Assembly: GCA_036924285.1 (NCBI GenBank)
Contig: JAYKYS010000017.1
Location: 3,701,501 to 3,765,500, forward strand
Length of the DNA stretch: 64,000 bases
Origin: Asterella californica
Taxonomy: Eukaryota; Streptophyta; Marchantiopsida; Marchantiales; Aytoniaceae
Direction: 5' to 3'
Shown here piece after piece: positions 1 through 64,000 of the stretch. The number at the start of each line of letters is the position of its first letter. Positions within the stretch are counted from its first letter, which is position 1. The translations under genes were made by a program, and so were the position numbers. A model generated the notes under the pieces. It was not told the DNA's origin and did no database searches. It worked only from the letters and a program-made list of their open reading frames with translations.

Positions 1-3000
1 CTTTTATTATAATAAAAAAATACTAAAGAGATCCAAAAATTCAAAACGAGTAATTTAGAGAGAACAATCTAACCCATCATAGATATAATGTGAATGATTT
101 GTCATATTTGACTTGTAAATTTTATGGTTGTAACAAGTGATATTTTTCAGTGAGATATCATCTTTGATTTCAATATTTTTTATAAAATAAATAGTGACAC
201 ATATCCAGATTTAGCACTAAACCTTTTTAAAAATAATATTTATTAATTTTATAAAAAATTTAGAATTTAGAAATTTAGAAATTTATTTCATTTTATTTAA
301 ATAAGATAATAGAACTTTAAATTATATAATACAGGTTTTAATATATTTTTAAAATAATATTTGTAATATAATAAAGTACCAAAATATTATGAAACATCGC
401 ACATGATATATATAAAGCAAATGTTCAATGTCTCCAGATTGTAATTCTGAATAATATTTGAGCAGCATGTAACAAGTGTATGAAAATGGTATAACATGCA
501 TCCTAACAGTGGGTTAAGCCGCTTCACTGTAATATACATATTATGTAGAACCTGTTACTCCCTAGAAGCTGAATTCTGAGTAATGGTAAAACTGAATTCT
601 GAGGCGCAGAAGGACTATTCCTCCCTGCAGGATCACGGTGGTGTTATCAAGTCACCCTGCCTATCCTAGTAGCAGTTCTCCACTCCAGAAAGATTGTGGA
701 ATATGGGAGCACCTTCCCCAACAAACGCAAAACACCAACGACTACCAATCAACAAAAGAAAAACAAAATTAGTTCACTTGACGAATTAAAGTTCAGTAGT
801 AAGTTTCCAAGGACAAAATTAGTTTCCTACAACGAATAGCACGGTGAAATCCCTCAACACTCGGACTACGGGAGATAGAAACTCCTGCTTGTATGCGGTA
901 CCAAAGGTCTTCATCTCTATCTCTCATGAACAAAGCCTAAAAACACCAGCCAAAAATTCCACTTCAAAACTATGTGAAGAAATTTTCCGTCTCATGAACA
1001 AAGCCTAAAAACACCAGCCAAAAATTCCACTTCAAAACTATGTGAAGAAATTTTCCGTAAACTTTACTGGGTCCGAGTGAGAAAAAAGACATTACAAATT
1101 AAAGAGGAATTACTCGTAGGTGAATAGGCATCCCCAACGACCTTGTACAGTGAATTTCGTTTTCTCTTATCAGAAAACGTATAAGTGTTATAATAATATA
1201 TAATAAAAAATTAAAATCATTCATAAATGTTATATGTTAATCTCTCAGAGAGTAGCAAATTGATCCAGATAGAACCCATAAGTGAAGAGCTAACTGAGGT
1301 CTTCTTGGAGGTATAAGTACGGGAGTGAAATTGTCAATTAGCGTCATTTTACAGAGGCGTTAATATATATTTCTAACCCTTCCCGCAGAAAGGGTTAGAA
1401 ACATATATTAAACACCCATGTACACTTGAGCGTACATGGGTGAATAAGCAGCCTCAACAATAGGTGAATATGCATCCAACATGCATATCACCCGATCTTT
1501 CATTTTCATCACTCTTTCTCTACTCCAAAAGTGGTACTTCATCACGGTTAAAAACTTTCGCTTCAAATACGACCGTATACTCATCTCTCCCATAATGTTG
1601 GAGATAGTTAACTTTCCAATAATCATGTTCTACATCCGGTGTTGGATTATATCACCTTCACTATTGCTTAATCTTCCCACAACCATGAAACTGTCTCGAT
1701 CCAGTTGCTCTCATGGTCTTTTTCTTTCAAAACTTTCACACCTGTTGGCTTAGCCAACAGAAATAAAAGAAGGAAATATGTAGTTCTTCCAGATTCACCA
1801 AAACTTCTTCATCCTTTTTTGTAGGTTCGCACAGCACAACAACCCTTCCTGCACTCTTACCAACTACGCTTTCCAAATTACTAGGGATTTATTTATTCGA
1901 GATTTATTCTGTCAATAGCAGTTGCAAACTCCTTTAACTCCCAATCTTCGTCTTTATTCTGGATTCATACACATTCACTTGTAAAAGAGCAACGGCGGCA
2001 GAAATATTTGCTGTGGCAAAACAATGAAGACACTTAGAGCTTAGCTACACCTGCAGTTTTGAAATTATTTTTGGTGCAGTTTCCATCATTTTCGCTGCCG
2101 TTTGGTTTTCTTGAGCGGATCACAGTTTTAACATAATGTTACATTTTCGGCCGTTCTCCACACATTCAGCTTTACAATTTCAGGAAATCAGTTTCAATAA
2201 CGTATAATACACAAAACTGCAGAAACCATCTCCTAAAAAACAGAAAATTGAATTTTGTCGCTTCCACCTTATTCGTCAAACTAAAACTGGCACAGTCTGC
2301 ACATCCTGCTTATTACCAACCTTAACTCGCACACGTCAGATACTTTTCTGCAGTTTCAAAACTGTAGTTACAGATAAGCTCTTATAGAGGTATTAGTTAC
2401 ACCACTTATAAATCTCCTTTCAATTCAGATTTCGGACTTCACATCCATAGAGTGAGTGGTCAGAACTGGAATAGTAGCATCTTTCGCTTTTGACGTTTTA
2501 TCTTGATAATCTGTTCTTTTTCAAAAATTTAGTCACATCTTTCCATCGTACTCCTTTCATCTACCTTCAACTTGCACTCCATTCAATGATCTAATACCTC
2601 TACTAGATATAGCTTTACCTCTCAACAGCAGCAAAAACCTCCGTTTGGCTTGTGGTTTCAGTACCACTTAACTCAAAATATGCTAAGTAATTCCTATGAT
2701 GGTTAGGATTCCTTTTAGCATTCCTAGAGGTTTTGAATGACATAGATCAATAAATTGCCATACACATCATTACATGACATATATTTCTGTGTATAAAACA
2801 TAATTTGAAAACCAAAATCACAAGGACTACCATGACACACAAGTAATAAAGATAAAATAAAACTGCAACGTACAGAAATCTAAACACATAAATCGTCCAT
2901 CGCCTACATAACTCAGTGAAGCCAAACACACCAGGTACTTCAAGGAACTCACGTCTATACAAGAAGCTCTGGACAACAGCCATAGCCAAAGCTCCTACTC

Positions 3001-3340
3001 TAACCACTTGACTTCACAAATATGAGTTCTTTTGAGCCCTAGAACACAAAATAATCCATCCCCTATAAAAGAAATCATTACCCCATAACTTATTGTTAGA
3101 CCCCTCCCAAAGACCCAATGCGATATCAGAAGAAGTCGCTACAGGAATGTGTGTGATACTCGTCAAAAAAAATTAGAACATTTGTTTATATAACATCATT
3201 TATAGCAGAAAACACTCTTGAGCTTCAAGAGTGACATCTGATCATACTTTTGAATCTATACGTGAACATTGACAATGAAGAAGAAGAGAAGAATCTTATT
3301 TGGGTTACACATTCCTTTGTATATCACTGGAGAGGAGGAC
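1..3340. other. AT-rich intergenic DNA, no supported gene
   Basis: I see no convincing coding region. The open frames here are short, lack family motifs and have no splice-consistent neighbours. The stretch contains a perfect 68-bp tandem duplication (923-1058) and AT-rich low-complexity DNA at its left end. Decayed transposon sequence is likely but I could not assign it. Confidence 0.5.
923..1058. repeat. Perfect 68-bp tandem duplication
   Basis: The unit beginning CTCATGAACAAAGCC and ending AAATTTTCCGT occurs twice back to back (923-990 and 991-1058). I see no mismatch between copies, so the duplication is recent or has been homogenised. No coding role is apparent. Confidence 0.93.
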
Positions 3341-3347
3341 AAATGGT

Positions 3348-3420
3348 CGTTTGTGTAAAAACTACACTAGTCCCACTAGGTTGTGCTACGTGGACTCCAG
3401 CATTAGCAATAGCGAGAAGA
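3348..3420 (-). mobile_element. Short Ty1/copia pol fragment
   Basis: About 70 bp match, with roughly a dozen differences by eye, the linker between integrase and reverse transcriptase of the copia element at 37,475-37,545. The shared landmark is ACTACACTAG...ACGTGGACTCCAGC, in the same orientation. The fragment carries no open frame. Sequence on either side did not align by eye, so this is a scrap of a once longer copy. Confidence 0.6.
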
Positions 3421-3429
3421 ACCATCAAT

Positions 3430-6290
3430 TCGTATAATCTTATATCATGCTATTTTTTTATTTTTACAATGTAACGGGACAAGATTTCTATTTTACATTG
3501 TGTTAGCAGGAAGTATCATTCCTCCAAAGGACTGGGGTTAACTTGCTTTGATCTTAGTCTTAACTTAGAAATATCACAACAAAGTAGTCAATTCATTCTT
3601 AAATGGCCACTTTTACTACATATACGACCATTCATCTGAGATCTACGACAAACACTCTATCACAAGGTCTTAAGGTTACCAGATCCTTTCTCTTATGGTC
3701 CTCCTTACTAAATTTTGTGCTTGCAAAATATCTTGGATTTCCCTTATGGAACTTGAGAACATCTCAAATGGAATCTCATCTCGTATTGACGACGAGTCAT
3801 CTTATTATTCCCACTAATTCTCCTAAATCATATTCAGGTCTGACAACATCTCGGACACTCATTTTGCTTCAAGTACAAAGAGTTTCTCTCATGTAACAAT
3901 CTAGGTGTTACTTAATGTAGGTCATTAGGCTCCTACGAGACGTCGTCCGTCCGACCTATGCCCTAGAGGACTTTCATGCAGCTCAATTTAGAAGTAGAGC
4001 AGGAGGAGAGAAGTGAGAAGTGATGAGATGTTCGAATTGACACTACTCGAAAAGCTTCAAAACTTTGAACTATAAGTTTGAAAAAAGAGAGTATCCGCAT
4101 CCAAAATTGAACAGCTGAAGTTTCAATTGTTATCAAAGAATAGATAAACATTCACCTCAAACATTTGGATCAAAAAGTTTGAGGTTAAACTCACAAATCA
4201 GTTTAATTTAAATCTAGACATCACCTTCTCTACTTTGATAAATTGCAATACTTTAGAAAATTACATTGTCATACAAGAAGTTATATTTTCTAACCAAACT
4301 TTTGGTCTTCTAATATTTGACCTAAAACGGCATAATTATCACTATTTATTCTCAAAATTGACTATATTACATAAGATTCAAACTGTGAAATCTAAAAGAT
4401 TGATCTAAAGTACTTTTAAGCATTTATTAGTAGTGTAGAATGTATTTTAGGTTCAAAATAGATGTTACATTCAACTTTTGGATTCCGAGAGTTTGAACTG
4501 GATCATTTATTCAAACTTTCCGGAAGTTGGACTTAAATCTGAAACTGATGTAACGTACGTAAAAAAATTTACAGGAATCTCCAGTCTTTTGGTTTCTGAA
4601 AGTTTGAGCTCAAATCTTCGGACTTTTGGAAAATCAAAGATCTTTGATTTTCCCAAAAGTTCAAAAATCAAAATATGATCTTTGAACTTTTAGACTTTTA
4701 GTTTTAATACATTCATTGTATTTGAAAAAAATTATAATTTATTTAATATAATTTGAAGTGTACAATTTTCAAACTTTAGGAAGCTTACATATGTGTTCAA
4801 AATATTCCCAACATCTTCTCTCTTCTCACCACTGACCCACCCTCCTCAGTTTACTACTTTTTTGTTTCCATAGTACACTCACTTCTCTCTCCAAACTCTA
4901 TGCTACATACTACACCACCAAGGTGTCCAATGGCTCGACATCAAATGACCGCTCTATGAGGTGGGTAATTGTCCACATCTTGTGATAAATCAAGCATGGA
5001 TGCTTTGAGTCTATGATGTTGCATCGTCATAAACAACTATTGATCCTTTGTTTTACAGTCCCGTCTGTGAAAGCCGACCTTCGAACTAGTTGTGATCATA
5101 GTTTACTCGTCCTTTTCTTTTCATGAAGCTCCACTCTCTTTGGCTGAAGGTACTCCTTCTGAAGGTTCGAGAGTTCTCAAGTAACAAGACATTACACCTA
5201 CAACGTTAACCTATTGGTCAATCTTGTATGTGAGCTAACAATCCGGAAGATTGTGATCATCCAATGTACACACAATTTGAAGTGGATAGATAACCAAGAA
5301 AGTTGATGAATGTAGATTTCATACACTCTCACATTCAAACCACGTCTTGCTGATGCACACTATGGGTACTAAAGTCAATAAGCAAGTAGATAAAGGGATC
5401 TTGAATTGCTATCTAAGTGTACAAGGCGAGAAAAAAGAAGAACTATAGAAAAAGGTCTCTTCTCAACAGTTCTTATATTTAATCCTCTAAGTCCACACTC
5501 TATAGACACAACACACTAGTAGAGAAAAGACCAAGGATTGATCTTTTAAACCCCATGAGCATTTTGACATCCCGTGTTTGAGATGATTGAGCGGAAGCAG
5601 ACAACATGTCAACATATTACCACAAGTAACCTCCAGACAAGGCACTAGATGAATTTTAATCCATTACCTAACATGTAAAACCTCTAATAGACTTCTCCGC
5701 ATGAGATCCTTCAGATGAGGACCAGTATCAAGACCACACTACCTAACTAGATATTCAGTTGATAGGCGCATTATCTTGTGTGCTACTCTTATGACGACAA
5801 TGTGGTACTAAACTCCATTGTCGTGTGACTTACCGGCACTCTCTCATAAGATTCAACGGGTTCGGCCCGGGGGCTCGACCCGAACCCTTCAGGTCCTTTT
5901 TTCGTGCCAATGCTATTTTGGCTTCACAGCTCACTAACAACTTAAATCAAAATCTGGTTATATTAATCAATCAACATCTAATAAAAAAGTTTTTATAGAT
6001 GGCATGGCGGACAGTCCAATGTCCATGTCCTCCTCCTCTTGTCGCGTCATGTATGTAATAGTTTTGCGTAAGAACTTAGTCCTTGTAGCAGATCTGCTAT
6101 TGAGAAGAGATCATGTTGGATATATGTATCTCAACTCTTGAATCATAATGAAGCTTTACATTATTGGCGGTGTCATTAGTGATGCCACATAAATCTTTAC
6201 ATAATACGTACATTTAAGTCAAACTCATGGATGATATGAAGAAATATCACTAGGTCGAGAGAACTATGGTGAGGTTTAAGAAGGAACAAT
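3430..6290. other. AT-rich intergenic DNA with inverted repeats
   Basis: No supported gene. Between about 3.97 and 4.8 kb, variants of TTTGAAC/GTTTGAA and CAAAAGTT recur in both orientations. A near-perfect 39-bp palindrome lies at 4622-4660 and a GC-rich 8-bp-arm hairpin at 5858-5887. The alternation of direct and inverted short motifs resembles a decayed foldback element, but no boundaries or target duplications were found. Confidence 0.45.
4622..4660. repeat. Near-perfect 39-bp palindrome
   Basis: The core at 4628-4653 is a perfect 26-bp inverted repeat centred on AGATCT. Extending outward, ACTTTTGG pairs with CCCAAAAGT with a single extra base. It could form a cruciform or RNA hairpin. 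It sits in an AT-rich stretch full of CAAAAGTT/AACTTTTG variants. Confidence 0.9.
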
Positions 6291-6303
6291 ATAGTTCCAA
6301 GCC

Positions 6304-7600
6304 ATGGTCTCTTTAGTGAACAAAATCATAGCAGTGTTACTATACGTATTTAGTGATGATACGACAGTCTGGTGCATCAGAGCTCTACACTGCATGAATC
6401 GCAACTGTCCATTCTATTACAAAGAGGGAAAACTTAATGTTCAAGATTGGCTTGGAACGTCCAAAAGTCATACGTCGTTGGGACATTACTTCTTGAGGAT
6501 GGAGATTCATATCTCCATTGCAATGCTCATCCACGATGCATCAAGACATGCAACACAGAGATGTTCTATATCATGTCATCTAGTAAGGTTTCTCCACAAG
6601 AAAGTTGCCACATTAGTAGGTTAACAATCCATGTTGGGATGCATCCTCATGTGCAACGATATGTCCATTCTAGAACATCAAGGAAACTCGCATATGATGC
6701 TATTGCGAGTGAGTACTGCAAGAGTTCAAAGGTCAACGCTGCAACCTTTCGCAGAGCAAAAACACAATCCATCTATAACTCAGTCTTTGCAAGAATGACG
6801 GCAAGGGAGTTAACAAAAGAACAGAAAAAATATCATCTGCTGGACATATTGTCCTCTCGTTCAAACCCTTCTGCTGTTGTTAACATCCTGAAGACAATCA
6901 AGCGTCACGAGAAACCAAGAACAGACGTAGACGAGATATTGAAACTACAAAGTAATACGATGTTCCTCTTTGCTCAATGCACTAAGTTTCACCCACAATG
7001 AGAAAAAAGTGAGAGATATTATCTGTTCAAGATGTCAGCAATCGGACCTAACTCTGAAGTTGACTTGATGACGAGGCAACTTTCAAGCACTGATATGAAA
7101 GGTGCATGGATCTTTCTCGACACCACTTTCTGAACTAGCAACTGATGAGTTATGATGGCTAGTCATGTATAAGACTAGACAGTTCATGCATTTTGTATTG
7201 TTTGGACTTGCGAGTTAAAGTCACACGACACTGAGAGTCAAGCTATGACTTGGGGACTTATGTTAGAGGTTTTGACAACAGAGTTCATGGTCTCGATAGC
7301 AACGGCTTCATTATAGATAATGAGCAAGCAATATGGAACACTATCCGTCGGTTTGTCTAGGACGAACTTCAATGTGTTGAGAAAGAGAGGACGGATGCTT
7401 TCCACTAGGCTCAGTCACTTGAGCGATACACAAAGAGCGGAATCCTCCCTAGAAATGAAGTCGAACACAAAACTCATTGGAAAAATCTCATAGATGCACA
7501 GATCTCCATGAAATATACATAAAAATACATGAAATTGCAAAATGGTTAGATCGGAATGCAAAGCCTACATCTCTTCAAGAAATGAAGACATGGATGTACT
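6304..7600 (+). pseudogene. Degenerate MULE-like DNA transposase relic
   Basis: Open segments in shifting frames (6304-6440, then 6447-7001, then interrupted frames to about 7.6 kb) line up with the general plan of a Mutator-like transposase. First comes an N-terminal Cys/His-rich zinc-binding region (NCPFYY, CNAHPRC), then TIHVGMHPHVQRY followed by a helical Arg/Lys-rich segment. A DTTF motif near 7119-7130 could supply the first catalytic Asp. IDNEQAIW near 7316-7336 followed by ERTDAFH resembles the second Asp and the C-x-H region. Several stops and at least two frameshifts rule out function. No terminal inverted repeats were found. The assignment rests on motif order only, and another DDE superfamily is possible. 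Confidence 0.4.
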
Positions 7601-7601
7601 G

Positions 7602-10600
7602 ATGGGTTGTTTGGTTCAGAAAATGGGGTAACTTGATGCGAGAGATAAGTGCTAGTGCAGTTGTACTATATGCAAGTTGGAGTAGGTATGCATAAACAAA
7701 AGACATCTGTGATGCCCTGTAGATATTGGAGTTTGATATCTTTGGACGAGGAGTGACCGTTCAATTCACTGTATTCAGTTTCCTTCTCCTCCATAGATAT
7801 CGATCTTCGACGTCTATATTGGTATGCATACTTTTTTTCATATCTCAGTAGATGTGAGTTATTGATGACCGACTGCTTCAACCAGCAGCTTCAATAACAA
7901 CATCGTCTATGTTTCAAACCTCATGTTTCTTTTGTCATCTTCTTTGTGATAAGGAAATATTGCTTTGGGAATCTGCGATGACGCCAAATGTCAATGGTGC
8001 AGAGTAATCCATGCTGCTATGAAAAGAAGAACGCTGAATAGTAAAGTTACTCTTCTCAAAGTGATCATGGAGGATCACTATCACGCTCTTCAACATGAAA
8101 TTTCTTGAGATAAAGAACCGACATTTAGTGAAGTTTATTTTTTTGCCACAGAAATGAAGATACAACTACAGCATTTGAAGAGGCTATGAGTTTCACTCTC
8201 AGCCAAACTCCCTTGTTGAATGAAATTACGTTCATTAACAAGAACTTTCATACTAGATCTCCAAGCGCAGGTCTATGGACAGAGACGCTATAGTCGAGAG
8301 CTCACAACTTTCATCTTGTTGCCTCTCTCCCTAGCGGCATTCCATATATCAACCCGGCAACGTCGGTCCATTTGCACGCCACCATCTCCGAAGCAAGACC
8401 TTATGTCAGCTGGAGCATTTCTGACGGAACGTCTTACTCTTTGAAGATGTCACAAATGTGAAAAAATAAAAATTGTTTCTCCGGAAGCACCTTAGTGCGA
8501 GATGAACAACGCAGTTGACAGTGAAAACGATCTAGAACTGCTGAGCTCGCAAGATTTCTATATTTCAAACCACCCTCGTATTCACTCTTAAACGAGTCCT
8601 TTGCCGACATATTTTATCACTTTTCAAAAATTTTGATTGAAATAATTAAAAATGCCTTATGTTTACTTGCATGTGTTTCTAATGAAATCCCTTAGTGAAC
8701 CTCATAGGACTAATCTGTACCAAATTACAAACTGTAGAAGAATCAACTCAATGCCATGGAGATTAAGACAAGGAGCTGACATGGGAACTTTGTGAAGTCA
8801 AGGTAAGGTTGTAGAAAGCGATACAAGTTTGAATGTGACTGTGTGAGGCGGGGAGATCAGCTCATTTAAGACTTGTACATTACCATTCCTAATGGAAACT
8901 AGTGGAGCATGTAGAGGCTAAGGCAAAGTGAGCTCAAATGCGAACAGAATTTAATGAGATGTTACAATGAAGGAGAAGTTTAATCATCATTAGAAGGATT
9001 GGTCACCTATGAAGTACAAGGTGTACAATGGTACCTTCGGAAGAGTTGAGAGAGACCTTAGATGATGAGATTGCAATAGTTTTAGATACGAGGAAGAAGT
9101 TAATATATTTGAATGTGTATCTTGATCTTATCTTGATAAGGAGGTGGTTAAGTGTAGGAGAAACATGATGAAGTGTCACTAAAGTAGTCCTTCATTAAGA
9201 GACAAATCAGTTGAGAATGACTTGTTCAAGTCATTCAAATGAGGTTAGTATAGAAGAGTTAATATTATGACTCCATCGAGATAGGTTAGTAGCATCTCAT
9301 TGAGTTAAAGTTATCGAGGGTGGTGTAACTCGTGAAGTGACATGTGTATTTGATGTTTATCTTGTGGAATATGTAAGTAGAGGATAAGCTAATTTTGTTG
9401 TGTTAATCAATGATGAATAAGCAAGGGTGCAACACTTGTCATTTTTTGTGAATTCTCCACTTGTGCGTTTTGTGAATGTGTATGAGTTGATTTCTAAGTT
9501 GCATGAGTGAGTCTCGTGTAAGTGTAATCCAACAAGGTTGTTATCTTGATGAAGTGGTAACTCAATGAGGTGCTCGTGACATGTAGAAGTTCTCAAAAAA
9601 ATCACATCTACAAGAATATTGATTAGGAATCAGTTTCTGAGAGTGACCTTAACTCTTAGTTAATGTTTGTACTCAATCCCATGTGTGATTAGACTGATGG
9701 GAACATAGATTTTTCCTTTAAATATAGAGAGATTGTGTTGCTTGTGAATTTAACTTGGGCAAGATATTAATTAGTTACTTTACTATACAGAAGTAATTTT
9801 GACGTATCTATGCAAGTTACAATGATAATGGGATTTTTCTTGCCATAGACTATGAAAAGATATGTGCTTTACAACATCTGATTATGTTATCTCTGTTTTC
9901 CTCAATATATCTATGGAACTGATCTTATTCACTACAATTATATCACTTTTGGCTGTCATATTCTCTCACCAACATGAGCCATGGTGGATTATTTGTTTTC
10001 TTGGTTCAAGTCGATATACTTAAAGGTTGGTTGTTTGTGAACTATATGTTTTACTTGTTGTGTCATCTTCATCTCCTTTGACGTAATGCACATATTGACC
10101 TTCTCGACAAGTATAATCACTAGAATGATCTTGCAACCATTCCTCCTCTTCTTGATATGTAATGACATCTGTCCAATTTACTTCTTAATGAGAATGGACA
10201 TAATTCATGTTTTTTGTGAGATGTCAATATGTGAAGAAAAACATGTGCTACCATTGTGTGAAGTAAAAAATAATGCAATTCCATTCATGATTATCTCATT
10301 TTTTGCTCAAGTATGATTCAATCTTGCCATTCATGTGTAGGTTCTTTTCAAAAGAAGGGGTAAGATGGGAGAAGAGAGAGGAGAGAAAACAAGATAGAAG
10401 TACTTTGCAATCAAATTATTGAGTTTCTAAACAATAGAACATTCTTAAAATTTTATTTATATGAATTTAGTTCAAAATTATTAAAATCAAACATTGATTG
10501 AGAAGAAAAGATTAATCTCCAATCATTGATGAACTAGTGATTGAATCTTTTGTTGAGAGAATGATTGAAAATCAAATGATGATTATGAGATATCATAAAT

Positions 10601-11930
10601 TATTAACTTGAAAAATACATAAATTTAATCACTTACTAACAAATTTTCTTTTTGTCCTCTTCTCATTTCCTCCATTTCAACTCCCTTCATTCCAAACGAA
10701 GTTTGATAACATATGAACTTCATGATCCAGTACCATTGCAAGGACGAAATCTTGATAATGTTCACTTTCATGCGATATCACATAGATCAACATTCTTTCC
10801 AGTGATATTCTTATCCAAAAAGAAGCAAAGTATATCTTATGACACCTCTACTGATCCACCATGTGTTTATCAATCCGGTGAACTCCAACTCCACCATCTA
10901 TCCTTATTTTTGTTACAAGCCATTCTTCAACTTGACTTGGATCATTAGATTGTTCTCGTCCCGTTCAATTCATACTATGACCTCCTCGTTCAAGAATATA
11001 TTTTTTTATTTCAGGATTTTTTTTCTTGAGGTACCATCAACTTATCAATCTTTTTTGTTGGATGCAGTTCTAATGTTACCAAAAGTTTAATTTCCATCAA
11101 TTCTTGGATTATAAGCTAGAGATATTGTTAGTTTATAATCCCAAAATCATATTCTACTTCAATATTGTCCGTCTATCACAATATAGAAGCACATGGTCTG
11201 GTTGTCTTGTCAGAATATCATTCGTGCTAGATCATTCATTTTGATGAGCACTCGAGATACATCAGTTTTGATCTTTCTCTTTCTCTCTTATCACAAATGT
11301 CTCCTCATCTTAGCAAACATAATAGCATCATCTTTTCTACCAATCCACCGTGAAGCATTTCTTGACCTCGTCTTGATGGTTCTCTCTTTCCTCAAAGAGG
11401 TGGATGTCCTCTACCCATCTGGCTATATAGACCTAAGCCTTTACAATATATATTAAGGTTGTCTTGTACACTAACAGTTGAAGCATACATGTCATTTTAG
11501 CAAATGAATGAGTCATTGTCAAGTTTTGTGTCTTTATTTTGCATTTATTTCTTGTTTATGGTATTGAGGATTTTTTTGCATATTAGGATGCATGTTACCA
11601 CACCCATCATGATAAATTTTCTTTGATTTTTGTTGTCTTTGTGGTTATGGTGTTGAGGATTTTTTTGCATATAGAGATGCATATAACAAACACTCATCAT
11701 GATAAGATAATAAGATCTAGATTCAAGTGATACCGAGGCATGTCTTAACAATCATCATAGATATAACACCCTATATGGTTCACCAATTTGAAAACATATG
11801 ACCTTGATCGGACAAAGAACAACATCAATCATCAGCAACCGATATGATATTAGTATGTTTGTTTTCTGATATCAGCAATTTATCAGATATTTTCAAAAAG
11901 AAAAATATTTGAGTGGGCAGACCAATTAAG
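7602..11930. other. AT-rich DNA, no supported gene
   Basis: Only short, motif-free open frames are present. The part just after 7.6 kb may be the decayed C-terminal portion of the transposase relic. Near 11,555-11,705 a roughly 90-bp-period duplication is visible. I found no splice-consistent exons and no RNA gene. Confidence 0.45.
11558..11706. repeat. Diverged tandem duplication, ~90-bp period
   Basis: Two copies share GAGGATTTTTTTGCATAT, then a GATGCAT word, then CATCATGATAA (about 11,558-11,613 and 11,648-11,704), with several substitutions and small indels. It is intergenic and carries no open frame. Confidence 0.75.
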
Positions 11931-12680
11931 ATTACTAACAATGTTATAGTAATCGAAAAGCGTTATAGTAATTGTTGTAGACAGTAGAGTTGAATAGAGG
12001 AGTTGACTCAAAGCAATGATAGTGAAAGTAGTTTTGGATAGCCGATGGAGAAGTAAGAGTTAGATTATCCGAGAGTGCAGTAAGTTTTGATTATTCGAGA
12101 GTCCCATATGTTCGGATGATTCAAGAGTCTTGGATATCTTAGTAATACGAAGAACTCGTAAGGACAATTGATTCAGATGGTCCGTATATTCAGGATTAAT
12201 CGGGGGAAATAAAGACTAAGACTAGCATAGAAGGCTTTGAGACTAAGGTGTTTATAGTACGGACTACGGATAGTATGGTTTAAGAACTGTTAGTCGACTA
12301 TCTGAGACGATTGTATAAAGAGCTTCTATACTGGTTATTCGATATGGAGTAGTTAGACAGTTAATAGTTTTAGTCTAACGGTTTACAATAGACGAATTAT
12401 TGTGACTAATTGTCCTTTTAGGGAGATCAAGGCCTCGAGGATATTCATTGTTCAATCATAATTGTATAGGGGATTTTCTGTTTCAATGTATAAAATGGAT
12501 TTGTAGTTTTAGGGTACATCCGTCTCACTTGATCTTTATCTGAATGCCTCTTGAATTCACAAATGTAAAAGAGAGTGAGAAGAGTTATTTGATATAGAGG
12601 TATTGTATTTCTGGCAATACTAGAAGTCTGGTAGACTTGTCTAGCATCCTGAATTAGCACATATTCAAAGAACTCAAAAG
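11930..12680 (+). mobile_element. 5' LTR region of outer Ty3/gypsy relic
   Basis: The segment from about 12,390 to 12,670 is clearly homologous, in the same orientation, to about 24,785-25,060. Shared landmarks are CCTTTTAGGG, ATTCACAAATGTAAA, CAATACTAGAAG and the GCACAT...TTC ending. These are the two LTR segments of one plus-strand element whose body was later interrupted by the minus-strand element at 13,537-23,434. The start near 11,930 (TGTTATAG) is a guess because the right copy is truncated and offers no comparison there. Confidence 0.6.
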
Positions 12681-13532
12681 TATAACATTCGGTTCACATC
12701 AAAAATGAAATTAAGAGCGTACACACAATGGTGAAGGAACGGATCTAGAAGTAGAAGCAGAATTAGAAGCACACGGGATAAATCTCTGAGGTGATTAAGA
12801 AAGAAACTGGGAAAAGAAATGACGAAAGAAATGAATCAGATAGAATTCAAAGATTGACGATATTGGATCAGAAGAATCAACACGAGGGAATGTGAATACT
12901 TAACAATTTCATACCCACCACCAAGATCAAATACGATCTTACTGTCTTGGTCATTTCTAAATTCTCATCCGTCTAAATCCAGACGGACAGGACTTGGTAC
13001 TCTCTAATATAACCACAATGTTCCGTATAATCAATTTTGTGATTCGAACACCTAATGAAAGAGATATATAAACTATTATTAGATGTAGTAGATATCGAGA
13101 TTCAAGTATATAGAAATGATGCATGGGTAAATTTGATGAGTCGGACGAGAGATTGACGTGTGTGGTAAAGAAACCGAGAGTTGACAAGAAGATATTATGA
13201 GATAATGGATACTAATGGCGGAAGATAAATCGATTGGAGGAGCCATTTTAAGAGTCTTTACTAATCATTGATCTGAAGAACTTTTCATCGGAAGGCACTT
13301 AACAACAACAACTTACATGTTATCATTTTAGCATTAAACAGTGATGAAGGGAGAACAACACTATCCGAGCACGAAGACTTAAAAGCTCTGATACTAGCAT
13401 TTCAGCAACTACCAACAGAATACGATTCATAATGAGTTAATCAAAATCACCCGAGTCCACCATGATTATCTGCAGGACTTTGGTAGATATGAGTATCTCG
13501 AATATCAAACAAGTATCGAACATCCGAGGATC
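12680..13532 (+). pseudogene. Decayed 5' internal region of outer gypsy relic
   Basis: By position this is the leader and gag portion of the outer plus-strand gypsy element. It follows the 5' LTR segment and ends at the insertion point of the nested element. Frames are short and heavily interrupted, and I could not see a zinc knuckle or an intact gag helix region. The call is by context only. Confidence 0.4.
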
Positions 13533-13536
13533 ACTT

Positions 13537-13643
13537 TGTCGTGCGCATACACATCGCTACACAACATACATCGCTGTTAGAGGTACACCACACATACACA
13601 TAAACATAGACGATGTCATACACATACACAAGTGTACCACAAT
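13537..13643 (-). repeat. Terminal repeat block A (outer copy)
   Basis: A ~107-bp block starting TGTCGTGCGC on the plus strand and ending GTACCACAAT. It is nearly identical to A' at 13,937-14,044, with about five differences by eye. It is rich in ACACAT/ATACAC steps. On its left lies ACTT, matched on the far right of the element, so it is the outermost 3' end of the minus-strand element. Confidence 0.9.
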
Positions 13644-13934
13644 AATCTGAACAGAGAAATTATCATCTCCAACACTGTTACAAGATTACTCATAAACGGT
13701 CAAGCCAAACCCACTCTAAGCATGAAGAGAATCCAGGTTACACTCAACTAGACTATCCACCATAGCCTGGAGCTTGAAGGCTCAACTCGAAGAACTAAGA
13801 CCTCCAAGCCCTACCTGTGAAGTATAGCTCTAGTGAGCTCTCTCACCAACTCGCCCTAACGACACTAATGGTCTTACCGGGATGCGCCACTTCGCACTCG
13901 GTCAACCTAGCCGAGGTGCCAAACTGACGTGATA
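13643..13934 (-). repeat. LTR-like block B (3' copy)
   Basis: A 292-bp block matching B' at 23,143-23,434 in direct orientation, with roughly 22 substitutions and no obvious indels. Only about one of these is a transversion. Its minus-strand start is TATCACG where B' has TGTCACG, so the expected TG terminus is mutated here. It lies between A and A', unlike an ordinary 3' LTR. Confidence 0.92.
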
Positions 13935-13936
13935 GC

Positions 13937-14044
13937 TGTCGTGCGCATACACATCGCTACACAACATACATCGCTGTCAGAGATACACCACACATACACA
14001 TAACACATGGACGATGTCATACACATACACAAGTGTACCACAAT
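13937..14044 (-). repeat. Terminal repeat block A' (inner copy)
   Basis: Second copy of block A. On the minus strand it begins (T)TGTGGTACAC directly after the purine tract AGGGGGCGA, exactly where a 3' LTR would normally begin, and it leads into block B two bases after its end. No A-like block is found next to B' at the other end of the element. Confidence 0.9.
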
Positions 14045-14056
14045 CGCCCCCTAACT
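14045..14056 (-). promoter_or_regulatory. Polypurine tract of the methyltransferase element
   Basis: The minus-strand sequence TTAGGGGGCGA immediately precedes the TGTGGTACAC start of repeat A'. A purine run just upstream of a TG boundary is the normal primer for plus-strand DNA synthesis in LTR retrotransposons. The single C is atypical. Position relative to the repeat is the main evidence. Confidence 0.55.
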
Positions 14057-14214
14057 GGCGGTTAGGTCCCTCTAACTCCAGATAGCTCCATATCGCAACT
14101 ACGTGATATACACCTTCATGGGTGCAAGGATCAGGAGGCCGGGTGCTACATCGTCCCATCGTTAGTCGCCTGTCTGTAATCCATACCACGCAAAGATCTA
14201 ATCGGCTATCCCTA

Positions 14215-14880
14215 CTATATACATCGAGGACAAACCCACCGTCTAGTAGGAACGACACTGAGAGGTGGAGTCAAACATGACATGTGCCAACCTCTCAAAC
14301 AACCATCACACACCAACATACAGGCTGCTCCATCAGCAGATCCACACAACATACACCTCAAGCCCACGCGTACAATTGCTAAGCTTGGGTCAACGATACC
14401 ATCAATGTTGGGAAGATGACATGGTGCGCAATTACGCACATGGTCCTTCCACACAACACCATCACGGCCTTCTAACATGAGTACTCCAGAAGGTAACACC
14501 TCCCGCACTCGTAAAATAGTGCGCCCTGCGGTCACATCCAACGTCGTCGGTGCCGTCTGCTGTAGATAGATATAATCACCAGGATGAAACCTGCGAATCG
14601 ACGACCGATAACCTCCTCCTCGGATAGTCGCATATCGCAACGTGTCTCTATGCTGAACAATCGCTAGGTTCTCAAAAGCCATAGACATAACTCTCCGAAA
14701 TGTCTCTACTCGTTGAGAACATGCTCTCACCCACATATCCGAGTCATCAAGATCCAGCACCTCAGCAGAATCACGACGGATGGCCGAAGGTAGATCTGGA
14801 TCTCAGCCATACAATAGAAAATACAGTGAGAAGGAAGCCAAAGACGCTTGTCGGCTGAAACGATAGTCTATAGTCAACCA
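14215..14880 (-). pseudogene. Integrase C-terminal region with PHD finger
   Basis: The open segment 14,760-14,215 (181 residues), plus interrupted sequence up to about 14,880, continues the integrase past its catalytic core. Residues 55-105 contain a small beta-rich stretch (FHPGDYIYLQQ) like gypsy integrase tail domains. Residues 136-180 form a textbook PHD finger. The ligands C136, C139, C151, C154, H159, C162, C177 and C180 are in the C4-H-C3 order, and a conserved Trp lies two residues before C177. PHD fingers typically bind histone H3 tails. Many gypsy integrases instead carry chromodomains, so I infer a role in target-site choice. The upstream join to the integrase core is broken by a frameshift and a TGA. 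Confidence 0.85.
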
Positions 14881-14895
14881 TGATAACTACAAATC

Positions 14896-17308
14896 TCAGT
14901 CTCCCAAGTGGCCCTTCTGCAAGCCATACTTGCGCAATCCTCTCTTCACCGTCTGAACTACCCTCTCCGTCAAACCATCCGCCTCAGGATGATCTCGAGA
15001 TGTAGTCCGATGATCAATCAGCGTCTGATCACACAAGGCCTGAAACTCACCAAGGAACTCTGTACCTTGGTTTGTCAGCACTTCAGCTGGTGCTCCAAAA
15101 CGACTCAACACTCGATCTAAGAACGCGTATGCCGTCCCTTCACTCGCCTTGTTTGGTAATGCTACCAACTCAATCCACTTGGAGAAGTGCTCCACCATCA
15201 CCAACACATACCGGTGGTGACGTACGGTCAACGGTAAAGGTCCCGCAAAATCCAAACTCCAATGGTAACCCAATCCCATAATCGGTAAGGGGTGTAACTG
15301 AGGAGTAGGAGCATTAAACGATGCTCGTACTCGATCACAAACCACACATCGTGCGACAAACTGTTGCACATCGACGTGCATACCACGCCACCAATATTGT
15401 CTTTGGAGTAAGCTATGCGTACGCTTCACTCCAAAATGTCCCAACTCCTCATGGGCATGTCGTACTAACTGTGGCCTCTGAGATGAATGTGGCACTATCC
15501 GTACCCTTCCATCACCCCACACTCTAAGTACATGTCGTCCTTCTCGTCGAAATCTCTTTGTTCGTTGAAGGACACGATCTCGCTCCTTGGCACTTACTGT
15601 GCCTACTACCACACCAGTACGTAGATACTCTATCACGGTCACATCATCATGGATATCTCGCTGGTCTGGAACACCATCTCCACTCTCAAGATCTGGAGAC
15701 TCATCATCTACTCTCTGACCAGAGAAAGATACGACTTGGTCCTCCATACTAGAGTTCATGGTCAACACACAAAGAAAGGCAGATGCATGCCACCATGACA
15801 CTATCTCCTCATCAACCTCTTCATGCCACCGAGTCCCAGTCTGATCCTGCTGACTCGTGCACGGGTTGCGACTCAACCCATCGGCATCTAGGTTTGCAAC
15901 TCCAAGTCTATGCACTACATGGAAGTCATACTCATGTAAGATCAGAGCCCACCATGCAAGCTTCCCTGTAAGCTTGTCGGACTCCATCAACCACTTGAGC
16001 GGTTGGTGATCAGTGATGAGAGTAAAAGGGTTCCCAAACAGATAACATCGAAAGTGTGCAACAGCCCACACTGCCGTTAAACACTCTCCCTCATACGAAC
16101 TATACCTCACCTCCGCTGAATTGTTGGAGCGACTGGCATACGTCACCACGAACTCCTTTTTCTCATCATCATGCTGAGTCAGCACTGCTCCAAGTCCCAA
16201 CATACTCCAATCGGTGTGCAATTGGAAAGGACGCCCCCTAACGGGTCTCCTCAAGATGGGAGCAGATGTCAACTTATCCTTGAGCTCTACGAAAGCTCGC
16301 TCCTGCTCATCTTTCCACTGCCACTCCTGGTCCACCTTCATCAGCTTGGTCAACGGCTTCGCAATTGCACTAAACCCCTTCACGTATCGACGATAGAAGT
16401 TCGCCAAACCAACAAATGCTTGAACTCGACTCACATCTATGGTTCGTGGGATACGTGCAATAGCCTCAACCTTCATCTGTTGAACACCCAACCCACCTGG
16501 ATAGATGGTGTGGCCCAGATACTCTACCAACTCCTGGAAGAATTTACAGTTCCTAGGGTGTAACTTCAACCCATGAGCTCTCAATCGCTCGAACACATCT
16601 CGTAAGTGTCTCTCGTGCTCCTCCACAGTAGCACTATAGACTAAGATGTCGTCAATATAACATCTGACAAAATCCAATCCTGCTAGGATTTTGTCCATCA
16701 CCCTTTGGAACTCAGCAAGGACGTTCTTCAACCCAAATGGTAAGAACCGCCACTGATACAAACAATCCTTGCCATGAGAGTCAATTCTCCAGAATGCTGT
16801 CTTGGACTTATCTTCTTCTCTCACTGACAACTGATGATATCCTGCTCGAAGATCCAAAGTACCGAAGACGTTCACATGCCCCATTGCATCAAAGATCTCC
16901 TCAGGTCGGCATGGCATACTTATCGGACTTCGTCTGCCGATTGATAGGACGGTAGTCCTCACACATCCGCCTATCCGTGTAGTTGCCATACATATCCTTC
17001 TTGGCTGGCATAACTGTGGAAGATGCATACTCTCCATGCGACATCTCCACCAACCCAACCTCCAACAAGTCTTGAGTCCTACTCTGGATCAAGGCTCTTT
17101 CCATGTCACTGTACCTGTAAGGACGTCGAAAGATTGGCATGTCATTAGTCAAATCGATCCGTATACCAGGTCCTTTCAAGGTACCTAGATCTTTCATACT
17201 GAAGGCAAAACAATTCTTGTAGCTCTTCAGGAATCTTTGAACTCTTCGTCTTTCCTCTCCTATAAGCTTGGGTCCAATCTCCGGCTCCCAAGTATCCTCT
17301 GTCACCAT
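14896..17308 (-). pseudogene. Ty3/gypsy RT, RNase H and integrase
   Basis: The RT begins in the segment 17,308-16,901 (fingers, MPAKKDMYGNY, MCEDYRPINR, KYAMPT). After a frameshift near 16,92x it continues in a 720-codon frame ending at 14,896. Visible there are TLDLRAGYHQL, the FLPFGL motif, the catalytic YIDD at about 16,648-16,659, and the thumb YLGH. RNase H follows (LHTDWSMLGLGAVL, SSYEGE, TDHQPLKWL, DADGLSR). The integrase has a zinc-binding HHCC region (HEELGHFG...CVVC) and a DDE core with SLDFAGPLP. The second acid is replaced by Asn (LTNQG, codon at 15,070-15,072), and the final Glu is present in LTERVVQ. The lost integrase acid plus the frameshift make this copy inactive. Confidence 0.93.
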
Positions 17309-17587
17309 GCTAGAGATAGAAGATGAAGTCTTGACTGCTATTTTGTAGCCTCTGGAGCAGTTTCCTTCTGCTCACCACCAAACAACCTCCACCGCTACTG
17401 TGCAAAAAACTTCTGCAGTTCTAGCTGCAAGCTCCACACTCTCTCCTACGACATCCCATGATGTCCAAGGATGACGAACTCCACGTGCCTCGCCTCCAGC
17501 CTTTGCCTCCACCGACCCGATAAGCAAAGAGCTCAAGAGTGCTCGAGCAATAACACCCGTCGATCGCATCCGACGCTGCTCAGTCAA

Positions 17588-18541
17588 TCCAAGGCTAACA
17601 ATCCATGTCAAGCAATTCAAGTCCATTGCTTGACCCAATACTTGACGACGTGAAGTCTCTGACACCGAAGCTACTGCCGTCGTACTTGTAGTGAAACTCA
17701 TCGCTCGCTCTCTCTCATCGGCATTGGGCTCCACCAACTGCCGTAATTGAGCATCTCACACAAGCCCAAGTCCTCCATCCCTGTAAGCATGTGACGCTGG
17801 AAAGCTTACCAAAGTGGGTAACGCTACCATGGGCCGTCCCGCTAGGTTCACCACTACCATGGGTGACTTATCAACGACTCTCAATACTTGAGATCGTCGT
17901 CCTGCATCCAAGATGCCATCAACCGTGAGATGCGCTGGTCGTCTCACTCCATCATGTGCGCGCTTAAGCACCTCTCTCGGTAACAAGTTCGTCCACCACA
18001 ACCGTCGACGATGTGCACGAGATCCTACTCTTGCTGCATCTAACAACACTGCTGGTCCAACCCAAGACCACACTTGGTGCACACTCGCCATCATCTGTGT
18101 ACGAGCATCACCCAACAAAGGAACGTTCTCCAAGATGTATGCTGGAGAATCCACCTGAAACATCTGGAGATGTCGTAAGATCCGTAACATCTCCCTGAAC
18201 ATCCTAGATCGCGGGTCATGTAAACCCTGACCTCTCCTAGCACGCGTGTGACTTTGACATGGCCATCCGGCTATCACCAAGTGAATGGTGCCAACAAACG
18301 TAAGATCCTGCGTTCCCAACAGCAAAATATCTGACGGTAATGCTTGCTGGTATCCTCTAACAGCTGATATGGGCAACAACTCAGGATATCTCTGCACCAA
18401 ACGTGCCACATGTCACAATGAAACGCTTCTCGCAATCTCATCTCTCTCCACATACAAGTATCGTTGTACTTGTATGCCTGCCTGCAATACCGCAGCCAAA
18501 CATGTGCTGATCTCTCCAAACAGCTCCAGCACACACACACC
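17588..18541 (-). pseudogene. C5-cytosine DNA methyltransferase domain in retroelement polyprotein
   Basis: A DCM/DNMT catalytic domain between protease and RT. In order: motif I (VLELFGEISTCLAAVLQAG, where the usual FxGxG glycines are partly lost), motif II acid (YLYVERDE), motif IV GWPCQSHTRAR with the catalytic Cys codon at 18,257-18,259, motif VI YILENVP (about 18,122-18,130), and motif VIII VGSRAHRRRLWW. A short target-recognition region of about 80 residues follows, then motif IX DERERAMSF and motif X RRQVLGQAMDLNCL. These enzymes move a methyl group from S-adenosylmethionine to cytosine C5. Two in-frame stops lie inside the domain (at 18,413-18,415 and 17,756-17,758), but the same frame carries motifs on both sides and continues into RT. 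The altered motif I argues that this copy had also lost cofactor binding. A separate captured host gene is unlikely, because frame and order are shared with the polyprotein. Confidence 0.92.
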
Positions 18542-18999
18542 CTCCTCTTGATACTGCCATACAATGAGAGTCGTATCCAACGGTGATAAGGTCACAAGGC
18601 AAGTAGCAGGAACAACCATTTGTTCCTCTACTGGTGGTACAAAGGCTTCACTCCAAACCTGCTGCACCAACTGATCAGCATACTGCTACAACTCTCCACT
18701 CGAACTCCAGAGTGGAACATCCAAGGCAGATGGTACTAACGTAGACATGCTAGGCATGTCCTCCACCTCTTCAAAGACCGGAGTATCCTCTGCATGAGCA
18801 TTGCCCTCCAACAACTCGTCCGACCAAGTGATGACCGAACTGAACCCTGCAATGGATGTCATCGTCCCTGGTGTAGGCTCCGTCGTCCCAACTCTAGCAC
18901 TGAACCGCACGGTAAGCGACTCACTCGTCCCTCATCAGACTGCCAACCTGGTCTGTAAGATGTTGTCTCTGCCCAATAGTCGATCACGAACCCCATAGG
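18542..18999 (-). pseudogene. Linker between protease and methyltransferase
   Basis: After the protease stop, the frame continues as MGFVIDYWAETTSYRPGW, a segment typical of the end of the protease-proximal region. It then shifts frame near 18,93x and reads on through an acidic, Ser/Thr/Pro-rich stretch to methyltransferase motif I. A TAG interrupts it at 18,686-18,688. No other domain is recognisable. Confidence 0.7.
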
Positions 19000-19830
19000 T
19001 TACAACACAGCACCTCCAACCAATACATCATAAGACTCTGCGGTTGTAACGATGGCCTTGGCCCTCACCATAGAGCCATCTGTGGGATGATCTGACCGAA
19101 CTCTCACCGTCAACATCTCACATGTCATGTGTAGAGCCGTACCTCCTGATCCCTCTAGAGATGTCTGCAACTGGAATGGACATCTCTCCACCTCGGACTT
19201 CTTTAGACCTAAAACAATACACGCCGTCTTTCCCAACATCAACGGTTGGGCTCCAGAGTCTAACAAGACCTTCTGAGGTCGATACACTTTCCCTGAAGGT
19301 GCCACCAAACAGAAGATACCACTTCTGTTGTCCAACAACACCACACCTGGTGCCAAACCAGCACGGTCAATCGTCGGCCTAGCTGGTAACTCATCTAACC
19401 TAGCAGCCGCCGCTTGCCAAGTACCACTAGTAGCTGTCTTGATCCTCGACTCCATGGACACGTCTACCGCCTCTCGCTGAACTACTTCAGCACTAGAGGT
19501 AACTACATCCTCGCTCTCACTGAGCATGGCCGCCAACTGGAACACTGGAGCCAAGTTGACTCTCAATGCTCTCATATCCGTGGCTGAGAATAGTGAGACT
19601 CGCAAAACTGCTGTAGCTGCCCCCAACATCGAGTTTGACGTCGCATCCACAGACGTCGAGAGTGGACTCACATCACACCCACTCCTAGATGTCGATGCCT
19701 CCAACTCTACTGCATCATCGGTAGGCTGTTTAGGAACCATAGATGTGGTCCTCAACGCCTCCGATAACGTGAACGATTGGGGAAGCCTGGCCTGTCTACC
19801 AGCCTCTCCGCGTTGTGGATCCAACTCCAC
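19000..19830 (-). pseudogene. Retroviral-type aspartic protease region
   Basis: A 276-codon open segment whose last third is the element's protease. VLLDSGAQPLML carries the catalytic Asp-Ser-Gly at residues 191-193 (19,252-19,260), followed by a hydrophobic flap region and ending VLVGGAVL. The first 150 residues are low-complexity Ser/Thr/Val-rich linker. It is preceded directly, in the same frame, by the gag tail after a TAA, and ends at another TAA where related proteins read on. Its role is to cut the polyprotein. Confidence 0.88.
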
Positions 19831-20802
19831 TTACGCACCTCGTGACTCGGAGGCACGTACTGCACCTCTAGTCACTGCCGCATATGCCTCAATCTGCGCC
19901 ACGTCAGCCATGTAGTCGAAGTCACCTCCTTCTCCTTCGTAAGACGTGGAAGCCTCTGTTCCACCTGATCTCTGCTGAGCCATAGCCGTACTAGCTATCC
20001 TCTGCTCCAACTGCTCAATCCGAGCAGCCATACCGGCTTCTGACGTCGTAGCAGGCGGTGGACCGATCGATCCTTTCCCAGGTGCTGAACCTCTACCTCC
20101 AGCTCGACCACCACGGCCTCACTGAGCTCCTCCGCCTCGTCCATGATCAGTCTTCCCTTGCCGCAACTCGGGATGGAGATCAAAACAACGGTCACTACTG
20201 TGACCGGGTCGTCCGCAATGCTCACATTGCCTAGGTACTGCTTGAGACGTCCCTGACGTCTCATAACCTCTCCTCTGTGGACAGTCCTTCTGCTGATGAG
20301 GACTATCACACTTCCAGCAAGGACCCGCTTGCTGCTGACTAGAGAAGGACGGCATGGACTTCTGTCCACCAGATCCTCCAACACCTCTCTGAGATCGTGA
20401 CTGCTCCGCACGATCCTTACCATCACCACCACCACACTGTTGCGTAGTCTGTGATCCTTGAGAAGAGGTGGTCGCTCCATGTGGTGTCTCCTTGCCGTAC
20501 CGGACAACCACCACCCTCTCCTCCACCATGTTGAGCTCAATCCGCTCAGCCAGACCAAAGACAACCGCCAACGTCGGAGCTTTATCTCTAAGGAGAGTAA
20601 CATCTCTAACTCTCATACGCAGCTCCCGGTCTAGTATCCCATACCAAAACTGGACTGCCTGTGCTTCCGTCACCCCTTGGGTAACGCTGATCAATCGCCT
20701 CATGCGAGTAAACGCCTCGCGTAGGCTCTCTCCAGTCTTCCGCTGGAACTCCTGCAGACTCCTCAACTTGTCGGTCCGCACATCCTGATAGTTCTTCCTC
20801 AA
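19831..20802 (-). pseudogene. Gag C-terminal half with two zinc knuckles
   Basis: The segment starts in a helical capsid-like region (SLQEFQRKTGESLREAF, then QAVQFWYGIL) and is followed by a Gln/Gly/Ser-rich linker. Two nucleocapsid knuckles come next: CWKCDSPHQQKDC (C-x2-C-x3-H-x4-C, slightly short) and CEHCGRPGHSSDRC (standard C-x2-C-x4-H-x4-C). Then come an RG-rich patch, a TGA near 20,119 and a short coiled-coil-like stretch (ARIEQLEQRIAS). The same frame resumes after the stop and runs into the protease, so gag and protease were one frame in the ancestor. It packages the element RNA. Confidence 0.88.
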
Positions 20803-20814
20803 ACATTGGAAGAA

Positions 20815-21433
20815 CTAAACCACAGGGTTAAACCTTGATGGTATCTCGCTCACACTACCACCTGCTCCACTACTTGTGGACGCACCGCTGGTAGTAGATA
20901 CTCTGTCACCTGTGGATGTACCACTGCTACTGACACCTAAACTCGCAAGTACAATGCCTCCTGAAACTGCACCAGTAGTGACAGAAACGTAGTTGGGAGA
21001 CCAATGTTGTCTCCACAACTCGATCTCAACATTGTAATCCCGCCTGAACTCGTGATAATCGTCCATCGGCGGTCCCTCCAAGTGTTGGAACAAACCCTTC
21101 CACGCCATGAAGGGTGTAAACAACTGTGGGTTCCGCATCTGCTGCAGATCGCACCAACTGTCAAACTCTTGGATGAAGTCATCCAGCTCAATGATAACAA
21201 CTGTACTCGAGTAACATCGAGGTCTCTTCGTGACCCCATAGATCTCGTCCATCAGAAAATGCGCTGTCTGCGTATGACTCGTCCTTTGGAACAACCGACG
21301 GCAATGGTGTAGGTAGTCGGTACCTCACTCCACTCTGTGTATACTCACTGTTCGAGAAGTCCTCACCAGAACCTCCCGAGAACTCTGTGATGAGAGAATC
21401 CCGATAACACACTCCCCAACTGGAATGTCGCAA
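20815..21433 (-). pseudogene. Gag N-terminal segment
   Basis: Open segments 21,433-21,188 and 21,294-20,815 encode the region upstream of the knuckle-bearing gag half. It contains a Trp-rich helical part (DFIQEFDSWCDLQQM, FMAWKGLFQHLEG) typical of gypsy capsid, followed by a Ser/Thr/Gly-rich low-complexity stretch. A stop and frame change at about 20,805-20,815 separate it from the rest of gag. The true start codon is uncertain. Confidence 0.6.
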
Positions 21434-23142
21434 TCCCCGTCACCACCGTAACCACCACTTGCCTAACCCCGCTCCTACTGAGTTCACCTATCTCCTACTA
21501 GGACGGTCAAGGTAAGGGCAACTTGTACCTGCCATCATCACAGACAGCCTCTCACGGTCTATTGGTCGTCACTCCAACCGCACCGTGAGAGAGACAAAGG
21601 TAGTCTGACTGGTCCGCAACTCTAGTCTCACTACCAATAGCACACTAGAGTGAACTCACTCCGGAAGTCAAGCGCCAACACAAGCAAACGCGACGCACAA
21701 ACAGGAAGCAGAATATGGAGGGGTTCCAACCACAAGAAGTCCAAACGATAATCCTCCACACTCAAACATTCACATAAAGGGAAATCCAGCCCCACCTGGA
21801 CTGACGACTCCTCGTCGGTGATCACATGCACAATATATGATCACCAACTGTCGTAACTGATACTTGAGATCACTAACTAGATGTCTACACCTCTAGTAGC
21901 TCCCAAAATATCCACGTGGTAGCTCTTACTAGCTCACCCAAGACATCAGCCACCAACTGTCTCCATACGCGTCCTACGGTATAGGCAAACACTACCACAA
22001 CTATAGCTTCCCCCTAATACTGTGAGGTCACCCTACCACTCCTCTAGGAACGTGCGAGAAGGTCTCCTACTACCTTATACAAGTCCATAAGTACTTGCAC
22101 GTATCCCTATAGGACACCAAGAGCTATTGGTCTAGTGGTAAAGCCAAAGCTAAGACTACAGAGTTAAGAGTCCAGGTCCAGGAATAGTGTTGGGATGAGT
22201 GACCAGCTGGTTTTACACTTCCCACACAACTGAAACTTGGATACCTCTCTCACGCACGTCAGCAAGATGGCTTGCGGCGGGCTCAGGCTCAGGCTCCGCT
22301 CCGTCTCTGCACTCTCGCACTCTCGCTCTCACGCCTCCGCACTCACGCACCTCTGCTCCTCGAAGCCTCGAACCCTCCTAACACGCACTCCACACCTCGA
22401 CACTCCTGCTCACTCTCCACTCCGCTCCGCTTGGAGTAGAGTAGAACGAGTAGAGCACACCAAAAGAGACTCTGCTACACCTCGAATTGCAGAAGATTGC
22501 ACCAAAAGAGGCTCCAAAACAGCAAAAACAGCTTGCGGGTGCACACGGGTAACCAAAAATCTGACGTAGATCAGCAAGATCACCCAAAACCAACTCGGAC
22601 ACCACTACAACAGATTCACAAATGCACCATACACACTTCACGAATGTATACACACACAAGAGAACTCCTAAACTCGAGTTTCCACACGAAATTGCACAAA
22701 AATCTGACGTAACTAGTCTTTTTGCACTTTCAGGTGACACGGTAGTGAACTTCGACATGTCATAACTTCTTCGATCCTTGGCCAAACTCCACGAAACTTA
22801 GTGCACTAGAATCGTCTCTCCAATGTGCTTCCAAAGAACCCACTCCGGTCTGACATTGACAAGTACTCTGTCTGCCACGCCCAAACGCGCAATCCGGCTC
22901 CAACAAGTCACTTCAAGAACATTCTTCAGAATTTCTGCAGCGCTTCCGCATGACAGAAATCTCCACTCGACCCCAACAACAGCAAGTCGATCTGCGACCA
23001 GCAATGTAGCATGCGCCCACACACCTCGATCACAGCTCCAAACAATCAAGCACGAACGACAACGTCCGAAGATACCAACGGACGATTTCAGATCAGCGGG
23101 TTCTTACTGAACTCCATCTCGACCTGCACTCAGTTCTTCGAG
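21434..23142 (-). other. Long leader of the methyltransferase element
   Basis: About 1.7 kb between block B' and gag without a supportable gene. It includes a GC-rich stretch of CTC/GCTC repeats (about 22,280-22,420). I could not find a primer-binding site (TGG-type sequence complementary to a tRNA 3' end) immediately inside B'. A weak tRNA A-box-like word lies at 22,129-22,150. Confidence 0.6.
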
Positions 23143-23434
23143 TAATCTGAACAGAGAAATTACCATCTCCAACACTATTACAAGATTACTCACAAACGGT
23201 CAAGCCAAACCCACTCTAAGCACGAAGAGAATCCGAGTTACACTCAACTAGACTATCCACCATAGCTTGGAGCTTGAAGGCTCAACTCGAAGAACTAAGG
23301 CCTCCAAGCCCTACCTGCGAAGTATATCCCTAGTGGGCTCTCCCACCAACTCGCCCTAACGGCACTAACGGCCTTATCGAGATGCGTCACTTCGCACTCG
23401 GTCAACCTAGCCGAGGTGCCAAACTAACGTGACA
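23143..23434 (-). repeat. LTR-like block B' (5' copy)
   Basis: This 292-bp copy of block B is the 5' end of the minus-strand element. It begins TGTCACGTTAG on the minus strand and is flanked outside by ACTT, matching the other end. Unlike a normal LTR pair, neither neighbour of B' resembles block A. Confidence 0.92.
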
Positions 23435-23438
23435 ACTT

Positions 23439-24760
23439 CCACAAGTAAATGAAGAAAGGATAAACCTAGAGAATCTGGAAGTTTGTGGAAGGAAGGGAGA
23501 AACCTGAGAACCGCAAATTGAGCGAGGAAAAAAGAAATTCACACCACAAGATCCAGTATCAGGTTCAAGCATAAAATGGCAAAGAATCAGAATATCAAGA
23601 TAATCTTATAAGACAATCATATAATCGAGGAGATGGATCAGAAGTTAAAACATGTATTATTACATCCCTCACTATTCAATCTCAAGATGATAGATTAAAG
23701 AAAAGTACTACTAGTGGAATGTCAATATAGTCATAATAGGTATGACATTCTGGATTCATGCAATAGTACTGAAGATGAATTCAAACTTGCAAGTCACTCA
23801 AATGATCTTAGGATGATCATGCTTACGAGAAGCTCAAATCAAGAAAAATTGATCTCCTGAACGTGATTATATTGAGCTAAAATGGCACGGAGATAAACAT
23901 CAGATAAGTACTAGATCTTTTTTCACGAAGAAAAAAATTATATATGACCGGAGGAGGTATGTCATATTATTTGAGAAGAAGGACTCATAGAGGAAGAAGA
24001 GAAGATGTTAATGAAGACATAATCGACATTGATCACTATTGGAGAGAATTGGTCCATACGAAAGACTCATATAATCAAAACCACACGGATAGTCCTGGCA
24101 GTAAGAATAATCTAGAAACTTCAAATATGAGATATTCATATAAATTGGAGTGTTGACAAGTTCACCTGAGAAATTGATCTACGGAGAGAAGAATGTGGGA
24201 GTATCAATGTCTATAATAGTGGAGCAACTATATCCTGATCACATGATCCGATGGCTAAGGAATAATCCAGCATATGAATCCTTGACAAGTGAAGTAACAG
24301 GATGGACGATAACACCACAAGAAGACTTTGAAGAGGTCAACATCCGAGAGAAATGAGAACCCAGAATGCTGAAGATCGAATAAGCCATGAAATCCACACA
24401 GAAAGAAGACCTGATCAAGTTATTGAAGGAATTTAAAGACATCTTCACATGGAGTTACGAAGACATGAAAGGAGTTCCGTTGGATATCTATCACTATCAC
24501 ATCCAATTACTACATAGAGCAACACCTGTAACCCAACGATCATACCGGATGAATTTGAATTCTGTGAAAAAGGTGAAAGCAGAAGTTGATAAGTTGATAC
24601 AAGTCAAATTCATTTATCTGATAAAGAACTATGAATGGCTTTCACCGATCATAATAGTACCAAAGAAAAATAAAAAAAATCCGAGTACGTGTCAGTTACA
24701 GAAAGCTAAACGAACATACGGACAAAGATCTTCTTCTCTTATCATTCATTAACGTTATTA
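23439..24760 (+). pseudogene. Outer gypsy relic: decayed upstream pol and RT N-terminus
   Basis: This resumes the plus-strand outer element after the nested insertion. Frames to 24,356 are interrupted. The last open segment (24,387-24,752, 121 codons) is the N-terminal part of a Ty3/gypsy RT: LLKEFKDIFTWSYEDM, then YHIQLL, a VKKVKAEVDKLI helix and WLSPIIIVPKKN. It breaks off near 24,760, well before the catalytic YxDD, and LTR-like sequence follows almost at once. So the rest of RT, RNase H and integrase is deleted. The wording resembles plant Tat/Ogre-type RTs, but I would not fix the lineage by eye. Confidence 0.75.
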
Positions 24761-24784
24761 CAGATTATGATTATAGTTAGAAGT

Positions 24785-25060
24785 AGGCAAGTTACTATAG
24801 CTGATTTTCCTTTTAGGGGCTCACGGTCTCGAAGATCTTCATTGATCAATCACAAATGTATAAGGGGTTTTCTATTTCATTGTATAAAAGGGTTTGTAGT
24901 TTTGTGAGACATCTGTCCCACTTGATCTATATATGAATGCTTCTTGAATTCACAAATGTAAAGGACTGTGAGAAGAGTAATTTGATACGGGGCACTGTAA
25001 TTTTGACAATACTAGAAGCTGGTAGGCATGTCTTGCATCCTGAATGAGTGCACATTCGAG
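24785..25060 (+). mobile_element. 3' LTR segment of outer Ty3/gypsy relic
   Basis: Homologous to 12,390-12,670 in the same orientation, with shared CCTTTTAGGG, TTCACAAATGTAAA, CAATACTAGAAG and CATCCTGAAT. It directly follows the truncated RT, so an internal deletion fused RT to the 3' LTR. The exact LTR ends are unresolved. Confidence 0.65.
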
Positions 25061-25950
25061 AAACAGTAATCAAGGTTGATTATTATAATGCTTAGAGAAT
25101 TCAAAGTTCGATAACTATAACCACTATCGTAATCAAACCTCGAGAGACTATATAAACACAATAGTAATTGGAGTCATTCACAATTTACTGATATCAGTAT
25201 ATCAACTCTTGATTACTGACAAGGTATTTGTCTTCAACCTTAGATCTATCGGATCACAAATCTAACCTTTCATTGTTCTGTCCTTTGAGAAGCTATTAGA
25301 TAAACAAAATTTGTTTGCAGTAACTTTTCATCTGATATAAGAAAGTTTGAACATTCAGCGGTGTCATCTAGTATTGACCAAGATCATTAAGTGTGAGCTT
25401 TCTGCATCCAACAACTCTCATTAAGTATTAACTATAACATATTATTTATTTTGTATATTCAGAATGATGTTTATGATATGAAGAAAATTATTCTCCTAAA
25501 TAATATCTTCTTAACTCACACCATGGTGGACAAAAATAAGAGATGACTTCATCGACAAGTTTTATTTGTGTGCATAACTTCCATGAAGAATTCTAACTAC
25601 AAAGAAAAAGATCTCAAGCTTGTTGACAACTAATTTTGTGTTCACATAGTATACTTGTTTGTGCAAAAGATGTTTGTGAGTTTCAACTTTGTCCCCCCAC
25701 CTCAATCACAGCTAGAAGGTTCAACTTTTCTCTAGAAGACTCTTGTCTTGACATTGAATTTGATGCTTTCACTTAGAACATCTTGAGAGAATAATCTTGA
25801 ATGACATGTATTGTCTAACAAATGAAGGTGCTTCAACTCAACTCTTGCTACAAGTGCTTCTACAACTATTACAACACTATTATTGATTCAACTCAGATAT
25901 AATAAACGTGAGCGTCTTTAATCTAATAACAACTTGCTGTTGGAGGGATT
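25061..25950. other. AT-rich DNA, possible LTR/leader of next relic
   Basis: No gene is supported. By position it could be the leader of the decayed gag that follows. Words such as GATATCAG recur here and near 31.5-32.6 kb, hinting at shared retroelement ancestry, but no boundary is defined. Confidence 0.35.
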
Positions 25951-25959
25951 GAGTTGAGA

Positions 25960-26450
25960 CCTATTAAAGCTTTTCAAATAGTTACAGTATGGATGATTGG
26001 AGAGCAAAGATGTCTTTTTTACTCGCGATAATACAAAGGTGAAATAGAATTAGTGAGAGGATCTAAAACAAAGATGATTACGAGCCAATTGGAAGGTTTG
26101 ATGAACTTAGAACATACACTCAAGGAAGAAATTATTGGGGAACATTTTGAGAATATTATTTTGAGATTTTTGACATATGGAACATATTTCTAGATTGAGA
26201 GAGCAACTTGAATGTACAATGAGATTGAAGAAATACATGAGAGAATTTGACAAAAGATATAACAACTATAAATCTTTGAATAGATTATCCTAGATGACAA
26301 GAAGATTGAGCTTTTTTATCAAGTATTGATGTCATCATATACCAGTTATTTTTCATGTTGGTGGATCGGATTACGGAAGAGGATATCACATATAATTGAA
26401 GAACATAAAATGATTAGTAGTTACTCTTGCTAGAGGGCATTGTGGCAAGA
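25960..26450 (+). pseudogene. Decayed gypsy gag related to the 60.7-kb element
   Basis: In interrupted frames the pattern REFDKRYNNY followed by LDDKKIELFYQVLMSS matches in order and spacing the gag region REFDRQYAQL...LEVEKTELFLQAADV of the plus-strand element at 60,697. Upstream, a TSQLEGLMNLEHTLKEEI-like segment is also gag-like. Several stops and frameshifts are present. No LTR pair was assigned. This is family membership by eye, at low identity. Confidence 0.5.
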
Positions 26451-28200
26451 TGACAGTAATTTGTTACACTTGTCCTACTCGAGCATTATTTTATTCTTCA
26501 GGTGATGCAACCTCTAATTTTAGACCTTGTTGTTTTGTTTCTCCTCTTAGATCAATGAGTTTTTGTTGTTCTTGTAGCAGTGTTGCAAGCAAGCATTTGT
26601 TGCTCTTGCGAGAGTAGAGAGAAGTCATATGCAAACAAACTGTTAAGGAGTAGAACATATCGATGAACTAACCCAACAAATGTGAGATTTGATTTGATGT
26701 TCTCATGTCAAAAGTGTTGAAGCTTAGAGAAATCAAATTAGAAGACAAAACACTTTTATATCCTCCTTTACCACCCACACAAAACAATGTTGTGTGAGCT
26801 TTCCACAAGTCTTCCTCTAGATGTTACTTCTAGATAGTTCTTGATTGCTTCCATAAGGGGCTTGAATTAGTGATCCTATAGAAGTTATAGGAATAAGGTT
26901 GTATATGGATGTCACAGAAAATTCTAATTATATTACAGCTATAAATTATTTTCTTTCTCCAAAAATAAGGTACCACATGATCAACTCAACCTTACTCTAA
27001 CTTTGAAAGAAACAACCACAACAATTTCCACAACATGACTTATGCAGTTGGTTTGTTCATTTTAATCCATACGGTTGTGATGGATCTAGCATTTCAACTT
27101 TCTCATGTTTTCTCCTTGCATTCAATAATATATAGCATAATAGACATCATGTCTCAACTCAAATCATATCGTCCTTTATAGGGCATTTTATAGTAGAATG
27201 CGATTATAATGATTGAGTTGGCACTTATTTCTCCTTACTACTTTATAGAGACTATAGCTAAAGAAAGGATTCATTTCATAAAAAATGTAGTATTAAGTAG
27301 AAATTTTATACTAAATTATTAGAGAAAATTAAATTCATTTGTAAGTATTAAATAATAATTTCAGAGTATGCACAGTATGTGTACACAAAGATTTGTTGCT
27401 GTGCGAATACCTTAAACCTAAAAAAATTCACCTATGTAGATGTTATCGCTCAGCTGTCTGCGCGGTTTGAATGTTGGTACGGTATGTTACAAATTGGCTC
27501 AAAGCGGAACACTATTTGCCACAAAACTTTTCCATCTTCATTTTATGAAACATTGACCGACAACGCTCCTGAACGTATTGTGCGGCAAAGTGGGTGTTAG
27601 TTTCTTGATGTATAACTTATATGTGCTTAACTGGAGCATATTCTTAGAAATATCTTCATGTTATATAGAAAATACATTAGGAGATAAATTAACGATAGCT
27701 CCTCATACTACTGACGGAACTGTAGACTGAACCGACCATTTACAAAATCGTGAAACACATGTTATGGGTAGTATATATCCCTTTAATCATCATCCCGAGA
27801 TAGGCAAGCATTAGTAGGGGAGTCAAAGTTACCGGGTAATTCCTGTAAGAGATTTTATGGGTTTCTCATAAACTTTAGATACCCGAAAAATATTACGACA
27901 ATTCTTGTACAGCAGACAAACATATAATTTCTAGACATAGTTCTCCGAACCACTAGATGATGCAATAAACTCTTTTTGGCGGAAGAACCTGTAGGTGGGA
28001 TTTTGCACGTTTATTAATTCCTGTTCTCAAGAGAATTCTCTTAAAGCAGAGAAAGATCTACTTCTGTAAATTTTTAAGGAGAATTGTCGTAAACCAGGGA
28101 ACAACTACCTTCTGTAAATTTATTATAACAGAATTCTCGGAAAAGACAGATAAAGAATTCATTTCCACAGCGTTATATGCAAGCTTTAGACATATTCACA
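26450..28200. other. AT-rich DNA, no supported gene
   Basis: The start may be decayed pol sequence downstream of the gag relic. A run near 28,030-28,140 repeats ACTTCTGTAAATTT and AGAATTCTC-type words, like a short minisatellite. No exon, RNA gene or TE boundary could be supported. Confidence 0.4.
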
Positions 28201-28212
28201 ATTAGAAAAACC

Positions 28213-28440
28213 TTGAATTTTCTGACGCAACGTGCGTAGGAAGTGAATCCGCGTTCCCTAATGGATGCAAGGAATCGTAGCACCGGTCCAACTTTGACTC
28301 CTCCTAGCAGATATATAAGTAACTCAAGCACTTCGGCACTTCTGTTCCCTCGAGAGGATTCATCAGGCAAAATTAATGGCATGTACGCATCATACACAAC
28401 TGAACCCCCACGAGGTAAACGGGAAAAAAGAAGAATACTG
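28213..28440 (-). CDS. Possible host-gene exon, function unknown
   Basis: On the minus strand an open stretch runs from an acceptor-like CTTACAG at about 28,441 to a donor-like CAAG/GTTTTT near 28,212. It reads FSRLPRGGSVVYDAYMPLI, then a Leu-rich helix (EVLELLIYLLGG) and VGPVLRFLASIRERGF. Amino acid use looks protein-like and no retroelement motif is present. I do not recognise the family. It may belong with the exon-like segment at 29.56-29.99 kb, but the join cannot be shown from sequence alone. Confidence 0.33.
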
Positions 28441-28552
28441 TAAGAGAGAAAAGAAACAGAAAATTTTGTTAGATATTGTGTTAGATCCCATTACTTTTTG
28501 CTTTTTCTACTGTGACGTCTAAAAGACTATTTCCAGTATTTATTCGTTATGG

Positions 28553-29560
28553 TCAACTGTTAAGGGCCAATGCGGAATAACTTTTCGGAGTGAAAACTGT
28601 GAAAAAACCTGTCAGACTGAAGCAAATGGCTCCACCATGGAGGGAAAGAGAGTTTCCTGGAAAATACCACTGACCAAATTGTAAGGACTGCACAATTCCG
28701 TTCCATGAGCAGCAATTTGTTTCGCGATAACTTTTGGACGTGAAGCCCCTCCACGTGTCATCTTCATATTCATTCACCGGCAGAATTTATGAAGAGGATA
28801 CTCTCTAAACATCTCTATAAACAATTCAGTTTTAGGATTATTCTCCTAGCTTCTTGGAAAAAATCGAAAATGGTAACGCACACAAATCTCTTATTAGTAA
28901 ACCCATTTAGAAGGAACTAATCCACATTGTCCCTACGATTGTCCCAACAGCACTTCGTTATTTGTATATGAAGTTTGAGGGTTTTAGGTTTCCGAAAACC
29001 AAGAAAATGTTTGAGAGCGGAAGCACATTACGGGTACTTCATTCATTTTAGGTGGTCGTCAGCACATAACAAGTATGCCATCATTCATGACACAGGACCT
29101 TGGGGGACAGTGAACATTCCCTTCTCGTAAAGTTCCCATCGAGAGACTCAAACTCGAAAGCTGAGCTTTCAAGTGCGAGTGCATGGTGTTCTCGAACGAA
29201 GTGGAAAATTAATACGAAAACTAATTTCGAATCACGAAGATTAATTACTATAATACGACGGGTTTCTGAGTTGAAAGCTCAAGTACGTTATCAGCTTCAA
29301 CACTTTCCCGAATCATTCGAGATGAAGATTCCAAAAGTTTAAGATGAGCATGCCAAGTGACTAACGAGGCCAAAAAGAACGCACTATATACTTATCAAAG
29401 GCAGACAGTGAGGAGCATTACAATGTGTGCCGATCGAATTTACAAGAGTCCTCCTAAAATTTTAGCCTTCACACAGACAATCAGCTTCACAGGCGTATAT
29501 TACGTGTACACTGTAAAGCGAGCCTAATGAGCTTGGAAGACGATTGAGATGAACACATTA
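28553..29560. other. Intron-like or intergenic stretch between exon candidates
   Basis: Contains short open frames on the minus strand near 28,612-28,760 (for example RPKVIAKQIAAHGTELC in one frame) that might be another exon. The frame ends at a TGA and splice sites are weak. I would not call a gene here. Confidence 0.3.
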
Positions 29561-29561
29561 C

Positions 29562-30020
29562 CATTGAAACAGGTGCACCACTCTTCTGCATGTTGGCATC
29601 TTTGAATGCATAGTAGGTCATTTTCAGTGAAGAAATGTTGTCAAATTTAGAGGGAGAGATAGGGGCATTAAGACCCTGGACTCCACCGCGCCACTGCTTG
29701 GAAGGATTGCTTTCACAGCACACGCTGTCTGAGTCATTGTCAAAAGCACTTGAAAGATCATATGTGGATAAAGCCGGTTGACCATCGTTAAGCACACTTG
29801 TGGCATCCGACTGCGTCTGCAGGCCATGTGAAAACGCCTCCTGTTTCTCCCTCAAATCTTTTTCTAGCATCTCTTTCACAAACTCGTCACTGATTCCAAG
29901 GTGGTCGCCAGAGAAGTTCTTCAACTCTTTAGCTTCATCTTCCAGATTTTGAAGTACCATGATCTTTTCCTCTTCCCTTTCTGCCATAGGTCTGAAATCC
30001 GAATTCGCTTTTAGTCGCAC
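29562..30020 (-). CDS. Possible host-gene exon, acidic/Ser-rich protein
   Basis: A 177-codon minus-strand frame, unusually long for this AT-rich region. The likely exon runs from an acceptor (TTTCAG) at 29,992 to a donor (CAATG/GTAATG) at 29,561. It starts PMAEREEEKIMVLQNLEDE, an acidic amphipathic helix that could be a coiled coil. The middle is Ser/Asp-rich and low in complexity, and it ends MTYYAFKDANMQKSGAP. No signal peptide, membrane segment or known domain is visible. Composition differs from the transposon frames around it. It may be part of a regulatory or scaffold protein, but I assign no function. Confidence 0.4.
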
Positions 30021-31093
30021 AGGGGTACTTCAGACATGAGCAAACTATGTTCAAAAGGTTTCTCTTGTCAGTTAAGTAAATGCTTTTGAAGATATTTGGA
30101 AGAGTCAGCATTTGAATTCTGTATAGTTCCCGTCGAGAAACTGTGATGATTGAGACACATCCTGTGTCACACCCTGAAGTATCGCGCGACCCACGACCTG
30201 CGTAGGAAGGTAGCCACTATTTTCTTTTAGACGTTGCGTCTCAGTAGAGTAGTATGCCTCAAATTTCTCTCCGAATTTCCTTCTACTGAAACGGCTTCGC
30301 TGACCGTAGTTGTAAACCTACAGGACGAGCTTCAAGACTGGTAATACTCGGAGGATCCTTCAGAGTTTCTGTTGTCACCACGGCGACTTGAAAGCAAGAT
30401 TGAGGGACGGAAAAAAATCTCCTTGTAGAGAAGTTTTACAGGTGACATGACCTGCGAGGCGGATTCAAGATCTGTTGATTTTCGATAGTTCGCTGAAATC
30501 ATGACTTGCCTCGTGTCGATAAAGAACGTACATATCTGTCATCCCTGGATCAGGCCGCTCAGAAAAGGACAAATCTCGTGTAATCTAGTTAAATTACATT
30601 ATCATATTTACGCCGTGTTTCCGTGGTGGTTTGTCGGGAAGTCCCTCTTTCAACGTCTGTTTCTCAGTGTTGATATTTGTCTATGTTCATAAGTAAATCC
30701 TTTGCATAGCCTTGGCATAACATCAATATATATATGCTTACCAATTGACGGGAAGCACTAAGTAAGTTTTTGGCCGACGCAGTATTCTAACTGTTTGCCT
30801 GAAGTCTTATTATTAGAGTAATTATTTGGATACTTGCACCAGTTTGAAGTCTATATCAAACAGTTTCAAATAACAACAGGTATAGGCTATCAACAAGAGA
30901 ACTCTTCTCCAGTATATTACAACAGGACATGTTTATGTTGATTATAAAATGTGAAAAAAATGTGATAACATATCAGGAGGAGCTTCATTTCCTTTACCTT
31001 AATTAATCTCAGGTTGTATAAATCCACTGTATACATGCAATCCCTTTCGAATTCTATATATCTGGTACTATGCATATTCATGGGGAACTATAC

Positions 31094-31351
31094 ATTATTG
31101 ATAGATATCAAAGTAAATTGAATAGGATTCATTTTTTGCATATCGAAAATTAACTCCCATCCTCTGAGACAGTAATCTCAATCGACATCAACTTAAACTG
31201 ATAAAATATATTCTCGAAATAAATTATTGATAAATATAAAAGTAAATTGAATGGGATACATTTTTTGCATATCCAAAATTAACTCCCATCCTCTGAGACA
31301 GTCATCTCAATCGACATCAACTTAAACTGATAAAATATATTCTTGAAATAT
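31094..31351. repeat. 129-bp tandem duplication
   Basis: Two head-to-tail copies (31,094-31,222 and 31,223-31,351) share AACTCCCATCCTCTGAGACAG and ATCGACATCAACTTAAACTG stretches with only a handful of substitutions. Non-coding. Confidence 0.9.
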
Positions 31352-32770
31352 ATGGTGATATGGTGATCTTGTTATCCACAAATTCAGTGTTGCATCATTT
31401 TGTAGTAAACATAATGTATACCGAGTGGTGATCCTTTTCCAGTTTCAAGTTGTGTCTCATGCTTGTAAAATATGGGTGTGACACAAGTAACAAGTAATTA
31501 ATATCAGTAAACGTCTTGATATTAGTGAAAAAGTTATATATAACTGTTGATTTTTCACTTATGTCAGGAAAGAGTTAACTGATACCAAATATAAATAAAA
31601 AGTTATATTTTAGATAACAGCAAAACATTTGCTGATGTCTGGAAGTAGTTTCCCCGAAAAGAGTGAGTGGAGAAGTTGTGGTAAGCTAACAGTTTCACCT
31701 AACGCTTATAAATGATTTTGATTTTGATGTTGCTGCATTTAGTTCTTGTGCTAGTTGCTCTCTATATCAGTGTTTTGAACAATAAGTAATTTTGTTAGCT
31801 GCACAACTAGCAAAATTCGCTAGCTTAACTACGAAGTGAATTCGGCACAAGGTCAAAAGAACAATGGAAAGTAGACAAAACATAAGAAGTGAATAAGACT
31901 TGGTAGTGAATATATACAATAAAAGAACTTTCATATACAATGTTTCAACTGAACATGTCTACTAATGATTATGAATATACGTATACAAATATCCTAAATA
32001 ACCCTTTTTGTTATCAGATGTTTCCTTACCTCTTTCACAGTAAACGAGGTCACCGTTGACACTTGACGAACTTCATGAAGTATTTATAACAATAAGTTGC
32101 TATTTCGTACACTCTCCTAGGGTCAATAAATGTGACTTCACACATCCAACGAACTTCGTCGAGTGTTAAATAACAAATAATTGTTATTTCAACACACCCA
32201 ACCATCCTAATCAGATGCATAATAACAACTTATCCTTATTACACAAGATTAATGTTAACAATTTGCATATCAGTTCTTGATATTTGATATCATACTTTCT
32301 TTCGGATATTGGGATGATGACATATGTGAAGAGAGTGTGAGAGGAACATGAAATAAAAATGGCAGATTTATATCCTGGAAGGTTTTAGATGTTAGAACAT
32401 AAATGGTCTATGGTATCATTATTGACATCATCAACAAGACAAATGACAACTTGAGGATAGAGGTATGCTCTCAAGTTTAAGGGTATTGGGCGGATCAAGA
32501 TAGCTTACGGAAGAAAATCCATTGTCAAGGATAAGAGATTCAAAGATTTGGAGAGTATATCCTTGTAGAGGGAGACTATAGTGGTTAGTAGTTAAAGATT
32601 TTTTGTTACAAAATGTGGATATGAAGGAGGGAAAGTATGTTATCAAATATCAGCGATTGATATCAGCAGATTTCTGTTGATATGAAAAACACTCGACTGC
32701 CTTGCCTGATGTTAGTCTGAATCATCCAGCGACCTCATTGCGTGCAAACTTAACTCACAAGGTGTTCATG

Positions 32771-32842
32771 GGGACATTCAACAATTCAATGAACCTAACC
32801 AAGTGGGGGACATTCAACAATTCAATGAACCTAACCAAGTGT
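32771..32842. repeat. 36-bp tandem duplication
   Basis: GGGACATTCAACAATTC...AACCAAGTG is repeated once with a 36-bp period. The copies are identical by eye. Non-coding. Confidence 0.9.
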
Positions 32843-33249
32843 AATAAAGACAATTTTGTTTGACATGAATCTAAGTCGAATGGCTTGGGGTTCATTTTTT
32901 CAAAGGAACCATTGAAAAAATGAAATTGTTATCAAATAAAATTAGACAAAATACAATACGCACTCAATGTCTAAAATACACGTTGCTAAGAGACATCCGA
33001 TAGTTTTCACTTAAAGGTCACATCGTTCTAGTACATTACAATATAAAAGACATGTTATCGAGCTTCACTATAAATCTCCCTCTTCCAAGATCAAGACCAG
33101 GGCTGATCACCCTGGGTTTATTCCACAACCATGTGCGATATACCAAAGGTCATATAACATTTTTTTCTATGAAATATTACATGATATTAATAAGTAATAA
33201 AGATCTGTATTAATTTATAGTAATCATATTATTTTAACACACTACTACA

Positions 33250-33930
33250 GATTGATCCTATTCTGACACCATTTTTGACACAAACAGCATCTTAAAATGT
33301 GCACACTGTCTGAAAATGATCCAGTACGGTCGAAAAGATTTCAATATTTGTGTCAAAAGCATGTCGAAACGGACCGTCTGAAACGTCCTATATGAATCGT
33401 GTTGCAAACTGATCTTAAAAGAGTCAACAAGTTGCAACAATGTTCCCACAGTCTTGAACAGTTTTTCAACATAAGATGTGTGGGAAAACTATCTGAAACA
33501 TCGTCAGAATTAGTCAGAAATACTAGTATTCCGACATAAGTCCAATAGGTTTCAAACAACATGTACATATCAAAATGCAAATAATGACGACATGATTACA
33601 CATGCCGTCATTATTTCTCATAGTGCTGTAGAAAATATTTGCAGTATCTTTCTGAAATAATTTTGTCATGTTTTTGACACTTCTTGTTCGTAAAGACCAT
33701 GAAAGTTTACAACAGCCTTCCGATGTCTTTTTGGTATCATTTTGACATCTGTTTTTTGACACGTTTTCACGAGATTTTCTCGATAGTGTTTTCGACAGAT
33801 TTTGATCGTTTTGGACATGTGTTTTCTGACAATATTTCCAAAATGTTTGCAACACAACTACAACATTTCTTCCGGGGCATTATCGACATCATTCTCACAC
33901 TTTCCGACATAGAGTTTTTATCGTAATCTC
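33250..33930. repeat. Imperfect inverted-repeat-like region with motif polarity switch
   Basis: Left of about 33,560 the words GTCTGAAA, GTCGAAA and GTCAAAA predominate. Right of about 33,640 the complementary TTTTGACA, TTTTCGACA and TTTCTGAC predominate. This resembles a long foldback of diverged short tandem repeats, or a decayed MITE. No terminal duplication was found and exact arms were not aligned. Confidence 0.4.
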
Positions 33931-34081
33931 TTGTTTCACTTCTCCACACAATGAGCTATATTTACCATCAATGTTGTACATCTCATCAACAAATATATTA
34001 TAGAAACACCATTTACATGGATATACTGCATGGACTCTAGCAAGTAGAGTATAACATCTTAACTATAGTATAGTTTGTAGA

Positions 34082-34329
34082 TGTTGACAGATGTGTAGAA
34101 AGATCGGTACTTCTAGGAAGACACTCCAAGAAGAGAGAGAGAGAGTAGACAAGGAAAGAAAATAGGAATGAGATAGGAGAGGCTTCGCCTCTCCATGTAT
34201 ATATATTGGAGGTGAGTACAAGAGAAATCTTAATGGTGGATTAGCTTTCTAACTAACTGTACATAATTATCCTAACCACTCCGGCTTATATTAGCTGTTG
34301 ATCTACTAGAGCTTGGGATTATATCAACA
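34082..34329 (-). mobile_element. 3' LTR of split Ty1/copia element
   Basis: A 248-bp LTR with TGTTGA...ATCAACA ends. It matches 51,843-52,077 in the same orientation (shared AGTAGACAAGGAAAGAAAATAGGAATGAGA region, split here, and CCTAACCACTCCGG). The purine tract GAAGAGGAG lies immediately inside it on the minus strand, confirming it as the 3' LTR of a minus-strand element. Confidence 0.9.
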
Positions 34330-34721
34330 CTCCTCTTCAAGCTCTACTCTACATCTTGTACTCATAGACAATGTCTGAAAGCATCAAACTTATCTCTAGG
34401 TAATGCTAAGCTTAGTAAAGATATCGGCAACCTGATCTCCGGTGCTCACATAATTGAGCTCAATCTCTCCTACAAGGACCTTCTCTCTAATGAAATGATA
34501 GTGCACCTCAATGTGCTTCGTCCTAGCACGGAAAAAATATGATTACTAGCTAATTCCATGCTGCTAATGTTGACAATATGTACACTCCACACCAATATCA
34601 GACAACAGACATCAAAGCCAAATTGATTCGCATGTTGCGTTCGTTGCTCCTCGGTATTCTACTTTTATGGATGACAAAGTAACTATAGGTTGCTTCTTAG
34701 AAGCTCAGATTATAGCAACGC
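34330..34721 (-). pseudogene. Copia RNase H, C-terminal part
   Basis: Minus-strand translation gives SKKQPIVTLSS, then ARTKHIEVHYHF(I)REKV and STGDQVADIFTK, the hallmark end of Ty1/copia RNase H, with stops and small frame changes. It continues the RNase H part at 36,114-36,384 across a 1.39-kb insertion. Confidence 0.88.
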
Positions 34722-36109
34722 TGTCGTAGTGCGTGGCATCTCACATGATGAAACGAAACTTCAGAAGACACTCAACTGGCATTTGTTCAAGAAGCTGCAC
34801 CCTAGCTTATCAAGCTGCCCCCTAGCTTGGGTTGAAATATCATCCTGAAGGGGGGCAAAAAATTCCAGAATGCATAGCTCATCGAGAAGAGAGACTTCAT
34901 ACTTTCGGTTTTGAGAAAAGATGTTCTAGGTAATAGTTAGTACAAGTCTTAAGTGATGAAAAGTGTGAAAGAGAGAAATCTGTCGATTCTGGCTGTGACT
35001 CGAACTCATGATCTGACAGCATGAGTGCGTAGGTTTTGTGAGTACTATAGTTTTGACTCCTCATTCACTAAAAACGGAATTGTACAGGGAAGTTAGTGTA
35101 GGAAAAGCTAGTAAAGACTTTACAAAAACATTTCCTAAAGGATATGTACAAGCTGTATTTTCTTTTTGAACGGAAATACAGCTGTATTTCCTTTATCCTC
35201 AGTGATATGACGTCCACATAAGAGGAAAGTGGTCTCAGGATCAATTCCTCCTGGCATGTGTTTCTTATTCCGGCATGTTGGTCTCCTAGAAAGGAGTCTA
35301 TGTTGGGTATGCAGCCACGTCTTGCATATCTAGGGGCGGGAGACCAGTATCTCCCTTAATCGTGGGCTTCCTGACCTAAGCCTCCGCATGCCACCTTGAA
35401 TATATCGTGAGAGATACCTGGTGCACATATGGGGGTTGTAAGTCCTCTGAGATGGCCTCATAAGTGTTGGGACTTTGACCTACATTGGAGGCTTGTGAGT
35501 ATATTCAAGGTGACATCGAGAGCTGGGAAACTTTGATTTTAACAAGGGGTTAGCTTAGAAAGAGGTCAGCTTGATTGTTACGTAAATAATATAAGGACCC
35601 TAGCTTAGCAGGGGTGGTAGGTTTTGATGAGAACAGTCGAAGTTGCAATGAAACGTTGCGGAAAGAGAGTATTCTAGCTTTTGCTCAAGGGGAAGCCGTC
35701 GGGATGCGCAGGAGGAGCCAGAGACTGAGAGGATCGATTTTCTGAAGAATTTTCAGTTGGAAGGTGACTGTAGAGAGAAGATAAAGAGTTAGGGAGCTTG
35801 AATTTATCTATAAGACTGTTTGGAGGTGAATCTGATGAACAGAGAGCAAAATTGAGAGCAGAGGAGAGACGCGTAGGAGTGAGAGGAGAGGTTTTTGATT
35901 ACTGAAGATTTTGGTGGTAAAATTGATACTGAAATAAAGTTTATTGAGTCGTGAAAGACCTATGTGCACATATTTGAATGTCTGATTTGATTTGGTGGAT
36001 GCAAGAGATCAAATTTGAGTTGACGACAGTCTATTTTTCTTTTGATCAATTTCAAAATCAGTCATAGTTAGGAGGTCCGTCCTCCCCAAGAGAGACTCTC
36101 ACACCGACA
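34722..36109. mobile_element. 1.39-kb insertion in copia RNase H (solo-LTR-like)
   Basis: The segment has TGTCG...CGACA ends and is flanked by ACGC on both sides (34,718-34,721 and 36,110-36,113). Alternatively the flank is the 7-bp CAACGCT. Removing it with one flank copy joins the RNase H frame exactly (AFELGS... to ...SKKQP) with a single TGA. It contains no coding frame or pol motif. A solo LTR or a small non-autonomous LTR element is the simplest reading. Orientation is unknown. Confidence 0.78.
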
Positions 36110-36113
36110 ACGC

Positions 36114-38056
36114 TTCCAAGTTCAAAAGCGTAACCTGACTTGGATCTCTTGTCAGCACTCCCTGCCCAATCAACATCAATGTAGTCATATAACAACAACG
36201 GTCCATCGTATTGATACTGAAGTCTGTTCTACATCGAGAACTTCACATAACAGAGGATCCGCTTGATTACCTCCAAATATGATATCTATGATGATTGCAT
36301 AAACTGACTGATCAGACCGATGATATAGCTCAAGTCTAGTCTGGTGATAGTTAGATAGATAAGACTCTCAACCATATGTCAGTACATGCGTGGATCATCA
36401 ATCAACTCACCATCTTGTATTCTTAGCTTTACCCCTTGCTCTAATGACGTAGCAATGGATTTGCAGTCAAGCATACCTAATCTCTCAAGCATACTTAGAG
36501 CATACTGTCGCTGTACAAGCCAAACATTCTTCTCATCTCTAATAAACTCCACAGCAAGGAAGTACTTAAGTTCTCTTAAGTCCATCATCTCGAACTCGGT
36601 TTCAAGTGATCCTTGATCTGGGAAATAAGCTCCTCATAGTTATCGGTAATGATCAAGTCATCAACATAGATGGTGATCACAACAATCCGGTCTTGTATTC
36701 TTAATGAATACAAGGTAGAATCTGAACTACAAAGATGGAAACCAAGAGATTGCAAGTAGGAATTGATCTTTGCATTCCATGCTCTTGGTGCCTGCTTCAG
36801 ACCATAGAGAGCCTTCCGTAACTTACATACACAAGAAGGGAACTTAGGATCCACATAACTTGGAGGTTGCTGCATGTAGACCTCCTCCTCAAGATCACCG
36901 TTGAGGAAAGTGTTCTTGAAGTCCATCTGGTGCATCTTCTAACCTTTTTGAGTTGTAATTGCAACTGCGTTTTGAATTGTCACCATCTTCGCAACTGGAG
37001 CAAAGGTCTCCTCAAAATCCACTCCATGTTGCTATGCGTAGCCCTAAGCTACCAATCTGACCTTGTACCGACAGACGGTATCATCCGAGTTGCGCTTGAC
37101 CTTGAAGACCCACCTGCAACCAATCGCTTTCTTATCTTTAGGTAAGTCTGTTGGTGAGAAGCGCAGCAAGTTCCAGCTTCCATAGCACTTATCCATTGGG
37201 CTTTGTGCATCGTCTCCTCAAGTGAGCTCGGTTCTTGTTCCTGAAGAACATTGGTCATATATGCATGGTGTGCAACAAGAAAATCTTCATGCATATACTT
37301 ACTCACTGGATGTTTTGCTCGTTCAAATCTACGAGAGATAATCGGTGCACTAGTCACATCCCCTTGCATCTGATATGGCTTAGACGTCAAGGTATGAGAC
37401 AAACTATCCAATGGATGTGGAAGATCCACATATCTGGACGAGTCAAACATACGCTGCAATAGCACGCGCTCATCATGTGTAGAAACTACACTAGTTTCAC
37501 TTGGTTGTGTTACGTGGACTCCAGCGTTAACAACAACTCTATGTGCAACTGATTCTGATATGGAATCAGTGACTTCTCCAGATCCTCCACTCAACGTATT
37601 ACTCTGAGGTACTACAGTGGACTGACTCCTTGGTTCTACAGTAGGTAAAGGATGACTATGACAGGTGCATGTGCAAACCAAGACTGTAGCTCATCAAAAA
37701 CAACATCTCTACTGATATAGAACTGCTTGGACGAAGGATTGTAACATCTATATTCTTTCGTATCAGAAGCATATCCAAGGAAAATAAATCTATATGCTTT
37801 CTGATCTAGTTTCTTACGTCTCTCATGAAGTATGTGCACACAACAGATACATCCAAAAACTTTAAAGAAAGAGTAACCATGCTTACTGCATGGGAACATC
37901 GGTGTCTGGCTGTGGACTGCCGTTGTAGACGTCTGGTTCATCAGATACACCGCACATGAAACAACTTCTGCCCAGTAAGGTCTAGGCATGGTCTTCTCAT
38001 TCAACATCGCACGAGCAGCTTCTGCTATGTGTCGATTCTTCCGCTCCGCATGTCAA
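36114..38056 (-). pseudogene. Ty1/copia integrase end, RT and RNase H start
   Basis: On the minus strand: integrase C-terminal segment (AERKNRHIAEAARAML, PRPYWAEVV, VFGCICCVH, FLGYASDTKEYRCYNP) from 38,056 to about 37,640. A linker of 210 codons follows to 37,049. RT then has HQMDFKNTFLNGDL, KALYGLKQAPRAWN and the catalytic YVDD at 36,657-36,668. The next segment is MDLRELKYFLAVEF and the RNase H start (WAGSADKRSKSGYAFELG). Stops separate these parts. The frame is cut at about 38,056 upstream of the integrase tail. Protease and the integrase core are missing from this side. Confidence 0.92.
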
Positions 38057-38569
38057 CTAGTTTTGTTTAGGAATGGCCAAAAAGATTAAGCTTTCTCCGA
38101 GACTAGTTGGAATTTTCTAAGTGTTCTAGCGACCACTTAAAATTCAAGCCAAAAAGAGAATTTTGGATTAGCAACCAGAACGTGATTCTAGCGTCAAGGG
38201 GTTGGCTATCCATTTTGAACTTGGCGTTAACTTAAGGATCATTGTTTATGAGGGCATCAACTTCCAAAGTGAGGATGAATGTCGTGACCTTCAGTCTCAA
38301 GGTCGGACGTAGACGCGAACAATAGAACCCTAGTGGACTTGCGCTAGGTTGTGAACGCTGCGAGTATGACTGAACGGCTCGGCCGAGAAGTCAGGATCAG
38401 ATGAACCCTAAGTGGTTCTCTAAACCAAGGTTGGAACATTGAGTTAGGACATAAGGGCCTACCCCCAAGACGACCCAGACGAATGCTGACTTAAGGGGAT
38501 TGGATCCTTTTCGATCAAAACAAATTTTTAGGACTTGAGTCCAAAAGAAATACTGGTCCGATTAGGGTG
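38057..38569. other. Unassigned left flank of the composite block
   Basis: No gene. A ~55-bp part (38,503-38,557) matches the reverse complement of the copia leader at 51,484-51,543 (shared AATTTTTAGGACTTGAGTC). So leader-type sequence of a related element lies here in plus orientation. Confidence 0.5.
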
Positions 38570-41500
38570 GGTGCAAAATTTTCCCTTCTCACCGCTTCCG
38601 TGCTCAAAATTTCCCTTTGTGAAATTGGACACGGAAGCGCTGCCCAATTTTTGACAGCCATCTTCTCGCTTCTTCCCAAGCTGTAATCGAGCTTCCCTGT
38701 CTCTCATTCTCCAATTCGATCTCTCAGCTATCAATTTCTCTACCCTACCGCACCTCTACTCCTGAACCCATGGACAGAAGACGCTTCTGGATGTCTGAAT
38801 GTCTTCAGAAGACGACTTTGTGCAATTCGTATCAAGAGTAGATTGGATTGAGTTTTGTGTTGAGAAAAGCTTGGTACGAATCCTGAGTGACTTGGTGAGT
38901 TGATTGTTGTTTCGAGTAGCTGGAAGTTGGGAACCAGGCTTGTGCCTCCCGATCTTTCGAGCTTCTCAAATCCACATCTTCCTAGAGAGACTAGAAGGTT
39001 GGAAAGACTGACAGAATGCGCGAGAAGACGTGAGGGTCTTTTATGGATCTCTTCTGTCCGACCCATAACAGCCTATTCTTTCTTCTTCCCGAACATAGAA
39101 GAGAGTTGTGAGAAGTCTTGCTAGCAAAATCTGGAGAGAATGGTCGAGGGTCATGTCTTCTCATCATGCGGCAAGCTTCTTCTGTGTGTGTATGAGAGGT
39201 GAGAAGTCGGAAGAACAGAGTATGAATGTCTTGTGTCTGTTGTGAGCTTAGATTGCTTGTCAGAAGCAGAAGACAGGTGAGACCAGTGAAGAGAAGTCTG
39301 GCCGCGAGAAGTCTTTCGAGAACGTCATTGAATCAGAAGCTGTCTCGGGAGTCTTCCTGGAGGTCACTGTCACAGTAGGAGCCCATGACCATCTTCTGAA
39401 CTTCTCATACAATCTGCTTCTCTCATATTTTGTATCTTCTGTTAGGAAGTAGGATGAAATGCAAGGTGGGTTGTCTTCTTGGTAATCCATGCGGTGCCTT
39501 GCTTAGTTAGGATTTTTTAGATCTAGCTCGGAAGACGAGAGGTACTTAGGAAGCACTGTTAGAATCCTGGAAGACGGAATAGCTGTCTTCTGGAAGATTA
39601 GATTCGACTTCTGAGAGTGAAAGCTAGACTGTGAGGACTTAAGGAAGGACTGAGCCTTCGGTTCACAACAAGTACGTCGCTTCTGTCAAAGAGTCAACAC
39701 AGCTGAGGAAGAGCAATCAGGAGTTGCAGGTACGTCTATAGCAGCGTGACCAGGAGGTTCTGCGGGTCAGAGATAAGATCACCATCCTTGCAGGGAAGAA
39801 GACAACGTGGAAGACACTACGGGAAGCCGCAGAAGCACAGGCTGCAGCAGAGAAGATGCAGCAAGAAGCAGCAAGAAGCTCGCACGCAGGGATTACTAGC
39901 ACAGACCGTGGAAGCACTTCGCAAGAAGTTCAACTTCACTACGGATAGGAAGCTCCTCACCCTAGCTAGGGAGTGGGATGACGAATCCAGAGTGATGCTA
40001 GTAGAGTGCAAGGAGAGTATGTTCCGTTACCTGGATCGGCAGATTGAGAGTTTGAAGACGCTTTATGGTCTTCCTTCGATTCCACCATCAACGGCTACAT
40101 CTTCCCATACTCCAGGACCAGCGATCGGGACAGATTTGGAAAAGGAGGAGTTTGACCTTGCTGTCCACTTGGTAGTGACAGCGTTGGAAGCCGAGAAGAC
40201 TACAGAAGAAGCCCTGGAAGACAGGAAAAAGAGCTGTCTTCCCAGGTGTTTCGAGTGGAGGAGGTGACTTCCTCGGACCACTGCGAAGTCACCCCAGCTC
40301 CTAGTGTCGAACCAGTGTCACAGAAGAGCGGGGAAGCGCAAGTTGACTCAGCTTCCCAGAAGACGCTTCCGTCTTCCGAAGCCGCACCAGCTGAGCCAGC
40401 CACTAATGTCGAGGAGGAAGCTACCTCAGTGACACCCGAGGTACTCGCAAGGCTTCCCACCTTATCAGAAGCCGAGTTAGGAGTTCAGGTAGGAGTAGAT
40501 CAGGAGGAGATCACACCCAATGAATTAGAGTAGACAACAAGTCAAGAAGACATGTGACTTGTCTAATTTTGATAAGAATCGAAATTGCTATCTTAGGAGG
40601 TGACAGTTTAACTGTAATTTTAGATGACTGTCCATGTGGCAAGGTAGGCAGCGCATGAGTAGGAAGTAAATGACTAAACCAAGGTAGGGAACCGACTGCA
40701 TGTGAGGTGGTGGTATTCTGACAGCGCCTCATCTCCTTGATTGCAAGTGAGGATTGGAGGAGAACTCTCTCTTGCGACTCAAGGTGGTAGTATAAGTTAG
40801 AATGCAGAGTAGGATTCAGTGCGCACTAAACACATTACTGTACGTACACATAGACTCATTGTGAACACAATGTATACACATTACACTTGATGTTAGCGAC
40901 ATACGAATAGATTGGGAATACACCGGAGGGGTCTATATTCTTCCTTTGTCAACAGTGGTTCGAAGATGTAGATGGAGGTAGTGGACAGTTTAGAGCAAAA
41001 AACGGCATCAACGTGTAGTCCTATTGCTAAGCTGGTGTGCTGAGGAGTAGGAGTAGGAAGTAGAGGGAGTGAGCTTCCCGACACCAATGTGCCTTCTTCT
41101 CAAGGAATGGATTTTGCATTTGAGTGCAGAAGCTTTGTCTGTGTCTTCTGGGTAGCGGATTTCTTCGAAATCACACCCAATTGTACATGAGAAGCATTCT
41201 TCTGGAGTGGCGGTGGTTGTTAGCAGTTGTCAAGTTTGCAGCTTGGCTCATCCAGTGGAGCACTTCGGATCCACGTACGGACGGTCCTATGGGTAAGTGA
41301 TCTCAGAAGACAGAGTAGTCCGAGCAGCGATAGAAGAAGAAAGAAGACTTCTTCTCACAACAGAAGACGACATCCTCAAGTAGAAGACTGTGTAACTGTA
41401 AGCGAATTTGTTGTCTTCCTCCCCAAATTACTACAAGCAGGGATGGCTTGTAAGTCAGGATCCGGACTAGAAGCCTGTCGGAGTCTTAATTTCTCGTTCT

Positions 41501-41688
41501 TATCTTGTTTTTTCTTGTTTGGATTTTCTCTTCTTCCCCATCTTCTCTCATCTTCCCATCTTCCTATCTTCTTCTAGTGAGCTTCCGAGACTTCTATTGA
41601 GCTTCCGTGAAGGTGAATGTCGTTGTAGTGCTGTAGGAAGACTGTTTTCGTAGACAGAAGCCTGGGAAGGCTACATGAGGCATACACC
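38570..41688 (+). mobile_element. Left arm of large inverted repeat
   Basis: About 3.1 kb whose reverse complement corresponds to the right arm 42,130-46,433 at roughly 80% identity by eye. It begins TGGGTGC and ends GGCATACACC next to LTR1. It lacks about 1.2 kb present in the right arm, namely the N-terminal half of the coiled-coil protein. It is saturated with GTCTTC/GAAGAC. Non-coding parts resemble an LTR-element leader. Confidence 0.75.
39746..40533 (+). pseudogene. Truncated TE-borne coiled-coil protein (left arm copy)
   Basis: Open segments 39,746-40,267 and 40,246-40,533 in two frames encode the C-terminal half of the protein seen in the right arm. Matching parts are LAREWDDESRVMLVECKESMFRYLDRQI, cut here for length, KTLYGLP, FDLAVHLVVTALEAEK and an acidic Glu/Pro/Ser-rich tail. 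The N-terminal globular region is deleted, and a frameshift separates the helix from the tail. No catalytic motif is visible. Confidence 0.7.
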
Positions 41689-42129
41689 TGTAGTGACGCA
41701 GGATTACTCCTTTTGCCCATTTAGTATACAAGATATCGTTCTCACAGAGGATTTGCACAAGTAACGCTGCTCTAAGTTCTAAGATCTGTTCAAACATACA
41801 AACACACGGGTTTTGTCTAGAAATCTCGTCTTCTCACAAAACCACGCGTCTTCCAGACACGCAAAAAGGTGCTCTGGAACTAAACAAACAACTACTAACT
41901 AAAATATCACACAACTATTCACAGAGAAGCTCGAGAAGATGATCTTCCTGCTTCCAGATCACTTCTTCCGGTCTTCTCAGTACCGTCTTCCCGAAGTAAT
42001 TCTCGGCTTCTGGGGGTTCAGCTCGGCTTCTCACACCTCCAGAAGACTGTCTTGCTTCGCAGAAGTCGACTAGGACGGCTGTTACACCTTGCTCTCGTAC
42101 TCACATTCCAACGGATTAGATTAATCACA
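41689..42129 (-). mobile_element. LTR1, centre of the inverted repeat
   Basis: A 441-bp segment with TG...CA ends (minus strand TGTGATT...ACTACA). It is homologous over its whole length to LTR2 (50,510-50,945), which is in the opposite orientation. On the minus strand it is preceded by AAGGGGGCATACACCC, a plausible purine tract, so it is the 3' LTR of the right-arm element. GGCATACACC lies on both sides in inverted orientation. Confidence 0.8.
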
Positions 42130-45100
42130 GGGTGTATGCCCCCTTAACCTTCCTAGGCTTCTGCCTACGGAAATGATCTTCTTGCAGCACTACAACGACA
42201 TTCACCTTCACGGAAGCTCAATAGAAATCTCGGAAGCTCACTAGAAGAAGGTAAGAAGATGGGGAAGATGAGAGAAGATGGGGAAGAAGGGGAAGAAGGG
42301 AAAATCCAAACAAGAGAAAACAAGATTAAAAGGAGAAATTAAGATTCCGACAGGCTTCTAGTCCGGATCTTGACTAACAAGCCATCCCCGCTTTTAATAG
42401 TTTGGGGAGGAAGACAACAAACGTGCGTACAGTTGCACCGTCTTCTACTTGAGGATGTCGTCTTCTGCTGTGGGAAGAAGGCTTCTTTCTTCTTCACTTT
42501 TGTGCTTTGACTACTCTGTCTTCTGGGATCCCTTACCCATAAGACCGTCCTTACGCAGATCCTAAGTGCTCTACTGGACGAGTCAAGCTACAATGCCACA
42601 CCTGCTGATAGTCACCGCCACTCAAGAAGAACACTTCCCATGCACAATTGGGAGCAAATTCAAGGAAATCCACCACCCAGGAGACACGAATTAAGCTTCT
42701 GCACTCAAATCAGCAATCCATTCCCCGAGAAGAAGTCACATTAGCATTGGGAAGCTCACTCTCTCTACTTCCTGCGCCTACTCCTCGACACATCAGTCTA
42801 GACAACAGGACTGCACGAGGATGCCGTTCCTTGTTCCTAAACTGTCCACTACCTCTATCTACATCCTCGAACCACTGCTGGTAATGAGCATGCAGACCCC
42901 TCCTATATAATCCTAGTCTCTTTGTATGTCTCTAACATCGGGTGTAGTGTGTGTGACTACCCAACTCATGTGTCTCTGGCTGCACTGAAAGATGTGTATG
43001 AGCATGTGGTAGCAGCTCGAATTCCTACTCTTTGATCTTACTTATGCCTTCACCACGAGAACACAAAGGAACCACCACTAGGGAGAGAAAAGCTGCCTCT
43101 CCACATGCAAACGGTTTCCCCTGTCTATTCTTGCGCTTCCTATTCTGCCACATGACTGCCTACTAATTTTACACTGAAAACTGCCACCCTTAAGATAGCA
43201 TGTTCGATCCTACTAAATCTGGAATTGTCAACTTCGGTTACTAGCTACTCTGATTGCTCGGTGGTAATCTCTACCTGATTGACTCCTATCGGAACTACTA
43301 GTTCGGCTTCTGATGGGCTGGGAAGCCCTGCGATTACCTCGGGTGTCACTGAGGTGGCCTCCTCTATAGTCGTCGCTGGCCCTGCTGTTGTTGTTGCTGC
43401 TTCTTCTTCGACTTCGGCTTCAGCTTCCGACTCTGCTTCTGCTTCTACTTCTGCTTCTGCTTCGGAAGACGGAAGCGTCTTCTGGGAAGCAGGGTCGAGT
43501 GGTGCTTCCTCCATCTTCTAAGACACTGGTGCGGGACTAGGGACCATGGCGACCTCATAGGGGTCCGAGGAAGTCGCTTTCTCCACACGGAATACCTGGG
43601 AAGACGGCTCTTCTTCCTGTCTTCCAGAAGACATCCTATCTTCCGGGGCATCTTCCGGTGTCTTCTCGGCTTCCAACGTTGTCACTACCAAGTGCACAGC
43701 GAGGTCGAACTCCTCCTTCTCCAATCTGGATCCAGTCGATGATGCTGGAGCTTGGGAAGACGCAGTTGCAGGTGGCGGAATCAAGGGAAGACCATAGAGT
43801 GTCTTCACTCCCTCTATCTGCCGATCCAAATACCTAAACATGCTCTCCTTGCATTCTACCAACCTCGCTCTGGACTCCTCGTCCCACTCTCTAGCCAAGG
43901 CTCTCTTGCTCTTCCTCAGTTGAGTAAGCTCCTTGGCAGAAGAGGCTGCTTCCGTCTTGTACCTTGCTGCGAGCTTCTCCGTGGTTCGGAGACTAGCTTC
44001 CAGCGCTTTTGTCTTCTTCTGGCCTTCTTCCTGACGCATCAAGGTGCACATACCGAATCCAGACTGTAGCGGCTTCTCCTGAGCCTTCGCTCTCTTCTCC
44101 AGCAACTCCATAGCTGGCTGGATCTCTGCATGGAAGAAGGCGCTGAACTCTTCCAGTCTTCTTCCTGTGGAAGACAAGTTCATCTCCAACACTCGCTCTG
44201 AGGTGTCGACCTTGGCAAGGATGCCTCTTCCACCACAATGACCTTCTGCTTCTACGCACAGGAAGAAGTTACTCTTCTCATCTTTCGGGGTGGAAGATCT
44301 CTCCCCCTGGTAGAAGCGGTCCTCTTCACTGCGCTTCCTCGCATCGCAATAGGAGTGTCCATCCATCCGTCGTCTTCTGGAGTCTTCGGAAGACTCCTTG
44401 GTGTTGCAGAAGCGGTCTTTTGCTCCGATCGGGTACTCAGCGGCTCTTCCTCCGAGTCCAAATCCGATCCTGAATGAATGAGGGAGGTGGGCTTCCTAAG
44501 AACACTTCTAGGACCCATCTTCCTCAGAGGCGTGGCGTCTTCCGACCCACTGGAGTCATCTTCCCTCACCAGAAGCGTCTTCTGATGAGTGCTTGGTCTC
44601 AGCTGCGGCATCAGAGTGGGAGGGGAGTTGCGGCTGCTGCTCGGTCGTCGTCTTCCGAGGTCTCCTCCTTCGCCTCATGTTGCCATGTTGGCCCATATCT
44701 CACTAACTGTCCTTCCGTGAGATCCCCATGGCTACGTACAAGTAACACAAGAAAGGTGTCAAGTGCCCTCCTGCCGGGGTACCCAAGTATGCTAGCTCCG
44801 TCTGTACATACACGTGGAAGAACGAGCCCCAGTTGACGGGCACTCCTTCGTCGCACACAGCTTCGAGGAACTCCACGTCCTGATCTCCAAGGTACCTCGT
44901 CTTCTGCGCTTTACCCTTGGGAAAGAGATGCAGTAACAGCTTCGCCAGAAGTCGCTTCCTTGGCTCCCGGTAAGACTCTATCTTCCAACCGTTCCTTCCT
45001 TGCCTGTCCTCCAGGAAGAGGCAAGTTGTGCTCCCAGGCACATGCCACTCACTCACGATCCTGGGCAAGATCTTCTTCTCAAGCCAATACCCTCGGTTCT

Positions 45101-46433
45101 CGGATTCTGATCTGTGGAAGGTCCTACGCCACCAATCTTCAGTCTAGGAAGATGGCCTTCCTCGAGCTACGCCTGCCTTCACAAGTACACAGTTGCGAGG
45201 CGGTAATGCTGTCCAAACCTCCTCCAGAAGTCCTTGGTCAGCGAGGTTCCAATCCCATAGGAACAAGTCAAGACCCAACTCCTTGAGGAAGGGGGTGGCC
45301 TCGGTCAACTCTGCTGCGGGTAGCACCAACCCTCGAGGATGCATCGACATACTGGAACTAAGCCACACGCACTTACTGTGAGCTGAAGGCTCAGTCCTTC
45401 CCAAGTGCCCACAGTCTAGCTTCTACTTCTCAGAAGAAGAAACTAGTCTTCCAGAAGACAACAACTCCGTCTTCCGGGATTCTAACAGTACTTCCTAGAT
45501 AGCTCTCATCTTCCGAGCTATATCTAAACAATCCTAACTAAGCAAGGCCTCGCATGGATTACTAAGAAGACAACCCACCTTGCATTACATCCTACTTCCT
45601 ATCAGAAGATACAAGATTCGCGAGACGTAGAGTGCATAACAGTTTCAGAAGATGGTTGCGGACTCCTGCGATGACAGTGGTCTCTGAGAAGACTCCCAGG
45701 ACAGCTTCCGATTCAATGTCTTCTTCGGAAGACCTCCCGAAGTCAGGCTTCCCTTCACTGGTCTCACCTGTCTTCTTCTTCCTACGCGCAATCTATCCTC
45801 ACAACAGACTCAAGACATTTGCACTCTGTTCTTCTGACTTCTCACCTCTCATACGCACTCAGAAGAAGCTTGCTGCTCGGTGGGAAGACATGACCCTTCG
45901 ACCATTCTCTCCAGATTCTGCCAGCAAGTCTTCTCACAACTCTCTCCTAAGTTTGGGAAGAAGAAGGAATGGCTGCTATGGGTCAGACAGAAGAGACCCG
46001 AAATGGACCCTCACGTCTTCTCGCTCATTTTGCCAGCCTTTCAGTCTTCTAGTCTCTCTAGGAAGATGTGGAGTTGAGAAGCTTGGAAGACCGGGAGGTA
46101 CAGGCCTAGTCCCCGACTTCCAACTTCTCGAAATAACAAAACAACTCACCAAGCCACTCAGGATTCGTAGCAAGCCTCTCTTAACACAAAAGCAAAGCAA
46201 ATCCACTCTTGATACGAATTGTGTACAGTCGACTTCCGAGGACAGTCTTCCGAAGATGTTCCAATCTTCCGAAGCGTCTTCTGTTCAAGGTTTCGGGAGT
46301 AGAGAGATGGTAGGGTAGGGAAATTGATAGCTGGGATCGTCAATTTGAGGACGATTGTTAGGGGAGCTCTAATTGAACTCAGGAAGAAGTAGGAAGATGT
46401 CTGACGGAAATTGAGCAGCGCTTTCGCACCCAA
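42130..46433 (-). mobile_element. Right arm of large inverted repeat (LTR element body)
   Basis: About 4.3 kb read on the minus strand: leader (46,433-45,410), a broken coiled-coil protein gene (45,404-43,245), a 3' region rich in CTTCTTCC, then the purine tract and LTR1. No reverse transcriptase, integrase or protease motif appears, so it is a non-autonomous LTR element. The 5' LTR in matching orientation was not found. Confidence 0.7.
43245..45404 (-). pseudogene. Broken TE-borne coiled-coil protein (right arm copy)
   Basis: Successive open segments (45,404-45,144; 45,068-44,703; 44,611-44,252; 44,366-43,518; 43,514-43,245) make up one former gene with frameshifts. The order is: a start region with FLKELGLDLFLWDW; a globular part (YREPRKRLLAKLLLHLF, VNWGSFFHVYV, FLCYLYVAMGI); a basic Ser-rich linker with KMRRVTS; a long coiled coil (LEASLRTTEKLAARY and onward); and an acidic tail expanded by GAAGC/GCTTCT repeats into Glu-Ala runs. 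The globular part matches the 691-codon frame at 47,482-49,557 in order and spacing. Function unknown. Confidence 0.72.
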
Positions 46434-47481
46434 TGTCACAATAGGAAAATAGGGATGGGGGGTAATCGATCAGGCTGCCTACAACCAACCGGAGAAGCGC
46501 GGGGGATACCAAACAAGACGAGAAGCAGTGGGAAGGGAAAGAACATGGGAAGAACCTCTACAGTCTTATGTCTGCTTCCCGAGTTGTCTTCGACCTTCTG
46601 CGCGCTTCTGGCTCTAGTCCCAGCTCCAATGCGACCCCACTGAGCTGCTTCCGTCGTCAGCTCCTCACTACGCCTCAATTGATTAAGCCGTCCTGTAACA
46701 CACAAGAAAACCAAAAGATGCTCGAAAGTAGTAATTTAAGGATCGAACCCACAGAGATGCAAGTAAAGATCATCCAAAAGTAGTAAACACGTGACAAAGG
46801 TGATTCTTTATAGTTGTCTTTTATTCTCACGGGCAGAAATCAGTCCCGGTAGAGATACAAACTCAGATCTATCCAACAAGACAGAGTTGACAATCCTGAC
46901 AAATAAACATAACAGGTACTGAACAGGTCAGGGACCTCAAGAAACAGATGAACAACAGAGAAACAGAGCCACGGACGGAAATGTCACACGAAGAAGTACT
47001 GCTGAAGTGCTACTAAGTAGCCTCTAACAACATAAATGCTAAATATCTTCACACTGAGTTACTTTCACTACTACTGCTCTCGGAAATCTCTGGCGAAGAA
47101 GACTCTTCTTCCGCCGAAGAACCAGATTGAACTTCTTCCTAAGTGTTCTACCAAAGAACAACTTCTTCCAAAGTCAACTTCGCCCAAAACCGTCTTCGTA
47201 GTAAACTAACTCCGCAGATGCTGGTCTATTCTCAGTCCTCGCCGTAAACGTTCTACTCTGATTTCAAATGTCAACAGCAAATTCTTCGGCACCCAGACTA
47301 ATTCCTACCACAGCAAACTACGATACTTCGTAGGTAAATCTTCAGACGAAGACAAAACACTCAATGGCTCCGCAAACTCAGGAAATAGAAAACTCAAAAA
47401 ATGATAAAACACATAGAGGTCCAGAATACGAACAACACAACGCTTATATACAGATTTCCCCGAAGATGACGGATCTTCTTC
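46434..47481 (-). other. 3' region of the 691-codon element
   Basis: Downstream (minus strand) of the long frame. It carries CTGTGGGTTCGATCC near 46,750, a wording common near LTR boundaries of plant elements, and an A/T-rich possible polyadenylation region. No LTR pair could be assigned. The left limit is where homology to the inverted-repeat arm begins. Confidence 0.4.
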
Positions 47482-49557
47482 CTAAGAAGTCGGGACTACT
47501 TCTGGTCCGTCGGATGAAGGTCCTGTGTCCGAAACGACACCAGGAACGACACCGCTTCCTGCTGCTAGCTCTCTACCTATCTCACAAACTGAGAACTCTA
47601 CGGTTGCTCTAACCTCCCTAAGCTCCCTAACTACTCGCTGTCCTAACCTAACTACCCGGTTCCTAGCTGAAGTACCCTCCGCATCTGCAGCTAAGAACTC
47701 CTCTCTAACCTGACGAAGAAATCCCAATTCTTCGGTGTCTAGCTCAACGGCGAAGTAGTTCTTCAACACCGGCTCGACCCTACTCCGAAGTTGAGCGCTC
47801 AGCTCCTCGGCCTTGACAGTGCGTCGCTTTAGATCATCGATCTCCTGCGTCATCTCCGCGACGACATCCAGGTTCCTGTCCCGCTGAAGTCGTACCTCGT
47901 CCAACTCCTTCTTCATCAGGGAAAGAACTTTCTCGTGCTCTCTCTCTCGATCCAACTTCTGTTGAAGAAGTCCTTCTTTCTCCGATGTCACACTCTTCAG
48001 TTCCTCGGTCCTCGTCTGCGTCTCCTTCTGGGCCATGACAAGAGCTGCTCGCAAATTCTCCTTCTCTTCCTTCCAGTTACCTCGGCCGAAGTGCATCGTC
48101 TGCACCAACTCCGCGAGATTCAGCTTCCGTCCGACTACTTCCTCGTACGTTCCTCGGTTCCCTTCTAAGCTATACAGCAAGGGTGCGACCACCTCCTGGA
48201 TGTACTTCGCCGAAGAGGTAAGTTGTTCAATCTCTCCTATCGTCGATAGAGAAAGAGTAGTCTTCGGTGTAATGTCCATGCTCTTCTCTGTGCGAGGAGT
48301 GTCTCCTTCATCAGCTTCCTCAATTACTTCTTCGTCCACTGGCTGATCATCGGCGCGGACTGTCCTCGTCATCTTCATCTTCTTCCGGGACTTCTGCACA
48401 GACCTCGGCGTCTCCTCGAGAGGTTTCTTCCTTCCACTCCTGCGAATTGGAGGAGATATCTCGACTACATCTTCGTCCTCGGCCGGAGTAACTGCTTCGG
48501 GCGTCTTCTCTGGAGTTGGCGTTGAAGTCGATGCCTCGTTCTTCTTCGTTACCTCCACTGCTACTTCGGCTTGTGTTCCTTCGGCCTCGACTTCGTCGAA
48601 GAACCTCTCGAGTTGTACATCCCGAGCTGGAGTCTGTACCACCTGAAATTCATCTTCTTCGGCAGCTGCGGTAAAACCTAACTTCGTCTGCTGCTCGTCA
48701 GATAGCAACCCCATCCCCATATAGAACACCGATACAAAGGGTCCTATGTATGCCAAGTCATTCGCATTCCAAAGTTTCAGCACATGTCGGTGGATGATCC
48801 TCGCCCAATGTGCTCTTCGTCCGGCGAAGAGCTGCTCGATAAAGTTGATTTGCCAATTTGACAAGTATGTCGTTCTTCGTGGCTTGAAGATCGCCATAAT
48901 CGCATCGGCTACCTCTCTCTTCTTCGGATCGCAGTAATCGCTTGTTCGGTAGCCGTTCCTCCCTAGAGGTAACTCCTTGAACAGATTCGGGAAGGTCTTC
49001 ACTGCTTCGGGCGAAGCAGCGGCAGAGGTGGTGTCAAACAGAAGATCTCCTTCCCGACCTGCATCGTCGATTCCCAAAACAGCGGACCAGTGAGCTTCGG
49101 TCCAGTTATTCGGTCGTCCATAGTGCTCATCGGCCGGATGCTGCTTGCAGACCTTCAACTCGTGCACCAATTTGGAGGAAACCATCCCCCACCAAGGAAG
49201 CAAGAGGAATGATAACCCCATTTCCTCGAGCTCTTTGTCGTAGCGGCGAAGAGCTAGTCGATTAACTTCAAAGGCTCGGAGCCTCGGCGCCTTAGTCGTC
49301 TGCATCCCGCGCATCCCTAGGATCACTGCAACGATCTTCGCTACAATCTCTTCCTCACCCGTAACTGACGTACTTCCTCGCAAATTGGCTTCCTCGCCGT
49401 TCACTCGCGAATTGGCTTCCTCGCCCGTAACTGACGTACTTCGGCGTTCGGTAAATGCGGCTCTCTGCGCCCTGCTATCGCTCGCTCTGGGAATAGTAAA
49501 AGAGTAAAGTAAACAACTTGTTACCTTGCTTATATCCCGCGATAGGCTTTCCTGCAC
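47482..49557 (-). CDS. TE-borne coiled-coil protein, intact 691-codon frame
   Basis: The longest unbroken frame in the 38-51 kb block. Residues about 30-75 repeat STSVTGEE and VNGEEAN/TGEEAN units. Residues about 85-310 are a Trp-rich globular region (LEEMGLSFLLLPWWG, NWTEAHWSAVLG, DPKKREVADAIMAIF, NWQINFIEQLF, FVSVFYMGMGLL). Residues 330-450 are acidic, then basic, with SGRKKPLEE and KSRKKMKM resembling a nuclear localisation signal. Residues about 490-620 form a coiled coil and the tail is Gly/Pro/Ser-rich. Two relatives lie nearby (43,245-45,404 and 52,170-52,382). No polymerase, integrase or protease motif is present. A gag-like or DNA-binding role in a non-autonomous LTR element is inference. 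The ATG is the first in frame, but an upstream start is possible. Confidence 0.7.
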   Translation of the reverse strand: MQESLSRDISKVTSCLLYSFTIPRASDSRAQRAAFTERRSTSVTGEEANSRVNGEEANLRGSTSVTGEEEIVAKIVAVILGMRGMQTTKAPRLRAFEVNRLALRRYDKELEEMGLSFLLLPWWGMVSSKLVHELKVCKQHPADEHYGRPNNWTEAHWSAVLGIDDAGREGDLLFDTTSAAASPEAVKTFPNLFKELPLGRNGYRTSDYCDPKKREVADAIMAIFKPRRTTYLSNWQINFIEQLFAGRRAHWARIIHRHVLKLWNANDLAYIGPFVSVFYMGMGLLSDEQQTKLGFTAAAEEDEFQVVQTPARDVQLERFFDEVEAEGTQAEVAVEVTKKNEASTSTPTPEKTPEAVTPAEDEDVVEISPPIRRSGRKKPLEETPRSVQKSRKKMKMTRTVRADDQPVDEEVIEEADEGDTPRTEKSMDITPKTTLSLSTIGEIEQLTSSAKYIQEVVAPLLYSLEGNRGTYEEVVGRKLNLAELVQTMHFGRGNWKEEKENLRAALVMAQKETQTRTEELKSVTSEKEGLLQQKLDREREHEKVLSLMKKELDEVRLQRDRNLDVVAEMTQEIDDLKRRTVKAEELSAQLRSRVEPVLKNYFAVELDTEELGFLRQVREEFLAADAEGTSARNRVVRLGQRVVRELREVRATVEFSVCEIGRELAAGSGVVPGVVSDTGPSSDGPEVVPTS

Positions 49558-50509
49558 GTGCCGAAGTTAGGGTTTTCCTCTTGACGACTGACATTCTTCC
49601 GTCGACTGTAACTTCGTCGTTCGGTCTCCGATTGCCTCGCACAACATACCGTTAGAAAGGTCTTCGCCCGAGGAATTCATTTATGAGAAAATCATCTTTC
49701 AGTGTCTCCATAGATTCGATAAATTCCTCCAGAACTGAGATTCTTTCTCTAAACTTCTAATTAACACTATTCTACTCATATTGTTTATCTTCTATCATCT
49801 ATTCTTCTTATTTACTTTACAACTAATCAATTAATTAACAAAAAACGAAAAACCAAGGCTTCACACGTCCACCTCCGATTTCAATCAGCTGCTTCCAATG
49901 TCAGCTTCCGGGAGTTCACAGGAAACGCTTTTCACTCAATATGCTTCCTGCACTTCAGCAATTCGACCTCGCCTTCCTTCTAGCTTCTAATCGATCCTAT
50001 CCTCACTCAATTTCACCTCGCTGCCTCCTCACTCGAAGCTCACCCTCTGAAATCGATCTTCTCAAGAAGCGTGCTTGCTGTGGGAAGCTGGAATGCGCTA
50101 ATGCGCTTCCTGTGCATCTTCCCACAGATTAGGGGGTTTCTACCCTAGATGGCTTACCCGACGTACCTACCACCTTGGTGTTACCTAGTAGGTACACCTA
50201 CTCCTTTACCTGGAAATTCATGGTTAGGCCTCCGCGGTTGCTGTCTTCCGGAAGATGCGTGTCTTCCGCCGTCTTCCCTTCTTCCGCCGTCTTCCGTCTT
50301 CCGAAGACGCAACTGAGAAGACGCTTCTCGAAAGACGGTAGTCTTCCAAAGAAATCAACTTATTATTACAAAAAGCTCATAAGATCATCTTCCTTCTAAG
50401 GAAGCCGTAATCTTAAGTAACAACGCTTCTTCAGTTATACAAACAGGTTATTAATCTCAAAAGTTTCAAAAATTCGTGAATCCTGTAATTTGTGGGTACC
50501 ACAACACCT
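49558..50509. other. 5' region of the 691-codon element and GTCTTC-rich spacer
   Basis: No gene is supported. Around 49,825-49,875 the sequence resembles 53,985-54,050 (AACAAAAAACG-type run then CCAAGGC-TTCACA), a probable shared LTR segment. Between 50,240 and 50,350 the motif GTCTTCC/GGAAGAC occurs about eight times in 110 bp. Just left of LTR2, GTGGGTACCACAACACCT takes the place of the purine-tract-like GGGGGCATACACCC seen at LTR1. Confidence 0.45.
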
Positions 50510-50945
50510 TGTGATTGATCTAACCCGTTAGGATTTGAAAGAGCAATGTGTGACAGATTGCTAGTTCGACTTCTACGAAGCAGGAGCAGTCTTCTGGAGG
50601 TGTGAAAAGCCGAGTTGAACCCCCAGAAGCCGAAAATTACTTCGGGAAGATTATGTTGAGAAGACTGGAAGAAGTGACTTGGAAACAGGACGCGTCTTCT
50701 CGAGCTCCCCTGTAGATATTTTTGTGATATTTTAGGTGGTAGTTGTTTGTTTAGGTCCAGAGCACCTTCTGAAGGGTCTGGAAGCCGTGTGGTTTTGTGA
50801 GAAGACGAGATTTCTAGATAAAACCCGTGTGTTTGTGTGTTTGAATAGATCTTAGAACTTAGAGCAGCAATACTTGTGCAAATCCTCTGTGGGAACAATA
50901 TCTTGTATACTAAATGTGCAAAAGAAGAAATCCTGCGTAACTACA
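50510..50945 (+). mobile_element. LTR2, inverted copy of LTR1
   Basis: 436 bp, TGTGATTGATC...GTAACTACA, homologous end to end with LTR1 but in plus orientation. Its right end abuts copia gag directly, so it marks the right boundary of the composite block. I found no target duplication for it. Confidence 0.8.
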
Positions 50946-51221
50946 GTGACCGATCATCGATGCTCAAAATATCAGCGCGATGTAGTGAATCGCCTGATAC
51001 GAGCGCTTCTGCCACTCCTTGAATTTCGGGTCAGAAATTGGTACTTCAAGCGCTTTCTCCTCCTCAGTGATAAGATCCCATAGATCTTGTCCCTGCAGGA
51101 AAGTCATCATCCGTAACTTCCACACTTGGTAGTTGTTCTTGTCGAGCTTCTCTCCAGTGATCAAAGACACAGACTTCGCCATAGCTGCAATGTCACAATT
51201 GCTCTGTTCTGTACGCGGCAA
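50946..51221 (-). pseudogene. Ty1/copia gag N-terminal fragment
   Basis: The minus-strand frame reads LTGEKLDKNNYQVWKLRM, LQGQDLWDLI, then KFKEWQKRSYQAIHYIAL, the standard opening of copia gag. A one-base shift then gives LSIDDRS. It is cut exactly at the end of LTR2. The 5' LTR, primer-binding-site remnant and leader lie to the right, so this is the 5' part of the same element whose 3' part starts at 38,056. Confidence 0.88.
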
Positions 51222-51842
51222 AACTCACAGAACCTTCACGAAACTCGTCCGTCCACATCACGCGATCAAGAGTTGTCACAAGTCACAACAAGCAACTCCG
51301 CGAACTCCTCCTGCAGCGAGAATGAAGAAAGAAACTGTCTGCGAACTGTAGGTGTACAAAACACGACGGAAACGTCGAAAGAATACACCAAGAAAGGTCG
51401 AAACTGGACCAAATGAGGTCAGAAATGGACGTGCGACCCTTCAAAATTTGTCAAATTTTTCAAATTGCTAGGATAATATTCGGAACAGTATTTGTTTTAG
51501 ACTCAAGTCCTAAAAATTTCATTTTGGTCGAAAAAGATCCAATTGAAAATCTGCCGCTGGAAACCTCCAAATCGACTGAAACTTGACCGAGAACTCAATT
51601 CGCACCTTCTTAACAAGACGGCCTTTAAAGACCTGTCGATAAATTTCAGCGAGAAAAAATCATCTAGGCCTCCGAAATTGCGTTCAAAGTTTCTGGTGAC
51701 GAAAGAAACGGTTTCGTCTCATCCGAACGCATCAGAGGATAGTGCTCGACATCAGGCACACCTCCAGCTGCTCTCTCCTGTATTCCTCATGTACGCACTT
51801 CATCTTGCTCCATCAGCAAGGGACACACGCTCTCTACTGCTC
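51222..51842 (-). other. Copia leader with primer-binding-site remnant
   Basis: Untranslated leader between gag and the 5' LTR. On the minus strand TATCAGAGCAGTAGAGAG at about 51,825-51,843 matches the end of the initiator-Met tRNA primer site (TGGTATCAGAGC), with the first bases and the LTR terminus deleted. A stretch at 51,484-51,543 is repeated in inverse orientation at 38,503. Confidence 0.7.
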
Positions 51843-52077
51843 TGATAGATGTAGAAAGATCAATACTTTGAAGACACTCCAAGAAGAGAAAGCGAGTAGA
51901 CAAGGAAAGAAAAATAGGAATGAGATGGGAGAGGCTTTGCCTCCCCATGTATATATAGTGGAGGTGAGTACAAGGGAAACCTTAATGGTGGGTTAGCCCT
52001 CTAACTAACTGTAACTATCCTAACCACTCCGGTTAATGTTAGCCGTCGATCTAGTAGAGCTTGGGACTATATCAACA
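51843..52077 (-). mobile_element. 5' LTR of split Ty1/copia element
   Basis: Matches the 3' LTR at 34,082-34,329 along nearly its full length and ends ATCAACA. About a dozen bases are missing at the inner end (TGATAGATG instead of TGTTGACAGATG), next to the primer-binding-site remnant. Outer flanks of the two LTRs (GTAGA versus ATCTT) do not match, so no target duplication is preserved. Confidence 0.87.
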
Positions 52078-52169
52078 ATCTTCTCTTCTCAGCGTTGGTT
52101 CCAGATCTATCTCTTCGTCCTCCAATGCCTTCGCTCGGTATAGTTCTTCTTCGGCCGCAATCAAGATAT

Positions 52170-52382
52170 TCATCCCTCTATAGAACGCTGCAGCAACAAG
52201 ATAAAGATCTTGTTGACGAGTTCCACGAACACCACGCCCCAGTTCTGCAACAAGAAAGATAAGCCCAAATCTTCATGTCGCCTCGTATACTGCCGAAGAT
52301 CTGACCACTTCATCGCGAAGGACTTCAGTCTTCCATGTGTCTTCTCTGAAGTCTGCATTTTGCACATCTGACCAACCAACAA
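52170..52382 (-). pseudogene. Third fragment of the TE coiled-coil family
   Basis: The frame contains MQTSEKTHGRLKSFAMKW and YTRRHEDLGLSFLLQNWGVVFVELV (split here). This parallels MQTTKAPRLRAFEVNRLAL and LEEMGLSFLLLPWWGMVSSKLV of the 691-codon protein. Only the first part of the globular region survives. Confidence 0.68.
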
Positions 52383-52389
52383 AGTCTGA

Positions 52390-54047
52390 AGTACAATGAA
52401 GTAAGAAGAATTTCGAAGTTCTAATCACAAGTCGCAATATGGAGTTCTTCGGTGAAGTCCGACTTCGTCGATTCTAACTCTTAGCTCAGAGCGCTCCTAG
52501 TAAATCTACACATAGAAAAGATAAAAAATGAACTATTCATTCACTTCTTATATCTCCACTTGGTAACTTCTCACTTGAGAAGCTTCTCAGGTCGCTCATC
52601 GACGAAGTCGCGCTAACCACCACTCTACTTCAGTCATTCTTCCCAAGGTCATAACTTCGTCATCTGATGTTCATTCTCAGCAAATAAGGTGTCCTTAGAA
52701 AGCTCTTCGTCTATAGAATGCAACCAGACCATCATACCAAAGATATACACCTCGACTACCTTCTCTCCGTCACCTTCCTCCTTGTCTCGTATTCCTAATT
52801 CTCGCGTGCGTGGCATCCGGTCCAAGGTGGAAGGTCTCCTCCCAAGTGGGAATCCTAACACTCGGTCAATCACCGTCTGTCACGCGAGACCGAGCAGGGA
52901 AGAGAGGGTAATCTTTAAGTCTTCGACCCTTGCTGATTGACCTAGAAGTCCCGTGATTGTTGATATTTTACTCGAGGAGTCCTTTGACTTCACTCGCCTC
53001 CCTCGCGAGAGATGAGGCATCGCGGTTCGTGAGAACCGAGACGTCACGGCCTCCAAGAAGGTCACTTCGTCTTCCACCTCTTGCATGCTATGCCGTTGCA
53101 CGCATGTCCGTCTCTTTTACTCGAGCTCCGCCTCTTTCTATTTGAGGATTTATTCCTTCTACTCGTGTTGGGGCCCCCTCTACTTCCCCTCGCACGTATC
53201 CTGACTGCCACGCCTCCTCTATGCAATCGCACCACGGAGCACGGGCGTCGCTTCGCCTTCATGGTCCCTTGGACGCCGTGCGTGGGCTGCCGAGCGAAGC
53301 CTTCACGGCTCATGTTCGTGGACACGAGTTGCCTTTGTGGCCTACCTTCGACGTGTATGCTCGTGTGGATTGCGGAGGGGCCAAGAGGTCGCCTTACAAA
53401 ATACCCGAGCTCTAATGAAAATACCTTAGCCTAAACTCCTAGGCTAAATCAAAACACCTAGGCCGTGGTCACGAGAACTGAGTTACTCGTGGAGACAGCT
53501 TACGGGATAAGCCGATATAATCATAGCCGACCTATGAACATGGAAGAAAACTACGATGTCGCTTACGTTAGTACTCTCTCCGCTTACCTAAGACCCGTAT
53601 TGATGAGATAGGTTGCTTATTACATACATCCCAACGGGAAAAGAGATGCATCTGCGTCTCTATCATTTCCTCGTTAGCAAAGAATCCATGTCATACTCTA
53701 GCTCAACACCTATCTGTTGGTCCTCAAAAGCAAGGTTTAATCAGTGCACCGGTACTGTAGTAGTAACCTTCAAGTCAGGCTCTCTGCCGACTTAGGGTTT
53801 AGGGTTTAGGATTTATGGTTTAAACATATTTTCTTCTCATTATTCTGCTGCGGACCTGAAGGAGGTGATGGGACATGCGGGCTACTCTGCACCTATGTGC
53901 GTTGTAGGGTGACCATACTTCAGTGAAGAAACTCTATACTACAACTAAAACTATTCTATCTTGTCATCTATGCTAACTAATCTACTTCTTTATTAACAAA
54001 AAAAATAATTTATGAACAAAATGGAAATCCAAGGCCTCACATACTCC
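52390..54047 (-). other. LTR-like and GC-richer DNA left of the minus-strand gypsy relic
   Basis: No gene is supported, although GC-rich stretches near 53.1-53.4 kb leave open frames on both strands without family motifs. On the minus strand the purine tract GAGAAGGGGAG (about 54,051-54,061) precedes TATGTGAGGCC. So much of this interval is probably the 3' LTR of the gypsy relic at 54.2-55.9 kb. A telomere-like TTTAGGG tract lies at 53,797-53,822. Confidence 0.45.
53797..53822. repeat. Short interstitial telomere-like tract
   Basis: TAGGGTTTAGGGTTTAGGAT followed by TTATGGTTTA contains about three units of the plant-type telomere repeat TTTAGGG, the last degenerate. It supports a streptophyte host, but it may also act as a telo-box or be incidental within an LTR. 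Confidence 0.75.
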
Positions 54048-54195
54048 CCTTCTCAATTGTGAAGCGACCCCGCGAACACTCATGAGTAGCATCTCTTGAT
54101 TCTCCATCCATTGACTCGAGTGGCTAACAATGTTCTATCAAGTTCTTCCAACTGAACCGAACCATGACTATAATGACGCGATATTTTATAAGGAC

Positions 54196-55287
54196 TCATT
54201 CAGCGTAATTGTAACTTCCTTGGAAACTTAGATATCTACTGTCATACAACAGCACTAAATCCTCGTCTTTGATATCCATCTTACGTATCTTCTTATCGTG
54301 CTTCTCTTTCTGCTTCATTTGGATAACTTCCGTTAATCTCTTGGATTCCTCGCAATCTTCCTCAAGCATCGTCAGACTCTTGAGTCTTAACAGCTGGTTC
54401 TCCTCCGCTGACAATCTATCTTCAGACAAAATTTTGTAAGTAGGTACATCAAATTCAACTTGCATAATCGATGTCATGTCGAAGGTTAAGAAAAATGATG
54501 TCTGACGTGTCGTTATCTGTTTTGCATTTCAAAACACCCACAAGACAACCGGTAACTTTGTATCCCAATCATATGCATGATTCACTGTCATCTTATTCAG
54601 AATCTTGCACAACACTCTATTAGACTTCTCGGTTAATCCATTAGCTTTTGGATTATACGGTGTTATCTTTCGGTGCTTTATACCAAAATAGTCTGTCAGT
54701 TCCTCTATCATCTTGTTCAAGAAATGAGTATCTCGGTCACTCATCAAATCCAATGGGCATCCATATCGAGTAATGATTTATGTGTACAAAAACTCAACTA
54801 TAGTAGCTGAGTCATCTTTCTTGTTAGGTGCTGCTTCAACCATCTTCGTTGCATAATAAGTAGCTATCAGAATGTATCTTCTCCTAGTGCGGTGTGTTGC
54901 AGGTTGTATAGGTCCTACAAAATCAATGCCACACTTCTCGAATGGTGCTAATGAAAGTATTGGGTGAACGGCAACTGAGTGATTGATGTAGGCTTAACCA
55001 CTCTTTGACAGTTATCACACTTCTTGATAATCTCGTGAACATCCTTATACATTATTGACCACCAGTATCCAGTTGAGAGAATTTTCTTCATATTATTTCT
55101 CGTGCATAGTGTCCACCTTCAGGTTCCGAGTGTAGTGCACCTATCACTTGTGGTATCTCATGTGCTTCCAGACATCTTCGAAGTTTCTCATCAGGTCCCC
55201 TTTTGAATAGTGTCTCATTTTCAACTCGTACGGTCCTGCCTGATGTATGAGGACTGTTCGCTGTTCTGCATCCATTTCTTCTGGGCA
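54196..55287 (-). pseudogene. Ty3/gypsy integrase relic
   Basis: On the minus strand: the zinc-binding start (CLEAHEIPQVIGALHSEPEGGHYA, split here) in 55,288-55,088; an interrupted core; DRDTHFLNKMIEEL with the second acid and NGLTEKSNRVL with the final Glu in 54,753-54,529; and a C-terminal tail (MKQKEKHDKKIRKMDIKDEDLV, split here) in 54,477-54,196. Stops between 54,760 and 55,087 remove the first catalytic Asp region from any open frame. The element ends at the purine tract near 54,055. Confidence 0.85.
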
Positions 55288-55881
55288 CTACAACATCTGC
55301 AAATATCTGTACATATCATAGTACTTCGTACCAGGCGCTATTGTCAGCTGAAACAGTTCTTCATCTAGAAAATCATCTATCATTGTATCCACTCGTTCTC
55401 CCGTCCTTAGATGAGACAAGTAATCAGCATTCTCATGATGAATACCTTGTCTAGTTTGAACTGTGAAGTTGAACTCTTGAAGTAACAACATCCATCTTGT
55501 TATCCTTCCCGACAAGTATAACTTCTGTACCAAAAGTTTCAATGCATAATGATCCACATGGAAAACAAACTCGTAACCAAGAAGGTAATGTCTGGACTCA
55601 GGCCCCCCGTCTACTTCAAATCCCAAATCCTTTGATACTCTAGAGTGAATCGTCTCGCGAGCAACTCTTTGAACTCTTTCTAACCAAACGCCGAGACGGT
55701 CAAGGCATGTTTTGTTTCTGTATGCAGTCCACCAGAAAAGCGCATGATCCTTCAGGAACGTAATCGTCGCTCTCACCTTGTCTAACTTCTTAGCTTGTTG
55801 CGCCTCAAAGTATAGGTCCAACTCAGTTAAGAAATCCTTAACCTTGCGAGTCCGTCCTAGACCTGAAAACAAGGTCAGCAT
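55288..55881 (-). pseudogene. In-frame gag-RNase H fusion from internal deletion
   Basis: A 197-codon uninterrupted frame. Residues 1-55 are gypsy gag (FLTELDLYFEAQQAKKL, HALFWWTAYRNK). Residues about 100-165 are the end of RNase H (FHVDHYALKLLVQKLYLSG, ITRWMLLLQEFNF, HHENADYLSHL). The rest of gag, protease, RT and the RNase H core are missing. The deletion kept the frame, so the chimera stays open into the integrase approach. Probably a non-autonomous deletion derivative. Confidence 0.82.
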
Positions 55882-56940
55882 ATTCGTCTTACAAAGCTTT
55901 TTGGTAGAAGAAAAACTCCCTTGGTCTACCTCAAGCTCGACGATGATTTATCCTTAGAGACCATTTCCTCCTGCATGATCTTCGTCATCTTGATGAATTC
56001 TGCATACCAAGCTCCTTAACTTCCCACGCTTGAACCATTGGGCACCGTTGGCAAGCTCCATCTTGTTGCACCGGTGCCGCAGCTGGTAATGACTTCTTTG
56101 ACGTTGGGGCGAAGGTTGTCGATTATCATCCCCTTATTGTGCCTCAGGGTTAGCTCGAGTCGATCTGATCCTGGTGTCAACCGTCACTCGTTTCTTGATT
56201 TTTTCCTTGGAACTCTGTCTTACGTCGGTCATTGCTCCAAGCGCTCACCTAGAAACATTGATCTGCTTCGTATCTTGCGTCCCTCCTCAAGCATCTAGCC
56301 TTCAGCCGTTACCTCGAGTTCTCGCTCACCGAAGCATCAGCTATGATACCACTTTTCATGCACCTACCTCCTTGTTGCACCAGCGGAAGCTCTTGCTCAT
56401 TAAGTTACGAAACTCACAACGCTAACTTGCAAACCATAATCACACGTTAGCGTTCAGCACCACTTATCTTTATCTCATTTGGTCCGGACTGTCTCCCTAA
56501 CTCTCAAGCTGAACATTCCCTAAGTCCCGACCTAGATCCGGCAAGGTTGGTCTCAAAACATTAGCAAGTCACAACATGACTTGGGGCGGACTTCTCATAA
56601 AGTCCAAGGTCCTAAACGGTGGCTCTAGCACACCTAGCGGTGCAACCGCTCGTGATGTCCGTCTAGGTCTAGGCTCCCGAGTGGTGGTCTAATCTGCCGT
56701 CTTGTTCTCTAGTCTTGTCCCAACCCTTGGGTCATCTCTAAGTCTAGACGTCCAAGTCTGGACCAGAACACGCCTTGGCACGGGCCCAGCCATCACCTCA
56801 TATCCCCAGAGTCGGTCCGTCCGGACTCCTTATGATTTCTTGCGAGATTTGTGGAATCAGAAGGCGGATGTAACCTTCCAACAGCTTTTGGATGATAATG
56901 TTGGCTATATGAAGCTGTTATAGTCTATTTTTAGAGGATC
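55882..56940. other. Gag start, leader and LTR of minus gypsy; junction to plus gypsy
   Basis: Up to about 56,330 the minus strand continues into the gag start and leader. GTGGTATCATAGC at about 56,338-56,351 is close to the initiator-Met tRNA primer site TGGTATCAGAGC, so the 5' LTR should begin right of 56,352. From there to 56,940 I see no gene. This stretch may be partly LTR and partly the upstream portion of the plus-strand gypsy relic that follows. Confidence 0.5.
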
Positions 56941-59015
56941 GAGGAAGACGAGAAAGACAAAAATTCCCTAGAGCACCCCGATCTTGACATGGAGATCCAT
57001 GGTTGTCTTCTGAAGAAGGTACCGATCGATTCGGGCTCCGGAGTCAACATCATGACTGAGAAAACCGCACAGACCTTGGGTTCACTGAGTTCCATCCTAC
57101 TCCGAGGATTCTCAGAATGGCAGACCAGACCATAAGACGTCCTTTGAGACAACTGAAAGATGTCTTGACGGTAATTGAGGGAGTACCTTTCTACCTCACT
57201 TACATTATCTTGCGACCTGTGGCTAAGGTTGGATATCAGGTTTTAATAGGAAGACCTTGGCTGTATGCTGCAAATGTAAATACCGACTGGAGAAGACATG
57301 TTTGAGATTTCCTAATTCTACATCCAAACAGGAAGAGTCTCGCTCTAAAGTCTCCCTCTCTTGGATGAAGATTGGACATCAAGATGAGACCATCTCTACC
57401 ACTGAGGATACACATCAGAAGACTCAGCCGCTTCTTTTGACAGTGAGTTTGTGATAAATTACTTGTGTAATACAAATATCTCAGAAGAAGAAGGTGTGGT
57501 GGACTGTGGATACATTGAGTGCTATGAAATTTCGGAAAAAGAGCTTCCAGAAGATGAAAGTGTTGTCTTTTCCTCGGAAGATCAGTTAGCTGATTAGTCC
57601 AAAGATGAGTAAGATCTAGAGAAAGCCCCAAACCGGAATATGATGCCAGTGATACAGCCACACCGAAGGAATGGTGAATCTTGACGACCTTCAAGATGTG
57701 GAGATTGCCCAAGAAAGAAGTTGAAGCTTTCCAAGATAATCGAGGGCAAGCAGCTGGAAGACTTCTGAGAACTCTTGACAGAGTTTCAAGATGTCTTCGT
57801 GTGGATCATAGAAGACATGAAGGACATACCTCGAGAATTAGGAGAACATCGAATTGACTTATTGATAGGCGTTGTTTCAACATGACAAAGACAGTATCAA
57901 CTCAACCTCAAGTACTCTCTTCTTATGAAGGATCAAATTGATCAGTATTCTTCCAAGTACTTAGCAATGAGTGGGTGGCTTTGATGGTGGAACGTTCTCA
58001 AGAAGCAAACATGTAAGATCAAGGTGTGCTAGGACTTCCAGAAGCTGAACTTGGCCACTAAGAAGGACCATCATCCTTTGTCATTTACAGATTCTTTGTT
58101 AGATCAGGTAGGTAGAAGACACGAGTTCTATAGCTTCTTGGACGGGTATTTCGAGTACAACCAAATCAATCAGAGAAGAGGACAAGTCGAAGATGACTTT
58201 CACTACTGATTGGGAAACTTATGCATATAACCAAATACAGTTTGGTTTGTGTAATGCTCCTGCCACGTTTCAGAGACTTATGATCACGATTTTTCAGGAG
58301 TATCTTTGGACTTGTATAGAGATCTTTTTAGATGATTTTTATGTGTTCTGACCCAAGGTGGACCATCTGATATTTTTTAGAAAGTATTTTTTTGAAGTGC
58401 AGGAAACATCGTTTGGCTCCCTGAGAAGTGCTTCTTCGGTATGACAGAGGGAATCTTGTTGGATCATAGGATTTCTAGAAGGGACATAGAAGTCGACTGT
58501 GCCAAGGTGGAAGTTATCTTGAAACTCCAACCACATGCTAACCTGACTCAGCTGAGAAGTTTTTTAGGCAACGTAGGATACTACATGAGATTCATTGACA
58601 AGTATGCAGAGGTGGTAGGAAGACTTACCAAGCTGCTAAAGAAGGACGAACCTTACGTTTGGACTTCTGAGCAGTAAGAAGCTTTCGAGGAGATGAAGAA
58701 GCTTTTGTCATAATCTCTCATCCTAAGACCACCTGATTGGGAAAAGACCTTCCACATTTATGTGGATATCTCTGTCTTTGTCATAGAGGTGGTATTGAGA
58801 CAAAAAGACGAGACGGAGAAAAGTTATCTTATTTACTATGCGGAAGACAACTCAGCGATGCCGAGAAGAAGTACTTGACAACTGAGAGGGAGTGCCTTGG
58901 CATGATCTATTCCTCTAGGAAGTTTAGTCATTATCTTTTGGCCAACCCGTTTGTCTTCTGTGTGGATCATTTTTTGTTAAAATCCGTCTTAAGTTCATCT
59001 TCTCGTTAAGCAGGG
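56941..59015 (+). pseudogene. Plus-strand Ty3/gypsy protease-RT-RNase H relic
   Basis: The protease lies at about 56,990-57,305 (VPIDSGSGVNIMTEK with Asp-Ser-Gly, then VGYQVLIGRPWLY). A degenerate RT follows from about 57,760 (FQDVFVWIIEDMKDIP, then broken fingers and palm). The thumb and connection are in the open segment 58,441-58,677 (LTQLRSFLGNVGYYMRF, LTKLLKKDEPYVW). RNase H follows to 59,009 in changing frames (HIYVDISVFVIEVVLRQK, TERECLGMIYSSRKF). It breaks off at about 59,015 without integrase. Stops and frameshifts are frequent. Wording is plant gypsy, perhaps Tat-like. Confidence 0.82.
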
Positions 59016-59300
59016 AATAAATTTAAGTAGCAAGATTAATTCAATTATATATACACGATGTTTAATTTATAAATTTTGAAAAATCCCAAAATTTATAAAT
59101 TGTGGGCACCATATACTCCCACCCTCAAATATTTGCATCTCCACAAACATAGAAGTTATCCTTCAAGTCCAGTACTTCTTGACACGTCATCCTTTAACAC
59201 GGGTAGTCATCAAGGTGTCATCTAATTCTTCCAGTTGTAAGGAAACGTTGTCGCGCCATTTGGCGACTACATGCTTGACTTCTACTCCAACGCTTAGATT
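59016..59300 (-). mobile_element. 3' end scrap of a minus-strand gypsy element
   Basis: On the minus strand a short integrase-tail-like segment (VVAKWRDNVSLQLEELDDTL) is followed by the purine tract GAGGGTGGGAGTATATGG at about 59,109-59,127 and an LTR start TGCCCACAATTTATAAA. The LTR is cut at about 59,016. A perfect 15-bp-arm hairpin lies at 59,065-59,102 inside the LTR start. Confidence 0.45.
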
Positions 59301-60696
59301 TGGTAGTTCTAGAAGTTAGCTCATATTACTTCTAGTCCTTTATGTATATGTTTGAGACCTTTGCATACGGTGTTAACACTATTTTGAGTCCTAGTAGGCT
59401 GATAGTATGTTAGTTATCTTGTTCAAGCATTTGTGCGCTTGTGCAAGTGACTTCTTACTTGTCTATGACGTTCAATGTACATAACTTAGGGTTTCCATGC
59501 TGATAGGGGTTTGAGCTCATGGGTTGTACTTACTTGTCGTCCATGCACGCTTTCTAGCTAATTTAAGTTATTTTTCAGGGCTATGTGTCGTTTTAGGTAG
59601 TTTAAGTTTTACGCTGGCACTCTAGGGGGCTTGACGTGGTAGCCTATGAGTGTAGATAAGTTACCAGGTAGTTTAAGGCACAAAAGGACAGTCAAGTGGA
59701 GCTATGAACTCCCATTGGTCCATTTTTGTCTTTTGTAAAACTCTAAGTTTAGAAACAGAGCTCTAGAGGAGAGGCCGAGCATTTGGTGAGGGATCTTCGA
59801 AATCTGAGAGCATAGGAGGGTAGAGCTCGTCATGCCAAGCACTCCCAGTGAAATTTTCGATCGATTTGAGTCAATAAAGACGAAGTTATGACCAATTGAA
59901 GTTCAAATTGTGCTAGAATTGAATCACTTTTGTTGGATTTAGGGTTTTCAATGTCACTTGCAGCAGATTTGAGGAAATTGCTTCAAAACTTCGAGGTTGT
60001 GTTCTCTGCCAGCAGGGCTACGATTTCCCAAAAAGTTTTGCATCGATTGAGTGACTGAGTAATTCAGGGCGGCCGCTGAAGCTGGAGGGGTCTGAAAAGC
60101 TCTTAATCTAGAGCAGCGACTTCAGAGGAGGAGATCTGGAGTTCTGTGTACAGTCAGGAGTCCCAACTTCACAGGGGTGTTCAGCATCCTGTAGACTCCA
60201 AATCCTGTAAGAATATTTGAAATTGATCGAGCCAATCTTCTGTTATAGGTCGGAATAGCCAGGTAGGTACCAGAAATTGCCGTAGTTTTCTTGCTCATAA
60301 CTTTTCTGTCCATATCTCCGTGTCAGAATTTGATCTCAGGCTGAAACTTCGTGTGTGAGTTCAGTAGTACCTCATTTACATGTAGGGGAAGTTTAGAAGT
60401 CTAAACCTTCATAGTTTTCTTCTCCATGAGTGTCAAAGTTCGCCGCCGGATCCTATTACTGCCAGCTAGACCTCAATTTCGCTTTCTGAGCATATTACTA
60501 GATCTTAGACATCTGTTTGAGTGTTTATAGCCCTATTGTGACCTGAAAGCCAACCTCTTGAGTAGACAACCACAGCCAGAAGCCCGGCGCTTTCCTAGGT
60601 AGACGGATCACACTCCGACATACTCTCTTTTTGGTGAACTCGACGTGAAACACCTAGGGTGGGAGTTTTCTTGAGAGTGTTACAGGATCAGATATC
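59301..60696 (+). other. Probable 5' LTR and leader of the 60.7-kb gypsy element
   Basis: About 1.4 kb directly upstream of a long gag-protease frame, without a gene. It should hold the 5' LTR, primer site and leader. I could not identify a primer-binding site, and the 3' LTR lies outside the window, so boundaries are open. Confidence 0.5.
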
Positions 60697-63069
60697 ATGG
60701 CCAACCAAGGATCATCAAGTGGAGGTGCTGCTGCTGCTCAGCAACCTGCTCAGTTGGATGTTGCTACGATGAAGATGTTCCAAGCTTTTCACATGTTTAT
60801 GCAGCAGCAGCAGAGCACAGAGAGGAAGGAGGTGTTAGCAACCAAGGCGTTGCAATCTGTGGTGCACCAGATGGAACAGTTCAAAGGTACAGATATTTCC
60901 AAGTATGTGCGATACTATGCTAGGGAGATGGAGGTGAACAAGGTACCTGAGAAGGAGATGGTGGAGAACTTTGAACTTGCTGTTGTCCCTGAGATTCGTG
61001 GGCGTGTGAAGGAGCTCAAGCAGCAGCAAGGACAGAGTTGGGAGAGCTTTATGCGAGCTTTGAAGGAGGAGTACTACACTGAAGATTCAGAGAGGGTGAC
61101 CAAGAGAACATTCTTGGAGTGGGTGGTGAAGCCTAACAAAGGTTTGTCTGTAAATGAGTTGTTAAGGGAGTTTGATCGTCAGTATGCTCAGCTTTCTAGG
61201 ACAGAGAAGCTTACACTAGAGGTGGAGAAGACAGAGCTTTTCTTACAAGCAGCGGACGTGACTATTCAGGAGAAGCTTGAGCTGTTGTTGGAAGACAAGA
61301 GTGAGGAGAGAGGATTGAAGACTGATTGGAAGGAGGTCGAAGAGGCTGTCTCTTTGCTGACCAAGAGACAGAGAAGAAGGGACAAGGTGGTGGTAAGTGA
61401 AGCAGCACCTCTGATAATTCCTGTCAAGCAGTTGCCTACTAAGCTTGCTTTGGTAATTGCTAGAGAGGAAGACTCACCGCTTGATGAGTTGATTAAGGGT
61501 ATGAAGGAGCTTAAGCTTAAGCTCACTAGGTTAGAAGAGAAGGAGCAGAATGTACAACCTGCTATGCAGAGACCTCAGATGAGAGAAGGCTTTGTTCATC
61601 GTTGTATATGGTGTGATAGCCTAGACCATGTAAGAAGAGATTGTGGAGAGTTTTCAGATGCATTGAGGAAGGATCTGATCTTCTTCAAAGATGGTAAGAT
61701 CCATTTGAGAGAGACTGGGATGATGTTGGGAACCAACTTTGGCAAGGGTGGTATGAAGAGAATTGTGAATGAGATATCAGCATCACATGCTGTTTCTCTT
61801 GTGAATGCTGCTACCTGTGGAGTGAAAGTGGAGATGGAGAGAGAGAAAAGAACTACTGGGTTGTGGTCTGATGTAGTGCGGTCCGTAGCTAGAACAGAGC
61901 TAGATAAGGATGTGCTACGAAGGGTTGGCAACTCAATTCGAGAGGCTACAGAATGGAATGATCCTGTGGATACTATGTCAGTGCATGCTTATGTTGCAAG
62001 AAGTCAGCATGAAGCTGTACTAGAAGAAAAACGCAGGAGGGAGGATGCAGGTGAGGCTTCTACAGCCAAACGACCTGCTACAAGGAGTGAAAGGGCTAGA
62101 CCAGAGACGAGGCAAGAGACAACACCTACTCGGGAGGAGAATATGGAGGATCTACCACCTACAACACCAAAGGAGAAGGAGAGAAGCAAGGAGAAGGGTA
62201 AGATGCCTGCATACAAACTTCAGTCTGACATTGAGATTGCTACAGACTTGAAGCAGGTGTTAGAGAATCGTATCTTGAATGGGAAGGTTGAGTTTACTCT
62301 GGGTGAAATTCTTGGGATAGCAAAGCGTGAGTTCCATGAGGTTATCATAGATATCATCAAGAGGAAACGTCAGATTTTGGGTGAAGCAGCTACGCTTAAC
62401 GCTCTAGGGACCAAACTGTCGGAAGATGAGGAAGATGAGATTTCTGGTTACTGCTCTCAAGTATCAGAAGGGAGATCGTATCAGCACGTAAGGTTTGAAG
62501 ATGAGGTGGAAGCATCGCAGAAGAGCCATTACTCTCACAACCATTGGGCAAGAGCAACCACAGAGACCTTGGTGAAGTTGGGAGATCTGGAGGAACTTGT
62601 GGTGGCATTGATTGATCACGGCTCAGAGATTAATCTGATGTCTAAGGAGCTGTACAAGCGTGGAAGATGGCCCATAGACACCGACCATGGATGGCTTATC
62701 CGTGCTGCCAACAACCAAAGGGGAGAACTCTATGGTGCTTGTCCCAACATCAAGGTAACTGTGGGTGACATCAGTGATGTTCAGAATTTCTTTGTGCAAG
62801 ACATGTCAACCTATCCTATCATTCTAGGGCAGCCTTACATTACTGCTGTTAGAATGGAGACACGAGTTATGGATGATGGTTCAGCTTATGCTAGGATACG
62901 TAGTAGAGATGGCAAAAGAGCTGTTCAGTTTTTTACTGTTGCTGCAGAACATGAGAGGAATCGTGATAGCTTGAGAGACCGTCCACTACCTAAGATTACT
63001 CAGGAGTTTAGAGAGTCTAGAGGTTTTGGCAGAGTACCATTGAAGAGCGAGACTTCAACGGTACAGTAG
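60697..63069 (+). CDS. Ty3/gypsy gag-protease, 790 codons
   Basis: An intact frame. Residues 1-50 are Ala/Gln-rich. Residues about 50-235 are gag/capsid (FKGTDISKYVRYYAREMEV, SWESFMRALKEEYY, LLREFDRQYAQL). A zinc knuckle CIWCDSLDHVRRDC (C-x2-C-x4-H-x4-C) sits at about 302-315. A charged linker rich in Glu/Arg/Thr follows at about 430-520. The aspartic protease is at about 630-760 (VVALIDHGSEINLMS with Asp640-His-Gly where DSG/DTG is usual, then TYPIILGQPYI). The frame stops at TAG (63,067-63,069), and RT continues in the -1 frame. This is the best preserved coding region in the window and may be a recent copy. The His in the active-site triplet could be a lineage trait or a lesion. Confidence 0.9.
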   Translation: MANQGSSSGGAAAAQQPAQLDVATMKMFQAFHMFMQQQQSTERKEVLATKALQSVVHQMEQFKGTDISKYVRYYAREMEVNKVPEKEMVENFELAVVPEIRGRVKELKQQQGQSWESFMRALKEEYYTEDSERVTKRTFLEWVVKPNKGLSVNELLREFDRQYAQLSRTEKLTLEVEKTELFLQAADVTIQEKLELLLEDKSEERGLKTDWKEVEEAVSLLTKRQRRRDKVVVSEAAPLIIPVKQLPTKLALVIAREEDSPLDELIKGMKELKLKLTRLEEKEQNVQPAMQRPQMREGFVHRCIWCDSLDHVRRDCGEFSDALRKDLIFFKDGKIHLRETGMMLGTNFGKGGMKRIVNEISASHAVSLVNAATCGVKVEMEREKRTTGLWSDVVRSVARTELDKDVLRRVGNSIREATEWNDPVDTMSVHAYVARSQHEAVLEEKRRREDAGEASTAKRPATRSERARPETRQETTPTREENMEDLPPTTPKEKERSKEKGKMPAYKLQSDIEIATDLKQVLENRILNGKVEFTLGEILGIAKREFHEVIIDIIKRKRQILGEAATLNALGTKLSEDEEDEISGYCSQVSEGRSYQHVRFEDEVEASQKSHYSHNHWARATTETLVKLGDLEELVVALIDHGSEINLMSKELYKRGRWPIDTDHGWLIRAANNQRGELYGACPNIKVTVGDISDVQNFFVQDMSTYPIILGQPYITAVRMETRVMDDGSAYARIRSRDGKRAVQFFTVAAEHERNRDSLRDRPLPKITQEFRESRGFGRVPLKSETSTVQ

Positions 63070-64000
63070 AGATAGGATTCTCGCCTGATCCAGTAGAATA
63101 GGAAGCGTTATCCTCTAGCTTCTTAGGGTTGACGTTATGTGGATCAGTGTGTTATAGGAAGGTTGAGAATCTGAAGAGGTTTGAGAGGCAACATGTGAAG
63201 TGTGTACAACAATCTTTGTGGGATAGTGGAGAGTTAGCAGGAGATGAATACATATCTAGAGTGTTTGAAGAGCACTATTTGGTAGATACTATAGGGGAGT
63301 TGAAATCTATAGTAGAAAGTTCTATAGATGATGTAGATAGAGTTGTGAGTGTGAGCTCCAAAGAGCTTTATGATGTAATTGATAAGTTTATAGATCGACA
63401 AGAGGTGTATGTGGAGACCAAGTACAAGTCAGTGGCAAAGAAAGTCAAACCAGTGGCTTTGCCTTTACCACTCGATTACAATCAGAAGATGGAGCAAGCT
63501 GCACGAGAACCAACGCTCAGAGGACCGAGAAGAATTGAGCACCAGTTCACAGAAACAACACTGGAGGAGCTGAAGATTGGAGGTGATGGATTTCTTACCG
63601 AGCAAGAGAAGAAGAGCTTCAGGGAGATGCTATCTAGGCATGGTAAGACGTTTGCGTTTGAGTCACATGAAGTAGGATGTGTAGATCCAAGTGTAGTTGC
63701 ACCTATGGTAATCTTTACTATATCGCATGTGTCTTGGAATCTACGTCCTATCCTTGTGCCTAGAGCTCATCTGCCAAAGCTGATAGACTTGCTCAATGAG
63801 AGGATTAGGATGGGTATCTTGGAACCGTCTATAGCTCCCTATTCTAGCAGATGGTTTACTGTTCCGAAGAAGAGTGGAGCTTTGAGATTCATTCAAGATA
63901 TGCAGCCAGTTAACAAGGTAACTATCAGAAATATGGGTATAGGACCTATTGTAGACGAGTTTGCAGAGGCTTTTGCTGGTCGTGCTATCTATTTGATGGG
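63069..64000 (+). pseudogene. Ty3/gypsy RT, N-terminal part, cut by window end
   Basis: In the -1 frame relative to gag-protease, with one in-frame TAG at 63,099-63,101. The frame is then open to the window edge. It begins with a linker, then MLSRHGKTFAFESHEVGCV, LNERIRMGILEPS, WFTVPKKSGALRFIQDMQP and the start of the palm (AEAFAGRAIYLMG). The catalytic YxDD lies beyond the window. The QDMQPVN...FAGR wording is that of a gypsy RT lineage distinct from the one at 16.6 kb. Whether the TAG and frame change are lesions or programmed recoding cannot be told from one copy. Confidence 0.85.

What the first reader, a model, noticed from the sequence alone, without database searches (positions are those of the whole stretch)
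17588..18541. DNA methyltransferase captured inside a Ty3/gypsy polyprotein
Seen: all main DNMT motifs in order (ELFGE, VERDE, GWPCQ, ENVP, GSRAHRRR, ERERAMSF, LGQAMDL) between protease and RT, in the same reading frame as RT. Known: DNMT acquisition by retrotransposons was reported for dinoflagellates and the charophyte Klebsormidium, with self-methylation of element DNA proposed. Inference: this is a further case or lineage, perhaps in a different host. It would be an element that writes the host's silencing mark on itself.
Basis: partly seen in the sequence, partly recalled or inferred. Interest (0 to 1): 0.92.

Follow-up and report, generated by a model that had tools for sequence, protein, structure and literature searches.

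The report
Jumping gene with methylation writer and reader
A dead jumping gene, in DNA that probably comes from a moss or liverwort, carries both a domain of the kind that writes the DNA silencing mark and a domain of the kind that reads histones; an unbroken relative from environmental DNA has the same build, which such elements would likely use to mark and aim their own new copies.

Summary
On the minus strand, 13537-23434 is one decayed Ty3/Gypsy element with a Dnmt3-type cytosine methyltransferase (17573-18571) between protease and reverse transcriptase. An unbroken environmental relative (L005) shares the B/A junction and the length of B (106 vs 107 bp) and has a TMV-type leaky-stop context (UAG-CAR-YYA) between gag-PR-DNMT and RT-IN-PHD. 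It is not a private capture: DNMT relatives occur in Sphagnum, Marchantia, Riccia and Calypogeia; the RT falls in one clade with Klebsormidium gypsies; DNMT and RT-integrase divergence rise together; PHD is present in 33 of 35 clade proteins long enough to show it. DNMT gypsies with DIRS-like repeats were published for Klebsormidium nitens (de Mendoza 2018), so the kind is known. Not found in print: the family in bryophytes (one paper calls such transposons absent from land plants, "such as tracheophytes"), the PHD partner, the leaky stop. Self-methylation and PHD targeting are inferred. Host and copy number could not be checked.

The parts
23435..23438 (-). target-site duplication AAGT, 5' side of the element
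   Evidence: flank ...GGAAGT | TGTCACG; same 4 bp at 13533-13536
23143..23434 (-). repeat A1 (5' end, starts TGTCACG)
   Evidence: 271 of 292 positions identical to A2; 20 of 21 differences are transitions
21325..23142 (-). 5' leader; extent inferred
   Evidence: longest minus-strand frame inside it 139 aa (22378-22797); not scanned for domains
19831..21324 (-). gag pieces with CCHC zinc knuckle, broken by stops
   Evidence: Retrotrans_gag E 0.014 and zf-CCHC E 0.0082, both below Pfam's cut-offs, on 20119-20802; pieces
19000..19830 (-). aspartic protease piece (VLLDSGAQPLMLG)
   Evidence: sequence; motif shared with relatives; no Pfam hit in this copy
17573..18571 (-). Dnmt3-type cytosine methyltransferase domain with two in-frame TGA stops
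   Evidence: fold of the close relative P0001
17332..17340 (-). TAG-CAG-TCA, fits the leaky-stop consensus UAG-CAR-YYA, at the DNMT/RT border (not in the RT frame of this copy)
   Evidence: same place in L005 3489-3497
14896..17371 (-). reverse transcriptase, RNase H, integrase (H2C2, rve), with one frame change
   Evidence: RVT_1 7.1e-25, RT_RNaseH 2.2e-32, Integrase_H2C2 2.3e-18, rve 9.1e-13
14215..14802 (-). integrase C-terminal region carrying the PHD finger
14221..14355 (-). PHD finger (C4HC3)
   Evidence: PF00628 E 1.6e-9; best PDB matches KDM5-family PHD1, DPF2; further DPF3, BAZ2B, PHF21A
14044..14052 (-). polypurine-like tract AGGGGGCGA directly before B1
   Evidence: AGGGGGGGCA at L005 6939
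13937..14043 (-). repeat B1 (107 bp)
13928..13943 (-). B/A junction CACGACA-GC-TATCACG
   Evidence: CACGACA-GC-TGTCACG in L005 from 7048; one match in each
13643..13934 (-). repeat A2
13537..13642 (-). repeat B2 (3' end, ends CACGACA)
   Evidence: 104 of 108 alignment columns identical to B1
13533..13536 (-). target-site duplication AAGT, 3' side

Best explanation
This is a decayed copy of a Ty3/Gypsy retrotransposon that carries a Dnmt3-type DNA methyltransferase domain between protease and reverse transcriptase and a PHD finger behind its integrase; working relatives would likely use the methyltransferase to methylate their own new DNA and the PHD finger to steer integration toward chromatin whose histone H3 tail is unmethylated at K4. 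Shown here: domain order, the PHD finger, catalytic motifs still present around two stops, A-coding-B-A-B repeats with a 4-bp duplication, and an unbroken relative (L005) with the same junction and domain order. Inferred: (1) gag, protease and methyltransferase are made as one polyprotein, and a leaky UAG lets some ribosomes go on into RT-RNase H-integrase-PHD, so the methyltransferase would be packaged in Gag-like amounts with the RNA. (2) After reverse transcription it methylates the cDNA. (3) The cDNA passes through a circle; the DDE integrase cuts at the B/A junction (CACGACA-GC-TGTCACG) rather than at ends next to the polypurine tract, and inserts it with a 4-bp duplication, which leaves A-coding-B-A-B. 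(4) The PHD finger takes the place of a chromovirus chromodomain. The gain to the element may be entry into silent chromatin as already marked DNA, which would spare host genes and itself.
Against: No activity was tested. In de Mendoza 2018 the K. nitens gypsy DNMT gave no methylation in yeast (called inconclusive there). CpG observed/expected of the element (0.76) is not low for this window (0.39-1.02 in 4-kb steps), so no CpG-specific self-marking scar is seen; the transition excess fits host methylation as well, and the control repeats are on the whole more diverged. Other active-site residues are kept less well: Arg after the His in 89 of 127 rows, Glu of ENV in 100 of 112, Gln after the Cys in 75 of 82. 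P0161 and P0244 lack the PHD finger, P0244 with its DNMT kept. No protein with a bryophyte name shows the PHD: those records end before it or lack it. P0245 has the DNMT between RNase H and integrase, and no protease motif was found upstream in P0245 or P0246. The window's UAG motif is out of frame with RT. The A-coding-B-A-B layout rests on one copy plus one circular contig, which alone cannot show the repeats. Mantel support falls to r 0.46, p 0.05 with six elements when the window, one Marchantia row and the inferred pair are left out. The C-terminal model is weak (pTM 0.36), and its top Foldseek rows (PHF1) superpose badly (rmsd 13-14).
Confidence: 0.55

Rival explanations
1. The element is as described, but the methyltransferase serves another end: it modifies the RNA genome, or damps the element's own expression so that the host tolerates it.
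For: PMC5890265 (parts 1-4 of 7 read) lists RNA methylation (for its LINE elements) and a slowed retrotransposition rate as options and found no yeast DNA methylation for the K. nitens enzyme. CpG is not depleted here.
Against: The fold and sequence are of the DNA-methylating Dnmt3 type. The paper showed CG methylation by the dinoflagellate DIRS enzymes.
Confidence: 0.25
2. An ordinary LTR gypsy whose repeats were rearranged after insertion; the A-coding-B-A-B layout is an accident of this copy, and the DNMT is a passenger.
For: The copy is old and broken: A1/A2 differ at 21 of 292 positions; B1/B2 at 4 of 108 columns, so the two pairs need not be of one age.
Against: L005 has the same order polypurine tract - B (106 bp) - CACGACA-GC-TGTCACG, and B is 107 bp here. 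The 4-bp duplication sits exactly at the outer ends of A1 and B2. The Fig. 4 legend of PMC5890265 states a DIRS-type repeat structure for the K. nitens element. The DNMT's catalytic Cys is kept in 81 of 82 rows.
Confidence: 0.12
3. The DNMT was inserted by chance as a retrocopy of a host gene into one gypsy copy.
For: None found beyond the decay of this copy.
Against: The same place between protease and RT is seen in Marchantia (P0157) and P0244, and DNMT after protease in L005 and metagenome proteins: 11 of 13 proteins whose DNMT begins after residue 250. DNMT and RT-IN divergence go together.
Confidence: 0.02
4. The excess of transitions in the repeats comes only from host methylation of a silenced element and says nothing about self-methylation (compatible with the main reading).
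For: By the script's rule the 20 transitions in A fall in 4 CpG, 7 CHG and 9 CHH contexts, as plant host enzymes would give.
Against: Nothing here separates the two sources.
Confidence: 0.6

Closest known systems
KnitGypsy-Dnmt3 of Klebsormidium nitens (de Mendoza 2018, PMC5890265)
   Same: Gypsy domains, Dnmt3-type enzyme in the polyprotein, repeats described as DIRS-like; K. nitens gypsy RTs fall in the same clade as the window's
   Different: Host here probably a bryophyte; PHD finger not mentioned ('PHD' occurs 0 times in the main text); leaky stop and 4-bp duplication not mentioned in the parts read. Its own sequence was not in hand
SymbioDIRS-Dnmt3 of Symbiodinium (PMC5890265)
   Same: Dnmt3 in Pol; A-coding-B-A-B repeats
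   Different: Tyrosine recombinase there, DDE integrase here; unrelated RT class by the paper
Chromoviruses (Ty3/Gypsy with chromodomain)
   Same: A histone-reader domain behind integrase
   Different: PHD finger instead of chromodomain; RT outside the rows with a chromodomain
DIRS and PAT-like elements with split direct repeats (PAT recalled)
   Same: Repeat layout and a likely circular intermediate
   Different: No tyrosine recombinase found; DDE integrase and a 4-bp duplication
Ginger1 transposons with PHD (PMC2836005)
   Same: Gypsy-type integrase with a C-terminal PHD in at least one family (passages)
   Different: DNA transposons, no RT, no DNMT (recalled)

Membership tests
Ty3/Gypsy (Metaviridae) | RT, RNase H and integrase in that order | tested here: met
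Ty3/Gypsy (Metaviridae) | short target duplication (4-6 bp, recalled) with TG...CA ends | tested here: met
   AAGT on both sides, TGTCACG...CACGACA, one copy
Ty3/Gypsy (Metaviridae) | two like, full LTRs flanking the coding part | tested here: not met
   A at the 5' end, B-A-B at the 3' end; so it is filed by domains, not by LTR layout
KnitGypsy-Dnmt3 kind | Dnmt3-type enzyme in a gypsy polyprotein | tested here: met
KnitGypsy-Dnmt3 kind | DIRS-like repeat layout | tested here: met
   legends
KnitGypsy-Dnmt3 kind | common descent with the published K. nitens element | tested here: inconclusive
   K. nitens gypsy RTs P0155, P0165, P0170 are in the same 59-row clade, but none carries the DNMT in its protein record
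Dnmt3 | unpermuted motif order and closest solved fold Dnmt3 | tested here: met
Dnmt3 | groups with host Dnmt3 in a tree | tested here: inconclusive
   only a partial human DNMT3A row; deep forks open
DIRS | tyrosine recombinase in place of a DDE integrase | tested here: not met
   integrase core rve and H2C2 found on the 720-aa piece, no recombinase family at E up to 1 on the nine pieces scanned
Chromovirus | chromodomain behind integrase | tested here: not met
   only PHD families at E up to 1 on the C-terminal piece

The most novel reading that the evidence does not exclude
A family of retrotransposons as old as the green lineage owns a complete writer-reader kit for silent chromatin: Dnmt3 made in Gag amounts to pre-mark the cDNA, and an H3K4me0-reading PHD on the integrase to place it, with a DDE integrase that opens a DNA circle at an internal palindrome. 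Integration of pre-methylated DNA into matching chromatin would be a new retrotransposon life style, alive in land plants.
Probability: 0.28. Interest if true: 0.87.

Novelty: new variant of a known kind. Interest (0 to 1): 0.66.

Why it matters
Elements are normally silenced by cytosine methylation; here a lineage keeps its own methyltransferase, and most of its long pol proteins also keep a histone-reader finger. That DNMT-RT members sit in Marchantia polymorpha, a genetic model, makes the open question of what a transposon gains from methylating DNA testable by knock-out. [quoted passage not shown] Some genes annotated as DNA methyltransferase in bryophyte genomes (for example P0002 in Sphagnum) are likely parts of such elements.

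Tried and rejected
Own-genome copy count: the genome search (own) was asked with the same request (11 times) and never answered. Genome contigs: the one scan gave L005 only. tRNA and Rfam scans of the window found nothing. Empty site: joining the two flanks found no uninterrupted copy in the window, only direct repeats of the surrounding element. A first DNMT profile was spoiled by RT columns and replaced. An H3K4me3-type PHD was considered; the Trp expected there (recalled) is Gly here. The C-terminal model is weak as a whole, so only its PHD part is used. Left out of counts: the RT tree used 85 of 124 rows with the domain (82 over 80% covered, 3 kept on purpose); the DNMT tree used 32 of 139 rows over 70% covered plus 5 outgroup rows; the transition test used 5 of 13 inverted pairs and two direct pairs, and left out the tandem repeat.

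In those listings I saw no paper on DNMT gypsies in bryophytes or on a PHD finger in this family; the library holds only open-licence papers, so this is no proof.

Full report
What is there. The finding lies inside one mobile element on the minus strand, 13537-23434. Reading along that strand: repeat A1 (23434-23143), a leader, gag pieces with a CCHC knuckle, an aspartic protease piece (19000-19830), the methyltransferase (18571-17573), reverse transcriptase, RNase H and integrase (17371-14896), an integrase tail with a PHD finger (14355-14221), a polypurine-like tract (14052-14044), then B1, A2 and B2. The copy is dead: stops and frame changes interrupt gag-protease, methyltransferase and polymerase. 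It lies inside another repeat-flanked element (direct repeats 12406-12666 and 24801-25057, 82% alike).

The PHD finger. Pfam PF00628 matches at 1.6e-9. The nearest solved fingers by sequence are KDM5-family PHD1, DPF2 and others, among them DPF3, BAZ2B and PHF21A. In the fold search the top rows (PHF1) superpose badly; the clean ones include DPF2/3, BAZ2A with unmodified H3K4 peptide, ATXR5 with H3, BHC80 and UHRF1. From recall, most of these read H3 unmethylated at K4, the state that the ADD domain of animal DNMT3 also reads. Within the 59-row RT clade, 35 rows reach at least 220 residues past the integrase core and 33 have the finger by a profile built from 10 of them; P0161 and P0244 do not. 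No protein with a bryophyte name reaches far enough and shows it; the window itself does.

The family. The DNMT search gave 114 proteins from 1080 candidates; the 7 rows with a species name are Sphagnum (2), Calypogeia (2), Marchantia polymorpha, M. paleacea and Riccia, 6 of them on contigs of 5-49 Mb. In Riccia the DNMT and RT-integrase genes have consecutive tags on contigs of one length, R1sor_014310 and _014311. In M. polymorpha, P0144 and P0157 hold DNMT and RT in one protein model. The window's DNMT falls in a 13-row group with support 100/98 that holds Calypogeia, Marchantia and Sphagnum. The RT search gave 1136 proteins, of which 120 were listed. A tree of 85 rows puts the window in a clade of 59 with SH-aLRT 100, apart from rows with a chromodomain and from animal rows; its named rows are Klebsormidium nitens, Closterium, Tetstr (read as Tetraselmis striata, recalled), Calypogeia, Riccia and Marchantia. 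No row of that clade is named as a vascular plant, but most rows have no name. With Riccia added r is 0.77 (9 elements, p 1e-4); without the inferred pairing 0.79 (p 7e-4); with one Marchantia row removed as well 0.70 (p 0.003); with the window removed too 0.46 (p 0.05). So one old association is favoured, weakly at the deepest level. In P0245 the DNMT sits between RNase H and integrase, which means either a move or a second capture.

An unbroken relative. L005 is a 9285-bp contig whose 127-bp ends are identical, so it closes as a circle; this may be collapsed repeats in the assembly or a real circle. Its gag start lies at one end of the contig and continues, across the shared ends, into a protease-DNMT frame; after TAG-CAA-TCA, in the same frame, follows RT-RNase H-integrase-PHD (gag by likeness to P0236-P0239, not scanned with Pfam). 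UAG-CAR-YYA is the type I leaky-stop consensus of tobamoviruses (PMC3542737, passages). In the window element and in L005 this nine-base motif occurs once each on the coding strand, both at the DNMT/RT border. In the window it is out of frame with RT.

The ends. A1 starts TGTCACG, B2 ends CACGACA, and AAGT flanks both. The internal B1/A2 junction reads CACGACA-GC-TATCACG; L005 has CACGACA-GC-TGTCACG at the same place, and the stretch from polypurine tract to junction is 107 and 106 bp. In an ordinary LTR element the integrase ends abut the polypurine tract (recalled); here they lie about 106 bp further on. The layout A-coding-B-A-B is what de Mendoza et al. describe for SymbioDIRS and, by legend, for KnitGypsy-Dnmt3 (PMC5890265; parts 1-4 of 7 and passages read). 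My reading is that reverse transcription makes a BA repeat, the DNA circularises with two such repeats, and the DDE integrase opens the circle at the B/A junction. The step is inferred.

Methylation scars. A1/A2 differ by 20 transitions and 1 transversion, B1/B2 by 3 and 0 (and one indel), against 166 and 87 in 5 of the 13 inverted repeat pairs and two direct pairs of the window (Fisher p 0.0011). The tandem repeat at 31090 (3 and 5) was left out. This fits deamination of methylated cytosine, by host or own enzyme. CpG is not especially rare (0.76).

What is new. The kind is published: DNMT gypsy with DIRS-like repeats in K. nitens. [quoted passage not shown] I found no report of the family in bryophytes, of the PHD partner or of the leaky stop in the listings. 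Passages of PMC12344493, PMC10538959, PMC10952607, PMC13398078, PMC6453930, PMC8616336 and PMC3286476 added none. PHD fingers behind a gypsy-type integrase are on record for a Ginger1 transposon (PMC2836005, passages).

Limits. Genomic copies were not counted. Selection was not measured on codons. No activity was tested.

Noticed in passing
window 12406-12666 and 24801-25057: Direct repeats, 82% alike, that bracket the DNMT element; it is nested in another repeat-flanked element.
   Followed up: partly
window 54487-59006 and 60697-63998: Further gypsy-type pieces (RT, integrase, a gag-like frame) without matches to the DNMT or PHD profiles.
   Followed up: no
window 38610-50946: 13 long inverted repeat pairs (74-90% complementary, up to 470 nt).
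   Followed up: no
P0229 (Haematococcus lacustris): A gypsy with both chromodomain and PHD, outside the DNMT clade: a second link of PHD with integrase.
   Followed up: no
P0245, P0246: P0245 has the DNMT between RNase H and integrase; P0246 has no protease motif upstream of its DNMT and integrase-like residues, by eye, after it.
   Followed up: partly
L005: A retrotransposon circle filed in a cyanobacterial metagenome-assembled genome, probably eukaryotic contamination.
   Followed up: partly
DNMT rows of P0001-P0246 and L005: Catalytic residues lost mostly by changes of the C-to-T or G-to-A type (Arg to His 22 and to Cys 10 of 127; Glu to Lys 10 of 112), as if copies decay by cytosine deamination.
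   Followed up: partly
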